Assembly: GCA_016840645.1 (NCBI GenBank)
Contig: JAEORY010000001.1
Coordinates: 1-64,000, forward strand
DNA: 64,000 nucleotides
Direction: 5' to 3'
Origin: Candidatus Borrarchaeota archaeon
Lineage (GTDB): Archaea; Asgardarchaeota; Sifarchaeia; Borrarchaeales; Borrarchaeaceae
Made by a program: the position numbers and the translations under genes. Shown here in pieces: positions 1-64,000 of this stretch (its first letter is position 1; every line of letters begins with the position of its first letter). The notes beneath the pieces are model-generated. The model worked only from the letters and a program-made list of their open reading frames with translations. It searched no databases and was not told where the DNA came from.

Positions 1-61
1 ATAAATTTATTGATATGAAGTGAAAAAAGTGAAAAAAGTCAAATAAAAAATGGACAAAACT

Positions 62-72
62 CTTATAATATA
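62..72 (+). promoter_or_regulatory. Candidate phage promoter (CTTATAATATA)
   Basis: The 11-mer CTTATAATATA, containing a perfect TATAAT, lies in the leader of the first gene. The same 11-mer recurs on the same strand in two other intergenic positions (14253-14263, before the recombination genes, and 34135-34145, just before the first repeat array). No convincing -35 box is seen at 17 bp upstream of any copy, so it would be an extended -10 or phage-specific promoter. The recurrence in front of three transcription units is the main support. Confidence 0.45.
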
Positions 73-123
73 TCAAATGGCAAACAAACAAGGCCAAAAA
101 TTTTAAACAAAGGGAGAAAGAAA

Positions 124-660
124 ATGAAAAAGAAAGACGTAACAAAGGAAAAACTGGTAAAGGTGGTTGAAGAAATGAATACCATACTTGAGCTTGAACC
201 GCCTATCGAAACTGAAGGTAAAGGGATCACAAAAGCCAAGCTGATTGACGAAATCGAAGAAACCGCTGAACACTGCTTCAAGCCCGGTGATGTGATCAGC
301 CCCGAAACCCAGGAAGTTTTGAAGGCCCTTGAAATCCCGTTTCCTGATCAAGCTGATGAAGTGGACGAATCCCAGGATGAAGAAGCCGCCGAACCACCCA
401 AAACTGAGAAAAAGGAAAAGGTGAAGAAAGAGAAGAAAGAGAAGGTAAAGAAAACAAACAGACTGATGGCGACCATCGATGCCGTAGCTGTCCTTGGGCT
501 GGACGCCGAAGATGATGAACTTGCAAAAAAAGCCAGTGAGATCTATCTCAAAAACGGCGGTAAGGATGTCGGTGATAAGGAAACTAAGCAAGCCATGTGG
601 TGGGTGAAGAACTTCCGTCAAGTCACCGCCGCAATGAAGGAGCGTGGAGTAACTGTTTAG
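124..660 (+). CDS. Hypothetical acidic/lysine-rich phage protein
   Basis: A 178-residue soluble protein preceded by a good ribosome binding site (GGGAGAAAG). The N-terminal third is a mixed acidic helix region. Residues about 85-115 form a low-complexity linker of alternating Lys and Glu (KKEKVKKEKK). The C-terminal 60 residues (IDAVAVLGLD... WWVKNFRQVTAAMKE) look like a small helical domain. I do not recognise the family. It directly precedes the deazaguanine operon; its stop is only 14 nt before the TTG start chosen for folE, so the two are probably co-transcribed. No function can be assigned from sequence. Confidence 0.75.
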   Translation: MKKKDVTKEKLVKVVEEMNTILELEPPIETEGKGITKAKLIDEIEETAEHCFKPGDVISPETQEVLKALEIPFPDQADEVDESQDEEAAEPPKTEKKEKVKKEKKEKVKKTNRLMATIDAVAVLGLDAEDDELAKKASEIYLKNGGKDVGDKETKQAMWWVKNFRQVTAAMKERGVTV

Positions 661-674
661 CAAAGGTTGATAAA

Positions 675-1232
675 TTGAATTTGATTAAAATAGAAAGTAT
701 GTGGAAAGATCTTCTCTCGGAAATCGGTGACGATCCTTCGAGAGAAGGTCTTATTCGTACCCCTTATCGTATTGCGAAAGCATGGTGGGAATTGTTTTCA
801 GGGTACCGCGATAAGCCCCCAAAGATTACCACTTTCAAAGAACAGTGCAAAGGTTTGATCATAGACAGAGGGTACTTCTTTTCATTCTGTGAACATCATG
901 TCTTACCATTCTTCGGCGATTATTATTTTGGTTACATACCAAGAAATAACATGATAATCGGCGCGAGTAAGATAGGTAGAACTATTGATCATTTTTCTGC
1001 CAGACTTCAAGTGGCCGAGAGGATATGCTGTCAAGTCGCCGATTATATAGATAGTGAGGCAGATACGAACGGTATAATATTGATTATGACTGGGCGGCAT
1101 CTTTGTAAAGAAATGCGCGGTATCAAAAAATACGATTCTATATTTGAAGCTAGTGAAGCTAGAGGTTGTTTTCTGAAAAATACCAATGGATGTAAAGACG
1201 AGTTCCTCCTTAGAATTAATTCAAAACTATAA
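675..1232 (+). CDS. folE: GTP cyclohydrolase I
   Basis: Converts GTP to 7,8-dihydroneopterin triphosphate, the first step of 7-deazaguanine (preQ0) and folate synthesis. The family signatures are clear: the zinc/active-site CEHH motif in FFSFCEHHVLPF, and RHLCKEMRG carrying the second zinc cysteine. The first usable ATG (597) would overlap the upstream gene by 64 nt, so I prefer the TTG at 675, 8 nt after AAAGG; this gives 185 residues, a normal length for FolE, starting at LNLIKIESMW. Five nucleotides separate it from queD, and the following genes overlap, so this is one operon with a transglycosylase at its end: the job is DNA-base synthesis, not folate. Start codon uncertain; function firm. 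Confidence 0.9.
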   Translation: MNLIKIESMWKDLLSEIGDDPSREGLIRTPYRIAKAWWELFSGYRDKPPKITTFKEQCKGLIIDRGYFFSFCEHHVLPFFGDYYFGYIPRNNMIIGASKIGRTIDHFSARLQVAERICCQVADYIDSEADTNGIILIMTGRHLCKEMRGIKKYDSIFEASEARGCFLKNTNGCKDEFLLRINSKL

Positions 1233-1237
1233 CCACT

Positions 1238-1576
1238 ATGCCATTTAAAACATTCATCGTCATAAAGACACAATTTGAAGCCATACACAATTGGCCTGAT
1301 TGTGGTATTGAATCTGTAAGCTACCTGCGGAATCCACATAGACACATTTTTCATGTTGAGATGAAGTGGATTGTTGAGGGTTTAAATCGTGATATTGAAT
1401 TCATCGACCAAAAGCATAAAGTTGATGATTTTATCCATAAAAAATTGGCATATAAAAATATTGGTGCAATGAGTTGTGAGATGATCGCGTCAAGATTGAT
1501 GACAAAATTCAATGCTCGCTTCGTGAGTGTTTTTGAAGATGGCGAAAATGGTGCAGAGATATGTATGACTACATAA
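1238..1576 (+). CDS. queD: 6-carboxytetrahydropterin synthase (QueD/PTPS family)
   Basis: Second step of preQ0 synthesis, dihydroneopterin triphosphate to 6-carboxy-5,6,7,8-tetrahydropterin. The 112-residue protein has the PTPS layout: F-EAIHNW near residue 14 supplies the first zinc histidine, HRHIFHV near residue 33 the other two, and VFEDGENGAEI near the C terminus holds the conserved glutamate. A cysteine (NWPDCG) lies just after the first zinc histidine, where the catalytic cysteine of the family is expected. It is a short member (E. coli QueD is about 120 residues). It starts 5 nt after folE and overlaps the next gene by 16 nt, which supports translational coupling in the deazaguanine operon. 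Confidence 0.85.
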   Translation: MPFKTFIVIKTQFEAIHNWPDCGIESVSYLRNPHRHIFHVEMKWIVEGLNRDIEFIDQKHKVDDFIHKKLAYKNIGAMSCEMIASRLMTKFNARFVSVFEDGENGAEICMTT

Positions 1577-2856
1577 TTATCGACCCTGCCTCAACTGAAT
1601 TCAATCGAGGTAGTTTTTGTTACCTTCCATATATACTGTACTCTGCACTTACTAAGAGTGGTGCAAAGGTAGCAATATATGAAAATTTTACTGCCGCAGA
1701 CATTGATTGCCTCCCTAAAGCAAGCCGTTATCTTATATCAATATGGTCTTATCCACAGATCGATACCGCACTTGTCATAGATCGTTTCCTGGAAGGAAAT
1801 AAATCATTTTTTGGTTACTTTCCCTTGATAGATCATTTGAAGTTGGATGAATTTATTTTCCCAGATCATATGATACTGTCTGGAATAGAAAACTACCCAC
1901 TATATTATAGCGACTTCAACTTCATCCTACTCTCAGATTGCGACATGCACTTGAAAAAATATAGTGGACAAGTCTATCCTTTGTTTACATCATACGGATG
2001 CCCTAATGGTTGTTCGTTCTGCCCCAGTACAGTCAATTGTGAAAAGCGCCGTATCATCATACCGCTTGAAAAGGTAGAAAAAATCATCTACTACTGCAAT
2101 GGAATAGGAATCCATAACATTCATTTTACTGATGAGGATTTCTTCTTCAATATCGACAGGGCGCATTCGATACTTAAAATATTTGAAAAGCTGGATACTG
2201 ATTTCCAGTTGATATCACTTGGTAGTGCTGTAAAGGTACGGTCATATATAAAAAAGTATGGCGAGAATACGTTGGCAGCATCAGGTATGAAACTGATTGA
2301 GGTTGGCCTCGAGACAGCCGATTCAGATTTGGCCACCTCCATGCATAAACCTGGGCATAAGAGTTGTACATGGCTTGCCGAAAATGCTAAGACACCAATA
2401 TTCTGGTTGACCATGACCTTCTTTCCTGGAGAGACGATACACTCACTCAATCTTACTGGAAGATTTCTAAAGAAATATGGCTATAAGCAAGACGAACTCT
2501 ACGGTAGAATAAGAACGAATAGTACAGTTGGAGGGTTGGGACAATTTTTTCAGTTCTATCACGGTACGCCATTTTATTCAGACAAGGATTTTCTAGGTAT
2601 GTCTCTGAGTGATTGCCCTATTCGTCTTCTACCAAGCTTTGTTCCCTATTCTTTCCTTGGATCAAAAATAGAGTCCATTGGTGATGCCAGTGATGCAATT
2701 GACTGGTTTAAGTTGTATAACCTCCACCCTGAGATGATAAAGCTCACAAAAGGGAATTGTATAGATGAATATGTCAACAAATATAAGGGCTATATGAGGG
2801 TAGCTGACATACTTACCTATCTTGCAATCTGCGCAAGGCTTGGAGTTATAATATGA
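1561..2856 (+). CDS. Radical SAM enzyme of the deazaguanine operon
   Basis: A 431-residue radical-SAM protein. Cys147, Cys151 and Cys154 in YGCPNGCSFCPS form the CxxxCxxC ligand set of the 4Fe-4S cluster that cleaves S-adenosylmethionine. The first 130 residues resemble the Rossmann-like N-terminal domain of B12-binding radical SAM enzymes, but I see no DxHxxG cobalamin motif. In preQ0 pathways the radical SAM step is QueE (CPH4 to CDG), a protein of about 220 residues; this one is twice as long and its sequence is not QueE-like. It could replace QueE, or modify the base further. It overlaps both queD and the downstream glycosyltransferase, tying it to the same pathway. Radical SAM assignment firm; substrate unknown. 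Confidence 0.8.
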   Translation: MYDYIIIDPASTEFNRGSFCYLPYILYSALTKSGAKVAIYENFTAADIDCLPKASRYLISIWSYPQIDTALVIDRFLEGNKSFFGYFPLIDHLKLDEFIFPDHMILSGIENYPLYYSDFNFILLSDCDMHLKKYSGQVYPLFTSYGCPNGCSFCPSTVNCEKRRIIIPLEKVEKIIYYCNGIGIHNIHFTDEDFFFNIDRAHSILKIFEKLDTDFQLISLGSAVKVRSYIKKYGENTLAASGMKLIEVGLETADSDLATSMHKPGHKSCTWLAENAKTPIFWLTMTFFPGETIHSLNLTGRFLKKYGYKQDELYGRIRTNSTVGGLGQFFQFYHGTPFYSDKDFLGMSLSDCPIRLLPSFVPYSFLGSKIESIGDASDAIDWFKLYNLHPEMIKLTKGNCIDEYVNKYKGYMRVADILTYLAICARLGVII

Positions 2857-3884
2857 CCATTTGGAATGTCCCAATAGAAAGTCTTGAGGAAAGGTACAGC
2901 TCGCAATGGGGACGCTGGTTTCATATTGAATTCACAAGGCTTGGCATCGAATATAGAGCCATTCCTGGCATTCGTCTGACAGACAAAATAACCAAAGGTT
3001 CATTTCTTGATATATGTGGAACAAATTATTTCAAAGCGAACCAACTCAAGGTAATATCTTCATTGATGTTTGAAGGGCAAGTAAAAGACGGTGATATTTT
3101 TCTGTTTCATGACCTATGGTTCCCAGGCATTGAGATGTTGGCTTATATGAGAGATGGGCTTGGAATCGATTTCAAGATATGCGGAATACTTCATGCAGGC
3201 ACTTATGATCCGTATGATTTTCTTTCAAAGAAAGGAATGGCGAAGTGGGGGGAGAAATTAGAGGAATCATGGTTCAGAATAGCTGATATGATATTTGTTG
3301 CTACTCAATGGCACCGACATCTATTATACAGTAACCGGATCGTAGAATGGGATAAAATAAAAGTGACAGGCTTACCTATTTATTTCGACTTTGCCCCTAA
3401 TGAATTACCAGAAAAAGAAAATATTATCGTGTTCCCGCATAGGTTAGATGAAGAAAAAAATCCTCAATTGTTCGATTTATTTCAGACAAGATTTCAAGAA
3501 GACAAATCAATCAAGGACTCATGGCAATTTTTAAAAACAATGGAGCATTGGAAGGGCAAAAAAGGTTATTATGATATGCTATCAAGATCGAAAATAGTTG
3601 TCAGCTTCGCCGACCAGGAAACGTGGGGAATAGCTATGCAAGAAGCCCTCTTTCTTGGTTGCTTCCCAGTCATCCCAGATCGCCTGAGTTACACTGAAAT
3701 GTATGAGCCTATGTTTAGATACTCTTCCTATGCTGAAGCCATGACTCTGATTAAATATGGCATGGAGAAGTATGAATCAAAAGAGGTACAAGATACAATA
3801 AGGCTAAATAAAGAAAAGCTTATAGGCGAAGGAAAAGATGCAATAAGGAGGATGATATGCGAGATGGAAATGATGAGAAAATAG
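2853..3884 (+). CDS. GT-B (GT4-like) glycosyltransferase, QTMAN-like
   Basis: 343 residues with the two-domain look of GT-B glycosyltransferases. The C-terminal half has the donor-binding pattern: VFPHRLDEEKNP (about residue 190), then SRSKIVVSFADQETWGIAMQ followed by EALFLGCFPVIPDR, with the conserved E of the E-x7-E region. From memory this C-terminal half is strikingly like GTDC1/QTMAN, the mannosyltransferase that glycosylates queuosine in tRNA. The gene overlaps radical SAM (ATGA) and dpdA (28 nt). Location in a deazaguanine operon suggests the sugar acceptor is a 7-deazaguanine base in DNA or its precursor; this is inference. It could alternatively be a generic surface-sugar transferase. 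Confidence 0.75.
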   Translation: MTIWNVPIESLEERYSSQWGRWFHIEFTRLGIEYRAIPGIRLTDKITKGSFLDICGTNYFKANQLKVISSLMFEGQVKDGDIFLFHDLWFPGIEMLAYMRDGLGIDFKICGILHAGTYDPYDFLSKKGMAKWGEKLEESWFRIADMIFVATQWHRHLLYSNRIVEWDKIKVTGLPIYFDFAPNELPEKENIIVFPHRLDEEKNPQLFDLFQTRFQEDKSIKDSWQFLKTMEHWKGKKGYYDMLSRSKIVVSFADQETWGIAMQEALFLGCFPVIPDRLSYTEMYEPMFRYSSYAEAMTLIKYGMEKYESKEVQDTIRLNKEKLIGEGKDAIRRMICEMEMMRK

Positions 3885-4966
3885 ACCTGTTTCTCGACTG
3901 CGGAGCGGTGTCAATTTATAACAAGTTGGTGCGGAAAGGTGGTAGAACAGAAAGTGGCGTCCATACAGGCGCATATTTCAAAGACCGCAAGCATGATGAT
4001 TTCAGCTACATACACACCAAAGAGTACCAGGAGTATAGAGACAGTTACATTGAATTTATCAAGAAAAATAAGAAACACCTAACCGTATACTCCAACCTTG
4101 ATGTGATCAATAATGCAGAGCTGACATGGGAAAATCAAAAGATAATGGAAGGCGAAGGATTATCGCCTATTCCAGTCTACCACATCAGCAACAAGCCTGG
4201 TGATACTAAGTGGTTAAAAAAGTACATTGACAAAGGGTATGATTACATCGCACTTGGCGGTGGTTATCCAAACCCGCCAAAGGAGACATTCACAATCTAT
4301 GATCGAATATGGAACGATATACTGACCGATGACAAAGGTATGCCAATCGTCAAAGTTCACGGCTATGCAGTCACTAGCCTTAAAACTATGTTAAGATACC
4401 CTTGGTATTCGGTTGACTCAACCAGTTGGGTTATGACTGCAAGAATGGGAAGTATTTATATTCCAAAATCTAAAAATGGAAAATATATCTATGATATTGA
4501 TCCATTTAAAATATTAGTTTCTAATCGCAGCCCAAGACTATGTGACAGCCAATGGCATATTGCACACATAAGCCGGCAGAATAAAGAACTTCATAAATAT
4601 ATATTGGATTATTTTGACTTCAAAGGATTCATACTAGGTGAAAGCGATTTTAAGGTCGTTGACGACAGTTACAAGCCAGACAAGAATGAAAGATTGATGC
4701 CAAACGATGTCATAAAAAAATGGAGGATGATGGGAGACAAATCAAATGAGATCATAAAAGATAAATTCAATGTTCTCCCTAGCGATGGAGAAAAAATGGT
4801 TGAAATAATAAAAAGCCCAGGGCTCTGCAATAGTTATATATCAAGAGATGAGGCTTGTATCATATACTTCACCAATCTTCAAAATGCACTGCCTGAATGG
4901 CCCACTCCATTTAAACTAAAAAAGAAAACAAAATCAAAAGGATTATTTAAGGTATACAAGACATGA
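3857..4966 (+). CDS. dpdA: DpdA-like DNA-guanine transglycosylase
   Basis: 369-residue TIM-barrel protein related to tRNA-guanine transglycosylase. Phage/bacterial DpdA enzymes exchange guanine in DNA for a 7-deazaguanine base. Visible family features: LFLDCGAVSIYN near the N terminus, YSNLDVINNAELTWENQ with the catalytic-type aspartate, YIALGGGYPNPP (base/phosphate-binding glycine run), VKVHGYAVTSLKTMLRYPW and SVDSTSWVMTARMG with the second aspartate. The start overlaps the glycosyltransferase by 28 nt. Many DpdA-like proteins that I remember begin with an extra segment of the type MKIYLAG...LLSYY before the LFLDxGA motif; that segment is missing here but appears as separate tiny genes downstream. 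Function well supported by motifs and operon. Confidence 0.85.
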   Translation: MRDGNDEKIDLFLDCGAVSIYNKLVRKGGRTESGVHTGAYFKDRKHDDFSYIHTKEYQEYRDSYIEFIKKNKKHLTVYSNLDVINNAELTWENQKIMEGEGLSPIPVYHISNKPGDTKWLKKYIDKGYDYIALGGGYPNPPKETFTIYDRIWNDILTDDKGMPIVKVHGYAVTSLKTMLRYPWYSVDSTSWVMTARMGSIYIPKSKNGKYIYDIDPFKILVSNRSPRLCDSQWHIAHISRQNKELHKYILDYFDFKGFILGESDFKVVDDSYKPDKNERLMPNDVIKKWRMMGDKSNEIIKDKFNVLPSDGEKMVEIIKSPGLCNSYISRDEACIIYFTNLQNALPEWPTPFKLKKKTKSKGLFKVYKT

Positions 4967-5169
4967 AAATGAAAATGTATTGGAAAGATCAGAAAACTGG
5001 AGGGCATGGTAGCGCTGGAATCGGGAAAAAGGTGCATGAATTAAGCGGCGGCAAACTTGGGATTGGGCTTTCATTTAATTATGATCGTAAAAGAATCGAT
5101 GCTATCGATAGGGCTATGCAGACTGACTCAACCAGCTATCAGGCTAAATCAAGAAATATGAAAAGGTGA
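4963..5169 (+). CDS. Small hypothetical protein
   Basis: 68-residue basic protein that starts inside the dpdA stop codon (ATGA overlap), so it is translationally coupled to the deazaguanine operon. It has a Gly-rich, charged composition (GGHGSAGIGKK, GGKLGIGLSFN) and no membrane segment. I do not recognise the family. Confidence 0.6.
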   Translation: MKMKMYWKDQKTGGHGSAGIGKKVHELSGGKLGIGLSFNYDRKRIDAIDRAMQTDSTSYQAKSRNMKR

Positions 5170-5175
5170 GAACAA

Positions 5176-5370
5176 TTGAAGATATATCTTGCTGGTTACG
5201 GGCACCAGATAGAAAAAACCCCATTTGTGAAGGAGCTTGAAAAGGATTGGCACTGCCTTTTGTCATATTATTTCTTTAGCCCCAAGAATGTTGACAAAGG
5301 GATGATGAATAGGTTTGATTACATATGCAAAAAGAAAAAGCAGATTAGAGAACAAAAAGGCAGAAGTTAA
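5176..5370 (+). CDS. MKIYxAG mini-protein 1
   Basis: 64 residues starting at TTG (5176). It begins MKIYLAG and carries CLLSYYFF about 35 residues later, then a Lys-rich tail. It is the first of four small genes with the same pattern (also 5370, 6534, 6897). From memory, the pattern matches the N-terminal strand and helix of many DpdA-like proteins and resembles nucleoside-2-deoxyribosyltransferase folds. It may be a free-standing N-terminal piece or a remnant of a duplicated larger gene. Function unknown. Confidence 0.6.
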   Translation: MKIYLAGYGHQIEKTPFVKELEKDWHCLLSYYFFSPKNVDKGMMNRFDYICKKKKQIREQKGRS

Positions 5371-5561
5371 TGATTATATACATAGCTGGACCAAGACCTG
5401 ACACCATTAATATGATGATGAAGAGAACTGATTACATCCTCACTTCTTTCTACTACCAAAGCATAGCAACATCAGAAATAAAACCTCTACAAATAATCAA
5501 GCAGCACAACGAAAGGATAAAAAATGAAGCTAAAAAGAACCGCGCTCATCCAAGCACTTGA
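5370..5561 (+). CDS. MKIYxAG mini-protein 2
   Basis: 63 residues. The ATG overlaps the stop of the preceding mini-gene (TAATG). It begins MIIYIAGPRPD and has LTSFYYQS about 25 residues later; the basic C terminus overlaps the clamp gene start by 38 nt. Same family pattern as the other three mini-proteins around the clamp gene. Function unknown; it could be a degenerate fragment. Confidence 0.55.
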   Translation: MIIYIAGPRPDTINMMMKRTDYILTSFYYQSIATSEIKPLQIIKQHNERIKNEAKKNRAHPST

Positions 5562-6537
5562 AAAAGTCAAACCAGGCCTTGCCAACAGTGAAATCGTTGA
5601 GCAATCAACCCACTTCATCTTCGATAACGATACGATTAAGACATACAATGATCAGATCGCTATCACTCAACCCTTTGAATCGGGGCTGATAGGGGCAATA
5701 CCAGCGAAGGAATTCCACAACCTCTTTAAAAAGATCCCAGATGATGAGATCACTTCAAGCCAGAAAGAGAACAAGTGGATATTCAAAGGACAGAAGAAAC
5801 AGGCAACTTTTAATGCGAGCGAGGAGATTAAGATTCCTCCGATCACCGTCCCTGCTTTCAGATCAAAAGAATGGCATCCACTGCCAGACAATTTTAAAGA
5901 AGCAGCAAGGAATTGTATCTTCTCCGCAAGCCGTAACATGACAATGGTCGCCCTGACCGGAATCCTGTTTACAGATGGTTATGCTTATAGTTCTGACAAC
6001 TTCCGTGCGACAAGGATGAAGCTTGATTCAAAGGTAAAAGAGAAGTTCTTGCTGCCAGCCTCTGCCGCCAAAAGCCTCATCAACTACAATCCTACAAAGT
6101 ACTTTAGCGATACCAATTGGCTCCATTTTGTCAACAATGAAAAGACCTCCTTTAGTTGCAGGCTCTTAGATGAGGAATACCCGGAGGAGATATTCGGCGT
6201 ATTTGATGCAAAAGGAAAGAAGCTATCCTTGCCTGCCGAATTAAAACAAGTGGCGGGGAGGTCGGCTGAGCTTGCAAGTGGTGAGTTCGAGTATGATAAG
6301 TCAATTCGCCTCTGTTTCAGCAAAGGCACTCTGAAGTGCATAGGTGAAGGAGAGATCGGGAACTACAGTGAGGAACTGGATATGAAGTATACAGGCAAGG
6401 AGATGGAGACATCCATCCAGCCTAACCTGTTGATTGAAATCATCGATAAGCTGCAAGATGCCACTATCACCGATAATACAATTATATTTAGAGGTGATAC
6501 ATTTGATCATTTAATTCTACTGGCGGGGGACGAGTGA
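5524..6537 (+). CDS. dnaN: DNA polymerase sliding clamp (beta-clamp-like)
   Basis: 337 residues, about 30 shorter than bacterial DnaN, with the expected repeated clamp-domain pattern: FESGLIGAIPAKEFHNLFKK in domain 1, a central MTMVALTGILFTDGYAYSSD segment that matches the typical phrase of beta clamps (gxxF......y.....D..R), NFRATRMKL, LPASAAKSL, and a C-terminal strand ending TFDHLILLAGDE. It encircles DNA and tethers the polymerase. The polymerase III alpha gene and clamp loader lie just downstream. Its last 138 nt are repeated at 7153-7290, see the crossover finding. The stop overlaps the GTG of the next mini-gene. Confidence 0.85.
   Translation: MKLKRTALIQALEKVKPGLANSEIVEQSTHFIFDNDTIKTYNDQIAITQPFESGLIGAIPAKEFHNLFKKIPDDEITSSQKENKWIFKGQKKQATFNASEEIKIPPITVPAFRSKEWHPLPDNFKEAARNCIFSASRNMTMVALTGILFTDGYAYSSDNFRATRMKLDSKVKEKFLLPASAAKSLINYNPTKYFSDTNWLHFVNNEKTSFSCRLLDEEYPEEIFGVFDAKGKKLSLPAELKQVAGRSAELASGEFEYDKSIRLCFSKGTLKCIGEGEIGNYSEELDMKYTGKEMETSIQPNLLIEIIDKLQDATITDNTIIFRGDTFDHLILLAGDE
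6397..6534 (+). repeat. 138-bp direct repeat A (clamp 3' end), copy 1
   Basis: This 138-bp clamp 3' end is repeated base for base at 7153-7290. Copy 2 is joined upstream to a copy of the polymerase gene start. The junction lies in the 10-bp word AAGGAGATGG that clamp (6397-6406) and polymerase (9657-9666) genes share. Confidence 0.95.
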
Positions 6538-6710
6538 AGATATACATCGCAGGCACTGCTGGGGGGGGTATTAAAGGAGAGAAAGCCGTTACTCCATATA
6601 TAAGTAGTAGGCTTTTAAGCTTTTATAGTGATTGGGAAAGAAAGCAGACATTTAAACTGATTGTAAAGGAAAATGAAAAAATCGATCATAATAGACGAAG
6701 AAAACGGTAA
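6534..6710 (+). CDS. MKIYxAG mini-protein 3
   Basis: 58 residues starting with GTG that overlaps the clamp stop (GTGA). It begins VKIYIAGTAGGG and has RLLSFYSDW about 27 residues later, ending in an Arg/Lys-rich tail. The last 38 nt overlap the next reading frame, so the 3' end may be a frameshifted remnant. Same pattern as mini-proteins at 5176, 5370 and 6897. Confidence 0.5.
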   Translation: MKIYIAGTAGGGIKGEKAVTPYISSRLLSFYSDWERKQTFKLIVKENEKIDHNRRRKR

Positions 6711-6870
6711 ATTCACTATCCGATACCTATACTACGGTGCTTATATGGTACAGGGTAATACAAGCACAAATACCTACGGAAGCAAGCACTATAAGCAACC
6801 AGAAATAAGCCAGATGTTTGAAAAGCTAAAACGGTTAGCTTCATTTAAGAAGGAGCAAAGCAGAAGGTAA
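6673..6870 (+). CDS. Small hypothetical protein
   Basis: 65 residues, preceded by AAAGGAAA. The N-terminal half is beta-rich (IIIDEENGKFTIRYLYYG), the C-terminal half a basic helix (ISQMFEKLKRLASFKKEQ). Lies between clamp and polymerase among the mini-genes. Family not recognised. Confidence 0.55.
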   Translation: MKKSIIIDEENGKFTIRYLYYGAYMVQGNTSTNTYGSKHYKQPEISQMFEKLKRLASFKKEQSRR

Positions 6871-6896
6871 GAAGATCGAAAGGGCTTATATTTTAA

Positions 6897-7046
6897 ATGA
6901 AGATATATGTAGCCGGTTTCCTTGCAAATGCAAAAGATAATCTATCCAAGCATTTCTTATTCAATCAAAAGAAAACAAACCGGATGATGTCATATTACGA
7001 TATAAAAGAAAACCGTTCCTACTCAAAAGATGAATTTAAGATATAG
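6897..7046 (+). CDS. MKIYxAG mini-protein 4
   Basis: 49 residues: MKIYVAGFLANAKDN, then RMMSYYDIKENRSYSKDEF. It most closely preserves the order seen at the start of DpdA-like proteins (KIYxAG, then SYYDI), and stops where the LFLDxGA motif would be expected. Not reported by simple length cut-offs. Function unknown. Confidence 0.5.
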   Translation: MKIYVAGFLANAKDNLSKHFLFNQKKTNRMMSYYDIKENRSYSKDEFKI

Positions 7047-7059
7047 ATAAGAAAAAATA

Positions 7060-7314
7060 ATGAAGAATAAAGACTTCTGCCACCTTCATGTCCACAATGA
7101 ATACAGCCTTCTTGACGGCTATGGAGATGCTAAGCAGTATATCTCAAGAGTAAAGGAGATGGAGACATCCATCCAGCCTAACCTGTTGATTGAAATCATC
7201 GATAAGCTGCAAGATGCCACTATCACCGATAATACAATTATATTTAGAGGTGATACATTTGATCATTTAATTCTACTGGCGGGGGACGAGCGATTTCATA
7301 TCAGAATTTCTTAA
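7060..7314 (+). pseudogene. Chimeric fragment: polymerase 5' end joined to clamp 3' end
   Basis: An 84-codon frame whose first 34 residues equal the start of the polymerase III alpha subunit (MKNKDFCHLHVHNEY...) and whose remainder equals the clamp C terminus from METSIQPN to LLAGDE, followed by RFHIRIS and a stop. The underlying DNA is repeat B copy 1 (7047-7162, one mismatch to 9551-9666) fused to repeat A copy 2 (7153-7290). It cannot form either a PHP domain or a clamp. It is best read as a recombination scar. Confidence 0.85.
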
Positions 7315-7370
7315 AACAGAAAGTAATTATTGATACAGATTCGGGATTTAATCCTGGTAAGCTCAATCCT

Positions 7371-9554
7371 ATGTTATATGATTTTCAAGAAGCTATAACA
7401 AGATGGGCTATTAGAAGAGGGAGGGCTGCTATTTTCGCTGATTGCGGTTTAGGGAAAACTCCTATGCAATTAGAATGGGCCAAGCAGATTTATCAAAAGA
7501 CAAATAAAAATATTTTAATTTTGGCCCCACTTGCTGTATCAAAACAAACAAAACAAGAGGGGGATAAATTTGGTATTAAGGTAAATATATGCCGTTCGCA
7601 AGATGATGTAAAAAAAGGCATTAATATTACAAATTATGAAATATTACATAAGTTTAATACTGATATGTTTGGTGGAATAGTACTGGATGAATCCTCGATA
7701 CTTAAATCATATACTGGTAAATATAGAAATCAGATTATTAAATCATTTTATAAAACACCTTATAAACTTGCTTGTACTGCTACCCCAGCCCCTAATGATT
7801 ATATGGAACTTGGTAATCATTGTGAATTTCTCGGGATAATGACAAGATCTGAAATGTTATCCTGCTTTTTTATTAATGATGCTTCAGATACAGGAAAATG
7901 GCGGTTAAAAGGTCACTCTGAATCAAAGTTTTGGAATTGGTTATGTTCATGGGCAGTTATGATTAATCTCCCCAGTGATCTTAGTTTCGATAATAATGAC
8001 TTCATACTACCAGAAATTAAAATACATCATCATAAAGTAAAATACGGAAAACCTAAAACTGGTTTATTTGCTATAAGTGCAAATACTCTTGAGGAAAGAA
8101 GAGAAGCAAGAAAAAATACAATAGGGAGTAGAGCGGAGGTAGCAAAAGATTTAATTAATAATGATAATTCATGGTTAATATGGTGTGGATTAAATGATGA
8201 AGGAAGTCTCCTAAAAAAGAAAATTCCTAATTCCGTTGAAATTAAAGGAGCAGATTCCTCCGAATTTAAAGAAAATACAATGATCGGTTTTTCAAATGGA
8301 AATCCAAAAATCTTAATTACAAAACCTAAAATTGCTGGTTTTGGGATGAACTGGCAACATTGTTCAAATATTATATTCATGGGGCTTTCTGACTCATATG
8401 AAAGTTATTATCAGGCTATTAGAAGGTGTTGGAGATTTGGTCAAAAAAAAGAGGTCAATGTCCATATCATCACATCAGATATAGAGGATAAAGTAGTTAA
8501 AAATATAAAAAGAAAAGAAAATGATGCTATCTCAATGAGGCAAGAAATGGTAAATAGTATGGCTGATATATCTAGTGAAAAAATAAAAGGTTCAAAGAGA
8601 AACACAACAAAATACAAAACTAAAAAAGCAGAAGGGAATGGATGGATTTTATATTTAGGCGATGCTGTTGATGAGATAGAAAAAATAGATAATAATTCTA
8701 TTGGTTACTCTATATTCAGTCCTCCTTTTTCTTCTCTATTTACATATTCAAATACAGAAAGGGATATGGGCAATAGCCGTGATGATAAAGTATTTTTTGA
8801 ACATTTTGACTACCTAATCAATAAACTATATCAAGTAATGATGCCAGGAAGATTAGTATCGATCCATTGCATGAATTTACCTACCCTTATTAGTAAGGAT
8901 GGATTTGTTGGGATGAAAGATTTTAGAGGTGATATAATTCGCCATTTTCAAAAAGGAGAATTTATTTATCATTCTGAAGTTTGTATTTGGAAAGATCCAC
9001 TTATTCAAGCAGTTAGAACAAAAATGATTACTCTTGCGCATAAACAAGTTGTTAAGGATTCATCTCGCTGTGGTCAAGGATTCGCTGATTATATAGTTAC
9101 AATGAGAAAGCCTGGTGAAAATCCAATTCCAATTTCAAGAGAACCGGCAGGCTTTAAGGAGTATATTGGTGAAGCAAAAATCCCAAAAGTAAAACAAACA
9201 AATAATCCTAAAACTAACAAATATAGTCATGAGATATGGCAACGATATGCTTCACCTGTCTGGTTTGATATTAATCAAACTAATGTTCTTAATTTTAGAT
9301 CAGCGAGAGGCGACAAAGATGAAAAACATATTTGCCCACTACAATTAGATGTAATCAATAGATGCCTTGAACTTTGGTCAACTGAAGAAGATACCATATT
9401 AACTCCTTTCGCTGGTATTGGTTCCGAGCTTTATTGTGCAGTTAAAATGAATAGAAAAGCAATCGGTTTTGAATTAAAAGAAGAATATTTTAATCAGGCA
9501 ATAAAAAATCTAAATAGAATTGAAAAAGAAAAAAAAAGAAGAACAATATTATAA
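7371..9554 (+). CDS. SNF2-like helicase fused to N4/N6 DNA methyltransferase
   Basis: 727 residues from the first ATG. The N-terminal half is a superfamily 2 ATPase: Walker A DCGLGKT (26-31), DESS as the DExx box (106-109), TATPAPNDY, and a C-terminal helicase block with IRRCWRFGQKKEVNVH (motif VI). The C-terminal half is a beta-type amino-methyltransferase: SPPF (450-453) in place of DPPY, and LTPFAGIGSELY (FAGIGSE, 680-686) as the SAM-binding motif. Homologous sense continues upstream without a start codon to 7293 (ISYQNFLKQK...), where an ATT might be used; the clamp repeat abuts that point, so the original start may have overlapped a clamp gene. Very AT-rich compared with neighbours, consistent with separate acquisition. 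Likely modifies phage or host DNA. Confidence 0.8.
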   Translation: MLYDFQEAITRWAIRRGRAAIFADCGLGKTPMQLEWAKQIYQKTNKNILILAPLAVSKQTKQEGDKFGIKVNICRSQDDVKKGINITNYEILHKFNTDMFGGIVLDESSILKSYTGKYRNQIIKSFYKTPYKLACTATPAPNDYMELGNHCEFLGIMTRSEMLSCFFINDASDTGKWRLKGHSESKFWNWLCSWAVMINLPSDLSFDNNDFILPEIKIHHHKVKYGKPKTGLFAISANTLEERREARKNTIGSRAEVAKDLINNDNSWLIWCGLNDEGSLLKKKIPNSVEIKGADSSEFKENTMIGFSNGNPKILITKPKIAGFGMNWQHCSNIIFMGLSDSYESYYQAIRRCWRFGQKKEVNVHIITSDIEDKVVKNIKRKENDAISMRQEMVNSMADISSEKIKGSKRNTTKYKTKKAEGNGWILYLGDAVDEIEKIDNNSIGYSIFSPPFSSLFTYSNTERDMGNSRDDKVFFEHFDYLINKLYQVMMPGRLVSIHCMNLPTLISKDGFVGMKDFRGDIIRHFQKGEFIYHSEVCIWKDPLIQAVRTKMITLAHKQVVKDSSRCGQGFADYIVTMRKPGENPIPISREPAGFKEYIGEAKIPKVKQTNNPKTNKYSHEIWQRYASPVWFDINQTNVLNFRSARGDKDEKHICPLQLDVINRCLELWSTEEDTILTPFAGIGSELYCAVKMNRKAIGFELKEEYFNQAIKNLNRIEKEKKRRTIL

Positions 9555-9666
9555 GAAAAAATAATGAAGAATAAAGACTTCTGCCACCTTCATGTCCACA
9601 ATGAATACAGCCTTCTTGACGGCTATGGAGACGCTAAGCAGTATATCTCAAGAGTAAAGGAGATGG
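9551..9666 (+). repeat. 116-bp direct repeat B (polymerase 5' end), copy 2
   Basis: Matches 7047-7162 over 116 bp with a single mismatch (GAC versus GAT in the codon after GDA/GYG). It includes the untranslated leader ATAAGAAAAAATA and the first 34 codons of the polymerase gene. Its end, AAGGAGATGG, is also the start of repeat A. Confidence 0.95.
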
Positions 9667-12600
9667 GATTCAGATATATTGCCTTAACTAATCATGGCAA
9701 TATTGATGGTTGCTTAAAATGGCAAGATGAATGTGACAAACAAGGTATCCGCCCGGTGCTTGGCTCTGAACTCTATATCTGCCAGAATACCAAAGTAAAG
9801 AGCAAAGCGGTAGGGCATATCGTCATACTTGTGAAGAATGAACTCGGGTGGGTAGAGTTATGTAAGCTAATTACAAGGGCACATATTGAGGGGTATCATA
9901 AACGGCCGAGAGCAGACTATGAAATGATCCTTGGCTGTGATATGTCAGGATGGGTAGTAATGACTGCCTGTATAGGGTCTTTCCTTAACTTAGATGGAGG
10001 AGTGGAGTTAGCGAAAGAGATAAAAGATAGGACTGATTTATACTTTGAAATTATGCCACCAAATATGGCAAGCCAATTAAAATATCATGCGAAGTGGTCG
10101 GCGTTGGATTTTGTTGGTGAGTTGCCACTGGTAGCGACGGTTGATTGCCATTACCCCAATGCTGATGATGTTAATATACAAGATGTCCTCCTCGCCATTC
10201 AACGAAATAAAAAATGGAGTGACTCAGACCGTTGGTCATTTGACTTCCGAGAACTATATCTCCAGAGCGCAGCGGAGATCTATAATAGTTTTAGAGATAA
10301 TGGGCAGTTTACGATAGAAGAAATCAAGTCTGCGATGGCTAATACGATTAAGATTGCCCGCAAATGCTGCCAATTCAGAATAAAAAAGAAGACCCCTCAT
10401 CTCCCTATACCATTGAAGTACAAAAGCGACTATGACAAGCAACCAACCCAAGAATACGCTGACGCCTACATCAGCCAGACCCTTGATGATCTAATCAATG
10501 AGGGGCTTAGAGTAAGAGGATTTGACGATAATAAAACCTACATTGAAAGGGTTGATAGGGAGATTAAAACTATAGCATCGAAAGGATTTGAGCTATATTT
10601 CTTAGTTGTAAAGGATGTGGTTGATTGGTGTAAAGAAAACGATATAATGGTTGGTCCAGGCAGGGGGAGTGTTGGCGGTTGCTTGATAGCTTACTTATTA
10701 GGAATAACTGAAATTGATCCCATTAAATATAAGCTACCTTTCAGCCGTTTTATAAAAGAGGATCGAATTGATCTGCCTGATATCGATGTTGATTTCGAGA
10801 GGATGAAAAGACCAGAAGTTATTCAGTACCTCAGGGAGAAATACGGTAGGTATAATACAGCGAGTATATCAACCTTTGGCGTCCTACATGCAAGAGGTTG
10901 TATTAGAGAGATTGGCCGTGTGTTTGAGTTACCATATACTGACATTGATAAATTTGCAAAGTCAGTACCTTATATAGGCACAGATGAAGATACGATTCCA
11001 AACGCACTAAAGGATTCAAAGAGCGAGGCCTCACGCTTTCAATCTCTATACCCAAAAGAGACTGATGATATACTGAAGCTCTCCGGTCAGATAAAGAATA
11101 GAGGGCAACATGCAGCGGCAATAGTAGTATCAAATGATGATTTAAGAAATGGCGAAAGGTGTACTCTGCTTCTTAATAAAGATGGAGAGCCGATAATAAA
11201 CTGGGATATGAATGATGCCGAATTTAACGGTCTACTAAAGATTGATATCCTTGGCCTAAGTACTTTATCAATTCTCAATTATGCAAGAGAATTGATAAAT
11301 AAAAGTCAAGAAGATATTCCATCGTTTTGGTATCATCCAGAATCAGAATGTTATTTTGCAGATAGAGATGTTTTCTCTGAACGAGTATCTGAAGTTCAGC
11401 TTGATAATATTGATTTCAACTATGACAAAATCAATCTTGATGATAAAGATGTTTTCAATCTGATTAATAGTGGTAAGACCGCTGGCATATTCCAGATACA
11501 ATCATGGGCAACTACAAATCTCTGCCAGGATATAGAAATTGAATCATTTGAGGATATATGTGCTGCGGTAGCTCTCGTCCGCCCTGGCGCCACTAAAAGC
11601 GGAATGACTGAGAAATATATCGAAAGAAAGCATGGCAAGGAATGGGCTAAGAAGCACCCAATCTATGAAGAGTTAACAAAAGATACCTATGGTATTCTTG
11701 CTTATCAAGAACAGGTGATGCAGGTAATCAGCCGCATCGCTGGGCTCTCTGAAACCCACGCCGATAATATCCGAAAGATAATAGCTAAGAAACATGATAC
11801 TAATGCATTCAGTAAACATAAGAAAGATTTTATGGAGGGATGTAATAGAACAAAAAACTTCAATCGTGATGAGGCAGAGGAATTCTGGCGAGGGTTATTA
11901 GAATGGGGAGCCTATGGATTTAATAGAGCACATTCGGTTGCCTATGCGCTGATTGGTTACTGGACGGCATGGATTAAATACTATTACCCGAAACAGTTCT
12001 ACTGTGCCTCTCTAACATATGGTGATGATGACGATGATTATCATAAAAGCAAACAAAGGCTGATCGATGAAATACTACAAAGTGGATGGAAGATATTGCC
12101 GCCTAAAGTCTGCTTATCTGATGCCCTAAAGTGGACCTTTAATGGGGATACTTTCTATACTCCATTTACTGAATTAAAAGGGGTGGCTGAGGCAAATGCC
12201 ATTAAATGTGCAGACCGAAAGCAGAAGAAAGCCTGTCGAGGGCTATTTAATGTTAAGGTTGAGGTTCAGAATCAAACAAAACTCGATAAGACACTTAGCA
12301 GCATAAGGGCATGGGATGAAGAGGTGATCCCAGATGATATCGATGATTATTTGGAATTTAATATGCTTGATTCGGTTAAAGACACCTACACTAATCTTGT
12401 AAAGTTGCTTGGATATGATACGAACACTGGCTCCATAGAGGCTGCAAAGTCACTAACCATGAGACATAGGCTTAATTTCTTTCCTTATGAAATTATTAAA
12501 AGGAAACGATGGCATGTGAATGAAGTAGTAGAATGTGAGCTGTGTGATCTTGCTAACGAGTGCTTAAGCCCGATTGTTACATCAAAAGGAGTCTATAATG

Positions 12601-13052
12601 TCTTCATTAATGCCGAGGCGCCAGGAAGGGATGAGGATACAGAAAGAAAAAACCTTGTCGGCAGAGCAGGTCAATTACTATGGGATGAGATAGCAAGATA
12701 TGGTTATACAAGAAGGCATTTTCATATCTCAAACACTAATCGCTGCTATCCAAAGAAAACAAAGACTCCAACAAAAGAACAAGTTGATACCTGCTTCCCT
12801 TGGACCATAAGGGAGCTGAAAGAAACAGAATGTAGACTGGTTCTTGGGATAGGGAATAATACATTGTTTGCTATAACAGGAAGAGATAAGGGTATTATGA
12901 AGCTAAGTGGGGAGACGGAATGGATCGAGGAACTTGGTTTATGGGTCTGTTGGTGCATTCATCCCTCCGCTGTCCTCAGGCAGCAATCAAACCGTGAGTA
13001 TTTCGAGAAAGGTATAAAGAACTTTATTGAAAAGTTTGAATTATTGAGATGA
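9564..13052 (+). CDS. dnaE: DNA polymerase III alpha subunit fused to a uracil-DNA-glycosylase-like domain
   Basis: 1162 residues. The PHP domain opens at HLHVHNEYSLLDG (8-20). The polymerase core shows GPGRGSVGG (about 362-370) and LPDIDVDFE (about 403-411) with two catalytic aspartates; LLKIDILGL supplies the third. The last 180 residues are a family-4-like UDG: CELC (991-994), EAPG (1018-1021), NRCYP (Cys1061), Cys1077, and HPSAVLR (His1133). The C-x2-C ... C-x15-C spacing fits the 4Fe-4S cluster of these enzymes. UDGs remove or bind uracil in DNA, so the fusion could proofread uracil during phage replication. The bacterial OB/tau-binding tail appears replaced by this domain. Start supported by the intact PHP motif. 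Confidence 0.9.
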   Translation: MKNKDFCHLHVHNEYSLLDGYGDAKQYISRVKEMGFRYIALTNHGNIDGCLKWQDECDKQGIRPVLGSELYICQNTKVKSKAVGHIVILVKNELGWVELCKLITRAHIEGYHKRPRADYEMILGCDMSGWVVMTACIGSFLNLDGGVELAKEIKDRTDLYFEIMPPNMASQLKYHAKWSALDFVGELPLVATVDCHYPNADDVNIQDVLLAIQRNKKWSDSDRWSFDFRELYLQSAAEIYNSFRDNGQFTIEEIKSAMANTIKIARKCCQFRIKKKTPHLPIPLKYKSDYDKQPTQEYADAYISQTLDDLINEGLRVRGFDDNKTYIERVDREIKTIASKGFELYFLVVKDVVDWCKENDIMVGPGRGSVGGCLIAYLLGITEIDPIKYKLPFSRFIKEDRIDLPDIDVDFERMKRPEVIQYLREKYGRYNTASISTFGVLHARGCIREIGRVFELPYTDIDKFAKSVPYIGTDEDTIPNALKDSKSEASRFQSLYPKETDDILKLSGQIKNRGQHAAAIVVSNDDLRNGERCTLLLNKDGEPIINWDMNDAEFNGLLKIDILGLSTLSILNYARELINKSQEDIPSFWYHPESECYFADRDVFSERVSEVQLDNIDFNYDKINLDDKDVFNLINSGKTAGIFQIQSWATTNLCQDIEIESFEDICAAVALVRPGATKSGMTEKYIERKHGKEWAKKHPIYEELTKDTYGILAYQEQVMQVISRIAGLSETHADNIRKIIAKKHDTNAFSKHKKDFMEGCNRTKNFNRDEAEEFWRGLLEWGAYGFNRAHSVAYALIGYWTAWIKYYYPKQFYCASLTYGDDDDDYHKSKQRLIDEILQSGWKILPPKVCLSDALKWTFNGDTFYTPFTELKGVAEANAIKCADRKQKKACRGLFNVKVEVQNQTKLDKTLSSIRAWDEEVIPDDIDDYLEFNMLDSVKDTYTNLVKLLGYDTNTGSIEAAKSLTMRHRLNFFPYEIIKRKRWHVNEVVECELCDLANECLSPIVTSKGVYNVFINAEAPGRDEDTERKNLVGRAGQLLWDEIARYGYTRRHFHISNTNRCYPKKTKTPTKEQVDTCFPWTIRELKETECRLVLGIGNNTLFAITGRDKGIMKLSGETEWIEELGLWVCWCIHPSAVLRQQSNREYFEKGIKNFIEKFELLR

Positions 13053-13219
13053 AAGAAATAGAATCGCCATTCACCCTTGAAATTAAATATCAGAAGATAT
13101 TGGATGAAAAAGATAAGACAATAATTCAGTTAAGATCAGAAATAGCTGAATATAGGAAAACGATAAAAGCTATAAAGGAGATCATCAGAGATGAAAAGAC
13201 AAAGAGGGCTGATAAATAA
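13049..13219 (+). CDS. Small coiled-coil protein
   Basis: 56 residues: MKEIESPFTLEIKYQ followed by a continuous charged helix (LDEKDKTIIQLRSEIAEYRK...). The ATG overlaps the polymerase stop (ATGA) and the 3' end overlaps the clamp-loader gene by 29 nt, so it is translated between the two. Heptad-like spacing suggests a coiled coil. Probably a small replisome accessory factor, which is inference from position. Confidence 0.55.
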   Translation: MKEIESPFTLEIKYQKILDEKDKTIIQLRSEIAEYRKTIKAIKEIIRDEKTKRADK

Positions 13220-14225
13220 TAAAGAAGAGGTAAAAGAAGAAGAAGTAACTCAACAGATTGACAAACCAATTAAGAAACCTGAAATAAAATTACCTCTCCA
13301 TACCAAGCTCCGTCCTGCTAACTTTGATGATTTTCTTGGCAACACCACAACCATTAATAGTATTAAGTCAAAGCTCGCACAAGGCACCCTCCATCACTCG
13401 ATACTCCTGCAAGGCCCCAGCGGTTGTGGTAAGACGACGATAGCAAGAATACTGAAATCAGCATTGAATTGTTCTGATTTTGACTTTGTTGAAATCAATA
13501 TGGGTAATATTGGTGGAGTAGCTACGGCGAGAGAGATAATCCGTAATGTTAAACTTCGTCCTATGAAAGGACCTTGCCGTATATATCTCCTCGACGAGTG
13601 CCAGCAGAGTACCAAGGACTTCCAGAACGCCTTACTAAAACCACTTGAAGACACCCCCTCCTACGCCTACTTTATCCTCTGTACGACTGACCCTCAAAAA
13701 CTACTCCTTACAATCCGCAATCGTTGTGCAATATACGAGGTCAATAAACTAAGCGATTGTAATATGACCGAGCTTATTGAGATGACGATGAGTAGGGAAG
13801 GGAAAGAAATAAACGATGATGTAGTGACAGATATAATGATTGCAGCGGATGGTTGCCCAAGGCAAGCAATGGTTATACTGGATCAAATCATCGATCTTGA
13901 TCCAAGACGGCAGCGGCGTGCGATAAAGAATTTTATAGGCCAGGAGGCAGCTACCATCGAACTTTGCCAAGCACTTTTAAAAGGCGCCAATTGGGCAAAT
14001 GTACAACAGATCCTAAGGGATCTCAATGATGAACCAGAGAAAGTCCGCCGGGCCGTAATAGGCTATATGACGGCGGTGGCAGTTAATGAGCAGAGAGATA
14101 TGAAGAAGATAGCAAGGGCGAAGACTGTATATAATAATTTTAAAGATGCTTTCTATGATACAGGCAAAGCAGGGTTGGTATTCTCCTGCTGGTCCGCTGT
14201 GAAAGAGAATGATATTCCATTTTAG
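13191..14225 (+). CDS. Clamp loader AAA+ ATPase (RFC-small/DnaX-like)
   Basis: 344 residues. Loads the sliding clamp on primed DNA. Walker A is GPSGCGKT (75-82), Walker B/DExx is IYLLDECQ (131-138), sensor 1 is FILCTTD, and TIRNRC (174-179) is the arginine-finger motif (SRC-like, here NRC). The C-terminal 120 residues are helical like the RFC collar. An unstructured Lys/Glu-rich N-terminal tail of 35 residues precedes the ATPase. A single loader gene is present, so it may form a homopentamer or work with host subunits. Ribosome binding site AAGGAG lies 8-14 nt upstream of the ATG. Confidence 0.85.
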   Translation: MKRQRGLINNKEEVKEEEVTQQIDKPIKKPEIKLPLHTKLRPANFDDFLGNTTTINSIKSKLAQGTLHHSILLQGPSGCGKTTIARILKSALNCSDFDFVEINMGNIGGVATAREIIRNVKLRPMKGPCRIYLLDECQQSTKDFQNALLKPLEDTPSYAYFILCTTDPQKLLLTIRNRCAIYEVNKLSDCNMTELIEMTMSREGKEINDDVVTDIMIAADGCPRQAMVILDQIIDLDPRRQRRAIKNFIGQEAATIELCQALLKGANWANVQQILRDLNDEPEKVRRAVIGYMTAVAVNEQRDMKKIARAKTVYNNFKDAFYDTGKAGLVFSCWSAVKENDIPF

Positions 14226-14252
14226 TGACTTAATAAAAAATCTTTATATTTC

Positions 14253-14263
14253 CTTATAATATA
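14253..14263 (+). promoter_or_regulatory. Candidate phage promoter (CTTATAATATA)
   Basis: Second copy of the CTTATAATATA 11-mer, in the 57-nt gap before the recombination/SSB genes and 20 nt before the ATG at 14283. TTCCTTATA and TATAAAGGAA around it form an imperfect inverted repeat that also encloses the ribosome binding site GGAAGGAG. No clear -35 box. Confidence 0.45.
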
Positions 14264-14282
14264 TAAAGGAAGGAGTAAATAA

Positions 14283-14789
14283 ATGACTGAATTTAATTAT
14301 GATGAAGATACCGCCATTGACCCTGATCAATTATTGGAAGAGTGGTTAGGATTACCGGCATCATTTTATGACTACTCAGCAGCTCTATCAGAGAAAGAAA
14401 AAGAGGTTAAGCAGTGCTGGGAGATGCTGAAAACAATTAGGTCTGAGCTTATACTAAAGGCTAAGACTGAAGAAGGTCTTAATAATCCTAAAGCAACCGC
14501 TGGGGAGGTGGAGGCCTACTACCGAACCCAACCAGAGTATATAAAAGCAAAGGATGACTTCATTAACATTGAATATGAAAGGGATATGATTCAGAACGCA
14601 GTCAATGCCTTTTATAGAAAAGAGAAGGCATTGGGGGCGATCACTAACCTACATAAAATGGAATGGTGGAGAGGGCCGAAAGAACCACTTGAACTCCCAT
14701 CTGGTAAAAGAATTAAAAATCGTTTAAAGAAACCAAAATCTTCCGTCGAAGGCCGTAGGGAGATGAACAAAAGAAGAAGAAGGAGATAG
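14283..14789 (+). CDS. Hypothetical helical protein, possible recombination mediator
   Basis: 168 residues with a strong ribosome binding site (GGAAGGAG). An N-terminal acidic part is followed by a long helical region (about 35-120: SEKEKEVKQCWEMLKTIR ... RDMIQNAVNAFYRKEKALG) and a basic tail ending MNKRRRRR. Position directly before the gp32-like SSB and RecA-like genes, plus helical make-up and size, suggest a UvsY-like recombination mediator, but I see no diagnostic motif. Treat the function as a guess from context. Confidence 0.6.
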   Translation: MTEFNYDEDTAIDPDQLLEEWLGLPASFYDYSAALSEKEKEVKQCWEMLKTIRSELILKAKTEEGLNNPKATAGEVEAYYRTQPEYIKAKDDFINIEYERDMIQNAVNAFYRKEKALGAITNLHKMEWWRGPKEPLELPSGKRIKNRLKKPKSSVEGRREMNKRRRRR

Positions 14790-14790
14790 T

Positions 14791-16023
14791 ATGGACCCAA
14801 GAGAGAAAATGAAACAAAGAAGCCGTAGGGCAAGAGAAAATCGTGATAAACGATTTGGCGGCAAAGCAAAGTACAGCGTCCTTGATCTTGATGCTATGTG
14901 CAGGGATTTCGGTTGGGATGAAGTTCCCTGGTATCAAGTAACTGCTGGTGCCACAAAGAATGAAATTGATATCATCATGTTCATCATCACCCAGGAATGG
15001 TATGCGAAATTGAGAGCATACGATGGCACCCCAACTGGCCTTAATCCTGGCGATTGGGATTATAAATTTGAAATCCCTGTCCATCAGAGATGGGGAGGTA
15101 ATAACTCAATCCCTCTTTTCTGCCGTAATGAGGGCATAGGAGGGAGGTGCCCAATCTGTGAAGATCGGCAGGCGGAATGGGATAAAGGCAAAGGTAAATC
15201 CGATAAAGCTGTGTTGCAAGCGCTTGGGGCAAGTTGGCGATGCTTTTATAACACCTATGATTATACCAATGAAAAGTATCGGCCTTGGGAAGTCGCCTAC
15301 AAGAGCTTCGAGGAGATGATGCAGGAGGAGCTTGATATCATCGAAAAAGAAACAGGAGAAGACCTGATACCCTGGGATCTCTCAGATGGCAGGACAATCG
15401 AATTTAAAGGGAGAGTCAAACAGATTGGCGAAACTGAATATAATGAACCTCAGATTCCCGCCTTCTTACCCCGTGATCCATATGAGGAGGAAATCCTCAA
15501 GGATATGATTTCATTTGATAAGTATCTCAAAATTCCGTCATATGAAGAAGTTTGCAGAATCTACTACGGTGTTGACGATGAACCAATCGAGGTCAGTGAA
15601 CAGAAAGAAGAAGAAAGTCAGCCTGCTGATACCGAAACCAGAACGAGAAGAAGACCGACAAGGGAACGATCATCAGAACCCGAAACTGATACCCGCCGCA
15701 GAGGCAGACGATCTGCTGATACTGGTACAAAGGTAGCGGCAGAAACAGATCAAGCTCCAGATGATAGCCGCTGTTCATTTGGTCATAACTTTGGCCATGA
15801 CTGCAATAAGAAACCTGAATGTTCAGATGAATGCCCTGAGGATCAATTTGATGCCTGTATTGACGAGCAGGATAGGATCTTGAAAGGAGAAGCAGAACCT
15901 GAAGAAGAAACCAGAAGTCCAAGGGAACGGCAGCGAGCAAGAGGCGGCGACGAACAGCCAAAAACACGGGAGAGGAAAGCTGATCAAAAAAGTGATACAA
16001 CCCGCCGCCGCCGTAAGAGATAA
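14791..16023 (+). CDS. gp32-like single-stranded DNA-binding protein
   Basis: 410 residues. The core resembles T4 gp32: VHQRWGGNNSIPLFC and GGRCPICED give the zinc pattern H-x12-C-x8-C-x2-C (T4: H-x12-C-x9-C-x2-C). The N-terminal basic segment (KMKQRSRRARENRDKR) matches the cooperativity domain of gp32. The C-terminal 130 residues form a long acidic/arginine-rich linker plus a second Cys cluster (CSFGHNFGHDCNKKPEC... ECPEDQFDAC), an addition not present in T4 gp32. It coats single strands during replication and recombination. It starts 2 nt after the preceding stop. Confidence 0.8.
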   Translation: MDPREKMKQRSRRARENRDKRFGGKAKYSVLDLDAMCRDFGWDEVPWYQVTAGATKNEIDIIMFIITQEWYAKLRAYDGTPTGLNPGDWDYKFEIPVHQRWGGNNSIPLFCRNEGIGGRCPICEDRQAEWDKGKGKSDKAVLQALGASWRCFYNTYDYTNEKYRPWEVAYKSFEEMMQEELDIIEKETGEDLIPWDLSDGRTIEFKGRVKQIGETEYNEPQIPAFLPRDPYEEEILKDMISFDKYLKIPSYEEVCRIYYGVDDEPIEVSEQKEEESQPADTETRTRRRPTRERSSEPETDTRRRGRRSADTGTKVAAETDQAPDDSRCSFGHNFGHDCNKKPECSDECPEDQFDACIDEQDRILKGEAEPEEETRSPRERQRARGGDEQPKTRERKADQKSDTTRRRRKR

Positions 16024-16026
16024 GCG

Positions 16027-16293
16027 ATGCAGAATCCAAACCTAATACATACAAAGGAAGCAATGGAGATTGTCGAACAGCTATTTCGACCTATCACGCT
16101 CCCAACCATCATAAAATGGTGCCGTCAGTACCATATAGGGCTTAAGATTGGTGGGAGGTGGTATGTCGATAAAGAACTGCTAACGACACTCCTGACAAAA
16201 GGAAATCAGAAATGGCGCAACGTAGGCGACGTAGGACGACCGAGCAAGTCTCAATTGCCGATCAGTTCAAACAAACCTCAGAAAAAAGAATAA
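16027..16293 (+). CDS. Small helix-turn-helix DNA-binding protein
   Basis: 88 residues. The first 60 read as an excisionase/MerR-like winged helix: LIHTKEAMEIVEQ, LPTIIKWCRQYHIGLKIGG and RWYVDKELL, the usual helix-turn-helix plus wing wording. The C-terminal part overlaps the recombinase gene by 82 nt in another frame. It could be a regulator of the recombination genes or a directionality factor; no integrase is present in this window. Confidence 0.65.
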   Translation: MQNPNLIHTKEAMEIVEQLFRPITLPTIIKWCRQYHIGLKIGGRWYVDKELLTTLLTKGNQKWRNVGDVGRPSKSQLPISSNKPQKKE

Positions 16294-17360
16294 TCGAACC
16301 GAGGAAGATTGACCCTGATAAGCTGATCCCCTCTGGATTGACATTGCTTAATTGTCATTGTTCTGGAACTCCCACAGGGGCTTATGGGTTGGGTAAAATC
16401 ACCACTGTCCCTGGTGGGAGTAGTTCGGGAAAAACAATATTCTTGCTGACAACCTTTGCCGAATCCAATCTCCTTAGCCGTCTTGATGGCTATGACTTCA
16501 TTTATGATGATGTTGAGGAGGCTCTTGAATTCGATCTCTCTTATCTATTTGGACCAGATACGGCAAGCAGAATAAAAGCCCCTAATTATGATGGCAACGA
16601 ACCAGTTTATTCTGATACGATTCAAGACCTTGAATCAAATATATTAAGAAGGTGTAAGGATAAATCCTGCAAACCATTTTTATACGTCTGTGATAGCCTT
16701 GATGCACTAACATCAGAGGAAGAACTGGAAAGGGAATATAAGAATGCCCTAAAAAGAATTGTCTCAGATGAGCATCTTGAGGCGGTTAAACAGAGTTATC
16801 AAACGGAGAAGGCAAAAATAATTGGCCGCACCCTCCGTATGATTAAAAGAGAGCTGAAGAAAACAAACTCATCACTTATCTTGATTCAGCAGATAAGAGA
16901 TAAGATAGGGGTAGCATACGGAAAGAAAACGACCACAAGTGGAGGTCGAGCGCCTTTCTTCTATAGCTCTCACCAGATATGGTTATCCAAGATTAAGCCA
17001 ATTAAGAACAAGGATATAAAAATCGGTACACAGGTTCATGTAGAGATAACAAAGAATAAGCTAAATGGGAAAGAAAGAGAAATCGATTATGCCAATATTT
17101 ATTATGATTACGGAATAGATGATATTGAAAGCTGCGTAAGGTTTCTCTGTGAGGAATGGTGGCCGAATGCAAAAGACGAAAAAGGAAAGATCAAAAAGGG
17201 TACTTGGTATGCGGTAGAGTTAGGCTGGGAAGGCAGTAGAGCTTCCCTTATTGATAAAATCGAAAGCGAAGATGCCATAAAAGAAGTCAGAGAATTGGTT
17301 GGAAAAGCATGGCATCAAAAAGAAGAATCTGTAAGGCTGAATAGAAAGAGAAGATTTTAA
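16212..17360 (+). CDS. uvsX: RecA/UvsX-like recombinase
   Basis: 382 residues. ATP-dependent strand-exchange protein by motif: Walker A GGSSSGKT (68-75), FIYDDVEEAL as the catalytic glutamate region, FLYVCDSLDAL as Walker B (about residue 157-167), and SLILIQQIRDKIGV plus SGGRAPFFYSS in the L1/L2 DNA-binding region. The basic N terminus RRRRRTTEQ and a length like T4 UvsX (391) favour UvsX over bacterial RecA. It sits between SSB and the resolvase gene. It overlaps the upstream small gene by 82 nt; the start is supported by the first ATG followed by a basic N terminus. Confidence 0.85.
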   Translation: MAQRRRRRTTEQVSIADQFKQTSEKRIIEPRKIDPDKLIPSGLTLLNCHCSGTPTGAYGLGKITTVPGGSSSGKTIFLLTTFAESNLLSRLDGYDFIYDDVEEALEFDLSYLFGPDTASRIKAPNYDGNEPVYSDTIQDLESNILRRCKDKSCKPFLYVCDSLDALTSEEELEREYKNALKRIVSDEHLEAVKQSYQTEKAKIIGRTLRMIKRELKKTNSSLILIQQIRDKIGVAYGKKTTTSGGRAPFFYSSHQIWLSKIKPIKNKDIKIGTQVHVEITKNKLNGKEREIDYANIYYDYGIDDIESCVRFLCEEWWPNAKDEKGKIKKGTWYAVELGWEGSRASLIDKIESEDAIKEVRELVGKAWHQKEESVRLNRKRRF

Positions 17361-17440
17361 GTTAATACTAAGGTATTACTTAGATAGAGATCGTTTAATC
17401 TCAGCTAAATGAGAGCTGTTAAAATTAAAATTTAAAGGTT
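17361..17440 (+). repeat. Structured intergenic element, copy A
   Basis: An 80-nt element that begins at the stop codon of the recombinase and ends 8 nt before the resolvase ATG. It is almost identical to the reverse complement of 40766-40844, and related to 47246-47320 and 34049-34112. In RNA sense it folds as three hairpins: TAATAC-TAAG-GTATTA (extended by TAAG/CTTA), GAGAT-CGTTTA-ATCTC, and CAGCT-AAATGAG-AGCTG. The third stem is compensated in copy C (CGGCT/AGCCG). Confidence 0.8.
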
Positions 17441-17448
17441 GTTAAAGG

Positions 17449-17973
17449 ATGAAACGAACAAGAAAGGCAGGGTTATTTAATGGATCAAAAAAACAGGAAT
17501 CACATCATCGTTATATCGGAATCGACCCGGGACAATCAGGAGCGATTGCTGTCATTGATGACCATCTTAATATTCATACTCTTAAAGATTGGTCAAATGA
17601 TATCCTTATAGCAGAGGCGATGAGGAAGATTAATAGAGAAACAATTAGTAAAGGACTCATTATTAACGCTGCCCTCGAATATGCCCATGCGATGCCAAAG
17701 CAGGGAGTATCAAGCATGTTTAAATTTGGCACCAATTACGGCATTTGGATCGGGATGCTCGCTATCCTACAAATAAGCTTTACAGTCGTCACTCCTCAGA
17801 AGTGGCAAAAGGGTGTTATCAAAAAAGCAGAGACAAAGGAGCCTGCTATTGTAGCAGCCCAAAGATTATTTCCATCTGCCGAGCTCTACGGGCCAAAGGG
17901 TGGCAAAAAGGATGGCAGAGCTGATGCTTTATTAATAGCTTATTGGTGCAAGAGGAATTTTTCAAATGAGTAA
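17449..17973 (+). CDS. ruvC: RuvC-like Holliday junction resolvase
   Basis: 174 residues with the RNase H-fold nuclease signature of RuvC-type resolvases: Asp26 in YIGIDPGQSGA, Glu77 in AALEYAHAMPKQG, and the aspartates of KKDGRADALLIA (155 and 159). MFKFGTNYG and TPQKWQKGV match phage RuvC-like proteins. It would cut recombination intermediates before packaging. It is preceded directly by the three-hairpin element, which covers its ribosome binding region (TTAAAGG). Overlaps the next gene by 8 nt. Confidence 0.85.
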   Translation: MKRTRKAGLFNGSKKQESHHRYIGIDPGQSGAIAVIDDHLNIHTLKDWSNDILIAEAMRKINRETISKGLIINAALEYAHAMPKQGVSSMFKFGTNYGIWIGMLAILQISFTVVTPQKWQKGVIKKAETKEPAIVAAQRLFPSAELYGPKGGKKDGRADALLIAYWCKRNFSNE

Positions 17974-18217
17974 TGAAGACAATAAACAAGATCGAGTATT
18001 CAGACCATCCCATTATGCACAATGGAAGATAGAACCATTCACTTTTCTTATGCTTAATGAAGTCCCATTCGCAGAGGGTTGTATTTTAAAGTACATCATG
18101 CGTTGGAGAAAAAAGAATGGAATAGAAGATCTTCAGAAAGCAAAGCGCATCATCGATATGATGATTGAGATGGAAGAAAATAGAGATGATTATATCGCGA
18201 AGAAAACCTGCCTGTAA
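17966..18217 (+). CDS. DUF3310 family protein
   Basis: 83 residues with the DUF3310 wording: PSHYAQWKIEP, FAEGCILKYIMRWRKKNGIE and EDLQKAKRIIDMMI. These small phage proteins are often labelled nucleotide kinases without proof. Overlaps the resolvase gene by 8 nt. Confidence 0.8.
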   Translation: MSNEDNKQDRVFRPSHYAQWKIEPFTFLMLNEVPFAEGCILKYIMRWRKKNGIEDLQKAKRIIDMMIEMEENRDDYIAKKTCL

Positions 18218-18238
18218 CGAATATTTGGAGCTATTTAA

Positions 18239-18586
18239 TTGAAAATATATCTTGCAATACCCTATACAGGACAAGAATCGGAATCATTTGAATATGTAAA
18301 TAAAATTGCTTGTAAGCTTATGAATCAAGGCTATATCGTTTTCAGCCCGATTTCTCATACTCATCCAATAGCATGTTGTGGCAACTTACCAAAAGATTGG
18401 GAATTTTGGAAAAAACAAGATGAATGCTTTATTGAATGGTGTGATCAATTATGGGTATGTGATTTTGGTGATTGGCAAACATCAAAAGGCGTTCGTGCTG
18501 AGATTGAGATAGCAAAAAGTCTAAAAAAGCCAGTAATTCATATTAAATCGATCAAGAAAAAATTTAAGATCTATGAAAAAAAGTAA
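18239..18586 (+). CDS. DUF1937 protein, nucleoside 2-deoxyribosyltransferase-like
   Basis: 115 residues from a TTG start. MKIYLAIPYTG, YIVFSPISHTHPIA, WEFWKKQDECFIEWCDQLWV and SKGVRAEIEIAKSLKKPVIH are the hallmarks of DUF1937, a relative of nucleoside 2-deoxyribosyltransferases. A role in phage nucleotide salvage is plausible but not shown. Ribosome binding site TTGGAG lies upstream. Confidence 0.75.
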   Translation: MKIYLAIPYTGQESESFEYVNKIACKLMNQGYIVFSPISHTHPIACCGNLPKDWEFWKKQDECFIEWCDQLWVCDFGDWQTSKGVRAEIEIAKSLKKPVIHIKSIKKKFKIYEKK

Positions 18587-18929
18587 ATGCAATAACTTTT
18601 CTAAATGTGGTAATTATCAGTCATATACAGCATTAGGTCTATGCCCTAAATGTTATCGAGATAAAAAAGGATATGCTACAAAAGCATATCAGATAGCAAG
18701 AAGAATCAATAAAGAAGCAAGAATAAGAAAGGCAATGGAGAAAGAAAATATGAGTGAAGAAGAAATTGTAATGCCTTGGGGACAGCATAAGGGGCGGCGT
18801 TTGCATACTCTCTCCAGCCATTATCTAAAGTGGTTGGCTGAGAATTGTGAATGGGATGATAAAATAATGCTTGCTGCTGATGAAGAGTATCAGTGGAGAG
18901 AACGTAATAATGAACATAAGGATGATTAA
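18573..18929 (+). CDS. DUF3820-containing protein with N-terminal zinc motif
   Basis: 118 residues. The N terminus has CNNFSKC and GLCPKCYRD, a small treble-clef-like zinc motif. The C terminus, from MPWGQHKGRRL to HYLKWLAENCEWDD, is a clear DUF3820 domain, often labelled quorum-sensing regulator. Overlaps the upstream gene by 14 nt. Function unknown. Confidence 0.75.
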   Translation: MKKSKCNNFSKCGNYQSYTALGLCPKCYRDKKGYATKAYQIARRINKEARIRKAMEKENMSEEEIVMPWGQHKGRRLHTLSSHYLKWLAENCEWDDKIMLAADEEYQWRERNNEHKDD

Positions 18930-18966
18930 TAGATGATTTAAAGTATATATGCTTAGGAACTATACT

Positions 18967-19140
18967 ATGAAAGTTATAATGACTAAAAAGATAAAAATAG
19001 AACTCGACGAGTGGGAAGCACTGTGGTTGAAGGACATGACGAGGTCACCCCCTCATTGCGATAAATGTGGAAAAGAGTCTACAGATGATAAATGCGTACG
19101 GGAAAGTTTATACCAAGCCCTAGAGGATGCAGGTGTGTAG
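18967..19140 (+). CDS. Small zinc-motif protein
   Basis: 57 residues; ATG at 18967 chosen because AGGA lies 9 nt upstream (an in-frame ATG at 18949 lacks one). Contains HCDKCGKESTDDKC, a possible zinc knuckle. Family not recognised. Confidence 0.5.
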   Translation: MKVIMTKKIKIELDEWEALWLKDMTRSPPHCDKCGKESTDDKCVRESLYQALEDAGV

Positions 19141-19158
19141 AGATGGAAGGAAACAAAG

Positions 19159-19335
19159 ATGAGAAAGAGATGTACAAAAGAGAATCCAAGCGATCACGAG
19201 CCTTGGAAATGGTATCATCCGGATGCGGTTTTTACTGGAAATTGTTTTGATGGTTATTACGTTTGGGAGGATAGTTGGGAAGAGTTTGAATGTCCACACT
19301 GTAAGGAGATTTTTAAAGAAACCATATCGAAATAA
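19159..19335 (+). CDS. Small CxxC protein
   Basis: 58 residues, MRKRCTKENPSDHEPWKWYH..., with a C-terminal ECPHCKEIF zinc-knuckle half. Preceded by GGAAGGAAAC. Composition (Trp, His, Tyr rich) and Cys pattern look like a real phage zinc-finger protein rather than chance. Family unknown. Confidence 0.5.
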   Translation: MRKRCTKENPSDHEPWKWYHPDAVFTGNCFDGYYVWEDSWEEFECPHCKEIFKETISK

Positions 19336-19349
19336 TAAGTAAATGCCGT

Positions 19350-19376
19350 GCAGGTTCAAATCCTGCCCTGTGCCGC
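19350..19376 (+). other. tRNA T-arm-like relic
   Basis: GCAGG-TTCAAAT-CCTGC is a perfect 5-bp T-stem with a consensus T-loop, followed by CCTGTGC as an acceptor 3' strand would be. No matching 5' acceptor (GCACAGG), D-arm or anticodon arm is visible in the 70 nt upstream, which is coding. It looks like a tRNA 3' end, such as phage attachment sites often carry, or a degenerate tRNA. Confidence 0.4.
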
Positions 19377-19395
19377 TTAAAAATTGGAGGAAAAA

Positions 19396-19644
19396 ATGGA
19401 CTGTCCAGTAAATAAAAAACCAGTACCGATAAATGTAGTTGACTATGAAGATTTATTCATTGGATTGGAAGGATTGGAAGAAACAAATATTGAAAAATTT
19501 GTTTCTTCTTGTTGCAGGTGTGCTTTATCAATAGAACCATTAAGTAAGGTTTGTTGTGGATGTTGCGGTAAACCAATGAATGGAAACGGTACCCCAATAC
19601 TATGGCAGCATAAACCAGATCAGATCCACTGTTTAAAATATTGA
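19396..19644 (+). CDS. Cys-rich small protein with prohead-protease-like tail
   Basis: 82 residues from the ATG after GGAGGAAAAA. Middle part has a Cys-rich segment (SSCCRCALSIEPL, VCCGCCGKPMN) able to bind zinc. The last residues, GNGTPILWQHKPDQI, closely match GNGIPMLWQHKSDQI in the prohead protease of this same phage, and the DNA matches too (about 40 of 48 bases), so the 3' end probably arose from a copied piece of the protease gene. Function unknown. Confidence 0.6.
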   Translation: MDCPVNKKPVPINVVDYEDLFIGLEGLEETNIEKFVSSCCRCALSIEPLSKVCCGCCGKPMNGNGTPILWQHKPDQIHCLKY

Positions 19645-19686
19645 CGCCACATGAAATGATGCAAAAAATAGAATAGGAGGTTTGGT

Positions 19687-19896
19687 ATGGGATGGTGTTC
19701 AGGGACACAGTTATTCGATTCGTTTTGTGAGATAATGTTCGATCCTAAAAATACAGATTTCAATTCAATTTTAAAGGAATTCATTAACGCACTTGAGGAT
19801 ATGGACTGGGATTGCCACCAAGACAGCACTTATTGGGATAAGCCAGTAGTCCAACAAGCGATGAGGGAATTGCATCCTGATTGGTTTGAAGATTAA
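19687..19896 (+). CDS. Small conserved phage protein
   Basis: 69 residues starting MGWCSGTQLFDSFCEI, a wording I associate with a common small acidic phage protein of unknown function; the C terminus HPDWFED is also typical. Ribosome binding site AGGAGG is strong. Confidence 0.7.
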   Translation: MGWCSGTQLFDSFCEIMFDPKNTDFNSILKEFINALEDMDWDCHQDSTYWDKPVVQQAMRELHPDWFED

Positions 19897-19945
19897 CAGG
19901 CCCTTCACATAAAAAAGATATGCTTACCCAACTAAGGAAGAAGCT

Positions 19946-20074
19946 ATGCTTGGGTTTATAGCTCGAAAGCGAAGACAAGTAACTATACTCAAAAGAAAGT
20001 TAGATCAAGCTAAAGAAGCATTAAATATGGCTAATTCTAGTATTTCTATTCCTATGGAAAATGAAGAAAAATGA
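19946..20074 (+). CDS. Very small basic protein
   Basis: 42 residues (MLGFIARKRRQVTILKRKLDQ...), basic helix followed by a short tail. The stop overlaps the SbcC-like gene start (ATGA), and GGAAG precedes the ATG. Such coupling suggests it is translated, but it is too short for family assignment. Confidence 0.45.
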   Translation: MLGFIARKRRQVTILKRKLDQAKEALNMANSSISIPMENEEK

Positions 20075-21138
20075 TTAACTCTATCCAAGCAGGAAACTTT
20101 CAATCGCATAAGGATCTCTTCTTAAAACTCCACCCAGGGGTTAATGCTATAATAGGACCATCTGACTCAGGTAAGACTGCCATCTTCCGCCTTCTTAATT
20201 GGATAATCAATAATAAGCCTGCAGGGGATGAGTTCCGTAGCTGGTGGGGAGGAGGCACCAGTGGATATATTGACTTAGAAGAGGGTTTTCTTATTGGGAG
20301 GATTAAGACTGATTCAGATAACCTTTATACCGTAACAAAAGCAGATGGTAGTGAGGATGAATATAGAGCATTTGGCCAGGCGGTACCAGAAGATATTCAG
20401 AAAATATTAAATATATCTGATATCAATTTTAGATTCCAGCATGACTCTCCTTTTCTACTTGGGCAATCGGCAGGCACCAATGCTCGCTACTTTAATAATC
20501 TTGTCAATCTAGATCTAATTGATAAAGCCCTTTACAATATTAATCATCGACTGAAGGATGAGAAAAACAGATTACAAAATAAAGAAGATAGTAAGCTTGA
20601 ACTTGAAAAGAAGCTGAAGGAATATGAGTGGCTGGATGATGCAGACACTAAACTTAAAGAAACAGAAGAACTTGATAGAAGATTACAGTATGCAAAGAAA
20701 GAATACAGAGAGCTTGATGAGCTTTCATCTAATTTTAAAGCAATAAAAAAACGACTGAAAGACATCAATGAAGTACTGAAGTTTAAAGAAAAAATAGATG
20801 AATTGCTTATAATAGATAAAAAGATTGATCAGTTATGCGAGGAAGAAAGCAGATTAAAGGGATTAAAAGAAGAGCTGATCAAGGTGAAGTCGAAAATAAA
20901 AAGATGCAATAAGATAATCGCATATGAAAATAAAGTCATGGACCTTTTAGCAATAGAGCAAGAAATAAGAATTCAAGAAAATAAAAGAGACAGGTTGAGT
21001 AAAGTGTTTAAGGAGTATTCGGAATTGAAGTATAAGCTGGAAATGGTTTCAAATAAACTTAATAAGACAGAGGATGAATTTAACCGTCTGATGCCAAATG
21101 TATGCCCTTTATGTGGGCAAGAGGTAAGAGATGAATAA
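20071..21138 (+). CDS. SbcC/Rad50-like ATPase, N-terminal half with zinc hook
   Basis: 355 residues. Starts MINSIQAGNFQSHKDLFLKL, the beta-strand opening of SbcC/Rad50; Walker A is GPSDSGKT (29-36); FRFQHDSPFLLGQS corresponds to the Q-loop. Residues about 165-335 are a long coiled coil, and the protein ends right after the zinc hook CPLCGQ (345-350). The second half of a normal SbcC, with signature and Walker B, is absent here and is encoded separately at 22844-23452. Together with the Mre11/SbcD gene between them it would form a DNA-end processing nuclease, as T4 gp46/gp47 does. Confidence 0.85.
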   Translation: MINSIQAGNFQSHKDLFLKLHPGVNAIIGPSDSGKTAIFRLLNWIINNKPAGDEFRSWWGGGTSGYIDLEEGFLIGRIKTDSDNLYTVTKADGSEDEYRAFGQAVPEDIQKILNISDINFRFQHDSPFLLGQSAGTNARYFNNLVNLDLIDKALYNINHRLKDEKNRLQNKEDSKLELEKKLKEYEWLDDADTKLKETEELDRRLQYAKKEYRELDELSSNFKAIKKRLKDINEVLKFKEKIDELLIIDKKIDQLCEEESRLKGLKEELIKVKSKIKRCNKIIAYENKVMDLLAIEQEIRIQENKRDRLSKVFKEYSELKYKLEMVSNKLNKTEDEFNRLMPNVCPLCGQEVRDE

Positions 21139-21358
21139 AAAATGCCTAATACTATCTATAATCGGTGCGCCATTTGTTATTATAGCATTAGCGCTATTTG
21201 GTTTATTTATTGGCTATTTAATCATTCTGGTCGGTCAATATAGTGGAACGCTCCTCGGAATTCTTATTGGCATATTTATATTGTTTTCTTTAATTGTTAT
21301 CGCATCAAACCTATACGAGCATTGTGTAAAGTATCATAATGAGAAGAAGAAGAAATAA
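21131..21358 (+). CDS. Small two-helix membrane protein
   Basis: 75 residues with two hydrophobic helices (about 5-30 and 38-60) and a charged C terminus ending in four lysines. It overlaps both SbcC-N and SbcD genes. Size and topology would fit a holin-like or simple inner-membrane protein; no lysis enzyme is nearby. Confidence 0.6.
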   Translation: MNKKCLILSIIGAPFVIIALALFGLFIGYLIILVGQYSGTLLGILIGIFILFSLIVIASNLYEHCVKYHNEKKKK

Positions 21359-22319
21359 AAAAATAAATCAAGTTGATGCTATCTTAACATCAGATTGGCA
21401 TCTAAGGCCCGATACCCCTACCTCTCGCACAGACGACTATCAGAAAGCAATGTGGAAAAAGGTAGAATTTATTATTGCTCTATCAAGGAAACATCAATGC
21501 CCTATTCTCCATGCTGGCGATATGTTCCACAAACCGAATCAGCCATCGTGGTTGATTGAAGAATTCATGCGGCTGATTAATAAATCAATTGATAAATTTA
21601 ATCTTAAAAATTATACCCAAATCGACTTACTGCTTGCTGGGCAAGGAATTATATGTGTTGCAGGGCAGCATGACCTTCCTGCTCATAATTTAAACAATTG
21701 GCATAAGTCAGCCCTTGGTGCAATGACAAGAGCAAGTTATACAATCCCGCTTGGAGCTACAATATATAATCACTGGTCTTCGAATGTTTTCAATGCAAAA
21801 GGTTTTTCGTTTGGCCAGGAGTTAGAGCATAATCCTGATGAAGATTTTGATGTCGCCATTATCCATAAAATGGTTATTGAAGATAAACCAGAATGGCCAG
21901 GGCAAGTAGCCGATAGTGCTATATCTATCCTAAAGAAATACCCACTATTTAAATTGATTATAACAGGAGATAACCACCGCCCATTTACAGCGGAATATAA
22001 AGGGCAGCTTTTGGTTAACCCAGGAAGTATGATGCGCATGACTGCTGCTCAGATCGTTCATAAGCCAAGGGTTTATCTTTGGAATGCAAAAGAGAATTCA
22101 GTAGAAGTGGTCTATTTGCCAATTGAAAAAGATGTTCTCAATAGATCCCATATAGATAAAAGGCAAGAGATAGATGAAAGGATCGCTGAATATACTGAAA
22201 GATTAAAAATAAAATTTAAAGCTGGGATTAACTTTAAAGAAAATCTTGAAAGCCACTTTCAGAATACAAGAACAAGAAGGCAAGTAAAAGAAAGGGTATG
22301 GGAGGCGTGTGATAATTAA
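21339..22319 (+). CDS. SbcD/Mre11-like nuclease (T4 gp47-like)
   Basis: 326 residues with the calcineurin-like phosphoesterase motif series: DWH (19-21, for DxH), HAGDMFH (Asp61), GQHD (109-112, for GNHD), AIIHKM, and ITGDNHRPF as the GHxH equivalent. It would be the nuclease subunit of an SbcCD complex acting on DNA ends in recombination-dependent replication. The two halves of SbcC flank it. The GxN to GxQ and GHxH to GDNH changes are conservative variants of the metal ligands. Confidence 0.85.
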   Translation: MRRRRNKKINQVDAILTSDWHLRPDTPTSRTDDYQKAMWKKVEFIIALSRKHQCPILHAGDMFHKPNQPSWLIEEFMRLINKSIDKFNLKNYTQIDLLLAGQGIICVAGQHDLPAHNLNNWHKSALGAMTRASYTIPLGATIYNHWSSNVFNAKGFSFGQELEHNPDEDFDVAIIHKMVIEDKPEWPGQVADSAISILKKYPLFKLIITGDNHRPFTAEYKGQLLVNPGSMMRMTAAQIVHKPRVYLWNAKENSVEVVYLPIEKDVLNRSHIDKRQEIDERIAEYTERLKIKFKAGINFKENLESHFQNTRTRRQVKERVWEACDN

Positions 22320-22321
22320 AA

Positions 22322-22468
22322 ATGATATATCAATTCATAATTAGATTCTCTTTAGCAGTCATTGTCCTATATTTTCTCCTATCACTTATGCTGCTATGGA
22401 TCAAGTTTCATGTTTGGTTGTGGGAGCCGGTATTACAAAACATTAGTAATATTATATCAAATCTATGA
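22322..22468 (+). CDS. Small single-span membrane protein
   Basis: 48 residues starting 2 nt after the nuclease stop. Residues 5-27 are a hydrophobic helix (IIRFSLAVIVLYFLLSLMLL), followed by a Trp-rich stretch. Too short for family assignment. Confidence 0.45.
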   Translation: MIYQFIIRFSLAVIVLYFLLSLMLLWIKFHVWLWEPVLQNISNIISNL

Positions 22469-22476
22469 ATAAGAAA

Positions 22477-22570
22477 ACCTCGCACTATTTAAAAACAAAA
22501 TCTGGACTAGTCAATCCAGTGGTAAGTGTCTAAACAATAGATCAGGGATGTGAAAAAAATAGTGCGAGGT
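22477..22570 (+). ncRNA. Predicted structured RNA element with 14-bp closing stem
   Basis: ACCTCGCACTATTT (22477-22490) pairs perfectly with AAATAGTGCGAGGT (22557-22570). Inside is a second hairpin, CTGGA/TCCAG (22502-22506 with 22515-22519). The element fills the gap between the membrane gene and the coiled-coil gene at 22592, just upstream of its ribosome binding site. It lacks a U-run, so is not a standard terminator. It may be a small RNA, a translational control structure, or a DNA hairpin site. Confidence 0.55.
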
Positions 22571-22591
22571 CATTCAAAAAAGGAAGATGAA

Positions 22592-22840
22592 ATGTCTGAA
22601 AGCAAGCAAGCAAAAAATTTACTGAGGAAGAAAGAAATCATAGAAGAAAACAAGTCACTTAAAAGCCGACTGGAAGGGCAACTGGATCAGCTTGAAAGCA
22701 GGCTGTTAAGCGATTTTGGTTGTAAGGATGAGAAAGAGATTGATAAAAGACTTGATCAGATCGGCATATCCATTGATGATATGGATGAAGAGCTAACAAA
22801 ACAAATAGAACAGCTCGAAAAAGAATTCGACTGGGAGTAA
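22592..22840 (+). CDS. Coiled-coil protein between SbcCD genes
   Basis: 82 residues; ATG at 22592 preferred (AAAAGGAAG upstream) to an in-frame GTG at 22550 which lies inside the stem of the structured element. Almost entirely charged helix (NLLRKKEIIEENKSLKSRLE ... LTKQIEQLEKEFDWE). It ends 3 nt before the SbcC C-terminal half; it could supply the missing ascending coiled coil of the split SbcC. Confidence 0.6.
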   Translation: MSESKQAKNLLRKKEIIEENKSLKSRLEGQLDQLESRLLSDFGCKDEKEIDKRLDQIGISIDDMDEELTKQIEQLEKEFDWE

Positions 22841-22843
22841 CCC

Positions 22844-23452
22844 ATGCCACAACTAAAAGAATTCAGGGCGATACTATCTGAGGAGAAAGGGCAAAGAAAA
22901 CAGATACAGTCTGATCTTGATCAGACCAAGATCGATATAGAACTGCTAAAAGAAGATATCAGATTCACACAGATCGCGAGAGCTATCATTCAGAAGGTTG
23001 CCAGCGAGACCCAGAAGCAACTCGAATATCACATCAGCGAGCTGGTATCACTGGCAATGTCTGGCATCTTCCCTAACCCTTATGAATTCGAGGTTGAATT
23101 TAGGGAACATAGAGGGCGGACAGAATGCCAAATGAACTTCAAAAGAAACGGTCAGAAAGTAGATCCTCTTATGGGTGGTGGAGGTGGTCCGCTTGATGTT
23201 GCCAGTTTTGCTCTCATCCCAACTGTATGGAGCCTGAAGCCTACCAGGAATTTCCTTGCCCTGGATGAACCTTTTAAATATCTTAGCCGCGACCTACAAC
23301 CAAAAGCATCAGAGATGCTGAAAGAGATATCAAAAAGGCTTGGTTTACAGGTGCTGATGGTTACCCATTCGCCCGATCTGATAGAAGGTGCAGACAAAAT
23401 ATTTAAGACATCAATTAAAGATGGAATAACGGAGGTTTCAGAGGATGTATAA
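22844..23452 (+). CDS. SbcC/Rad50-like ATPase, C-terminal half
   Basis: 202 residues. Coiled coil at 1-65, then the ABC signature region MGGGGGPLDVASFAL (110-124), Walker B FLALDEPF (137-144), and the H-loop MVTHSPD (about 172). It has no Walker A and would need the N-terminal half encoded at 20071-21138 to build an active ATPase head. The two parts are separated by 1.7 kb and four genes. Overlaps the following cytidylyltransferase by 8 nt. Confidence 0.85.
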   Translation: MPQLKEFRAILSEEKGQRKQIQSDLDQTKIDIELLKEDIRFTQIARAIIQKVASETQKQLEYHISELVSLAMSGIFPNPYEFEVEFREHRGRTECQMNFKRNGQKVDPLMGGGGGPLDVASFALIPTVWSLKPTRNFLALDEPFKYLSRDLQPKASEMLKEISKRLGLQVLMVTHSPDLIEGADKIFKTSIKDGITEVSEDV

Positions 23453-24191
23453 CGGAAAAGAAATAACCACTATCATTCAAGCAAGACTTGGATCAACAAG
23501 ACTGCCGAATAAAGTTCTACTACCTCTGGCTAATAGGTCGGTTATAGAATGGGTATTTCATCGTTCATGTTATTCAAGGTATACTGATAGAACCATCGTT
23601 GCCATTCCTGATAATGAAGAAAACAGCCACCTCGCTGATTTTCTATACAATAAAAATATGAATTTCATCACTTGGAAAGGCGATGAGGATGATGTTATGT
23701 CAAGGGTCATCGCTGCTGCAAGCATCACCAAAACTGACATCATCGTTGACATAACTGCTGATTGCCCGATGGTCGACCCGTGGCATATTGATTATATGAT
23801 AAAGCTAAAAGAAGATAATCACATTGAATATATATCTAACTGTGTGATGAGAACATGGCCTGATGGATTAGATATACAAATATATGATTTGAATACTCTA
23901 CGAAGTGTTAAGAAGATATTCAAGCCAAAGAATCATGTTGGTTGGAATATAGCACAACATCCAACATTCTTCAGTGTATTCAACCTATCGGCTCCCGATG
24001 AATACTACTGGCCTGAATTAGGACTCACCCTCGATACCGAGGATGATTATACCTTGCTATCACATATTTTCAAGATATTTAAAAAAGATATATATTTCAG
24101 AGTTGAAGATATTATTCGATATATCAAAAAAAATCTCCCACTTGCTGACATAAACAAACATATCATAAGAAAGAAACCAGAAGAAGGATAA
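23445..24191 (+). CDS. CMP-sugar cytidylyltransferase (SpsF/PseF-like)
   Basis: 248 residues with the nucleotidyltransferase opening IIQARLGSTRLPNKVL and the acidic motif DIIVDITADCPMVDP. These enzymes activate nonulosonic acids as CMP-sugars (PseF/NeuA/LegF family); this one resembles SpsF of spore-coat and glycan loci. First gene of a surface-sugar block that continues with oxidoreductase, aminotransferase, synthase, dehydratase and acetyltransferase genes, so CMP activation of a nonulosonic acid is the likely reaction. Confidence 0.8.
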   Translation: MYNGKEITTIIQARLGSTRLPNKVLLPLANRSVIEWVFHRSCYSRYTDRTIVAIPDNEENSHLADFLYNKNMNFITWKGDEDDVMSRVIAAASITKTDIIVDITADCPMVDPWHIDYMIKLKEDNHIEYISNCVMRTWPDGLDIQIYDLNTLRSVKKIFKPKNHVGWNIAQHPTFFSVFNLSAPDEYYWPELGLTLDTEDDYTLLSHIFKIFKKDIYFRVEDIIRYIKKNLPLADINKHIIRKKPEEG

Positions 24192-24197
24192 ACCAAA

Positions 24198-25184
24198 ATG
24201 CCAAAAGATAGATATTCAGCAGTGATTATAGGAGCAGGATCTATTGGGGCTTTAAAGCCTGACAAATATGACAGCCCTAATACCGAAAATATCCTTACCC
24301 ATGCTCATGCTATCTATAATAATCCAGAAACTGAACTGATAGCTATTGTTGATAACGATATTGATAAAGCGAATAAGGCAGCAGATAAATGGAGTTGTAA
24401 ACCTCTATATGATCTACAAGATGCGCCTTTTCTTTATGGATCAGATATATATGTTGTAGCTACTCCAACCCATACTCATAAAAGAATTCTTGAAAGTGTT
24501 CTTACACTCAAACCAAAGATAGTAATCGCTGAAAAGCCATTTACGAGAGGGTTTATTGAAGCAAAGATGGTATCGGATTTATATGAGAAAAATAATATTC
24601 CATTAGTGGTGAATTATTCAAGGCGATTTACTTTTGAATATGGACAAATTAAAGAAATGATTGACAGTGAAAAATGGGGCAAAGTATTGAATTGCAACTT
24701 TTACTATAACCGAGGATTAAAACATGAAGGATGCCATGCTATCGACCTCTTTAATTATTTCTTTGGAGAGTTGATTGATGGAAACATAATACTTGATAAT
24801 TCAATATGTGACTACTCACAATTTGATCCAACATATGCAGCATTCTTCACATATCAAAAATGCCCCTATATATTTATGTTTCCAGTCGATGGTAGGAAGA
24901 TATCAATATTTGAGATGAATATCATGTTTGAAAAAGCCAGGGTTAGCTTCGTCGATCATGGTACAAAATTAAATATATATGAGCTAACAACTGAAGAGAT
25001 ATATGATAATACCAAGGTGCTTTCAAGCACTCCAACAAAAACAATCAACACACAACTTACCAAATCACTTTCATGTCTTATTGATAACACTGTTAATTAT
25101 CTTGATGGAAATATGGACTTCTTATTATGCACAGATAAAGATGCAATAGAAGTCCATGAAGTCTATTACGCAATAGGTCTTTAA
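24198..25184 (+). CDS. Gfo/Idh/MocA family oxidoreductase
   Basis: 328 residues. Rossmann motif VIIGAGSIGALKPD, then VVATPTHTHKRIL and AEKPFTRGF, the EKP motif of the family. Catalytic-type His/Asp lie in HEGCHAIDLFNYFFGE (about 175-190). NAD(P)-dependent sugar oxidoreductase; the exact step in the nonulosonic block is unclear, since the classical pseudaminic acid route has no such enzyme. It may tailor the sugar, as PtmF/legionaminic gene sets do. Confidence 0.8.
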   Translation: MPKDRYSAVIIGAGSIGALKPDKYDSPNTENILTHAHAIYNNPETELIAIVDNDIDKANKAADKWSCKPLYDLQDAPFLYGSDIYVVATPTHTHKRILESVLTLKPKIVIAEKPFTRGFIEAKMVSDLYEKNNIPLVVNYSRRFTFEYGQIKEMIDSEKWGKVLNCNFYYNRGLKHEGCHAIDLFNYFFGELIDGNIILDNSICDYSQFDPTYAAFFTYQKCPYIFMFPVDGRKISIFEMNIMFEKARVSFVDHGTKLNIYELTTEEIYDNTKVLSSTPTKTINTQLTKSLSCLIDNTVNYLDGNMDFLLCTDKDAIEVHEVYYAIGL

Positions 25185-25200
25185 ATAAGGAGATTAAGAA

Positions 25201-26556
25201 ATGCCAAAACTTGCAATAAAAGGTGGTCTTAAAGTTAGAAATAACCCTTTCCCGAATATGTCAACAATAGGCCAAAGTGAGTTGAATGCAGCGAGAAGGG
25301 TTATATTGACAGGAAATTTATCAGGTTTCAGAGGCAATTCAGGCCCAGGGTTTCAAGGTGGTCCCGAAGTAAGAGCACTTGAAAAGGAATGGGAAAAGAA
25401 ATTTGGAGTTAAACATGCTATCGCCGTCAACTCCTGTACATCGGGGTTGCATATTGCTTGCATAGCCATTGATTTAAAACCAGGTGATGAAGTAATTGTG
25501 ACTCCATGGTCGATGTCATGTAGTGCGACAGCGCCTATGATATGTGGGGCTATTCCAATCTTCGCTGACATTGAAGAGGATTATTATTGCCTTGATCCTC
25601 AATCGATAAGGGATAGAATAAGTGCAAGAACCAAAGCAATTATAGTAGTTGACTTATTTGGGCAGCCACATGATTATTCAGAAATACGAAAAATAGCCGA
25701 CGAATATAGTCTATCTATAATTGAGGATGCTGCACAAGCCATCGGATCATACTACGGTAAAAGAAGTACAGGAACGCTTGGAGATATCGGCGTTTATTCC
25801 TTCACTCAAGGGAAGCATATTACCTGCGGTGAAGGTGGTATGATCGTAACAAATGATGATAAATTAGCGATGTCTTGTATGTTGCTAAGAAATCATGCCG
25901 AGGCGGTTGAAAATGATTTGATTGGTTCAAAACCAAATTATAAAAAATATACTCTCCCTACATTTGATCACAATCTATTTGGATTCAACATGAGAATGAC
26001 AGAGATACAGGCCGCCATACTGAGAGAGCAACTCAAGTATTTAGATGGCGTTGTAGAAAAGCATCAGAAATCAGAACAATTCATAAGTGATAATCTAAGC
26101 CATCTAGATTATATTATCAAGTTTCCTAAAGTCAGACCTTACTCAACACATTCTTATTATGTTCAAGCTTTAAAATGGAGAACTGAAAATAAACATACTG
26201 AAGGAATACACCGCGATCAATATATTGAAGCAGTCAGGGCGGAGTTATCGCATGAAGAAGGTAGAGCTATTGAAGGCGTCCCGATCAGCTACGGATACAT
26301 AAAACCTCTTTACTTATTTCCTATATTCCAAAACTACCAAGATAAGTTAGACATCTATAAAAATGAGTATGAAAAAATCAGAAGGAGGCGTATAAAGGAG
26401 AATTATACACAAGGCAGTTGCCCTGTAGCTGAAAGATTATGGAAGAATGAAATAATTATAAACAGGCTGGTTGGAATGAATCTAATGGTTAGTGATCTTA
26501 AGGATGTCGTTAATGCATTCATTAAGGTTTGGGAGAATAGGGATGAATTAAGGTAA
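25201..26556 (+). CDS. DegT/DnrJ/EryC1/StrS sugar aminotransferase
   Basis: 451 residues. PLP-dependent sugar aminotransferase: AVNSCTSGLHIA binds phosphate, EDAAQAIGSYY contains the family aspartate, and Lys205 in TQGKHITCGEGG forms the Schiff base. Likely performs the PseC/LegC-type transamination of the 4-keto sugar made by the dehydratase at 27581. Carries a longer than usual C terminus. Strong ribosome binding site AAGGAG. Confidence 0.85.
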   Translation: MPKLAIKGGLKVRNNPFPNMSTIGQSELNAARRVILTGNLSGFRGNSGPGFQGGPEVRALEKEWEKKFGVKHAIAVNSCTSGLHIACIAIDLKPGDEVIVTPWSMSCSATAPMICGAIPIFADIEEDYYCLDPQSIRDRISARTKAIIVVDLFGQPHDYSEIRKIADEYSLSIIEDAAQAIGSYYGKRSTGTLGDIGVYSFTQGKHITCGEGGMIVTNDDKLAMSCMLLRNHAEAVENDLIGSKPNYKKYTLPTFDHNLFGFNMRMTEIQAAILREQLKYLDGVVEKHQKSEQFISDNLSHLDYIIKFPKVRPYSTHSYYVQALKWRTENKHTEGIHRDQYIEAVRAELSHEEGRAIEGVPISYGYIKPLYLFPIFQNYQDKLDIYKNEYEKIRRRRIKENYTQGSCPVAERLWKNEIIINRLVGMNLMVSDLKDVVNAFIKVWENRDELR

Positions 26557-26561
26557 GGAAT

Positions 26562-26714
26562 ATGAAAACAAAAAATATAGATAAAATCATTCTTGTAGTT
26601 ATCGGGTTTAATATAGCCGTTAATATACATCAAGGAAATTGGCAGGCGGCGCTTGGATGGTTTATCGCCTCTCTTACTATTATTAGATTGCTTTTCTTTT
26701 ATAAAGAGAAATAA
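26562..26714 (+). CDS. Small membrane protein
   Basis: 50 residues with two short hydrophobic stretches (IILVVIGFNIAV and LGWFIASLTIIRLLFF) and AAGGAA before the ATG. It sits between two sugar genes. Family unknown. Confidence 0.5.
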   Translation: MKTKNIDKIILVVIGFNIAVNIHQGNWQAALGWFIASLTIIRLLFFYKEK

Positions 26715-26736
26715 AAAATTAATAAGGATCAGTAAA

Positions 26737-27597
26737 ATGATACCATTTATAGCAGATATTGGAAGCAACCATAATCAAAGTCTCACAAGGGCTAAAAATC
26801 TTATTTTAGCTGCAAAAGAGAGTGGTTGTTGGGGAGTTAAGTTTCAGCTTTTTAAAGCCGAACAGCTATGGAGAGATAAGACAGTAGCAGGAAGGATGAA
26901 GCATTGGGAATTGCCAGAAGAGTTCATTCCTGAGCTTTCAAGTTTTTGTAAAGCGCTTGATATAGCCTTCGGCTGCACACCTTTCTACTTAAAAGCTGTC
27001 GATATACTCAAAGATCATGTTGACTTTTTAAAGGTTGGTTCATACGAATTACTCTGGCTTGATTTAATCAGGAAGTGTGCAAAAACTGATAAGAAGCTTA
27101 TCCTATCGACTGGCATGGGATCATTTGTTGAGATACTTAATGCAATGTCAGCCGCCATTGTGCATTGTAAATCAGGATGTAATGATGATGATAACGTCTT
27201 AGGTTCTATATCAGTCCTGCATTGTAATTCGACCTATCCTGCCAACCTTGAAGATTGCAATATGGCACAGATAGAAGTGCTTAGAAATCAATTTCGGAGA
27301 TCAGTTGGATGGAGTGATCATACCACTGAGCCAGGGGTAATTTATTCTGCCATTTCATATGGTGCCTCAATAATTGAATTTCATTTGGATTTAGAAGATA
27401 AGCAAGGGGTCGAATCTAGAAGCGGCCATTGCTGGAAACCAAGTAAAATTGAATGTGTTATAAATAATATAAGCAACTGGTTGAAGACTGAATATTTCAG
27501 TAAAACCAGTTTAACACAAAAAATAGAGGAGCTAAGAAAGTCAAGAACTGACCCAACTGATGGAATGAGGCCATTGAAGAATGTCAAATCTACATAA
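26737..27597 (+). CDS. Nonulosonic acid synthase (NeuB/PseI/LegI family)
   Basis: 286 residues from the ATG at 26737, which has AAGGA 9 nt upstream; an earlier in-frame ATG at 26653 would add an unlikely hydrophobic tail. Family motifs: FIADIGSNHNQ, WGVKFQLFKAEQL, LKVGSYELL, LILSTGMGS, VLHCNSTYPA and GWSDHTTEPG. These condense phosphoenolpyruvate with a hexose to give a nine-carbon acid. The C-terminal antifreeze-like (SAF) domain of NeuB is missing, which shortens it by about 60 residues. Overlaps the dehydratase gene by 17 nt. Confidence 0.85.
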   Translation: MIPFIADIGSNHNQSLTRAKNLILAAKESGCWGVKFQLFKAEQLWRDKTVAGRMKHWELPEEFIPELSSFCKALDIAFGCTPFYLKAVDILKDHVDFLKVGSYELLWLDLIRKCAKTDKKLILSTGMGSFVEILNAMSAAIVHCKSGCNDDDNVLGSISVLHCNSTYPANLEDCNMAQIEVLRNQFRRSVGWSDHTTEPGVIYSAISYGASIIEFHLDLEDKQGVESRSGHCWKPSKIECVINNISNWLKTEYFSKTSLTQKIEELRKSRTDPTDGMRPLKNVKST

Positions 27598-28564
27598 TGC
27601 CGAAATATTAATAACAGGCGGGACAGGTAGCCTTGGGCTAACCCTTGTAAAAACCCTTGTAAAATATCATTCAGAAATAAAAGGGATACGAGTCTTTTCA
27701 AGAGACGAACTGAAGCAATGGCTGATGAAGCAGGAGATCAACGTATGGTGTATCAAAAATAAGCTCTATGTGCCGATCTCTTATTTGGTGGGTGATGTAA
27801 GAGATATCAAAAGGCTTAAGATTGCGATGAGAGGGGTCACCCATGTCATCCATGCTGCTGCCATGAAGCAAGTCCCTGCCTGTGAAGAAAACCCTCTTGA
27901 AGCGATTAAGACAAATATAGGCGGTGCAGAGAACATATTAGAAGCCGCTCTTTCATGTGACTCAATCGAGAAGGTTTTAGGCATAAGTACTGATAAGGCA
28001 ATATACCCTATAAATCTCTACGGGGTTACGAAAGCCGCGATGGAAAAGTTATTCATCCAAGGCAACGTTTACAGTAAAGGACATGAGAGAAAACCAAGAT
28101 TCAGTTGCTGCCGATATGGGAACGTTATAGGAAGCAGAGGAAGTGTGATTCCTTTATTTAAAAGTCAATATGATAGAAATCAAGAGATAACCGTTACCGA
28201 TTTGAAAATGACAAGGTTTTGGATTACCCGGCCAGCCGCTGCTCGCTTTGTAATAAATAGATTGATGTATATGGAGGGTGGTGAGATATTCGTCCCTAAA
28301 ATGCCAAGTTGTAGGGTTGTCGATCTTGCCAGAATGCTTATCCCTGATGTCCCTATAAAATATGTAGGGATAAGGAAAGGAGAGAAGATTCATGAATGGC
28401 TGATAACAACTGAGGAGAGCAGCGATTTATTAGAGTTAGGTAAAAGCTATGTAATCTCTTCAAGATATCAAAACAAGCATAAGAAGTTCGCTTATAACAG
28501 CCTTAGTAATGAACGGATTTTGAAAAAAGATGAATTCCATAAAATGTTAATAGAAGAAGTATAG
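27581..28564 (+). CDS. UDP-GlcNAc 4,6-dehydratase (PseB/CapD-like)
   Basis: 327 residues of the extended SDR family: GGTGSLG (13-19) binds NADP, AAAMKQVP and LYGVTKAAME (YxxxK) form the active site as in PseB. RYGNVIGSRGSVIPLF and RKGEKIHEWLI are PseB/FlaA1 wording. It makes the 4-keto-6-deoxy sugar that the DegT aminotransferase uses. Start overlaps the synthase gene. Confidence 0.85.
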   Translation: MSNLHNAEILITGGTGSLGLTLVKTLVKYHSEIKGIRVFSRDELKQWLMKQEINVWCIKNKLYVPISYLVGDVRDIKRLKIAMRGVTHVIHAAAMKQVPACEENPLEAIKTNIGGAENILEAALSCDSIEKVLGISTDKAIYPINLYGVTKAAMEKLFIQGNVYSKGHERKPRFSCCRYGNVIGSRGSVIPLFKSQYDRNQEITVTDLKMTRFWITRPAAARFVINRLMYMEGGEIFVPKMPSCRVVDLARMLIPDVPIKYVGIRKGEKIHEWLITTEESSDLLELGKSYVISSRYQNKHKKFAYNSLSNERILKKDEFHKMLIEEV

Positions 28565-28573
28565 GAGAAAAAA

Positions 28574-28831
28574 ATGAAAGTATTTATGTTGATTTTAGCA
28601 AGTTTAATTTTTGTATCAGTATCCAATGCAGGTGAAATATGGGATGCATTTATATCTCAGAAACCCGCACCAATGCGTCACTGCTATGGTTGTCAAGAAG
28701 ATAGACGGGTGCAACAGGTCGAATCACAGTTTCAAAACAAAAATAATCGATTTGATTCTGGTGAGACTGATTCCGATGGATATGAAGGAAGTGATCCAAT
28801 AGACCCCGAAGGAACTGAACCAAGGTTTTAA
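28574..28831 (+). CDS. Small exported protein
   Basis: 85 residues with a signal peptide (MKVFMLILASLIFVSVSNAG), likely cleaved after SNA. The mature part is polar, with a CYGC pair and an acidic C terminus. No lipobox. Strong GGAG ribosome binding site. Function unknown; it sits inside the sugar operon, 3 nt before the acetyltransferase. Confidence 0.6.
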   Translation: MKVFMLILASLIFVSVSNAGEIWDAFISQKPAPMRHCYGCQEDRRVQQVESQFQNKNNRFDSGETDSDGYEGSDPIDPEGTEPRF

Positions 28832-28834
28832 TAA

Positions 28835-29401
28835 ATGAATAAAATATATGAAACAGATGATCTCATATTCGTTCCTTTCTTCAATATCAATCTAAAAAAT
28901 AGCAATTACTATGCTTGGATGCATGATCAGGAAGTCACCAGATATAACTCACATGGCCTCTTCCCTTATACAAAGAAAGAGGAGGATGAATGGCGTCAGG
29001 CGATTATAGATAATAAAATCATCGCCTGGGCAATAGTGAAGAAAATAGGCCCAAAAGAATTAGCCGGGCATCCTGTTAAGAGGACAGAGATGATCCATAT
29101 AGGTAATGTCAGTCTTCAGAGTTTCAACTGGATTAATCGAAGTGCTGAAATCGCCATCGTAATTGGCGAGAAGCAATACTGGGGTAAGGGATATGCGACT
29201 AAAGCATTCGATATAATGATAAGTCATGGATTCATGAAATTGAATCTTCACAGGATATGGTCTGGAACGGCTTCTATTAATAACGGGATGATTAGGGTAT
29301 TTGAAAAAGTAGGAATGCAATACGAAGGAACCTTTAGGGATGGAACTTTTCTTAATGGCCGTTATGTTGATGTTGTCTGCTATGCAGCGATTCAGGTGTA
29401 G
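28835..29401 (+). CDS. GNAT N-acetyltransferase (PseH-like)
   Basis: 188 residues, RimJ/RimL-type GNAT: residues about 75-170 hold IHIGNVSLQSFNWINRSAEI, IVIGEKQYWGKGYATKAF (acetyl-CoA binding R/QxxGxG/A variant) and HRIWSGTASINNGMIRVFEK. In nonulosonic pathways PseH/LegH acetylates the amino sugar; the location supports that role. A generic protein acetyltransferase is the alternative. Confidence 0.75.
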   Translation: MNKIYETDDLIFVPFFNINLKNSNYYAWMHDQEVTRYNSHGLFPYTKKEEDEWRQAIIDNKIIAWAIVKKIGPKELAGHPVKRTEMIHIGNVSLQSFNWINRSAEIAIVIGEKQYWGKGYATKAFDIMISHGFMKLNLHRIWSGTASINNGMIRVFEKVGMQYEGTFRDGTFLNGRYVDVVCYAAIQV

Positions 29402-29514
29402 GTGGCTGGTTTCCTACCTCCTTTCCCAGCCGCCTCAAGGAGGGAGAGGGCGGTTGCTCTGGGGTAGGAGTAACGCCATCTCTCTTCCTAATATTAAATG
29501 AGGAATAAAGGGAA
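29402..29514 (+). other. GC-rich structured intergenic segment
   Basis: Unusually GC-rich for the window. GGTGGCTGG (29402-29410 region) pairs with CCAGCCGCC, and GGCGGTTGCT with AGTAACGCC further on, so two consecutive hairpins can form before the gene at 29515. No open frame of note and no U-run. Possible leader RNA. Confidence 0.4.
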
Positions 29515-29712
29515 ATGAGCTATTTAAAAGATTACTCCTGGCATCACCATCATTTTTGGGTGCTAAAATCGCATTACAAGCATAGCACCGTGGCTGACAT
29601 CGGCACACCCTTGGATATCCATCAGACATATTATCATGTAGAAAAATGTACTATATGTTCTGCTGAAAGAATAGTTCCAATTGTACGATATTTCCGAAAT
29701 GAAATTGTGTAA
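29515..29712 (+). CDS. Small hypothetical protein
   Basis: 65 residues, His/Tyr rich, with CTICSAE near the C terminus. A matching ribosome binding site (AAGGGA) precedes the ATG. Family not recognised. Confidence 0.5.
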   Translation: MSYLKDYSWHHHHFWVLKSHYKHSTVADIGTPLDIHQTYYHVEKCTICSAERIVPIVRYFRNEIV

Positions 29713-29726
29713 GAAAGAAATATAAA

Positions 29727-29924
29727 ATGCAAACGGGTTGTTACGTCCTTCATTTATACTGCGATAAAAGAGAAAATAGAAGATGCAAAGGTGATGAATT
29801 CCCTTACGTATATACAGCAGAATATGGGTCTACTTGCCGGGAGCAAGCTAGAAAAGATGGATGGAAGTTAGGCAAAAAAGACATATGTCCGATATGTAAT
29901 AATAAGTTGTGGTTTCGCAATTAG
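29727..29924 (+). CDS. Small four-cysteine protein
   Basis: 65 residues with ICPICNNKLW at the C terminus and further cysteines at the N terminus, consistent with a zinc ribbon. Family not recognised. Confidence 0.5.
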   Translation: MQTGCYVLHLYCDKRENRRCKGDEFPYVYTAEYGSTCREQARKDGWKLGKKDICPICNNKLWFRN

Positions 29925-30001
29925 TATACGATCCTACAACCATCTTTAAACCGTAAACACCAGAAGTAGCTCCACGATAGTATAAGGAAAGAATTAAAAA
30001 A

Positions 30002-30370
30002 ATGTTTGATTATCATCTAATGGATCGTGTTTTAAGAAGAAAAAGTAATTTTGTCTGTGAATTTAACAAAGTTGCCAGAGAAGCCTACCAGATAAATAAA
30101 GAAAACGGCTGGTGGGATTGGGAAAGAAATGATGGCGAGCTCATTGCCCTTATGCATTCGGAGTTATCTGAGGCTTTAGAAGGTCTAAGGAAAAAATTAC
30201 CATCAGATAAGATAGATGGCTTTTTGGCAGTAGAGGAAGAGCTGGCCGATACTATCATCCGTATTATGGATATGGCTATGGCAAGAGGATATAGCATCGC
30301 TGGCGCTATAGAGGCAAAACTCGAATATAATAAGACAAGAGGATATAAACATGGAGGGAAGGAGTTCTGA
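30002..30370 (+). CDS. MazG-like nucleotide pyrophosphohydrolase
   Basis: 122 residues. ELIALMHSELSEALEGLR and VEEELADTIIRIMDMA give the ExxE ... ExxD metal-binding pairs of all-alpha NTP pyrophosphatases. Such phage enzymes adjust dNTP or ppGpp pools. Starts after AAGGAAAG. The stop overlaps the next start. Confidence 0.8.
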   Translation: MFDYHLMDRVLRRKSNFVCEFNKVAREAYQINKENGWWDWERNDGELIALMHSELSEALEGLRKKLPSDKIDGFLAVEEELADTIIRIMDMAMARGYSIAGAIEAKLEYNKTRGYKHGGKEF

Positions 30371-30582
30371 TGGATTCACGTAAGTTAATAGAACTATTTG
30401 ATGATAAGCATCGCGAGAGAATTGATGATTACAGAAGAGGTTTATTAAACCATTCAAAAAAACCTGTTTCAGATAAAATCCATGTAGCCGTCCTTGCCTT
30501 AATCGAAGTCATCGCCCCATATCTGAAAGAAGATGCTGAAATTGAAAAAATAATGAAACAATTGATCAATAGGGGGTATTAA
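30370..30582 (+). CDS. Small hypothetical protein
   Basis: 70 residues, helical and charged, start overlapping the MazG-like stop (TGATG). Family unknown. Confidence 0.5.
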   Translation: MDSRKLIELFDDKHRERIDDYRRGLLNHSKKPVSDKIHVAVLALIEVIAPYLKEDAEIEKIMKQLINRGY

Positions 30583-30587
30583 TTAAT

Positions 30588-30956
30588 ATGGAATTAGAAA
30601 CATTAAAATATGGGATTGAAGAGCTAGAAAAACTCATCAGCGGATTACAGCCCGTCGGTAAACATATCTGGGATGTAATGGTAAGACAAGCGATAATAAA
30701 TTCTATATTAAGTTGGGCATTCTTATTAGCGTTTTCAATAGTAATATATAAATTAATCACTTTTCTAAACAAACATTGGGAACCAACTGAAGGGTATAGT
30801 ATAACCGAAAATGATCATGAGGCATTTTGGATATCCTTATTGTTTATTGTTTCTATATTTGTAATTGTCGCATTAGTCAACTTCTTAATTCATGGCTTTG
30901 ATATACTAAACCCTGAATATAGAGCTATCATGGGATTAATAGGCAGAAATGAATAA
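30588..30956 (+). CDS. Membrane protein, two spans
   Basis: 122 residues with two hydrophobic helices (about 43-63, ILSWAFLLAFSIVIYKLI, and 85-108, WISLLFIVSIFVIVALVNFL). N-terminal 40 residues are soluble. Could be holin-like; no lysozyme seen nearby. Confidence 0.55.
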   Translation: MELETLKYGIEELEKLISGLQPVGKHIWDVMVRQAIINSILSWAFLLAFSIVIYKLITFLNKHWEPTEGYSITENDHEAFWISLLFIVSIFVIVALVNFLIHGFDILNPEYRAIMGLIGRNE

Positions 30957-31143
30957 ATCATCAAACCAAAATCAAATATTAAACGAGATAGAAGCCATCC
31001 GTTCCTCGAATAATTCTAACTGGATGAGGATTATAAGAATCGCTCTCAAGCATGATAAAGAAGAAACTATAAAACTTCTTAAGAACATAGTTGAAATGGA
31101 CGGAAGAATAAAGTCAGAAATGGAGAAACTAATTAATGAATAG
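30949..31143 (+). CDS. Small hypothetical protein
   Basis: 64 residues, helical, start and stop both overlapping neighbours by 8 nt, so likely coupled to the Maf-like gene. Family unknown. Confidence 0.5.
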   Translation: MNKSSNQNQILNEIEAIRSSNNSNWMRIIRIALKHDKEETIKLLKNIVEMDGRIKSEMEKLINE

Positions 31144-34048
31144 GAAAAGGCTTAGTGTAAATCTAAAATCAATTATGGATATAAACCCATCCTTGTATAG
31201 CTGGATAGATAAGCAGGAAGAGGTTGATTGGGTTAGAGAAATCAAAAGTGATGATGGCCTCCCAAATCTTCTTATTTCAATTGGAAACAAGACAATCGCT
31301 GCATATAAAATGAGGGGTGCGAAGATAGAGGCTTTTCGTGCGGCGAAGAAAATGAAACTTTATAAGGAGAATGTCAGCATATTAATAGGTTTCGGCCTTG
31401 GGTATATGGCAAGGGCGATGCTTGATAAAATGGAGAAAGGGCATCATGTCATAGTCATTGAACCAGTCGGTCATGTGCTGAGACTTGGGCTATCTAATTT
31501 TGACTTCTCAAAAGAGATAAGAAATTTTGAATTAATCATCGTCGAACCAAACCCAAAAGAAATAGCAGCCGCCTTTGGTATACTTGATAATAGTTACATC
31601 GTTAATGATTGGTTGGTAACAATCAATAAGTATACCAAGCTGAGGCCAGATGAATATGGCGAATCAATGAAGTTAGTTCTCGATATCCTGAATCAGATCA
31701 TGTGTTCCATTGGTACGATAGCTGGAGGGGCAGGAGCGAAGATAGCTGATAATGATATTGCTTGTCTTCCTTATGTTATCCGTCATAGAGGAGTAGCTGA
31801 ACTGAAAGATATATTCAAGGATAAACCAGCAATACTTGTCAGCACCGGGCCAAGCCTTGCTAAAAATATTCATCAATTAATCGATATCAGCAAAGAAAAT
31901 AAAGCCGTAATAATTGCAGTTGGACAAGCCCTCAGAATTCTACTCGCCTACGATATTAAACCTGACTTCATCTGCACGGTTGATTTTGGTGAGGTCAACA
32001 TGGGGCATTTTACAGGTCTTATGAATTCAGATGTCCCACTCGTTACAATCAATAGAGCCTATGCTCCTTTACTGAAATCATGGCAAGGGCCAAAGTTCAT
32101 CGTCTCTACTCCGGTGCCAGGGTTTGAGAAAACCGCCGCTGGCATACTAACTAATAAAGGCAGTCTTGAGGCAGGTGGTAGTGTTGCACATCTCTGCTTT
32201 ACATTTGCACAATCACTTGGTTGTGATCCAATAACGTTAATTGGTCAGGATTTGGCTCTATCAAATACATCTCATATTCCCTTGGCTGATGCCTCCGGCA
32301 AAATTCAAATATCGGAGAACGGACAGATAGGTTGGAAGGTAAGCGATCATCGCTGCCATCTTCACAATGAAAAAGATGAAGTTTATGGTATGGGGCCAGT
32401 CCATCAAGTCCCAGGTTACTATGGTAAGCCTGTGATAACAAACCTGGGGCTCGCTTCATTTATAACGAGCTTTGAAGCGATGGCAAGCAAGTGCGAGGCA
32501 AAAGTAATCAATGCAACCGAGGGCGGAGCAGATATCCGCAATACTGAAAAGATGATGCTCAAAGAAGTCATAAATCAATACTGCAAAGAAAAGATCGACA
32601 AAACAGAATTAGAAAAGTTGAAAACTCTTGCTGATGATGGTGATGATCTTATTGAAAAAGTCATCCCCTTACTTGAAAAGGATATTGATAATCTCAATGA
32701 GGTGATAAGTCAAGGTAGAAAAGGGCTGGCAAGCGCAAGAGGATTAGCGACACTTATGAGTCGTAATAATTATAAAGCTCTTCTTAACAAAAAAAATAAG
32801 GTATTCCTAAACAAACTATTAAAAGAAAGTAAGAGTGAGTCAGAAGTCGATAGAATAAATATGAATATAATATTCTTTGAGAAATTAGTTAATCAGTTAA
32901 GAAAATCAAAATTAAAGAATATAGTCCTTCTAACTCAGAAAAATTTCGTGCATTCAGAAAATACGAGGATAGCAGCGACAAAGAATCCTCTTGTCAACGT
33001 CGCCATATATGGAGCGAGTAGAAGAATATGGCAAAGGAAGCTTAAGGTTAATGAAAAGTTCGAGCACTTTTTAACCAATAGAAAAGATGCAATGACAAGG
33101 CTTGAAAGGAATAAATTAATCTTAAATGCCGCCGTCAGTGCTGCAAAAGAACTAAAGCCTACATATAAGAAAACCCTAAAGCTGCTTAAGAAATATAATA
33201 AGAAAAAAGATGATAGTTTGCTGGTTGATAGAACACCCGAACTAATGGACCTCAGTGATGCAGATAGTTATTTTGATGCTGATAACTGGGCACATCCATT
33301 GGTTGACGCGAAGAGATGTATTGATAAAATGCTGTTACTATCCAATGCCAAGCCATCAATATGTAACAAACCATTTGATGAAGTGAAGGCAATCTATAAA
33401 AAAGCTCTCACTATGAGAGAAGAAGCGATAGAGAAAGCAAAAAAAGAAGAGTATGATAATTGGGAAGAAAGAAAGAAAATTCTTGAATATAATCGCCTGA
33501 TAAAAGAAAGTAGAGAAGCTGGTAAGAATGATCAAGACTTTAGCAAAGCAGTTGAGATCCTTGAGGAGGCGAAAGAATTATTTCCAGATAATCCTGAAGC
33601 TAAGTGGGGCTTAGCCACTGCCCTACATCATTCGGGTCGATTTGATGAATCATTATCTATGTATCGAGAACTGATAAAGGAATCGCCTGATAATAACAGA
33701 TACAAATTTGAGATGGGCCAGGTGCTACTTAAGACGGGGCAAACAAAGGAGGGATTAGATACATTGAAAGAGGCGATGGAATCAACCAGCGAATTCGATG
33801 GTGCCCTGGCAAATATTGGACAGATATATGAACACGCTGGAATGAATAAAGATGCCCTTAGAGCTTATAATCTTTACCTGAAAAAGTTCCCAGCGGACTA
33901 TGAAGTCTTGAATATGAAAGCAGTATGCCTTTCGAAGTTGAAGAGATATGGGCAGGCCATTAAAGTATTAAAAGCCTGTCTGAAAATAAAGCCGGATTTT
34001 AAGCAGGCAAAAGAAAACTTGCAAGTATTAAAGCGGCGTGGAATATAG
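31136..34048 (+). CDS. Maf-type (MAF_flag10/DUF115) glycosyltransferase with C-terminal TPRs
   Basis: 970 residues. Residues about 1-470 match motility accessory factor (Maf) proteins: VSILIGFGLGYMARAML, ILVSTGPSLAKNIHQL, the GGSVAHLCFTFAQSLGCD segment and ITLIGQDLALS, and INATEGGADI. Maf enzymes transfer pseudaminic or legionaminic acid from CMP-sugar onto serine/threonine of flagellin. A 300-residue coiled/helical middle part follows, then about 800-970 carry tetratricopeptide repeats (WGLATALHHSGRFDESLSMY, and similar). The upstream genes make a CMP-nonulosonic acid, so this is the natural final transferase. Its target may be host flagellin or the phage's own Ser-rich proteins. Starts 8 nt inside the preceding gene. 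Confidence 0.8.
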   Translation: MNRKRLSVNLKSIMDINPSLYSWIDKQEEVDWVREIKSDDGLPNLLISIGNKTIAAYKMRGAKIEAFRAAKKMKLYKENVSILIGFGLGYMARAMLDKMEKGHHVIVIEPVGHVLRLGLSNFDFSKEIRNFELIIVEPNPKEIAAAFGILDNSYIVNDWLVTINKYTKLRPDEYGESMKLVLDILNQIMCSIGTIAGGAGAKIADNDIACLPYVIRHRGVAELKDIFKDKPAILVSTGPSLAKNIHQLIDISKENKAVIIAVGQALRILLAYDIKPDFICTVDFGEVNMGHFTGLMNSDVPLVTINRAYAPLLKSWQGPKFIVSTPVPGFEKTAAGILTNKGSLEAGGSVAHLCFTFAQSLGCDPITLIGQDLALSNTSHIPLADASGKIQISENGQIGWKVSDHRCHLHNEKDEVYGMGPVHQVPGYYGKPVITNLGLASFITSFEAMASKCEAKVINATEGGADIRNTEKMMLKEVINQYCKEKIDKTELEKLKTLADDGDDLIEKVIPLLEKDIDNLNEVISQGRKGLASARGLATLMSRNNYKALLNKKNKVFLNKLLKESKSESEVDRINMNIIFFEKLVNQLRKSKLKNIVLLTQKNFVHSENTRIAATKNPLVNVAIYGASRRIWQRKLKVNEKFEHFLTNRKDAMTRLERNKLILNAAVSAAKELKPTYKKTLKLLKKYNKKKDDSLLVDRTPELMDLSDADSYFDADNWAHPLVDAKRCIDKMLLLSNAKPSICNKPFDEVKAIYKKALTMREEAIEKAKKEEYDNWEERKKILEYNRLIKESREAGKNDQDFSKAVEILEEAKELFPDNPEAKWGLATALHHSGRFDESLSMYRELIKESPDNNRYKFEMGQVLLKTGQTKEGLDTLKEAMESTSEFDGALANIGQIYEHAGMNKDALRAYNLYLKKFPADYEVLNMKAVCLSKLKRYGQAIKVLKACLKIKPDFKQAKENLQVLKRRGI

Positions 34049-34112
34049 CTTAAAACGCTGTCATTTAGCCGAGATTAGGTTTTCTTTTTAAATTAATACC
34101 TAAGTATATTCT
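34049..34112 (-). repeat. Structured intergenic element, diverged copy D
   Basis: Shares CATTTAGCCGAGATTA and ATTAATAC-TAAG-TAT with copy C (47246-47320). It lies right after the stop of the Maf-like gene but in the opposite direction to it, and is the least conserved of the four copies. Confidence 0.55.
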
Positions 34113-34134
34113 TAATAAAAAAATCGCGTGATCG

Positions 34135-34147
34135 CTTATAATATAAT
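34135..34147 (+). promoter_or_regulatory. Candidate promoter of the TIGR-like array
   Basis: Third copy of CTTATAATATA, followed by AT so that two TATAAT boxes overlap (34137-34142 and 34142-34147). It abuts the first (degenerate) repeat of array 1 and points toward it, so array and downstream gene could be transcribed from here. No good -35 box. Confidence 0.45.
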
Positions 34148-34440
34148 AAAAAAGTCACTCGATATAAGAAACCCACAAAGTGGAAGCGAGCCATGGGTTT
34201 TAAGAAACCCACCATCATCAAGCGAGCCACCAGCCGCAAGAAATCCAAGAAGTAAAAGCGAGCCATGAGGTCGAAGAAACCCAGAACCGTAAAGCGAGCC
34301 AATCCAAAAAAGAAAACCAGAAAAGTTAAGCGAGCCAACGGTTTAAAGAAACCCATATCCGCCAAGCGAGCCATGATGCGTAAGAAACCCACAGGTAAAA
34401 AGCGAGTCAAAAAGCCGAAGAAACCCAAGAAAGCTAAGCG
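34148..34440 (+). repeat. TIGR-like dual-repeat array 1
   Basis: Strictly periodic array: AAGCGAGCCA, 8 variable nt, AAGAAACCCA, 8 variable nt, repeated every 36 nt. AAGCGAGCCA type repeats lie at 34184, 34220, 34256, 34292, 34328, 34364, 34400 (AAGCGAGTCA), with a degenerate first copy at 34148 and a truncated AAGCG at 34436. AAGAAACCCA type repeats lie at 34166, 34202, 34238, 34274, 34310, 34346, 34382 and 34418, with one-base variants at 34238 and 34310. All 16 spacers differ (for example TGGGTTTT/CCATCATC, CCAGCCGC/AGAAGTAA). Known TIGR arrays have this layout: edge repeat, spacer A, loop repeat, spacer B, giving 36-nt dual-spacer guide RNAs. Direction assumed from the neighbouring gene and the TATAAT box. 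Confidence 0.85.
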
Positions 34441-34470
34441 TTAACTAACTACAAAAAAGGAATGTAACCA

Positions 34471-35397
34471 ATGAAAAAAGAAATCAAAAGAATGGCAAGA
34501 AAAAGAACAGATGAGGTATTCCCTGAAAACGATTCACTATTTGATACTCATAGGTTAATACCGAAAAGAAAAAATGGCACATACACGGATGAAAATACGG
34601 TAATCAAAATGCCGATTGATCATCAAATTGAGCATGGGACATTTAAGCAGAGAGAAAGTGAATTTGAAAAATTAAAAAGCCTATTTGATGATAGACAAAG
34701 TTTAATGAAGTCACGGATGAAAATAGATAATGCACTACTGGCATATAAAAGGGGAACAGATGTTCCTACGATTGAAATGATAAAATTTTATGAAGAGAAA
34801 ATCAAAGAATTTGTGAAGTTTGAAAATAAGAGAAAAGGGGAAATCGAAAAGCAGCTAGAAAAAATAAACCATCCTGTCGCAAACGCCATGAGGGAGGTCG
34901 ATCAGGTTGGTCCGGTTATCGCAGCAGGTTGTATTATTTATTTAGACATTAAAAAAGCACGCCATCCGAGTAGTTTTTGGAAATATTGTGGATTGGATAA
35001 ACCATTTTTTAGTAGGTATGAAAAAGGCAAGTCCAGCGGGGGCAATAAAAAATTAAGAACTGTTTTATATAATATGGCAAAATGTCAGGAAATGTGTTTA
35101 ACGGCACCTTATAGACCAGTATACGATAATAAAAAACAAAAACTTGCGCAAAGTGAAAAAATCTGCGAGCAGACAAGAGGTACGGATGGGAAGATTAAAA
35201 AAAATGTAAAGTGGAAAGATGTAAAGCCATGTCATCGTCGAGGTGCAGCATTACGAGAAGTTATGAAACATTTCTTAGCGGATTTACACTATGTATGGTG
35301 CTGTATTGAGGGGATTGAGCCTTCGAAGCCATATGCCGAAGCACAACTTGGAAAACATAAAACTATTATGCCAGAAGAAAGAGGGTGGATTTTTTAA
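34471..35397 (+). CDS. Tas-like protein (Nop/IS110 C-terminal-like, no nuclease domain)
   Basis: 308 residues. Residues 57-135 are a long charged coiled coil. Residues 138-276 match the C-terminal (Transposase_20) fold of IS110-type recombinases, also related to the Nop domain of box C/D RNPs: VDQVGPVIAAGCI helix-hairpin-helix, SSFWKYCGL, SGGNKKLRTVLYNMA, and HRRGAALREVMKHFLADLHY. There is no RuvC-like DEDD domain at the N terminus and no HNH, so it is not a complete IS110 transposase. Two arrays flank it directly, 30 nt upstream and 3 nt downstream. This matches TasA, the nuclease-less TIGR-associated protein type. Expected role: bind array RNAs and recognise DNA by the two spacers. Possible start also at an inner ATG (34492). 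Confidence 0.75.
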   Translation: MKKEIKRMARKRTDEVFPENDSLFDTHRLIPKRKNGTYTDENTVIKMPIDHQIEHGTFKQRESEFEKLKSLFDDRQSLMKSRMKIDNALLAYKRGTDVPTIEMIKFYEEKIKEFVKFENKRKGEIEKQLEKINHPVANAMREVDQVGPVIAAGCIIYLDIKKARHPSSFWKYCGLDKPFFSRYEKGKSSGGNKKLRTVLYNMAKCQEMCLTAPYRPVYDNKKQKLAQSEKICEQTRGTDGKIKKNVKWKDVKPCHRRGAALREVMKHFLADLHYVWCCIEGIEPSKPYAEAQLGKHKTIMPEERGWIF

Positions 35398-35400
35398 TTA

Positions 35401-35626
35401 AAGCGAGCCATCCTATCTAAGAAATCCAAAAGCATAAAGCGAGCCACCAGCATCAAGAAACCCATGATGCAGAAGCGAGCCATTGACCGCAAGAAACCCA
35501 GGAAGTAAAAGCGAGCCATGTTTATCAAGAAACCCAGTATCGAGAAGCGAGCCATCTGATTGAAGAAACCCATTAAGTTTAAGCGAGCCAGCGCTGTTAA
35601 GAAACCCAGAAGGTAAAAGCGAGTTA
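35401..35626 (+). repeat. TIGR-like dual-repeat array 2
   Basis: Same repeats and 36-nt period as array 1, starting 3 nt after the Tas-like stop codon. AAGCGAGCCA at 35401, 35437, 35473, 35509, 35545, 35581, and a degenerate AAGCGAGTTA at 35617; AAGAAACCCA type at 35419 (AAGAAATCCA), 35455, 35491, 35527, 35563, 35599. Twelve complete spacers plus one terminal, all different from each other and from array 1 (for example TCCTATCT/AAAGCATA, TGTTTATC/GTATCGAG). The end lies 9 nt before the stop of the convergent tail gene at 35636. The degenerate last repeat marks the array end as in CRISPR arrays. Confidence 0.85.
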
Positions 35627-35635
35627 TCAAATATT

Positions 35636-36124
35636 TTAAGCACCACCTGAGTTATCAACACTCGCATCAACAAAACCAATTAAACGCCAATTGGTTCCAC
35701 CGTCACAGACCCATTGTGTTACATCTCCCGAAGCGGTAGTAATATCAACCGAGCTACCATAGAGATTAGTACCTGTCGTATCAAAGACAATCGCCGCCTT
35801 TGATATGACAGTTATTATCTTCCCATCCTCTCCATCATCAAAGTCTGTAATTGTAAGCCCTGAGGTCCCAGTTCTGAAAACATTATAACCTGCAACACTT
35901 GGGGTTGCATCTGTAGCTCCAAAGGTGGCCACACCAGGCTTTAAAGCACTCAGCAGTTGATCCTGGCTGTCGGTGGCAGCAGTCTTCAGTGTTATCCCGG
36001 CATCCTCTATTACATTGGCTATTTCCTCTTGAATAGCATTAAGCCAATTCTGCTCTATCGTTGTCCCAGGTGGACCGTCCGTAAACGAATTTGATGAGTG
36101 ATTCTCACCTTCTGTTCTATGCAT
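35636..36124 (-). CDS. Tail fibre-like protein (short)
   Basis: 162 residues. It opens MHRTEGENHSSNSFTDGPPG then WLNAIQEEIANVIEDAG, closely like the first 50 residues of the next gene's product (MHRIEGADY..., WLNAIQEEIVSLILNSG). This shared part is probably the virion-attachment module of tail fibres. The rest is beta-rich (VFDTTGTNLYGSSVDITTAS), resembling the C-terminal glycine/threonine-rich sandwich seen in distal tail proteins. Last gene of the minus-strand structural block, ending 10 nt from array 2. Confidence 0.65.
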   Translation of the reverse strand: MHRTEGENHSSNSFTDGPPGTTIEQNWLNAIQEEIANVIEDAGITLKTAATDSQDQLLSALKPGVATFGATDATPSVAGYNVFRTGTSGLTITDFDDGEDGKIITVISKAAIVFDTTGTNLYGSSVDITTASGDVTQWVCDGGTNWRLIGFVDASVDNSGGA

Positions 36125-36126
36125 TT

Positions 36127-38247
36127 TTAACCCTCAAGATTGCTATTTGTATCATCATAATTATTGGAAGCAGCCTGCAGCACAACCCCTGTATTAGACA
36201 TACTTTCACAGGTATTGCCTATCGCTGAAGTATAACTACAATAGGAACCGTTGATGCCATAGGTGCCATTTTTTAACGTATTTCCGACAAGGCTGAAAAA
36301 GCTCAACCCACCTGCATCAATTGATTGCAGCAGGATATTATCTGAAAGATCATCATCCCTTTCACACATATTTCCTGACACCGTACCATGCTTTATCGTT
36401 ACACCAGTCAAGCAATAGATCCATATACATCTTGTATTTGCCGCTGATACTCCCTTTATAGTATTATTATCAACTTTAACCATACTCATATTCGCCCTTG
36501 GTGCATAGACGAATATCCCATGAGTACCAGGATCTTCAATATAATTACCAGTTATCTGAATCCCTTCAAACGGTGTATCATTATTATATATGGTTTCTTG
36601 TGATACATAGATAGCCGCATTCCCAGCCGTACCACATCTGATAACTTTATTATCTTTTATATGAGAAAAAGATGGAAGATCGCCATTATAGACAATAGGC
36701 CTATGATCTATACCTTCCAATTCAGTCCCAATTACAGTATTGCCAGTTATGGTTGCATTGACGCCACTATACCTTATCCCTCTTTGTATAGTTCCATCAC
36801 TATTGCCTGACTGAATAAAGTTATCAGTGATGCTTATATGATCCGCCATTGCATGAGTTTCCATTCCATAATCTCTACAGGCACGAATTGTATTCTTATG
36901 AAATGTAATAAACCTACTCGGCATCAAGCTAGATCCAGCATCAGTTCCAGTCCTATAATATTCAACATGATTATGGGCTACCAATCCATTTGCACAGCCG
37001 CCGACTTGAATCCCATAACCATTAGCTGCCGGGGAATTACCAGTGAAGGTATTGCTTTCAATCTTAAAATTAATTGTTCGATAGAGACCAATTCCATTTG
37101 TTTCAAAATCGTTAAATACACAATCTTTTATTCTAACATTCTTCGCCCATTGGGTTATAATACCATATTGGCTACCACCACTACCCGAACCAGTCGCCGT
37201 CACACCTCTGATGAATATATTTTCTTTCAGAGACATAACATCTATCTTAGCACTATCAACGGTATAGTAGGCATAGAGCAAAGTATCGCCAAGATCGACA
37301 CTCGCTGCGTTGACGTTTCTAATATAAACCCACTCGCCATTATAGGTACTATTCTGCTGATCCCATATCTCATCATCTCTAACAACTGTCCAATCTCCAG
37401 CGGTGAAGAAGCCCGCCGCCCCTGCGACTGGAATATTATCAGCTCCAGCTAAGACATTTGATGTTAGTGCCTGTGCAGCACCTTGTGATCCTAAGACATG
37501 AAATAGATAATCACCATTTGGTGCATTGGAGAAATCTATCGTCCCGCCATACCCTTCAAATGTAATATTATTATTAAGGGTAAGGGTGGCATCAGCTCTA
37601 AAGTCTCTATGATTAGCATCTAAAATTCCACCACCAACCATCGATGTGAGAGCATTATTAATGGCGGTCTCACTGTCGGTTGCTGCTGATGGGTCAGCAC
37701 CAAACCATTCAGGGAATAGCCTCCCTTTATTAGTAAAGGTAATGCTATCAGCGATAGTGCTGCCGAATACTTGCTGATTCGTTGGAGCTAAAATCTGAGC
37801 AGGATTATCAAATGTAAGCGTTCCAGTTCCTCCGAATACAGCTCCCCTTTGAGGTTTAATCGAAACATTACTTGGAACCACTGCAGCAGTATTGACAGTG
37901 TAGGTTGTACCAGCCCCTGAGTTGACCAATACAATAGTCGCCTTATCAACACCTGCCTCATCTATGCAATCCTTCAGTGTTTTCAAGCTACCTGTTGCAA
38001 CTACCCCTTGATCTCCTTCAGATGCATCGGCATACAAATACTTACCAACCAGGACCGATGATATAAGCTGATCTCTTGATTCGGTTGCTTCAGTCTTAAG
38101 AGCCTGACCGGAATTCAATATGAGAGATACAATTTCTTCTTGGATTGCATTCAACCACTCATGAGTTACAACGGTCCCAGGTGGGCCTGTTTGAAATAGC
38201 TTTACACCATCGACCTCATTATAATCTGCGCCTTCAATTCTATGCAT
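36127..38247 (-). CDS. Tailspike with right-handed beta-helix
   Basis: 706 residues. N-terminal attachment module (1-60) shared with the previous entry. Residues about 170-700 form pectate-lyase-like coils: FPEWFGADPSAATDSETAIN is the usual entry of phage tailspike helices, then many parallel-strand repeats (IRDCVFNDFETNGIGLYRTI-like, IESNTFTGNSPAANGYG, ITGNYIEDPGTHGIFVY, GNTLKNGTYGINGSY). Such tailspikes bind and often hydrolyse host polysaccharide; catalytic residues cannot be assigned by eye. Two nucleotides separate it from the neighbour. Confidence 0.8.
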   Translation of the reverse strand: MHRIEGADYNEVDGVKLFQTGPPGTVVTHEWLNAIQEEIVSLILNSGQALKTEATESRDQLISSVLVGKYLYADASEGDQGVVATGSLKTLKDCIDEAGVDKATIVLVNSGAGTTYTVNTAAVVPSNVSIKPQRGAVFGGTGTLTFDNPAQILAPTNQQVFGSTIADSITFTNKGRLFPEWFGADPSAATDSETAINNALTSMVGGGILDANHRDFRADATLTLNNNITFEGYGGTIDFSNAPNGDYLFHVLGSQGAAQALTSNVLAGADNIPVAGAAGFFTAGDWTVVRDDEIWDQQNSTYNGEWVYIRNVNAASVDLGDTLLYAYYTVDSAKIDVMSLKENIFIRGVTATGSGSGGSQYGIITQWAKNVRIKDCVFNDFETNGIGLYRTINFKIESNTFTGNSPAANGYGIQVGGCANGLVAHNHVEYYRTGTDAGSSLMPSRFITFHKNTIRACRDYGMETHAMADHISITDNFIQSGNSDGTIQRGIRYSGVNATITGNTVIGTELEGIDHRPIVYNGDLPSFSHIKDNKVIRCGTAGNAAIYVSQETIYNNDTPFEGIQITGNYIEDPGTHGIFVYAPRANMSMVKVDNNTIKGVSAANTRCIWIYCLTGVTIKHGTVSGNMCERDDDLSDNILLQSIDAGGLSFFSLVGNTLKNGTYGINGSYCSYTSAIGNTCESMSNTGVVLQAASNNYDDTNSNLEG

Positions 38248-38262
38248 AATAAATTATCCTTC

Positions 38263-38865
38263 TTATACACCAGTGACTGCCCAGTTACCGGTACCATCAA
38301 ATCTCCATTTATAAACGCTATCAGCTGTAACTGTGCTACCTTCAACATAGCCAATAATGCCAAGGGTGCTATCACTAGTCCCAGGAGTCGTATCAATGCT
38401 CCCTGAATTAACCGTCGCGGCCGACTGTAAAAAGACCGGCTTTCCAACATACCCACTCAATCTTGAAAGCCCGCTGTCGTATATTAGGCCTTTTCTCAAT
38501 ACGATTATGCTGGTATTATTTGATGCGTAACTATCTGCCGCGATTCCTCTTGCCGGGTTTGCAGCAGAGTTTGACAGATCTGCCGGAAACCAGCATCCTG
38601 ACTGAGCATCATAGGCAAGCGGCATCCCAAAGCTTGCACTATAATCGGAATGCAGGACTTGACTATAATCATGCCAGCCTCTTGTAGTCTTATCAGTCGT
38701 GATATTTCCAACCGTAGGGCCACGCCAAAAATCACCGGAATTAACGAACTCACTCTGCATCACTGTTACAACAAAATCTCTTAGATCTTGAGCACTGATC
38801 TGACCTGTCACATTATCTGCGAATAAGGCCAGAATCGCTGCCCTTGTTCTCTGGGTATCTGCCAT
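38263..38865 (-). CDS. Putative tail/baseplate-associated structural protein
   Basis: 200 residues. Begins MADTQRTRAAILALFADNVT and GQISAQDLRDFVVTVM, an N terminus common in phage distal tail proteins that precede tail fibres. The rest is beta-rich, with repeated small-residue strands (GIAADSYASNNTSIIVLRKG, PVFLQSAATVNSG). Located between the gp48-like baseplate gene and the tailspike. Function inferred from position. Confidence 0.65.
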   Translation of the reverse strand: MADTQRTRAAILALFADNVTGQISAQDLRDFVVTVMQSEFVNSGDFWRGPTVGNITTDKTTRGWHDYSQVLHSDYSASFGMPLAYDAQSGCWFPADLSNSAANPARGIAADSYASNNTSIIVLRKGLIYDSGLSRLSGYVGKPVFLQSAATVNSGSIDTTPGTSDSTLGIIGYVEGSTVTADSVYKWRFDGTGNWAVTGV

Positions 38866-38890
38866 CTTTAAACTCCTCTCTCTTCTTTAT

Positions 38891-39661
38891 TTAGATTTGT
38901 TTATCAAAGCTGCTATCAAAAGCAGTAAAATCAAAAGCTCCGCCACCATAATAGACATAAAAAGCAGTCGAGAATGCCTTAGTAAATGCACCATTATAAT
39001 AGGCTGCATCACTATAGATACTATCGAAAGCGCTACTAAATGAACGATCAAAAGCATATAAATAATAGTTATATATTATCCTTGTGTGAGCCGGTTTCAG
39101 TCTATCAAGGATGCATCTTATAATACTACTACCAGCTATCCTAAGCAGCCTATCACCGGCCACGCTAACATCAGCTCTAAAATAGATCCAGTCATCAGGA
39201 GCTATATTGATTGAAACTTGCCAATAAAATATATTATTCTGGTCACCACATGCTTCTCCGCTCACGCCATTTCCAGACCAGAATGGTTTAAACTCAGTTA
39301 TATCAATCGTGCCCCATCCAAGCTCTTCAACTAAATCAAGATAGTACTGCTTATTCAAACCGCCAATCTCAATAAGTTTGCCATGCGCCATATTACGACG
39401 CTCTTGAATCGTCATTCCTTCTTCAAAGCATTCATCGGGCAAACCGAGATCGTTCTCATGATCTGTTAAAAGCTCAAGTGTCGCCCTTGTATCTCTTTCT
39501 ACTCTCAGATCATAGGTACGAACATCTATCCTTGACAGCTCCTCTGATTCAGAATGGAGAAGTTGATCGAGAATAGAGCCTTCATCTCTATTCCATGCCT
39601 TCCCTTTCGGTAGCAGACCTAATAGGAGATTTTTGTAATCAGACGAGCTTCTTTTTTTCAT
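38891..39661 (-). CDS. Mu gp48-like baseplate protein (DUF2313/YmfQ)
   Basis: 256 residues. SDYKNLLLGLLPKGKAWNR, LLHSESEELSRIDVRTYDL, TLELLTDHENDLGLPDEC and TIQERRNMAHGKL are the DUF2313 signature. The protein closes the Mu-type baseplate wedge next to the gp47-like baseplate J. The C terminus has an unusual aromatic pattern, AFDRSFSSAFDSIYSDAAYY and following AF/F repeats, that continues for about 50 residues and may be the site that contacts tail fibres. Confidence 0.8.
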   Translation of the reverse strand: MKKRSSSDYKNLLLGLLPKGKAWNRDEGSILDQLLHSESEELSRIDVRTYDLRVERDTRATLELLTDHENDLGLPDECFEEGMTIQERRNMAHGKLIEIGGLNKQYYLDLVEELGWGTIDITEFKPFWSGNGVSGEACGDQNNIFYWQVSINIAPDDWIYFRADVSVAGDRLLRIAGSSIIRCILDRLKPAHTRIIYNYYLYAFDRSFSSAFDSIYSDAAYYNGAFTKAFSTAFYVYYGGGAFDFTAFDSSFDKQI

Positions 39662-39664
39662 CGA

Positions 39665-40759
39665 TTAATAATCATTAAAGGTTATCGCCCCAAGAGTATA
39701 TATCTGATTCTCAGGCACTGTGATATCAGCCGCAGGAGTAGTAAGGCTGTGATACTGTTCACCACTTGCAAGGCTGATGGCTTCACTCAATTTTGATATT
39801 CTAATGGTCTCCCCTGGCCCACCATTTCTTAGGAAGAAATCAGTTAACTCAGCCGTAACTGCGTTTTGAACTGTGACTGTATTTGGATAAATATTAATCT
39901 CAAAATTCTGAGTAATCTCGGTGATCTCGAAAACAAATAAACCAGGCTCGGCAGTTATCGGACAACCTATCGTCAAGCCAGTAGCAGGGTCTTCATGCTC
40001 TACCAAATAAGCACGCACAAGCGCCCTCGTGGCTGCTGATGGAATATAAGGAGTACTATCATCCATCACAAAAGTAACCCCTATAGTGCCTATGCCTTGA
40101 TACTCAGGAAAAGTCCAAACCCTTGTGACACCAGGATACTCAAGTGCCCATGCCTCATAATCGTACTCGCAACCGCCATGTGGAGGGTTGCGCTTTCTTA
40201 AAAGTACTCTATCTCTTAATTCAGCATCAGTCTCTTCATCAGCCCCACCTGTTATACCACCGCTTGCCACAGTCGCCTCAGTATCAATACCAACAATAGG
40301 AGATACGAAGATAAGAGTACCTCCAGAATCTTCATTGCCATCTTCGCCAGCGGTTGAAGCGGTTACGGTTAATGTTGCTGTACCACCAGCAACTGTCACA
40401 TCCTCATCAACCGTATATCTCTGTCCTGTCGATGATTGCAGCTCAGTTCCCGCTGGAATAACTGTACCAGTTGTCCCAGTGGCATCTACTTCACCGGTTG
40501 CCGCCACTGCTGCCGTTCTTGATAAACCATATTCGTCAGCTATTGCTTCAAGTCCCTCAGCATCAGCATGGGCGGCGAATAATTGCTCTGATTGATAGTC
40601 GAGGTATTCATATAGAAGATGTACCGCGCCAGAATAAACCCTTGCCATAACTCTTAGAACAGATCTTCTCAGGAGAGAGGTTGCATCCTCAATCCTTGTT
40701 TCGAAATCTGATTCAATCCTATCGACAATCTCTTGTAATGTGGGCCTTTCAAAGGGCAT
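39665..40759 (-). CDS. Baseplate J-like protein (Mu gp47)
   Basis: 364 residues with the baseplate J wording: FERPTLQEIVDRIESDFE at the N terminus, ADEYGLSRTAAVAATGEV, GTVIPAGTELQSSTGQRYTV, EDSGGTLIFVSPIVGIDTEA, DAELRDRVLLRKRNPPHGG and GIGTIGVTFVMD. It is a wedge component of contractile-tail baseplates. The three-hairpin element copy B lies immediately upstream, 6 nt from the ATG. Confidence 0.9.
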   Translation of the reverse strand: MPFERPTLQEIVDRIESDFETRIEDATSLLRRSVLRVMARVYSGAVHLLYEYLDYQSEQLFAAHADAEGLEAIADEYGLSRTAAVAATGEVDATGTTGTVIPAGTELQSSTGQRYTVDEDVTVAGGTATLTVTASTAGEDGNEDSGGTLIFVSPIVGIDTEATVASGGITGGADEETDAELRDRVLLRKRNPPHGGCEYDYEAWALEYPGVTRVWTFPEYQGIGTIGVTFVMDDSTPYIPSAATRALVRAYLVEHEDPATGLTIGCPITAEPGLFVFEITEITQNFEINIYPNTVTVQNAVTAELTDFFLRNGGPGETIRISKLSEAISLASGEQYHSLTTPAADITVPENQIYTLGAITFNDY

Positions 40760-40765
40760 AATATG

Positions 40766-40844
40766 AACCTTTAAATTTTAATTTTAACAGCTCTCATTTA
40801 GCCTATATTAAACGATCTCTATCTAAGTAATACCTTAGTATTAC
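40766..40844 (-). repeat. Structured intergenic element, copy B
   Basis: On the minus strand this 79-nt segment is nearly identical to copy A (17361-17440), including GTAATAC-TAAG-GTATTAC, TTAGATAGAGATCGTTTAAT and GCTAAATGAGAGCTG. It begins 2 nt after the stop of the gp46-like gene and ends 6 nt before the ATG of the baseplate J gene. It is thus placed between a stop and the next start, exactly as in copy A. Confidence 0.8.
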
Positions 40845-40846
40845 CC

Positions 40847-41332
40847 CTAGTTTAAGAACTGAGCAGTCCATTGATCAGTAAAATTAAATGTTTCCTCTTC
40901 ACCATCTGACTTATAGATCTTAACACTGAAAGCTAACACATCAGAACCAACTACTCCCTGTCGTTCAACTTCAACCTCAACCTTGACTGCAACTCCATCA
41001 TTTATCAACCATTGCAGTGATTCCTCAATATACAGTTTAGCCCTTGCCAGAGTTTCAGGGGTAGTTTTTGAACGCTCCAAAAGCCAAAGTTTTGAACCAA
41101 TTTGATCCTGTCCCATGCTGGTAGATTCTGTCGTCAAATCACCCCACCAACCTCTTCGATCTGGATTTTGTGAATCAGGAAGATCGTCCTCACTGCTTGC
41201 TCTACGGTCTGAAAAAATACTGATTATTATTGCGGTCTCTAAACCAGCATCACCAGTCAGATCACCTTCTGCATAGAGAAGATCACCTTCAAGAAGTTGC
41301 TCATCCCAGCTTATCTGAATATCTTTTGGCAT
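40847..41332 (-). CDS. Mu gp46-like baseplate protein
   Basis: 161 residues. GLETAIIISIFSDRRASSED and PDRRGWWGDLTTES are the signature of the phage GP46 family; the rest (ARAKLYIEESLQWLINDGVA) follows the same family. Wedge component between gp45-like spike and gp47. Confidence 0.85.
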   Translation of the reverse strand: MPKDIQISWDEQLLEGDLLYAEGDLTGDAGLETAIIISIFSDRRASSEDDLPDSQNPDRRGWWGDLTTESTSMGQDQIGSKLWLLERSKTTPETLARAKLYIEESLQWLINDGVAVKVEVEVERQGVVGSDVLAFSVKIYKSDGEEETFNFTDQWTAQFLN

Positions 41333-41335
41333 AAT

Positions 41336-42034
41336 TCAGATCCCTCTAACCTTATCAGTACAATGAGAACCAGTTGACATTGTAGAAGTAGGTACGCCTG
41401 TATTGCTCGGGCCACTGTCGACCCCGCTATGAACATGGTTATTAAATAATGTAACAAATCTATCATCAACAAATCGTCTCAGGGCAGCTATAGATGTACT
41501 GCCAAGAAGGATGTTTGATCCTGCCGTTACCATAAAATCAGTTCCGCAATCAGTTATCTTATCGCCACCAACTGAAATATCACTATCTCCTCCTATATCA
41601 ACATCCTCATCACCAGATACATCGACATCCAGGTCAGCACATTTTATATTTAATATCCTGCTTCTTTTCAAATGGACTCTAAAAGGAGTCGTATGATCCT
41701 CCTCAGTATAAAGAACGACTTCGCCTTGGGTTAAATAATCTGGCCTGTAACGGCGATCATGCACCACTATTACTATCCCATGATCACGATTGCCATTAAT
41801 GAACCCGGCCAACGCCTCGGCGTTCTCCCAAGGGTAGGTAGAGAAGCCATATTCCTCAAATCTTTCTAAATCAGTTACTATCTCATCAGCCAATAATTTT
41901 AGCTGGAGCTTTTGTGTTGTTTCACTATCATTAATGGCTGCAACAATAGCCCTGCCAATCAGTAGAAAAATTTTCCTCTGAATTGGTGCTAAAAATCTTT
42001 TTATATCTTGTAATCCAACCAAAATTACTCCCAA
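41336..42034 (-). CDS. Mu gp45-like baseplate spike protein
   Basis: 232 residues. FSTYPWENAEALAGFINGNR and GIVIVVHDRRYRPDYLTQGE are typical of Mu gp45. Residues 145-190 (DVDVSGDEDVDIGGDSDISV...) repeat in a beta-helical pattern like the gp5/spike stalk; NNHVHSGVDSGPSNTG at the C terminus is a spike-tip motif with histidines often binding iron. Forms the membrane-piercing spike. Confidence 0.85.
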   Translation of the reverse strand: MGVILVGLQDIKRFLAPIQRKIFLLIGRAIVAAINDSETTQKLQLKLLADEIVTDLERFEEYGFSTYPWENAEALAGFINGNRDHGIVIVVHDRRYRPDYLTQGEVVLYTEEDHTTPFRVHLKRSRILNIKCADLDVDVSGDEDVDIGGDSDISVGGDKITDCGTDFMVTAGSNILLGSTSIAALRRFVDDRFVTLFNNHVHSGVDSGPSNTGVPTSTMSTGSHCTDKVRGI

Positions 42035-43179
42035 TCATATTCGCCAAGATTTTCAACCGTGACAGAATCAGGTCCATATAACCTCTTCGGTCCTTCGTAA
42101 TCAAAACTGCTCTTTTTATCAGCCTCTATCGACGCATCCAACAATTCATAGGTAGTGGGATCAACGACGGTAAGGGTCACCTTCCTTCCTTCATCAGATG
42201 ACAACCTGTAATCAATATCGCTTATTAGATACTCGCTATCTATTCCAAAATAACTATCCCTAATCCTAACCTTTCCATTCAAAGGCCATGGTTTACCATT
42301 GCTTTGTAACCAGCCTTGTAATTCATATCGATAGGCTCGCGATTTACCAAAACGAAGTCTTGATTCCCACCTGGCTCTATTCTCACATTCCTTATTGGTA
42401 GTCATTGATTCACTTAGCAGAACCAATGGACGATGGCGGAGAATTATATTATCCTCGGCCGTCCCTTTCGACTGAACTATTGAAGCCAGATCCTTATCAT
42501 CATTTCCCTTCCCTTGTCCTTTAACAATATATTGATCGTATCTTTCAAGATTAGATAGAACAGCCTCACCTGAAAGGACATTCCAACCTATCTCAATATC
42601 ATCACTTGCTCGCTCTGCACCACCCGCCCTTGTTAAAGTAAGATGACCATCTCCATAACTGACAGGCAATATGGCTTTCTTAAGACATACTTTTACAATC
42701 AGATCAATAACCCTATCGCCTTCATTGCTTTTAAAGGTTGGAACAACATATGCAGCATCGCTTTCAACGTCTTCATCAACGTTGACTATAATATCAAAGT
42801 GATCGCAAAGTGACTGAACGATGGAAAGGATTGTCTGCTTTATCCACTCATTTTTATAACCATCATAATAATGGCAGCAGTCAATCAAATCACCCGTTGC
42901 ATCTCTACCGGCGAAATTCAATGAATGTGATATCGCATCATATCTGACATTCATCTCATCAATATATCCTTTGGCAATCAAAGCTTGATTAACCTCTATA
43001 CTGCAAGGTTGGCCCAGCTTTATCGGCCAACGATTTGCATCGCCCGGATACTTATCAGATATAAGAAAACCAAATGTAGTCGTCAAATTATTAAGGCTCT
43101 TAACAACCTCAATCTCTTTCCAACCTTCATATCTAAGGCCTTCAACAACCAGTACTATTTCACTATCTCTATTAGGCAT
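42025..43179 (-). CDS. Baseplate hub protein (Mu gp44-like)
   Basis: 384 residues. SEIVLVVEGLRYEGWKEIEV and FAGRDATGDLIDCC are the entry of gp44/gp27-like hubs; GKVRIRDSYFGIDSEYLISD and KVTLTVVDP close the family domain. Overlaps both neighbours (ATGA-type), so it is translated with the gp43 and gp45-like genes. Confidence 0.85.
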   Translation of the reverse strand: MPNRDSEIVLVVEGLRYEGWKEIEVVKSLNNLTTTFGFLISDKYPGDANRWPIKLGQPCSIEVNQALIAKGYIDEMNVRYDAISHSLNFAGRDATGDLIDCCHYYDGYKNEWIKQTILSIVQSLCDHFDIIVNVDEDVESDAAYVVPTFKSNEGDRVIDLIVKVCLKKAILPVSYGDGHLTLTRAGGAERASDDIEIGWNVLSGEAVLSNLERYDQYIVKGQGKGNDDKDLASIVQSKGTAEDNIILRHRPLVLLSESMTTNKECENRARWESRLRFGKSRAYRYELQGWLQSNGKPWPLNGKVRIRDSYFGIDSEYLISDIDYRLSSDEGRKVTLTVVDPTTYELLDASIEADKKSSFDYEGPKRLYGPDSVTVENLGEYDWE

Positions 43180-44626
43180 TCAATATATCTATCGTCTCAT
43201 TACCTGGGAGAAATCCTGGATGATCCACTTTTGATATTTGATTTCTCTTATATATTTCTGAACCACGATCAAGATCACCATACTTATCATATGCTACTGA
43301 GAGTGCGTTTTCGCCATATGAGGAAACATAGTAATCGAGGGCCTGAGCTAAAGTAGCGCCAATCTCAATCATTGACTTAACAAAATCTCTTCTTAACTGC
43401 TCAAGAGCATGATAGCTACTATTATCTCCAATCCTTACACCATAATCTTTATAAGGTTCACTCGCCGCCTCATTACCAAGCTTCAACAATTGGCTATCCA
43501 TTGCATCTGTTATCTTCTCCATGATAGCCTTTAGATCCCTGTAACCTTTATAATCTATTCTAATAGCTATTCTGGTCGCGATGGATATAGCTTGATTACG
43601 TGCAAGATTAATAAGGAATATTCTATTAGCAGCCTGGCGAGCTCTGGTTGGAGTCGTAACAGTGATAGGAACTAATGTTCCGCCATAGGGGCTGGTTGAA
43701 GTTGTCTGCCCACTATCATCACCAAAAGCATTGCCTGCGATATGCATAAGGGCCTCAACCGCGGAGCTGCCAAGAGCAAGAGGCACAACCTTTGAATCAG
43801 GATTAATTCCAGTCGCCCTGATCACATCACTACACTCACCATATATCTTTCCTATAACCCTGCTGCCTTCAAGATTAACTATTCTGATGAACGAACGGAC
43901 GGCGGTTACGATGGAGCTACCAACTCGGCAGGGATAAAGGAGGTTATCAAGTATCTCATCATCCTGTTCATCAACAATTGCCTTCGCCTCATTCACGCCT
44001 GCATCAAGAGTATCCTGAATTGAATTTAAAGTTGATTTGACCATCTTGAAGAGTGATTTTGTATCATTCTCCATACTATCTTTAACCCAATTTGGCTGGT
44101 CATCAACTGTATAATCACTCCCAAATGAATCCAAAAAGTAGTTATCAGCATAATCCGCTGCCTCATCCATATTATCTTGAGGCGCGACTTGAGGCCTTGG
44201 GTATAGATTCTCCCCTGCGATAACAAAAGACATAGTGAATCGAACCATGCCACCTTCACTGAAGTCTTCTCTTATCGATGACTTACCTACTACATTGACA
44301 TTTTGAGTGCCAAGAAAGGGATGAATAAGTAGCCCTGGGCCTTTTTCTTTCAGGGCTTTTATAAGATTATTTCTTTCAACAAAATAATTGTAGAGATTCT
44401 CTTTCCTCTGAACTATGTAGCCCTCAATGGTGAACCCATCAGCATCCAGACCCATATCCTCAACATATGGCATCTCCCTCAGTGGATATTGGTGCACGAC
44501 ATTCCTGCGGCCAATTGAATATTCATGGCCTGTGACAAAGAATTTAATACCTCTGAAGCTGGCATCAAATAACTGAGTTCTCCATCCGCTTAAAGGTATA
44601 CTATTAAAGAATTGTTTGAGTGCCAT
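43172..44626 (-). CDS. DNA circulation/tail protein (Mu gp43-like)
   Basis: 484 residues. N-terminal 150 residues match the DNA circularisation protein N domain of Mu gp43/gpN: GWRTQLFDASFRGIKFFV, GRRNVVHQYPLREMPYVEDM and LLIHPFLGTQNVNV. The C-terminal part is long-helical. It connects the tail tube to the baseplate hub. Its stop overlaps the hub gene. Confidence 0.8.
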   Translation of the reverse strand: MALKQFFNSIPLSGWRTQLFDASFRGIKFFVTGHEYSIGRRNVVHQYPLREMPYVEDMGLDADGFTIEGYIVQRKENLYNYFVERNNLIKALKEKGPGLLIHPFLGTQNVNVVGKSSIREDFSEGGMVRFTMSFVIAGENLYPRPQVAPQDNMDEAADYADNYFLDSFGSDYTVDDQPNWVKDSMENDTKSLFKMVKSTLNSIQDTLDAGVNEAKAIVDEQDDEILDNLLYPCRVGSSIVTAVRSFIRIVNLEGSRVIGKIYGECSDVIRATGINPDSKVVPLALGSSAVEALMHIAGNAFGDDSGQTTSTSPYGGTLVPITVTTPTRARQAANRIFLINLARNQAISIATRIAIRIDYKGYRDLKAIMEKITDAMDSQLLKLGNEAASEPYKDYGVRIGDNSSYHALEQLRRDFVKSMIEIGATLAQALDYYVSSYGENALSVAYDKYGDLDRGSEIYKRNQISKVDHPGFLPGNETIDILNA

Positions 44627-46293
44627 TATGCTCCAGCCCCTGCTAGTACTGTTCTTCCAATATAACCTTCACTCACAACCTTTACTTTCGAATCACCTTT
44701 TTTATTCTGAACTTTTTCAATCGTCGCTGTTGATCCTTCCTCCGCCATCACCTTAATTGCTACTTCGGTTTGGTTTAAGCCGCCAGCAGCACCTCGCCCA
44801 AATGCCCCCATATCTCTCCCGCCGACAACAGGTGAACCAAAGCCAAGAAATCTTCCAACCTTGCCTGCTGCCCCACTCACAAATCCACCTATATTTTTAA
44901 ACATATCTTTTAAATCATCCCAATAAGCAATCAATCCAATTACAACGGCAGTCAAGGCAGCTATTCCAGCAGCTATGGCCCCTATGGTTGCAATAACTGG
45001 TGCACCTAAACCAGCGATGGCTCCAATTGCAGTAGCAAGAAAACCAAACAATATGATCAGAGGTGGCAATATCGCAGCTAATCCTGCAATGACAGTTATC
45101 AAAGTTTTAACCCAAGGAGGAGCCTCGGCAAACTTCCTGAGCAGTTTCGTTATAAGTTTTAGAATTGATTGAACCCATCCACCAAATTCACCTTCAACAA
45201 AAGAAATTTGAACAGCTTCCCAAGCTGCTGCTAACTCAGCAAGTGTACCAGGCATACCCTTCATAGCAGCATCAGCAACCCTTGCCGCCGTCCCTGTTTT
45301 CTCCATCCTTTTGATAAGATCAGCAAGAGCCACAGCGCCTTGCCCTACCAAGTTACCAATCGCCTCGCCAGCTCGTGGACCAAGTAGAGCAATCATATCC
45401 ATTGTATCGATTCCTGCTTTTTCTAATTCCGCAATAATCTCAACGATACTTTTTAATTCTCTTCTGCCATCTTTGAAATTCCATATCTGGGGATCACCCA
45501 ATTTCTTGAGCCCTTTTACGATTTTATTGGTTGGCGCACCTAACTTTACAAGTGAATTTCTTAACCCTGCACCAGCTCTTGATGCCTGGACACCTGCATT
45601 ACCCAGAAGCCCAAAAGCACCCGCCGCCTCCTCGATACTTAACTTTGTATCAACTAAAATTCGACCAGCATATGAAAACGACTGCCCGATCTGCTCAACA
45701 CTTACATTTGATGATGTGGCGGCATTAGCAAGGACATCAGTTGCTCTTGACAATTCATCAGTAGCAAGGTTTTGAGATTTCATTATATTGGTAACAATAT
45801 CGGCGGAAGTCGCTAGCTCTAATTGACCAGCGGCAGCAAGTTTTAAAACTTGCTCAATACCACCTATTATTTCTTCAAACTCCATGCCAGACATAGCCAT
45901 GAAGTGCATACCTTCTGCTACCTGCTTAGCGGTAAAGACCGTCGTTGCACCAAGTTCTTTTGCCTTATTAGTTAAATCTTCAAAATTCTTTCCTTGTATA
46001 TTAAGTATAGCGCCAACCACATTCATTGACTTCTGAAAAGCAGCAGCAGTTCTTACCGCCAAACCACCGAATAGAGCAAGAGGAGCAGTAAGACGAAATG
46101 ACATCATACCACCAACTTGCCGCATCTTTCTACCAGCCACATCCATTGATCGACTAAGGCGCTTTAATCTTGTATCAGTTTTCTCAATAGGGCCAGCAAG
46201 ATTATCAAAAGCACGGCCAACACGACGAATTGGGCCAGTAGCTTTATCAATCGCTCTAAATACTACACTCAGATCATAGGTTTTTGCGACCAT
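44626..46293 (-). CDS. Tail tape measure protein
   Basis: 555 residues, TP901-type. LSVVFRAIDKATGPIRRVGR opens a helical segment, then the GGLAVRTAAAFQKSMNVVGA and MHFMAMSGMEFEEIIGGIEQ family motifs, and central hydrophobic helices around residues 400-470 (VKTLITVIAGLAAILPPLII, VVIGLIAYWDDL). Using about 0.15 nm per residue, the tail would be roughly 80 nm, an estimate. Its ATG lies inside the frameshift extension of the upstream chaperone gene. Confidence 0.85.
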   Translation of the reverse strand: MVAKTYDLSVVFRAIDKATGPIRRVGRAFDNLAGPIEKTDTRLKRLSRSMDVAGRKMRQVGGMMSFRLTAPLALFGGLAVRTAAAFQKSMNVVGAILNIQGKNFEDLTNKAKELGATTVFTAKQVAEGMHFMAMSGMEFEEIIGGIEQVLKLAAAGQLELATSADIVTNIMKSQNLATDELSRATDVLANAATSSNVSVEQIGQSFSYAGRILVDTKLSIEEAAGAFGLLGNAGVQASRAGAGLRNSLVKLGAPTNKIVKGLKKLGDPQIWNFKDGRRELKSIVEIIAELEKAGIDTMDMIALLGPRAGEAIGNLVGQGAVALADLIKRMEKTGTAARVADAAMKGMPGTLAELAAAWEAVQISFVEGEFGGWVQSILKLITKLLRKFAEAPPWVKTLITVIAGLAAILPPLIILFGFLATAIGAIAGLGAPVIATIGAIAAGIAALTAVVIGLIAYWDDLKDMFKNIGGFVSGAAGKVGRFLGFGSPVVGGRDMGAFGRGAAGGLNQTEVAIKVMAEEGSTATIEKVQNKKGDSKVKVVSEGYIGRTVLAGAGA

Positions 46294-46734
46294 ATTCTCG
46301 CTCTATTTCTTTTGTGATTTCTTTCGCCCCTTCAACCCAAAAAAGAAGTTCGTCCATATCCATCTCCCATAATTCAGATGGTTGGAAATGATAAAAATGA
46401 GCTATCGACCAGACGACTCGGGGCCAGTCTCCTGGTACTGTTCGAAAAAATCAGCTATAACCTCGGATATGTTCGGTAGGTCTTCGAGATCAATTTCATC
46501 TGCCTGCTGCTCTGTCAAATTAGAAAGGGCGGCGACAATAGGGATCATCTCAGTAGCAGTCAGCCTAATTTCTTCACCTTGTGATGCAGCGGTCATCACA
46601 TGCTTAGGCATAGCTCGGAGATGCTTTGCTTTCAGCCTTCCAAAAACAAGCTCGGTAATTTTGAGTCCATCTGGTTTATCCACATTCAAAGGAATAGGAT
46701 ACTTTAATTTAACTATTACTTTTTCTTTTGACAT
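46274..46734 (-). CDS. Tail assembly chaperone, predicted -1 frameshift product (G-T type)
   Basis: The zero-frame gene (46402-46734) ends ...QETGPESSGR. The -1 frame continues from the CCCC run in GGCCCCGAG and runs open: VVWSIAHFYHFQPSELWEMD, MDELLFWVEGAKEITKE, ending at the TGA at 46274-46276, inside the tape measure gene. This gives about 153 residues. Such G/G-T pairs with a programmed -1 slip, directly before the tape measure gene, are near-universal in tailed phages, including Mu gp41/42. The slip site here is only CCC to CCC, so efficiency is unknown. Confidence 0.65.
46402..46734 (-). CDS. Tail assembly chaperone (Mu gp41-like)
   Basis: 110 residues. VIVKLKYPIPLNVDKPDGLK and LVFGRLKAKHLRAMPK match the tail-assembly chaperone E/gp41 family found between tail tube and tape measure genes. 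Acidic C terminus with the slippery CCCC near the end, see the frameshift entry. Confidence 0.85.
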   Translation of the reverse strand: MSKEKVIVKLKYPIPLNVDKPDGLKITELVFGRLKAKHLRAMPKHVMTAASQGEEIRLTATEMIPIVAALSNLTEQQADEIDLEDLPNISEVIADFFEQYQETGPESSGR

Positions 46735-46762
46735 TTTTTACTCTCCCATTTTTATTTATTAA

Positions 46763-47152
46763 TTATTCTTCTACATGCTCTGTCCAATACGGGCCTTGAA
46801 ACATAACGGAAGTTTCACCATCACCTGCCGTCAATGAAAAGTTTCTCAAGCAAGTAGCACCTTCCATAATATAGACTTTGCCGCCACCTGCGGCTCTAAA
46901 GATAACAGTCCCATCTTCTCTGATTTTTGCAAGATCACTCAGTTTAACATCACTTCTATCTGTGATCGTAACCTCGCATTGTGCCATAATTGGACGCTCA
47001 ACAAATCCATGTGGGCCGGAGTCACCCTGAATTGCCTCAAGCTCAAAGTTTGGTTCACCGGAAATACCGATGCCACTTGCCACCGCACCAGCTTTATTCA
47101 GCAAAGACTCACCATTAACTAAAACCTCAACTCTTCCTGTTATTCTTGCCAT
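46763..47152 (-). CDS. Tail tube protein (Mu gpM-like)
   Basis: 129 residues. MARITGRVEVLVNGESLL, GISGEPNFELEAIQGDSG and FRAAGGGKVYIMEGATCLRN are tail-tube signatures. It polymerises inside the sheath. A CAAGGAG ribosome binding site precedes the ATG. A strong hairpin with a T-run lies just upstream, between sheath and tube. Confidence 0.85.
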   Translation of the reverse strand: MARITGRVEVLVNGESLLNKAGAVASGIGISGEPNFELEAIQGDSGPHGFVERPIMAQCEVTITDRSDVKLSDLAKIREDGTVIFRAAGGGKVYIMEGATCLRNFSLTAGDGETSVMFQGPYWTEHVEE

Positions 47153-47181
47153 CTTTTTATTCTCCTTGTTGCAAAATTAAA

Positions 47182-47222
47182 AAGGTCTACCGTTACAATT
47201 CTCATTGTAAGCAGTAGACCTT
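47182..47222 (-). terminator. Intrinsic terminator-like hairpin between sheath and tube genes
   Basis: AAGGTCTAC ... GTAGACCTT (9 bp) encloses a second perfect stem TTACAAT-TCTC-ATTGTAA (7 bp). On the minus strand the hairpin is followed by TTTTTAATTTT, the T-run of an intrinsic terminator. It would reduce transcription from sheath into tube, so a second promoter or readthrough control is implied. Confidence 0.7.
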
Positions 47223-47245
47223 CTTCGCGTTGTCTCACTCTGCTT

Positions 47246-47320
47246 TAAAAATCGATTTTAACGGCTCTCATTTAGCCGAGATTAAACGATCTTTTTGAAT
47301 TAATACTAAGATATTACCTA
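47246..47320 (-). repeat. Structured intergenic element, copy C
   Basis: Minus-strand element starting at the sheath stop codon: TAATA-TCTTAG-TATTA, GAT-CGTTTA-ATC, CGGCT-AAATGAG-AGCCG. Relative to copy A the third stem changes A-U to G-C, a compensatory change that keeps pairing. It sits directly before the terminator-like hairpin. Confidence 0.75.
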
Positions 47321-48823
47321 TAGAATAAATTGCACGACACCAGCCAATACCCTAAACTGGTTAATCAAGTCGGCCGGCAGCAATACGTTAACTCTATTTC
47401 TATCTGCAATATCTCTCTCGACAACTATATTCTCAATGAAGTTATCAAGATTTTCAATCAAGCCCTGATCCCTCAATAGAGCGAATAATGCAATAGTCTC
47501 TTCTTTGACTGTTCTGGGGGTCGCCACCTTGCTGCCAGGTTGAACAGGGAAGGAATCATCAGCTAATTTAAACCTTGGAATAATGAACCGATTTGTCATC
47601 CTGGTCTTATACTGATATCTGATTTCACTCAGAGTAGCTAAGGTCTGAATATCAAGATAGCTTGGGTCAGGAAGACCAAGTGCATTTGATTGATAAGTAG
47701 TAATGCATCGCTCGATCAGGACGTTGCCTGAAGCATCAGTCACCCAGGTTGCAATACCATCATAAAGCAGGGTATCTCTCTCTGCCCTTGTAAATCTATT
47801 TTCTGATGGAGGAGCGAGAATTCCCTTAAGCTTCAAGTAATGGAGAGGCCTGGCAGGATCGTTATTTAGGTTCCACGCTGCGACTGCCCCTAAAGCCGCA
47901 GCCCACTCTTCGGGACACGTGGGAGAGTCGTTAAACCCGATTATCGTATTATGAGGGCTGTTGCGTGCATTGCCAAGGGTCGTCAATCCTGCCAGACTGT
48001 TCCTTGCCGCCGTAAATCCATGACCTTGCAGATCTTCGAGTGGTTCAAATCTATCTTCCAGCTCATTCTCTATCTCAACCAAGTTGGCTGTCTGTGTGAA
48101 CGGCTGAATGATATAATGAAACTGATCATTATCAATCACTGCCCACACATCTCCAAGATCGGGGTCGGTGGCTCCGCCTGCAAAAGAAGTATAATAGCTT
48201 AGAATCGGATTACCAGAGAAACAGCTTGGGGTTGATTCTCCGGCATAGTAATTATGCCTCACATTGATATAATTACCAACCGTGCCGCTGTTGACTGCAC
48301 TCAATCCAAGATCACCTTGACTTACCGTAGCAACCACAGGAAGGTTAGAATAGCTGACATTAATCATTGATGCAAGGGCGGAGGCCATCGCTTGCCCGGA
48401 CATCCCTGAAGTAAAAGTGATCTCAAGTTTGGTACCATTTATCATCAGATACCAGGGAGTAGCGGCGGAGATAATATCAGAATAGATTGCATCTGAAAAC
48501 TGTATCTCGGCTGATGCTGCGGTGCCAGCCACCCCGCTTCCAATTGCCATTGCATAGAGCTCAGTATTCGGATTGTTATCTTTAAATACATTACACATAC
48601 GAGCTAGATTGGAACCTGGGCCAAAATAGCCATCAGCGAGATCATCCCTTGATATCGCCATCAGGGTATCGTAAGCGGCCGTTCCTGCGGCGATCTTTTG
48701 GCCTATGATCAAAACCTTATGAGGGTTCTGAATAAGCCCCTGCAATGCCCTCGAATTGTCAATTTCGATGTATGCGCCAGGCGTCCGCAGGGAGTCTGGG
48801 ATATTATTGAATGATATTGCCAT
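47318..48823 (-). CDS. Tail sheath protein (Mu gpL-like)
   Basis: 501 residues. SFNNIPDSLRTPGAYIEIDN and NPHKVLIIGQKIAAG are the sheath N terminus of the Mu group; TTLGNARNSPHNTIIGFNDS, ARPLHYLKLKGILAPP and TWVTDASGNVLIERCITTYQ follow the family. Contractile sheath, proves a myovirus-type tail. Preceded by AGGATTAACC. Confidence 0.9.
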   Translation of the reverse strand: MAISFNNIPDSLRTPGAYIEIDNSRALQGLIQNPHKVLIIGQKIAAGTAAYDTLMAISRDDLADGYFGPGSNLARMCNVFKDNNPNTELYAMAIGSGVAGTAASAEIQFSDAIYSDIISAATPWYLMINGTKLEITFTSGMSGQAMASALASMINVSYSNLPVVATVSQGDLGLSAVNSGTVGNYINVRHNYYAGESTPSCFSGNPILSYYTSFAGGATDPDLGDVWAVIDNDQFHYIIQPFTQTANLVEIENELEDRFEPLEDLQGHGFTAARNSLAGLTTLGNARNSPHNTIIGFNDSPTCPEEWAAALGAVAAWNLNNDPARPLHYLKLKGILAPPSENRFTRAERDTLLYDGIATWVTDASGNVLIERCITTYQSNALGLPDPSYLDIQTLATLSEIRYQYKTRMTNRFIIPRFKLADDSFPVQPGSKVATPRTVKEETIALFALLRDQGLIENLDNFIENIVVERDIADRNRVNVLLPADLINQFRVLAGVVQFIL

Positions 48824-48826
48824 TGG

Positions 48827-49042
48827 TTAATCCTCCACTTTTTTTCTTTTACTGGCGATTGATTTCTGAGATGGTGGCTCGCCAATCTTAACACCGCCAT
48901 CCTTGATTCTCCTCCGCCAATATCTTCCTTCTCTTCCAATCAGAGGTTTTAATTCTCCTTCTTTTAAGAGAGGGTTCTTTGTCAGCGGATCTCTGACAAG
49001 CAATCCTTCATCAGGAATTAGGTATGCAACTTTTACTTTCAT
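48827..49042 (-). CDS. DUF2635 small tail protein (Mu gp38-like)
   Basis: 71 residues from ATG 49042 (MKVKVAYLIPDEGLLVRDPL), ending 3 nt before the sheath start. VRDPLTK, WRRRIKDGGVKI are DUF2635 features. An upstream in-frame ATG (49135) lies within the neighbouring gene and is unlikely. Confidence 0.8.
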   Translation of the reverse strand: MKVKVAYLIPDEGLLVRDPLTKNPLLKEGELKPLIGREGRYWRRRIKDGGVKIGEPPSQKSIASKRKKVED

Positions 49043-49058
49043 ATCCTTTAGCCCTTTG

Positions 49059-49694
49059 TCATTGTGTATATGTATCGAATATTGGAGAGAACCCTTTACC
49101 AAATTCACCAGCATTTGGATTCTCGGTAAAATCAATCAATTGTTCCATATCAGGAGCAAAGGCATTTACAGGTAGATTGCCAACTGGAAGGTTAGCGCTC
49201 GGCGATAAGACATACTGGGCAAAGATCGTATTAAACCAATCCAAATCCTCAGTATTATCTGCAATACTTTCACCAAGTCTCATCGTAAATTCAAATTCAA
49301 ATTGATACCAAAGCCAAGCCCTGTTTATTTCTATCACCCTCCCACCACGGTAATAAATTAGGCTCTCTGCTTGGTCCATCTTCCAGCCAAGTATAGCGTT
49401 AAATAATTCCTGCCTAAATGAGTACAAGGAATCATAAGCGGTAAGCCCTGTCTTATCTTTCTGAGAGGCGTCATTTTTAATGGCAGCGATGATAGCAAAC
49501 CGCTCTGTCACAACCTGATTAATATGGTTATCGTATTCATTCGGCGAGCAAGTCTCTCCCAATTGTATTACGAAAGCAACCTCTTCCCTTAGAGTGCCAT
49601 CAAGAGCCATAGCCAGCTCAGCAGCACCAGCAATCTTATTGCTGAATCTTGTATCTGCCAATCTAAGTTTAAGGACTACTGGGGCAATTTGCAT
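49059..49694 (-). CDS. Mu gp37-like tail terminator
   Basis: 211 residues. MQIAPVVLKLRLADTRFSNK and VAFVIQLGETCSPNEYDN match the gp37/tail terminator family; the ring caps the tail before joining the head. Gene order (HK97 gp10-like, gp37, DUF2635, sheath) is the same as in Mu-type clusters. Confidence 0.75.
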   Translation of the reverse strand: MQIAPVVLKLRLADTRFSNKIAGAAELAMALDGTLREEVAFVIQLGETCSPNEYDNHINQVVTERFAIIAAIKNDASQKDKTGLTAYDSLYSFRQELFNAILGWKMDQAESLIYYRGGRVIEINRAWLWYQFEFEFTMRLGESIADNTEDLDWFNTIFAQYVLSPSANLPVGNLPVNAFAPDMEQLIDFTENPNAGEFGKGFSPIFDTYTQ

Positions 49695-49696
49695 AA

Positions 49697-50170
49697 TTAT
49701 AAATTTCTATCAAAGGGCTCAGTTACTGCATTAAATCCAACTATTCCTATCCGCTTTATAATATCATCCTGGTGCTCCTCAACCGCAGGCTGCAACCAGG
49801 GTCGCGGCTTCATTCTCTTCGTCCCTGTCTCAAGATATTTACCGTATGGTGCGCCACCATATGTACCAATCTCAACCTGCATATATTCAGTGTCATACAT
49901 TATACTTCTGGCTAATTCGCCGGTGTCTATAGCAGGTGGATTATAAGGGAGGGAAGGACGATGGCGAACTTTCGTCTTACCACTCGTATAATAATAGGAT
50001 GCCCGTTTGGTATTTCTCATGGATCTAAGAATTGTATTCCTAATGTCATTAGCTCCAATAGTTAATGTCTTTGTTATAGCATCAGGAAATTCATCAACTT
50101 GCTTTGCTAAATCTCTCCCTATCTTTGCAAGCTTCTTATTCAGACCTCTAAGCGCCTTGGAATCAATCAT
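49697..50170 (-). CDS. HK97 gp10-like tail completion/neck protein
   Basis: 157 residues. RPSLPYNPPAIDTGELARSI and YGKYLETGTKRMKPRPWLQP are clear gp10-like (minor tail) motifs. Start overlaps the head closure gene. Confidence 0.8.
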   Translation of the reverse strand: MIDSKALRGLNKKLAKIGRDLAKQVDEFPDAITKTLTIGANDIRNTILRSMRNTKRASYYYTSGKTKVRHRPSLPYNPPAIDTGELARSIMYDTEYMQVEIGTYGGAPYGKYLETGTKRMKPRPWLQPAVEEHQDDIIKRIGIVGFNAVTEPFDRNL

Positions 50171-50616
50171 AGTGAAAACCCTGTACCACGCTGTTCAATC
50201 TCCTCCGCTGATATCTCAAAATACTCCCTTTGCTCTTTATGATCAACAATATCATGAATACGGAAAAGACGACCTTTCACCGTTGTACTCTGCTGCATGA
50301 ATAAAAAGTAATTAGATTTGATCATTATTAGATCTTCCATCGAATCAAATCCATCACCAAATGAATTCTTAAATTGTTTTCCAAGAGAGGCAATTGCCAT
50401 CCGCCTTACAATAAACTTATGAGTTGTACCTATCTCTGTCTGAACTCCTCTTACGTATTGGGCATACATTGACTCGCCAGCGGTTACTGGTTTTACACCC
50501 ATCCAGACAGTTAAAAGGGTATTAAAGCTGAAATCAAACCCACCATCATCATTCGCTTCCTGAACTGGCATACCAACTTGAACTCGCCATTTTAATTTTG
50601 GTATCAACCAGGTCAT
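50167..50616 (-). CDS. Head closure/head-tail joining protein
   Basis: 149 residues, beta-rich, with WMGVKPVTAGESMYAQYVRG and GRLFRIHDIVDHKEQREYFE, the phrases of the phage head-tail joining (SPP1 gp16-like) family. Located between connector and gp10-like genes. Confidence 0.75.
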   Translation of the reverse strand: MTWLIPKLKWRVQVGMPVQEANDDGGFDFSFNTLLTVWMGVKPVTAGESMYAQYVRGVQTEIGTTHKFIVRRMAIASLGKQFKNSFGDGFDSMEDLIMIKSNYFLFMQQSTTVKGRLFRIHDIVDHKEQREYFEISAEEIEQRGTGFSL

Positions 50617-50619
50617 ACA

Positions 50620-51243
50620 TCAGTATCTCAACACTCTAAAGAGATCAAGAGCTTTTCTTGCTTCAGGTGGTGGATTGCTGGTATCAATCTGTCTATTCTC
50701 ATAGACAGAAGCGACCCATAACTTCAGCCCCATCCTTATAGGGCTTGGGACCTTTTGATCAAATGTCCCATATCCTGCATAATACTCAATTAAATAACCA
50801 CCATGATAACGGGTGGTATTGGTAGGAGCAGTGACACCGTTTTTTATAACAAGCTTACCTGGGACTGATTCAGTAATAGCATAATAGTTGTTTGAGCTAT
50901 ATTCAGTCTCAGTATCATCTTCATCAAGAGTTGCAACTTTGATAATTGACAACAATGGAGGACGCGGAAGATTAATAACCTCATCTGGCCAAAAGTCCAT
51001 TACCAGTCTGATTTTCTGCTTAATAAAAGCTCGACCAAGATAACTTTCAGCACTCTTCCTGACAACCTCTATAAAATCCTCGATAAGGCTATCTTCATCA
51101 TTACCATCTATTCTTGCAAACTCTTTGACATCAGCAACAGAGATAGGCTCTATGGAAGGCTCCTCAACAACCTTCCATAGCCTATTGCCATCATCAGGTT
51201 CGGGAGCTTTTAAAATGCTCCCACTCTTCAGCAAATCACCCAT
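50620..51243 (-). CDS. Head-tail connector (gp6-like adaptor)
   Basis: 207 residues. PISVADVKEFARIDGNDEDS and FIEVVRKSAESYLGRAFI are the gp6-like adaptor opening; WVASVYENRQ near the end is typical. Binds under the portal. Confidence 0.8.
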   Translation of the reverse strand: MGDLLKSGSILKAPEPDDGNRLWKVVEEPSIEPISVADVKEFARIDGNDEDSLIEDFIEVVRKSAESYLGRAFIKQKIRLVMDFWPDEVINLPRPPLLSIIKVATLDEDDTETEYSSNNYYAITESVPGKLVIKNGVTAPTNTTRYHGGYLIEYYAGYGTFDQKVPSPIRMGLKLWVASVYENRQIDTSNPPPEARKALDLFRVLRY

Positions 51244-51666
51244 TTACTTCCTCTTTTTCTTCAGTTCTTTCTTAATGCGGGTGATTTCCTCATCCGAAAG
51301 TCCTGAAGCAGGTGCCCTGGCATAGATGCCAATCTTCTTTGCAGTTTCGATGATATCTTTTGACGATACATCCAGTTCCTCTGCCAATTGATATACACGA
51401 ACAACAAAGGTCTTCTCATCCTCATCTTTATCAACTACTGGCTTTGGTACTGAGGCATTCTCTGGAGCTACATCAACCGCAGCATTCTGTGGGGCGGCTG
51501 ATACCGCCTTCCTTTTCCTTACCTCGACATGTTCAGCAGCCTTAATATTGATGAAGACATCTGCGAGTTTATCAGGGAGGTCGTATTCATAACCTCCCTG
51601 ATAGATACAAACACGCATACCGTCTGGGGAGCCTTCTATCGAATAATTCATTTTGACTTTTTTCAA
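51244..51666 (-). CDS. Virion-module protein with an IF2 N-terminal-like domain
   Basis: 140 residues. The C-terminal 50 residues (VRVYQLAEELDVSSKDIIET, then GIYARAPASGLSDEEITRIKK) read as the IF2_N domain, a small helical fold found at the N terminus of bacterial initiation factor 2. A Ala/Pro/Glu-rich linker separates it from a short beta part. The gene lies between connector and capsid decoration-like genes, so it may be a virion or assembly protein; why it carries an IF2_N domain is unknown. Confidence 0.7.
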   Translation of the reverse strand: MKKVKMNYSIEGSPDGMRVCIYQGGYEYDLPDKLADVFINIKAAEHVEVRKRKAVSAAPQNAAVDVAPENASVPKPVVDKDEDEKTFVVRVYQLAEELDVSSKDIIETAKKIGIYARAPASGLSDEEITRIKKELKKKRK

Positions 51667-51679
51667 AACGCCTCCTTGA

Positions 51680-52189
51680 TTATTCGTCTATATCGCCAAA
51701 TTCACCAACGATGGCCCAAACATTATCAAGAGGAGCCACAAGATGGATACCACAATCAGAGGCGACTGACGCATGCATCTCAAATCCACTAATCGCCGTC
51801 CCATCAGAGCCAAGCAGAATACAACCAGAACAAGATACATCTATCTGAGTACTGGCTTCTGTAAATGTCCCTAACGAGTCGCCTCTAAGAAAGATCCAGA
51901 CATCTCGACCTGCCGAGCAGGATGTCAACCAAAATGACGCACTCACAACTGTTGAGTTTGCGTATATGGTTACCATCTTAACATTCTTTGGAAGGTTCTT
52001 TGTTGGTAAAACAGTGGCGGCTGCGGCAGGGGTAATTTCAACGGCTGTCTGATTACTGACAAGTAACTGCCTTGCATCTAAGCCAGTAACATCAGCGCCT
52101 GCGAATTCTAATACACCAGCCGATTGAACGACAAGTGCATTACCACCCCTCTCGTTATAAACTAAAGTCTGATACGTTTCATCAGGCAT
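51680..52189 (-). CDS. Putative capsid decoration protein
   Basis: 169 residues, almost all beta and small residues (VYNERGGNALVVQSAGVLEF, VSNQTAVEITPAAAATVL, DCGIHLVAPLDNVWAIVGEF). Reminiscent of head decoration proteins in composition and place (between capsid and connector), but no firm family motif. Confidence 0.5.
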   Translation of the reverse strand: MPDETYQTLVYNERGGNALVVQSAGVLEFAGADVTGLDARQLLVSNQTAVEITPAAAATVLPTKNLPKNVKMVTIYANSTVVSASFWLTSCSAGRDVWIFLRGDSLGTFTEASTQIDVSCSGCILLGSDGTAISGFEMHASVASDCGIHLVAPLDNVWAIVGEFGDIDE

Positions 52190-52214
52190 TTTATAAATCC
52201 TCCTAGCTTTTTAT

Positions 52215-52255
52215 AGGCTTAATGGAGAGCATAATATATCAGCCCTCCATAGCCT
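52215..52255. other. Inverted repeat, 11-bp hairpin
   Basis: AGGCT-TA-ATGGAG pairs with CTCCAT-AGCCT (5+6 bp with a 2-nt bulge, 17-nt loop). It lies between two virion genes, just upstream (minus strand) of the ribosome binding site of the 51680-52189 gene. No T-run on either strand, so a translational or RNA-stability role is more likely than termination. Confidence 0.5.
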
Positions 52256-52269
52256 ACTTCTTTGGCTCA

Positions 52270-52848
52270 TTAAACAAGAACGCTTGCTGGCCAGTTGGCA
52301 GGTAAGCCAAGTACTGCAAGAGCATTCAGAGGCACATACGATATATTCGTCGATGCACTGATGACAATCCTGACGTATCTTTCCATCCCCTTGTAGCCAA
52401 TGACATGAGGATAACTATCGGTTACCATCTGCGCCTGGCTCGTTACCGAGATAGCAATATTGAGGATTTCACCGGAAGCCCCACCTGTCAAGGCGGGAAT
52501 GCTCAGCGGAAAGCTCGCTCTTGTCAAAGCATCCAGGGCCAACCAGCTTGCCATTGTATAGACTGAATACAAGCGCGGCAAATCAATACCAAACACATCA
52601 CTTGCAACACAGTCTTGCCATGCATCGATACCAGCCGCTGACTGACTTGCCTTCTCGATATATACATCCATCGGGTCCACGAAACTGGCAAGAGATATGA
52701 TACTATGCTGAATAACGATAGCACATGTCTCATATCCTTGAGTGTCGATTGTGGCGCTGGTAACAGCCGCAACACTGGGATCTGCATAATGTGGTTCGAT
52801 AATTTCAAAGAACTTGAAATTACTTCTACCGTCTCTACGTCCACCCAT
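52270..52848 (-). CDS. Hypothetical structural protein after the capsid gene
   Basis: 192 residues. NFKFFEIIEPHYADPSVAAV, TIDTQGYETCAIVIQHSII, and MERYVRIVISASTNIS give a beta-sandwich impression. It follows the major capsid gene, a usual place for head fibre, decoration or tail-completion proteins. Family not recognised. Confidence 0.5.
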   Translation of the reverse strand: MGGRRDGRSNFKFFEIIEPHYADPSVAAVTSATIDTQGYETCAIVIQHSIISLASFVDPMDVYIEKASQSAAGIDAWQDCVASDVFGIDLPRLYSVYTMASWLALDALTRASFPLSIPALTGGASGEILNIAISVTSQAQMVTDSYPHVIGYKGMERYVRIVISASTNISYVPLNALAVLGLPANWPASVLV

Positions 52849-52888
52849 GATTTATTCCTCCTTGGTGTGGTTTATTTTTTATTCAATA

Positions 52889-52919
52889 ATGAGAAGCATC
52901 ATTTAAAAATGCTTCTCAT
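52889..52919 (-). terminator. Perfect 11-bp hairpin after the major capsid gene
   Basis: ATGAGAAGCAT (52889-52899) and ATGCTTCTCAT (52909-52919) form a perfect stem with a 9-nt loop, just downstream of the capsid stop on the minus strand. The following sequence is AT-rich but has no T-run, so it could be a weak terminator or a 3' stabilising hairpin for the abundant capsid mRNA. Confidence 0.5.
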
Positions 52920-52934
52920 CAAAGTTTTAATCTA

Positions 52935-54383
52935 TTAGACTGAGATTATACCAAGTTTAATTGCCTGAAAGTTAACGACATCGCCGCCAACTCTCTTCCT
53001 GGTATAAAACTCAACAAAGGGCTTCGCGGTATAAGGATCTCTTTGAACCGTGACACCCATACGATCAACGATAACATAAGCCTCTCGCCAATCAGCAAGA
53101 GCTACTGAAAGAGCACTTGCAGCGACGGTCGGCATTGTCGTTGACATTCTCACGGGTAGACCCAGAATGGTACTTCCTGCGGGGTCATCGGCCAATCCTG
53201 GTTTCCAAATATACTGCCCGTTGCCGTCTTTCAGATACATGGCATCGGCAACGGTCAATCTATTCATCAGCCAGGTTCCTCTGGTCAGAAAGTCTTCAAT
53301 CAAGCTATACTTGACCGCGATGAAACCATCGGCAGTTAAAGCGGTTGCATTTTGCATCGCCACCTGCTCAACCTGACCATAATTGACACCATCGCCATAA
53401 GACTCAAAACCTCTCGGTTGATTGACGCCATCGCCGGTTACAAAAGCAGCCCCTTCCCCTCGCAAGAATCTCGTAGAAACTTTATCAGCCAACCAATTTT
53501 CGACGTTGATCCCACTATCTTCCAGTAGGGTCATCGTTGCCCTCGGTTTAGCATAAAGGGTGTGAACTGGAATTCTCTTTTTAAACCATTGGGGAGTAGC
53601 GGTTTCACTGGTTGTCTCAGTTTCACCTTCCCAACCGTAACCTGCTTGATCCCAGTCAACCATCCATTCCAATGCTCCGGTTGTGATTGTTTCAAGAGAA
53701 GCAAGTTGACGGATTGGATCGGACTCAAACAACCTGGTGATAATACGGTTGCTGGTTGCAGGGGTGACGGTATAGCCACCATCTGGATCGATGCCAACTG
53801 AAAGGGCTTTCATGTCTTCGGGACTGAGAAATTTCTCATCCTTGCGGAAGAAGGTTTCAAAAGCCTCCTTATATGCAGAATAAGCATCAACATCAACCTC
53901 CATAGATTTCGCCCGGTTCCACGTGGCACCTTTGCCGCTTTTATCACGGACTGCCATCGCATGGATCATAAAAGACTTGGCCTCATTATAGAAGGTAGCG
54001 GAAGCTTTTTCTTCATCTCTCTGCTCAGCACCTTTCCTTCTCTTAATGGTGGTCTCGAAGGCATCCAGTCGCTCATTGAATTTCTCAACATCAGACTTCA
54101 TCTGAGCTTCAGCTTGATCAAAAGCAGCCTGTCTTGTGGTGATATCCTCTGTAAGCTTCGTCAGCTTTTCTTTTGTCAGAGCATCGGCTTCGGTAATATC
54201 CTTCCCTTTTACCTGCAAACCGTCAATGATCTTCTTCAGCTCTTCATGACCTTTGCGCAATTCGTCATAGCTATTCTTATGATTCTCACCGAGCTTTTTA
54301 ATCTCATCTTGAACAGCCTTTACGACTTCTGGCTCCGGTGTTTGCTGACTGCGTCCATCAGATTCTTTGACTTCGTAAGCCAT
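52935..54383 (-). CDS. Major capsid protein, HK97 fold
   Basis: 482 residues. Residues about 1-130 are a helical delta/scaffold domain (KGHEELKKIIDGLQVKGKD, coiled). The shell part shows FRKDEKFLSPEDMKALSVG, GGYTVTPATSNRIITRLFES, SDPIRQLASLETITTGA and FEFYTRKRVGGDVVNFQAIK-like endings of HK97-type phage_capsid proteins. The N-terminal domain is probably removed by the protease encoded next. Preceded by AAAGGAGAA. Confidence 0.85.
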   Translation of the reverse strand: MAYEVKESDGRSQQTPEPEVVKAVQDEIKKLGENHKNSYDELRKGHEELKKIIDGLQVKGKDITEADALTKEKLTKLTEDITTRQAAFDQAEAQMKSDVEKFNERLDAFETTIKRRKGAEQRDEEKASATFYNEAKSFMIHAMAVRDKSGKGATWNRAKSMEVDVDAYSAYKEAFETFFRKDEKFLSPEDMKALSVGIDPDGGYTVTPATSNRIITRLFESDPIRQLASLETITTGALEWMVDWDQAGYGWEGETETTSETATPQWFKKRIPVHTLYAKPRATMTLLEDSGINVENWLADKVSTRFLRGEGAAFVTGDGVNQPRGFESYGDGVNYGQVEQVAMQNATALTADGFIAVKYSLIEDFLTRGTWLMNRLTVADAMYLKDGNGQYIWKPGLADDPAGSTILGLPVRMSTTMPTVAASALSVALADWREAYVIVDRMGVTVQRDPYTAKPFVEFYTRKRVGGDVVNFQAIKLGIISV

Positions 54384-54406
54384 ATCAAATTCTCCTTTGT
54401 AAAGTA

Positions 54407-55195
54407 TTAACTATTGACTTGTTTCAAAGTTTTTAGAATCTCAAGCATCCCACTTGAATCTTCCTCATCTAAGTGGCTACTTTGATAGCCTGCATTTGCC
54501 TGATTTAGAATACGCAGCACCTCTGATAAGCCAGTAGCACCGCTCATCCTTCCCTCATCTGCCTCCCGCAGATAGGGTTTGTAGAGTTTAACCAGAAATT
54601 GAGCGAAGCTTCGTGAACAACCAGCATCCCGCAGGCTTCTTTCAAGCTCTCTCTCGGTTCCAGCTTCTTCAAATAGTTTCGGGTTTAATGTTTTCACTGT
54701 TTCAATTCTTGCATTTATATTAGCTGGGAATGTTACGATACTTAATTCCCATAAATCAATTTCTTTTAATAGTCGCGTACCTTTTTCTTTGCCGGGCTCG
54801 TGATCAACTACATCATAACCAATCGATAGACCAAAGCCAAATGACTTTGATTCAAACCCAAGCTTCATCGTCTCATAGACATCCTTCCCAAGTGATGTCC
54901 GCATAGCCAGTTTACCGACAGATCGCAGCCCTCTTGAATCTTCAGCCAGCTCAGTCCATACGCCTGGGATCTGATCTGACTTATGTTGCCATAGCATTGG
55001 GATTCCGTTGCCATTCCTGCCACCCTTTGCAAGCGATTTGACATAAGCGCCCTTTGCGACAATATCACCATGAGCATCAGGAAGGCCACCAAATGTCGAA
55101 CCATATCCTCGAAATATACCATCTTCCTCGATTTCCTTTACTTCGAATGGAAATGCGAGAAAGCTTTTATTCTGCCGGCTATCTTTTTTATTCAT
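54407..55195 (-). CDS. Prohead maturation protease, HK97 type
   Basis: 262 residues from ATG 55195 (GGAG 9-12 nt upstream; an earlier in-frame ATG at 55234 has none). FRGYGSTFGGLPDAHGDIVA, PMLWQHKSDQIPG (catalytic-type His) and DLWELSIVTFPANINARIE (catalytic Ser) are the peptidase S78/U35 signature. It processes capsid and scaffold during head assembly. Its GNGIPMLWQHKSDQI segment is partly repeated in a small gene at 19396. Confidence 0.9.
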   Translation of the reverse strand: MNKKDSRQNKSFLAFPFEVKEIEEDGIFRGYGSTFGGLPDAHGDIVAKGAYVKSLAKGGRNGNGIPMLWQHKSDQIPGVWTELAEDSRGLRSVGKLAMRTSLGKDVYETMKLGFESKSFGFGLSIGYDVVDHEPGKEKGTRLLKEIDLWELSIVTFPANINARIETVKTLNPKLFEEAGTERELERSLRDAGCSRSFAQFLVKLYKPYLREADEGRMSGATGLSEVLRILNQANAGYQSSHLDEEDSSGMLEILKTLKQVNS

Positions 55196-55285
55196 ATTTG
55201 ATTCTCCATCACGATTGCCTCTCCCATAAAACAATATCCTTATATAAAATTATAATTTATTTTTTCCAGAAAAAAAAGTAAAAAA

Positions 55286-55417
55286 TTATTCTCTATCTCC
55301 CTCAGGATCTTCTGAGTCATCATCTTCTAAAGTAAATTGGATTATTTTCCCATCCTTATCAACAAATTCAATGGAATCTATCCAATTATTGAACTCATCC
55401 TCATTATCTAATATCAT
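55286..55417 (-). CDS. Very small acidic protein
   Basis: 43 residues, MILDNEDEFNNWIDSIEFVD and an Asp/Glu-rich tail. Its ATG overlaps the topoisomerase fusion's stop (ATGA). An acidic chaperone-like partner is conceivable. The 90 nt between it and the protease gene show only an AT-rich TATAAT-containing stretch. Confidence 0.45.
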   Translation of the reverse strand: MILDNEDEFNNWIDSIEFVDKDGKIIQFTLEDDDSEDPEGDRE

Positions 55418-57222
55418 TTTAAACCGCCTATAAAATCCCACACCATTGGATCAATGTAAGAATTACGTGCCATTGTTGGTGTATTATGAAGAAATCCACT
55501 TACTCTTTCAGAGACCTCTTTAATTATTCTTTTCTTCATTCTTTTATCTATTTTCTGTCCAGCATACTTTTTTAATTCATCATAAGCAATCCTTGTGCCA
55601 TGATACGTTCTAAAATCTTTAATCGTATATTTCTTACCATCTGCTAATTCTTTCAAATATTTATTCAGCTTACTTGCCGTTATATCAGGAAATAATTTTT
55701 CCCCAGGTTTAGTATTTATTTTTCTTTCTTTGAGCCATTTTGATAATATATTATCTTTCAATCTATAACTCACAGGGATACCTTCTTTCGCAATAAAATT
55801 TAATTTAATTAAGTCGCCTTTTATTTCAATATGCTCATGTCGTAGAGTAGTTAGTCCATATGCTTTTTTCTTAGCTCTAAAATCTCTAGATGATCCTGCT
55901 CGAATAGCTGTCTTATTTTCAAGTTCTAATAAATAAGCCCTACCATCACCAGCTTTCATACCCTCTTTAATTTTATCTCTAATACCAACAAGATCATTTT
56001 TAAAAGATTTAATACGATTAAATTTTTTCCTTGCAGCCTCTTCAATATGTTCCGCTGAATATCTATATTGCCACCTGCCTGCTTTATCCAAACCTATGGC
56101 TTGTATCTTAGATTTTAAATCAGTTGATACTACTACATTTCGCCATGCGGGAGGCAAGCGCATTTTATTTAATCTTTCAAACTCTTCAGTAGATACTTCC
56201 TTCCCTTTTAAAAACCATTTTCCTTCATCATTCCTTACATAATCTTCACATGATTGTGGAACCTTCTTAAACTCAATTATAAATACTCCCTTCCATTCTA
56301 CTAAACAATTATCCATCTTCCCAATTATATTCATCGGTGCATTAGAAGAAGTAATAGGCGGCTCATAAGGCTTAACAGGCTGAGTACTTCTTACGGTATG
56401 ATAAAGCACAACACAACGGCAATTTACAATATTCCCAGGGCTACCAGAGGGATCACCGGGATAATCCAAAGCCTCTCCAGTCCTTGTAAACTTAGCATCC
56501 ATCGCAACCCGCTCACCATCTGCCGCCCTGTGCGCTATTCTTGTTCTATCATCAAGAGCTGACATCCACTCCTTTTCCATCTCTATTCTTGTGCTTCTAA
56601 CGGCTGCTTGAACTGATTTAACACCAGCGGTGTGAGTCTCTGTCCTTGCTATCCTAAGAGCTCTAACAGGATTCGTAACCCTACTATTACTCCTAATCTC
56701 TTTCGCTATCTCTTTATGGGATATCCCCTCTCCCATCCCTTTTTGAATAATACCGATAATATTCTTTTTTGTTGTCTTATGAAGACGGCGGATCTTTGAA
56801 TGCTCTGCTTGATACACCATCCACCGATCCATCTCTCCCCAGAATTCATCCTTTGGGGTTTTAGTGGCGGAAGGCGAAACATCAGCTTCATTAAACCATA
56901 AACTTCTCCCTTTTTCTTCTGCAAGTCTATTAAATGTTGACTTCAGGGATATATCCACCGCATCATATACCTTTTTAAGGAATACTTTCGCCACCCGTCG
57001 ATAGTGATTTTTAAGAGTCTCTACCATCCTTCTATACTCACTATCAACCGCGAGATCGATACCAGTTAGTAAACCCTGCTCAACAAACTTTGCTGCATTA
57101 AGATACTGACGACCAAGGATAGGCCTAAGCTCTCTTGCATAGGTATTCTCAAGTGGCTGCATTATTCGAGTCATTTCAAACAGGAAAGCCCTGCGAGCTC
57201 TTCTATTTGTAATATTAATCAT
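55414..57222 (-). CDS. Head morphogenesis protein (MuF/SPP1 gp7) fused to type IB topoisomerase
   Basis: 602 residues. Residues about 130-275 are the MuF/SPP1 gp7 minor head domain: RIARTETHTAGVKSVQAAVR, SALDDRTRIAHRAADGER and PSGSPGNIVNCRCVV. Residues about 345-602 are a compact topoisomerase IB: LPPAWRNVVVS, QAIGLDKAGRWQYRYSAEH, YGLTTLRHEHIEI, IKDFRTYHG and HNTPTMARNSYIDP. Likely catalytic residues are Arg441 (AIRAG), Lys479 (FIAKEG), Arg538 (KDFRT), Asn580 and nucleophile Tyr589, so the enzyme looks intact. MuF proteins sit near the portal, and some are ejected into the host; a topoisomerase tail could relax DNA during packaging or on entry. No toxin-like sequence seen. Confidence 0.85.
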   Translation of the reverse strand: MINITNRRARRAFLFEMTRIMQPLENTYARELRPILGRQYLNAAKFVEQGLLTGIDLAVDSEYRRMVETLKNHYRRVAKVFLKKVYDAVDISLKSTFNRLAEEKGRSLWFNEADVSPSATKTPKDEFWGEMDRWMVYQAEHSKIRRLHKTTKKNIIGIIQKGMGEGISHKEIAKEIRSNSRVTNPVRALRIARTETHTAGVKSVQAAVRSTRIEMEKEWMSALDDRTRIAHRAADGERVAMDAKFTRTGEALDYPGDPSGSPGNIVNCRCVVLYHTVRSTQPVKPYEPPITSSNAPMNIIGKMDNCLVEWKGVFIIEFKKVPQSCEDYVRNDEGKWFLKGKEVSTEEFERLNKMRLPPAWRNVVVSTDLKSKIQAIGLDKAGRWQYRYSAEHIEEAARKKFNRIKSFKNDLVGIRDKIKEGMKAGDGRAYLLELENKTAIRAGSSRDFRAKKKAYGLTTLRHEHIEIKGDLIKLNFIAKEGIPVSYRLKDNILSKWLKERKINTKPGEKLFPDITASKLNKYLKELADGKKYTIKDFRTYHGTRIAYDELKKYAGQKIDKRMKKRIIKEVSERVSGFLHNTPTMARNSYIDPMVWDFIGGLK

Positions 57223-58871
57223 TCTTCACCAGCCGCCTCAAATGTGCCGCCTCTACTATTACAATGGGATCTTGCTGACGCAGCCGTCCATGAGCCCTTT
57301 TTATATCTTAAAGCCTGTACCGACGCCTTACCATCTTTTATTCCGAATATGTAATCTACACATTTATTATCACTTCTTCTATAACAGTTAACTCTATTAA
57401 AACTATCAAATTGATCAGGGGGTTTTAAACGACAAGCATGCTCATTCGGATATGGTTTGCCTTCATCTGGCATAGCATCTGGTGGTAATTCTTTAACATC
57501 AAACGATTCATCCTTTTTATTACCACCATATGTAAAGCCAAGCATATCATCTATTTCATCATCAGAATATCCCTGCTCAATCAGATTCATTCTAATATTG
57601 TCTTCTTCTTCAACTTCCTCTTCTTCACTTTCTTCATCCTCAGCAACTCCAAGAGGGATCATCGTGGCTGGAACCAGGATGACATCACCAGGCTTATCTG
57701 TTGGCTCATACTGCTCTAATCCAACCATCTCGCGCTTTTCATTTATAGTCAGAAAGTCACTCCCTTGTGCTCTCTCCCACAGCTTATCCCTCTTATATGA
57801 AAGTGCTGGGACGTTATCGAGGATATAATCTGCAAATACATTCTCTTCTTTTTGGAAAAGCCAATTATTCAGCTCACCTTTAAAATAATTCAAATAAAAG
57901 AATATAGTAGTTTCCCAAAAATCAGCCCTCGCTTCGCGATAGTTAGCATAGGTACTATCACCAGGGATACCAAGAAGCTGAGGTGGTACTCCATAACCAA
58001 GCGCGATCCTTCTTGCCAATTCCCTACCACCCTCTGTGAAATCGAGATCTTTTGGTGCCCAGGCGTACGGTTCAGCCTTTGTCCCGGATTCACCAGTTAT
58101 AATAATATTCTTCCCAGCATTCTTCGCACCCGTATGCTGTTCACGAAGGTGACGTTCGAGGGCATCAAATCCCTCCTCCCCGAGTGCACCAACAAGGGTA
58201 AACACCATCCCAGGACGGCCCTCATTATCAAGTATTGATTTGTTCCATTCAGTAGCTTGATTTGATGAATCTATCTCTCTGGCGGTGGGCTCTGTCACCG
58301 ATGCTCCCCACCAATCATCAGTCGGGTGGAATGATTTTAATTGCAATACATCACATTGACCTGTAATGTCATCAACCTCCCAATTAGTTTCATTCGAGCC
58401 AACCCGATAGGTAAAGCCGGATAGCTTTCCTTCAGATGTATTTATCTTCATCCTATCAGGTCTTAATACATAGAGTTCCTTTGGGATACCTTTATTTTTT
58501 CCTGACGATGGGGATACTCTCTCAATAAATGAATTACCACAAATCAACAAATATGAGGTCAACGATAGCATCAGAAATTCAAAACTATCACTTGGATTTG
58601 CTCTATGGAATAGATCATTTACAGGATGTTCTAAGAAATATTCTCTGTTATCATCATCGATATTCTTGAATACTTTCCAAGGGACGGAACAGACTGATTT
58701 AGCTATCTTATCTATACACTTGAAAGCGATGACATTCTTGAGATAGGATTCCTTTGCAAAGTTTTCATAATCGTTAGGTGTCCATACTGCCCCACCCATA
58801 CCAACAGAAACCATCCCGGCTGTTCTGCTTTCTTTCCTCTCGCCTCTTTTAAACCAATTAAAAAATCTCAT
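57219..58871 (-). CDS. Portal protein, HK97 type
   Basis: 550 residues from ATG 58871 (GAGGGG upstream); an ATG at 58892 is possible. NVIAFKCIDKIAKSVCSVPW, KNKGIPKELYVLRPDRMKIN, FHPTDDWWGASVTEPTARE, GVPPQLLGIPGDSTYANYRE and NNWLFQKEENVFADYILDN are the phage portal signature. About 70 C-terminal residues (HACRLKPPDQFDSFNRVNC ... SWTAASARSHCNSRGGTFE) are a Cys-rich domain that also appears fused to other phage head proteins. Stop overlaps the MuF gene by 4 nt. Confidence 0.9.
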   Translation of the reverse strand: MRFFNWFKRGERKESRTAGMVSVGMGGAVWTPNDYENFAKESYLKNVIAFKCIDKIAKSVCSVPWKVFKNIDDDNREYFLEHPVNDLFHRANPSDSFEFLMLSLTSYLLICGNSFIERVSPSSGKNKGIPKELYVLRPDRMKINTSEGKLSGFTYRVGSNETNWEVDDITGQCDVLQLKSFHPTDDWWGASVTEPTAREIDSSNQATEWNKSILDNEGRPGMVFTLVGALGEEGFDALERHLREQHTGAKNAGKNIIITGESGTKAEPYAWAPKDLDFTEGGRELARRIALGYGVPPQLLGIPGDSTYANYREARADFWETTIFFYLNYFKGELNNWLFQKEENVFADYILDNVPALSYKRDKLWERAQGSDFLTINEKREMVGLEQYEPTDKPGDVILVPATMIPLGVAEDEESEEEEVEEEDNIRMNLIEQGYSDDEIDDMLGFTYGGNKKDESFDVKELPPDAMPDEGKPYPNEHACRLKPPDQFDSFNRVNCYRRSDNKCVDYIFGIKDGKASVQALRYKKGSWTAASARSHCNSRGGTFEAAGEE

Positions 58872-58875
58872 TTTT

Positions 58876-59166
58876 CTATGACCCCTCATCATATATCATC
58901 AGGGAATAGGGTTCGCCTGGCGCAGTCCTTGAATCATTAAATGTAACATGAGCCCAAAAGGTCCACATACCCGATGTTCCAAGAGTTTGTCCTGCTGAAA
59001 AATCCTTATAAACGATCCCATTTAGTTCATCACTAACTGTGGCGGCCCATGAACCCTCGACCCCATTTGGATCTTTATATTTTATCACAACCGACTGGGC
59101 ACCCGAAAGTGTTTGCCCAATATGTGCGATTATTCTCAAATAATCCTGGTTTTTATATACTTTCAT
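58876..59166 (-). CDS. Small beta-rich virion protein
   Basis: 96 residues, DYLRIIAHIGQTLSGAQSVV, IKYKDPNGVEGSWAATVSDE and GMWTFWAHVTFND. Immunoglobulin-like strands as in phage head or tail attachment proteins. Near-adjacent to portal; probably a neck or decoration part. Family not sure. Confidence 0.55.
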   Translation of the reverse strand: MKVYKNQDYLRIIAHIGQTLSGAQSVVIKYKDPNGVEGSWAATVSDELNGIVYKDFSAGQTLGTSGMWTFWAHVTFNDSRTAPGEPYSLMIYDEGS

Positions 59167-59176
59167 AATCCATTCT

Positions 59177-61294
59177 CTATTTTAACGGTGAACTAAACTC
59201 TATATATCTTAAAGTAGTGACTTCAGCACTACTGCTGCTTGAACTACTACTACTTGATTCCGATGATGAGCTTGAACTTGACGACTCAGACGATGAGCTG
59301 CTTGATTCAGACGAACTTGATGAACTGCTACTTGATGATTCAGAAGACGATGACGATGATGATGAACTTGAACTTGATGACTCAGACGAACTTGATGAAC
59401 TACTGCTGCTTGATTCAGACGATGAACTTGACGAACTTGAGGATTCAGATGAGCTTGAACTGCTGCTAGAAGATTCTGAAGACGACGATGATGATTCAGA
59501 CGAGCTTGAACTACTGCTTGATGATTCTGACGACGAGCTTGACGACCGAGAAGAGGAGCTTGACGACCGAGAAGAGGAGCTTGATGATTCAGACGATGAT
59601 GATGAATGAGAAGAACTAAGACTTGATGAACTCGATGATTCAGATGAAGATGAAGACGATTCAGATGAAGATGAAGACGATTCAGATGAAGATGAGGATG
59701 ATTCTGATGACGATGACGAACTACTGCTGCTTGACATTGATGAAGATGAACTTGAACTACTACTACTTGATTCTGATGATGATGATGATCCAGACGATTC
59801 AGATGAACTTGATGATTCAGAAGATGATGAACTCGAACTTGATGATTCAGAAGATGATGAACTCGAACTTGATGATTCAGAAGAGGATGAAGAACTTGAT
59901 GAACTTGATGATTCAGAAGATGATGAACTCGAACTTGATGATTCAGAGGAACTTGAAGAACTTGAGCTTGATGATTCTGATGAACTACTACTCGATGATT
60001 CTGAAGAACTTGAGCTGCTACTCGATGATTCAGATGACGATGATGAACTGCTTGATTCTGACGATGATGATAAGCTACTACTTGACGATTTAGATGAAGA
60101 AGATGAACTTGATGATGAGGATGAGCTTGTACTTGATGAACTCGATGATTCAGAGGATGAACTCGATGATTCTGATGATGAGCTTGATGATTCCGAAGAT
60201 GAGCTACTGCTACTACTCGATCCAGATGATTCCGATGAACTACTGCTTGAAGATTGTGACGATGAACTTGATGACAGAGACGAAGATGACGATGAAACAG
60301 AGCTCGATGACTCAGATGAGCTTGAGGAATCAGAAGAACTTGAAACACCAGATGATGAGCTTGACTCAGACGAAGAAGATGAACTACTGCTACTTGACTC
60401 AGAAGATGACGATGAACTGGATGACTCTGATGAACTCGATGAGCTACTACTACTTGATTCTGATGATGACGATGAACTACTACTTGATGATTCAGACGAT
60501 GAGCTTGAAGATGAACTACTTGACTCTGATGATGAGCTTGAAGATGAACTGCTTGATTCTGATGAGGATGATGACATCTTTGATGATGCCGAAGACGAAC
60601 TTGAACTACTGCTACTTGACTGAGAAGAGGAGCTTGAAGAAAGAGAAGATGAACTTGATGACTCTGATGAACTCGATGAGCTACTACTACTTGATTCCGA
60701 TGAACTTGACGATTCCGATGAAGATGATGAGCTACTGCTTGATGATTCAGATGATGATGATGAACTCGAACTGGATGATTCAGATGAGGAAGACAAACTG
60801 CTACTGGACGATTCAGATGAAGAGCTTGAAGACGAACTTGAAGATTCAGACGAACTTGATGAACTACTGCTGCTTGATTCAGACGAACTTGAAGAACTAC
60901 TGCTTGATGATTCCGAAGATGAAGATGAGCTCGAACTTGATGATTCCGATGAACTTGATGAACTACTACTGGACGATTCTGATGATGATGATGATTCAGA
61001 AGATGAGCTACTGTTGGATGATTCGGATGAGCTTGAGCTGCTACTGCTACTTGATTCTGAAGATGACGAAGAACTGCTTGATTCAGACGAACTTGATGAT
61101 TCTGACAGCGATGATGAGCTTGAAGATTCAGACGATGAGCTTGATGATTCTGACGATGAACTTGATGACTGAGAAGACGAGCTTGACGACCGAGATGAAG
61201 AGCTTGAAGCTCTTTCCAATAATAGAGCATCACTATTTGTCTCTAATAGTAAAGAGCCGCTTTCATCCTCTAATAAAAGTTCATCAAGTGCCAT
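59177..61294 (-). CDS. Very long Ser/Glu-repeat protein
   Basis: 705 residues. About 30 N-terminal residues (MALDELLLEDESGSLLLETN...) and 16 C-terminal residues (EVTTLRYIEFSSPLK) are normal sequence; the 650 between are nearly all serine with a glutamate every 7-11 residues. Mixed codons (AGT, AGC, TCA, TCG, TCT) show selection on the protein rather than a simple expanded triplet. Located beside portal and another Ser-rich virion-like protein. Such chains are ideal O-glycosylation substrates, and the phage encodes a Maf glycosyltransferase. Function unknown; extended stalk or fibre is likely. Confidence 0.75.
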   Translation of the reverse strand: MALDELLLEDESGSLLLETNSDALLLERASSSSSRSSSSSSQSSSSSSESSSSSSESSSSSSLSESSSSSESSSSSSSSESSSSSSSSSSESSNSSSSSESSSSSESSSSSSSSSSESSSSSSSSSSESSSSSSSSSSESSSSSSSSSSESSSSSSSSSSESSSSSLSSSSESSSSSSSSSSESSSSSSSSSSESSSSSESSSSSSSSSSESSSSSSLSSSSSSQSSSSSSSSSSASSKMSSSSSESSSSSSSSSSESSSSSSSSSSESSSSSSSSSSESSSSSSSSSSESSSSSSSSESSSSSSSSSSESSSSSGVSSSSDSSSSSESSSSVSSSSSSLSSSSSSQSSSSSSSESSGSSSSSSSSSESSSSSSESSSSSSESSSSSSTSSSSSSSSSSSSKSSSSSLSSSSESSSSSSSSESSSSSSSSSESSSSSSSESSSSSSSSSSESSSSSSSSSESSSSSSSSSSSESSSSSSSSSESSSSSSSSSESSSSSESSGSSSSSESSSSSSSSSSSMSSSSSSSSSSESSSSSSESSSSSSESSSSSSESSSSSSLSSSHSSSSSESSSSSSRSSSSSSRSSSSSSESSSSSSSSSESSSSSSESSSSSSSSSESSSSSSSSSESSSSSSSSSSESSSSSSSSSSSSSESSSSSSSSSSESSSSSSESSSSSSSSESSSSSSSSSSAEVTTLRYIEFSSPLK

Positions 61295-61297
61295 CTA

Positions 61298-63319
61298 TTA
61301 AAACTCCACAATATATTTAAAGGTAGAAGGAAATTCAATTATCTCCCAATCATCAAAAACTGCTGTCAGACTGCTTGAGCTTGAACTTGCTGAGCTTGAA
61401 CTGCTACTGCTTGATTCAGACGACTCAGATGAAGATGATGATGAACTACTTGATGATTCAGATGAAGAAGAAGAACTGCTGCTACTACTGGATTCAGAGG
61501 ATGAACTTGAACTTGAACTTGATGACTCCGACGATGAAGATGATGATGATGAACTACTGCTTGATGATTCAGATGATGAAGATGAAGACGAGCTGCTTGA
61601 TTCTGACGAAGATGATGATGAACTACTTGATGATTCAGATGAACTTGACGAGCTTGAACTACTCGATTCAGATGATGATGAAGATGAACTACTGCTTGAT
61701 TCTGACGAAGATGATGATAAACTACTGCTTGATTCAGAGGAAGATGAAGATGAACTACTGCTTGAACCGCTTGATTCAGATGAAGAACTCGAACTTGAAC
61801 TGGATGACTCAGATGAAGATGATGAACTGGATGATTCCGATGACGAACTAGATGATAAAACAGATGATCTAGATGAAGATGAACTACTGCTTGAACCGCT
61901 TGATTCGGATGAAGAACTCGAACTTGAACTGGATGATTCAGATGAAGATGATGAACTGGATGATTCCGATGACGAACTAGATGATAAAACAGATGATCTA
62001 GATGATGATGAACTTGAACTTGAACCGCTTGATTCGGATGAAGAACTCGAACTTGAACTGCTTGATTCAGATGAAGATGATGAACTTGAACTAGATGACT
62101 CTGATGAAGATGAAGATGAGCTACTACTCGATGATTCTGATGAGCTTGATGAACTCGAACTGGATGATTCAGATGAAGATGATGAACTACTACTTGACGA
62201 TTCAGATGAAGATGAAGATGAAGAGCTACTCGACGATTCAGACGAAGATGATGAACTACTACTGCTGCTTGATTCAGAAGATGATGACGATTCTGATGAA
62301 GATGAAGAACTACTACTGGATGATTCAGATGAACTTGAACTTGAACTACTACTCGACTCAGACGAAGATGATGAACTCGAACTTGATGACTCAGACGATG
62401 ATGATGAAGATGAGCTTGCCGCCGCATACTCATCAAAGCCAATATCCCAAGCACTGCGGGTATCGCCATCTATGTCATCATCAAATGCGAAATTCCCATC
62501 AGCCGAAAGATCGGTGCCGTTACCACGGCAAACCGTATCATCACTATCTAGATGATAATCGTCATTATCTGAATCTACATAGGTTGGATTTCCCTCTCCT
62601 TCGTCTATGTTGGTCGTATCGGTTACTGTTCCGCTGATCCCAACTGTTGCTTTTAATACATTATTTGTTGCATAAATAGTTCCAGTGGTTGTACCTGATT
62701 CGTTTATCCCTTTGTCTATAGTATGAATTGTATTGTTAAAAATATAAATATCGCCAGCTGGTTCTTGGCAACGTACACCCTCATTACTATCTAATAATAA
62801 ATTATTGACAAAATATACTTCACCGGAATCAGGTCGGCCATATATACATCTATTGTCCACTCCTGCATTCGTACTTTCGTAAACCAGGCAACCAACAACA
62901 GCCGAATAACCAGAGTTAGAATCAAATTGTATGGTATTAATATAATTATTACCCGAAGTTGTTTTTGCTACAAGGTCTTGAATATACTGATATTCTTCGT
63001 CACAATTAATGACATAATTTTCTGGTGCCGATCTATGAAATTCGGCGCAACTGCCATCACTTTTCGGAATACCGGAGTGTTTTGCCCCAGATGCAGGGCG
63101 GACAATACGGCAATAAGCAGCAGAATAAGTACCGCCACCCAGGATGACTCTATCATCATGCGCCCCGGCATAAACCTCTAAAACCTCTGAAACCTCAGAA
63201 GAAGTTAAATCATTATCAGTAGCCGCCTCCCATGTAGCAACAGACGAGTAGTCCTTACCACCACCAGAATCATAGCTACTGACATTTTCGTTTGTACCGG
63301 TTCTGCGACTGCTTGCCAT
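61298..63319 (-). CDS. Beta-helix head domain followed by long Ser/Glu repeat
   Basis: 673 residues. N-terminal 300 residues: DYSSVATWEAATDNDLTSSE, ILGGGTYSAAYCRIVRPA, then right-handed beta-helix-like rungs (VYFVNNLLLDSNEGVRCQEP, IYIFNNTIHTIDKGINES, TIYATNNVLKATVGISG) and the WDIGFDEYAAA end seen in parallel beta-helix proteins. The rest to about residue 650 is Ser with spaced Glu, then a short normal C terminus (TAVFDDWEIIEFPSTFKYI). Resembles a carbohydrate-binding fibre on a Ser-rich stalk. The C-terminal tail and that of its neighbour both end in short hydrophobic strands. Confidence 0.75.
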   Translation of the reverse strand: MASSRRTGTNENVSSYDSGGGKDYSSVATWEAATDNDLTSSEVSEVLEVYAGAHDDRVILGGGTYSAAYCRIVRPASGAKHSGIPKSDGSCAEFHRSAPENYVINCDEEYQYIQDLVAKTTSGNNYINTIQFDSNSGYSAVVGCLVYESTNAGVDNRCIYGRPDSGEVYFVNNLLLDSNEGVRCQEPAGDIYIFNNTIHTIDKGINESGTTTGTIYATNNVLKATVGISGTVTDTTNIDEGEGNPTYVDSDNDDYHLDSDDTVCRGNGTDLSADGNFAFDDDIDGDTRSAWDIGFDEYAAASSSSSSSSESSSSSSSSSSESSSSSSSSSSESSSSSSSSSSESSSSSESSSSSSSSSSSESSSSSSSSSSSESSSSSSSSSSESSSSSSSSSSESSSSSSSSSSSESSSSSSSSSSESSSSSSSSSSESSGSSSSSSSSRSSVLSSSSSSESSSSSSSSESSSSSSSSSSESSGSSSSSSSSRSSVLSSSSSSESSSSSSSSESSSSSSSSSSESSGSSSSSSSSSSESSSSLSSSSSESSSSSSSSSSESSSSSSSSSSESSSSSSSSSSESSSSSSSSSSESSSSSSSSSSSSSESSSSSSSSSSESSSSSSSSSSSESSSSSSSSSSESSESSSSSSSSASSSSSSLTAVFDDWEIIEFPSTFKYIVEF
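61761..62070 (-). repeat. 129-bp tandem repeat inside the Ser-rich gene
   Basis: Units beginning CTTGAACCGC lie at 61761, 61890 and 62019, 129 bp (43 codons) apart, with few differences between the first two and a partial third. The unit encodes the only stretch with Arg/Val/Leu/Gly in the repeat (GSSSSSSSSRSSVLSSS). It is recent, in-frame amplification of a Ser-rich block. Confidence 0.85.
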
Positions 63320-63789
63320 TACAGGTAATTTCCAGTGACCTTATCAAACACAAGCCCTTCAACTCGAAAAGGCTTTCGAGGTGCAAGATAAGTTAGATTA
63401 TCTTCATCCAAAATCATAAATGGTTGATAGATATCATTCGGGTTTTTTGCTCGATCAATATCAAAATCAGGAAAGTATTCTTTTAAGGTTCTTAACGGAA
63501 TACAATAACGGCGCTTTTCATATCTTTTCCGCTTTTCCTCAAACCATCCTAAATATAGAGTTTTATCGTCAAATGCAGGCCCATCAAGTTTCCACAAATC
63601 TGTTTCTTCAAGCCCCTCAATTCTTAACCATATATAATCTTTTGTTTCCTTTGTACCGATCACATAATGAGGGTTGCGGACCGCAATAATATCTCCCACA
63701 CAAGCCCTTTCGCTCGCTGGTATGTCGGGGCGATTAACAGTCAACACCGCCACTTCTACAACCGGCCATTTTCTCCAACGATAACCCAT
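63319..63789 (-). CDS. Hypothetical structural-region protein
   Basis: 156 residues from ATG 63789 (AAAGGA upstream; an in-frame TTG at 63795 is less likely). Trp/Tyr/Arg-rich with PVVEVAVLTVNRPDIPASER, GDIIAVRNPHYVIGTKE and PRKPFRVEGLVFDKVTG. No family recognised. It starts 2 nt after its upstream neighbour's stop and abuts the Ser-rich gene, so it belongs to the structural operon. Confidence 0.6.
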   Translation of the reverse strand: MGYRWRKWPVVEVAVLTVNRPDIPASERACVGDIIAVRNPHYVIGTKETKDYIWLRIEGLEETDLWKLDGPAFDDKTLYLGWFEEKRKRYEKRRYCIPLRTLKEYFPDFDIDRAKNPNDIYQPFMILDEDNLTYLAPRKPFRVEGLVFDKVTGNYL

Positions 63790-63791
63790 GA

Positions 63792-63995
63792 TCAATCATC
63801 CTTTGATATTCGATTAACTACCGCATCCTTTAAATCCTGCAATGTTTTATTCGGCAGATTTGGCAAGGCCGCAACACCCGTTTTTACATCAGCGAGATTG
63901 TTCGCATTTGCTATGACCGTCTTATAGTCCATCAGCCATTCACGGACTGCGTTAAACTGATGCTCGATTAAAACATCAAATGTAGCTACCAGCAA
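63792..63995 (-). CDS. Partial hypothetical protein at window edge
   Basis: At least 67 residues (LLVATFDVLIEHQFNAVREW..., ending VVNRISKDD) from a TTG near the window end; the frame is still open at the edge, so the start is probably outside. Helical. Family unknown. Confidence 0.5.
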   Translation of the reverse strand: MLVATFDVLIEHQFNAVREWLMDYKTVIANANNLADVKTGVAALPNLPNKTLQDLKDAVVNRISKDD

Positions 63996-64000
63996 TCGCC

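Follow-up and report, generated by a model that had tools for sequence, protein, structure and literature searches.

What kind of system is formed by two arrays of short alternating repeats around a single protein gene, and what might it do for the phage that carries it? We addressed this for the locus at 34148-35626 of the window, the whole 64,000-nt stretch of DNA analysed here. A preliminary description had given the locus these coordinates, which are correct, and had read it as a phage-borne TIGR-Tas locus with an effector of the TasA type. TIGR-Tas systems were described in 2025 (PMC12045711), and passages of that paper list spacer origin, array expansion and targets as open questions. 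We conclude that the phage very probably carries a TIGR-TasH locus here, one HNH-Nop gene with a dual-repeat array on either side, and that this locus likely encodes an RNA-guided DNA nuclease. The kind of locus is already known; spacer turnover among its relatives is the most useful addition.

Two arrays and the tasH gene between them

Both arrays consist of two alternating 10-nt repeats, an edge (AAGCGAGCCA) and a loop (AAGAAACCCA), separated by 8-nt spacers with a period of exactly 36 nt. Read in an 18-nt register, the repeats at 34166-34418 and 35401-35617 follow one another in exact 18-nt steps and in strict alternation, and each agrees with its consensus at 8-10 of 10 letters. The left array (34148-34440, + strand) has eight units of edge, spacer A, loop and spacer B. 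It begins with a degenerate edge, AAAAAAGTCA, at 34148-34157 and ends with a 3'-truncated edge, AAGCG, at 34436-34440; 15 repeats lie between these end edges, and there are 16 spacers. The right array (35401-35626, + strand) has six units, with 13 repeats and 12 complete spacers. It opens with a complete edge 3 nt past the tas stop codon and closes with a degenerate one, AAGCGAGTTA. No two of the 28 complete spacers are alike. The register reading bears out the array anatomy reported earlier, including the degenerate repeats at the array ends. When the window was scanned for an edge and a loop 8 nt apart (at most two mismatches per repeat), 13 occurrences were found on the + strand, all inside the two arrays, and none on the - strand; 20 mononucleotide shuffles of the window gave the pattern once in total.

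We took AAGCGAGCCA as the edge and AAGAAACCCA as the loop because, by the rule given in PMC12045711, truncated edge repeats bound the arrays. Spacer A then follows the edge and spacer B the loop, giving 14 predicted guide RNAs. Two alternating repeats of 8-12 nt with short spacers beside a tas gene characterize TIGR-Tas arrays, and they are present here; the truncated ends are found at both ends of the left array and at the last edge only of the right one. A CRISPR array, in contrast, would have a single repeat of ~25-36 nt and spacers of similar size, not two 10-nt repeats with 8-nt spacers. PMC12045711 gives 9 nt as the usual length of TIGR-Tas spacers and a total of 16 nt of spacer for SpTIGR, which makes 8 + 8. 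Both arrays and tasH lie tightly packed on one strand. Directly 5' of the left array, one or more TATAAT-like -10 elements can be read by eye (34137-34147, + strand); the promoter scan did not list them, and calling them an array promoter is a guess. A Rho-independent terminator 3' of the array has been described as typical for TIGR-Tas. A simple scan of 33700-36300 gave no such intrinsic terminator on the + strand, including after either array.

The tasH gene (34471-35397, + strand) encodes a 308-aa protein with an HNH domain, a coiled coil and a Nop/IS110-C-like domain; AAGGA at 34457-34461 (+ strand), picked out by eye, may be its ribosome-binding site. The protein scores above the cut-off of the NCBI model TIGR_Tas_endo (NF052498), and its predicted structure agrees over the full length with that of TasH bound to guide and DNA. 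At about residues 135-304 (34873-35382, + strand) it has a Nop or IS110 C-terminal-like RNA-binding domain, in which PF02371 matches residues 140-205 and which Foldseek and VIA-align match to TasH, TasR and IS621. Profile search and structure prediction of 34471-35397 therefore support the earlier description of a Nop/IS110-C-like protein between the arrays, and the profile and fold matches, to TasH and TasR among others, give it the Nop domain expected of a Tas protein. Residues 63-132 (34657-34866, + strand) form long coiled-coil helices in the structure model; this region overlaps the NF052498 match at residues 69-276.

What sets the class of the effector is the N-terminus. Alignment, conserved residues and the model place an HNH nuclease domain at about residues 22-58 (34534-34644, + strand): D25, H27, R28, N42, H51 and H55 are the residues conserved in the TasH family, and the model shows a strand-strand-helix arrangement. 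An HNH domain fused in this way to Nop is the mark of TasH, whereas TasA is a solo Nop protein with no nuclease domain. On this evidence from alignment and modelling we assign the effector to TasH, not to TasA, and the earlier label of a TasA-type effector has to be replaced. The accompanying question, whether there is any effector besides Tas, is largely answered as well, as the nuclease domain is fused into Tas itself.

Two other readings of the locus can be set aside. A remnant of an IS110-family transposase beside unrelated tandem repeats might be suspected from the PF02371 match and from the best PHROGs match, phrog_4285, which carries the name 'transposase'. The N-terminus, however, aligns to the HNH part of TasH, the protein scores 22.6 bits against the IS110 NCBIfam equivalog NF033542 (cut-off 140) while it passes TIGR_Tas_endo, and arrays accompany TasH at 37 of 37 loci; this evidence refutes the transposase remnant, to which we give practically no credence. 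That the arrays are repetitive protein-coding sequence seems just as far-fetched. A period of 36 is a multiple of 3, antisense frames are open at 34093-34428 and 35413-35679 (both minus), and a 36-nt period on another contig turned out to be coding. Here, though, the repeats are fixed and the spacers vary at all three codon positions, the antisense frames of the right array match relatives within those relatives' own array stretches, and truncated end repeats and edge-repeat pairing are what is predicted for TIGR RNA. The contig just mentioned (L001), whose repeats read as coding, was left out of all counts as a TIGR locus.

Relatives of the locus and turnover of their spacers

The SpTIGR/TasH system of Salicola phage CGphi29 (HQ634153.1; PDB 9w04, 9vzx, 21kl and others) has the same combination of HNH, coiled coil and Nop, and SpTasH is 41% identical to the window's protein over 294 alignment columns. 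The two share the edge repeat AAGCGAGCCA, the 36-nt period and the 8-nt spacers. They differ in that CGphi29 has an array downstream only and the window has arrays on both sides, in the commonest loop (AAGACAACCA in CGphi29, AAGAAACCCA in the window), and at HNH position 27 (D in the Salicola protein, H in the window's). No window ORF besides Tas matched the 12.9 kb of CGphi29. TIGR-TasR (PDB 9mty) is more different: it has RuvC in place of HNH, and in the account of PMC12045711 its repeats start with UG and its spacers are 9 nt long, compared with AAG and 8 nt in the window. The Tas-like protein of Microcystis phage Mvi-JY20, taken as an example of TIGR-TasA (solo Nop), has a Nop core 29.5% identical to the window's and shares the 36-nt dual-repeat array, but its 241-aa CDS has no apparent nuclease domain where the window has HNH. 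That array lies at L003:6680-7010 (PP438412.1), beside a 'hypothetical protein' with the look of a solo Nop. IS110/IS621 bridge-RNA recombinases have a DEDD/RuvC-type N-terminus, whereas the window has HNH and arrays of many guides. Nop5 of box C/D snoRNPs and Prp31 work with a different RNA, lack HNH and act on RNA. A literature search on TasH structures turned up no dedicated paper among the matches listed; these comprised the 2025 Science paper, one review, and papers that mention the subject in passing or are unrelated.

To survey the family, we scanned IMG/VR with the family alignment. The 43 loci found, together with the window and CGphi29 and minus eight near-identical copies, make a set of 37. 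All 37 have an adjacent 36-nt array: on both sides of tas at 20, downstream only at 15 and upstream only at two. The both-sides count is at least 20, as the contig ends near tas upstream in L050 (7 nt), L017 (383) and L030 (585). Two TasH loci found later by repeat pattern (L074 and L081) stand outside the 37. Many of the 20 two-sided loci have arrays with their own truncated end repeats. Because the array-tas-array order is this common (20/37) and the arrays often have ends of their own, the data argue that tas did not recently insert into an array; the preliminary description had raised insertion as a possible origin of this layout. The locus in the window is a compact TasH with two arrays, and the set as a whole shows TasH accompanied by 36-nt arrays on a large number of contigs from uncultivated viruses. 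A pattern scan of the GTDB r220 species genomes found no TasH; its patterns were strict, so absence is not proven.

Across the family, edge repeats vary between the AAGCGAGCCA and AAGTGAATCA types, while positions 4 and 7 mostly stay paired. Among 456 repeats these positions were C-G in 248, U-A in 117, U-G in 29, C-A in 15, U-U in 20 and others in 27. This pattern agrees with the edge-repeat pairing already published in PMC12045711. In all, the parse with fixed repeat templates gave 571 units; among these, some chains in L039 and L042 could be spurious, as their repeats are poor. The template demands C/T at edge position 4 and A/G at position 7 without demanding that they pair. The window's exact repeat pair was found in 27 IMG/VR stretches on 23 contigs. 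A Tas match lies near 18 of these, with TasH in several; none was seen in the nearby DNA examined at the other nine, some of which are other pieces of the same contigs. By eye, the same pair also stands beside solo-Nop-looking Tas proteins (L067, L072), beside a Tas whose HNH-like N-terminus contains cysteine (L082) and beside other Tas proteins in L065 and L069. Since one repeat pair accompanies both TasH and solo-Nop-looking Tas, repeats alone cannot separate TasH from TasA. One phage contig carries a second TIGR-like locus (L010:14505-16459) with TGAAATCTA/TGCGAGCTA repeats and 9-nt spacers, flanking a 381-residue open frame that, by eye, has a RuvC-like N-terminus and a Nop-like C-terminus.

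Related phage pairs within the 37-locus set allowed spacer change to be read directly. Between L014 and L018, identity is 92.2% in the tas gene and 95.0% in the 300 nt following the array, yet only 14 of 32 spacers match at 7/8 letters; the true share is slightly higher, as the parse overruns the L014 array by two units and shifts one shared unit. The shared units keep their order; between them lie runs of units whose content, and in some cases also number, is not the same, and in one unit spacer A is common and spacer B is not. L044 and L050 have the same repeats, longer flanks that are 93-94% identical and stretches beside the array that are 85-89% identical, with 0 of 8 downstream spacers in common; a swap of the whole segment is possible. 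Both pairs thus show much greater divergence in the spacers than in the surrounding genes, as would fit guides directed at DNA that itself changes. Against fast change, nearly all spacers are retained in copies from different records that are 99.8-100% identical (L028 and L029 differ by one letter in one unit), so that turnover is visible only between more distant relatives. L067/L069 and L072/L073 were also aligned, and L067 and L069 read by eye; neither pair was counted.

We also compared units with one another. Among 432 units, eight pairs had at least 13 of their 16 letters in common, where 200 mispaired sets gave 2.1 such pairs on average and never more than 6; seven pairs agreed at 14 or more (mean 0.5, maximum 3). 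The 17 pairs at 12 or more lay within the mispaired control (mean 10.5, maximum 20; 200 sets). Six of the eight pairs at 13 or more fell within one array and two between L014 and L018, which suggests that units duplicate and diverge. In the window, an 11-letter core across the junction of A and the reverse complement of B (CCGC before it, TTACTTC after it) is common to units 3 and 11. In 471 units, 12-letter words across this junction recurred in eight pairs; 20 mispaired controls averaged 1.05 pairs and reached 3 at most, and the three other joins gave 2-4. Only words of 11-12 letters favour this order: for 9- and 10-letter words the reverse complement of A followed by B was as high (69 and 26, against 63 and 24 for this order). 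Inherited or duplicated units contribute to the excess, which is therefore no more than suggestive.

A wider proposal, which we put forward tentatively and would not bet on, is that TIGR-TasH arrays are a fast-changing guide memory of phages, in which units or half-units are duplicated, mutated, swapped or lost anywhere in the array, and which phages sharing a host turn against rival DNA. If so, related phages would have the repeats and nuclease in common but differ in their guide sets. Because the related pairs make spacer change readable, array evolution and natural targets can be tested by sampling such phages. The value of the locus lies in the corrected effector class and in these family data on spacer change.

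Proposed mechanism and searches for targets

By homology, we predict that processing of the array RNA yields 14 guide RNAs, each 36 nt long. Judging from Salicola phage TasH and archaeal TasR, the locus would give one or few transcripts, and the array RNA would be cut within the edge repeats. Each guide RNA may then program a TasH dimer to open a 16-bp site, with spacers A and B pairing with opposite DNA strands; the target would read as spacer A followed by the reverse complement of spacer B, with a gap of 0-2 bp, and the HNH domain would cut both strands. We chose this order because, on our reading of the cut geometry in the relevant passages of PMC12045711, it alone yields 3' overhangs. Those passages report 8-nt 3' overhangs together with a 'C - 5' cleavage rule, and two of their sentences disagree on which side of the fifth base the cut falls. 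By our own arithmetic the rule would give 6-nt 3' overhangs with 8-nt spacers.

The role of such cleavage is less certain. As repeats and protein are retained in related phages whose guides are different, we favour an attack on changing DNA in the host cell, the likeliest targets being other phages or plasmids. The guide differences, together with a plasmid-loss result reported in PMC12045711, point to competition between mobile elements. Such a role is tentative, as the TasR tests in E. coli described in that paper gave no protection against phage or conjugation. Two alternatives bear on these steps. Many lytic phages have DNA nucleases that act on the host chromosome, and the guides might likewise be aimed at that chromosome, for takeover or degradation, instead of at rival mobile elements. 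Differing guides in related phages are less expected for conserved host sites, although host switching could explain them, and we regard this alternative as unlikely. TasH with its guides might also resemble TasA and only bind, bending or blocking DNA in gene control, integration or a block to replication, with an inactive HNH. The H at position 27, where the tested Salicola TasH has D, and the solo-Nop-looking Tas proteins with the same repeats (L067 and L072, by eye) would agree with this. However, D25, R28, N42, H51 and H55 are all retained, H occurs at position 27 in 45% and D in 53% of 121 aligned proteins, the model keeps the strand-strand-helix core, and the 64-kb window outside the arrays contains no match to A plus the reverse complement of B with 0-1 mismatch and a gap of 0-1. 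A mere binder is therefore quite improbable.

The nuclease reading predicts target sites, and the preliminary description had suggested looking for them with spacer pairs. We searched phage DNA with the arrays masked, using each unit as A plus the reverse complement of B and comparing the result with other joins and with mispaired sets. In 0.68 Mb, 433 units gave one exact and seven one-mismatch matches at gap 0, 0 and 14 at gap 1, and 1 and 17 at gap 2; four gap-0 controls gave 0-1 exact and 11-18 one-mismatch matches. In 1.65 Mb, which included relatives found by capsid protein, there were two exact and 36 one-mismatch matches, against 0-2 and 21-35 in three joins and three mispaired sets. 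The one-mismatch count is barely over every control and not clearly an excess. The window's own 14 units had no exact or one-mismatch match at gap 0 in the 1.65 Mb; over gaps 0-2 they had no exact and two one-mismatch matches, both at gap 2 and one of them within the window. In IMG/VR, exact 16-mers of the three units scanned out of 14 (units 3, 11 and 4) occurred in 9, 5 and 5 stretches, some of them the same place on related contigs, and a mispaired control in 10. The loci matched by unit 3 and those matched by unit 11 had no matched ORF in common. None of these searches of phage DNA (0.68 Mb, 1.65 Mb, and IMG/VR for three of 14 units) rose clearly above its controls.

Individual matches were as follows. 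Unit 9 (TCCTATCT/AAAGCATA) has a one-mismatch self match at window position 18681 (- strand, gap 2), which could be chance. A unit of L040 matches the window's portal gene exactly at 58605, about what chance allows. A match of unit 3 in the DnaE gene of L057 was dropped, as that protein is only 25% identical to the window's DnaE; among the window ORFs tested, none other than DnaE matched L057 DNA.

The phage genome around the locus

The - strand of the window encodes a tail sheath, baseplate, tape measure, portal, protease and capsid, and the + strand a DnaE-type polymerase, a clamp loader and UvsX-like and Sbc-like proteins. The sheath, baseplate, portal and capsid genes indicate a contractile-tailed phage, and these tailed-phage genes, with the Tas profile and fold matches, uphold the earlier reading of a phage-borne locus. 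The nearest virus record (G001) is 99.996% identical to window 12233-62293 and identical over 3,924 bases around the locus. The window covers part of the genome, given that the longest contig with its Tas protein reaches 97,962 bases. Distant relatives (L010, L022, L023, L044 and L017) share replication genes and carry TasH among these. In the window, tasH lies between a Maf-like gene and the tail genes; given this difference in position, either the locus or its surrounding genes seem to have changed place.

Several other features of the window were noted. A cassette for pseudaminic or other nonulosonic acid (24198-28564 and 31136-34048) includes PseB-like (TIGR03589, E 6.5e-108, under the curated cut-off), PseC/LegC-like and NeuB/PseI-like proteins, a GFO/IDH oxidoreductase and a Maf/PseD-like protein that contains TPR repeats and is encoded immediately upstream of the left array; the cassette possibly glycosylates phage or host surface proteins. 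Near the portal gene, ORFs of 705 aa (59177-61294, - strand) and 673 aa (61298-63319, - strand) consist mostly of poly-serine tracts of the SSSSSSE type and had no Pfam match. A helicase at 7371-9554 has a DNA methyltransferase-like C-terminal part. A 78-bp intergenic element at 17363-17440 (+ strand) has further copies at 40766-40843 (- strand, 96%) and 47243-47306 (- strand, 83% over 65 columns), and a weak one beside the left TIGR array at 34057-34107 (- strand, 77% over 53 columns). The first three copies lie just upstream of an ORF in their own orientation, and the element is possibly regulatory.
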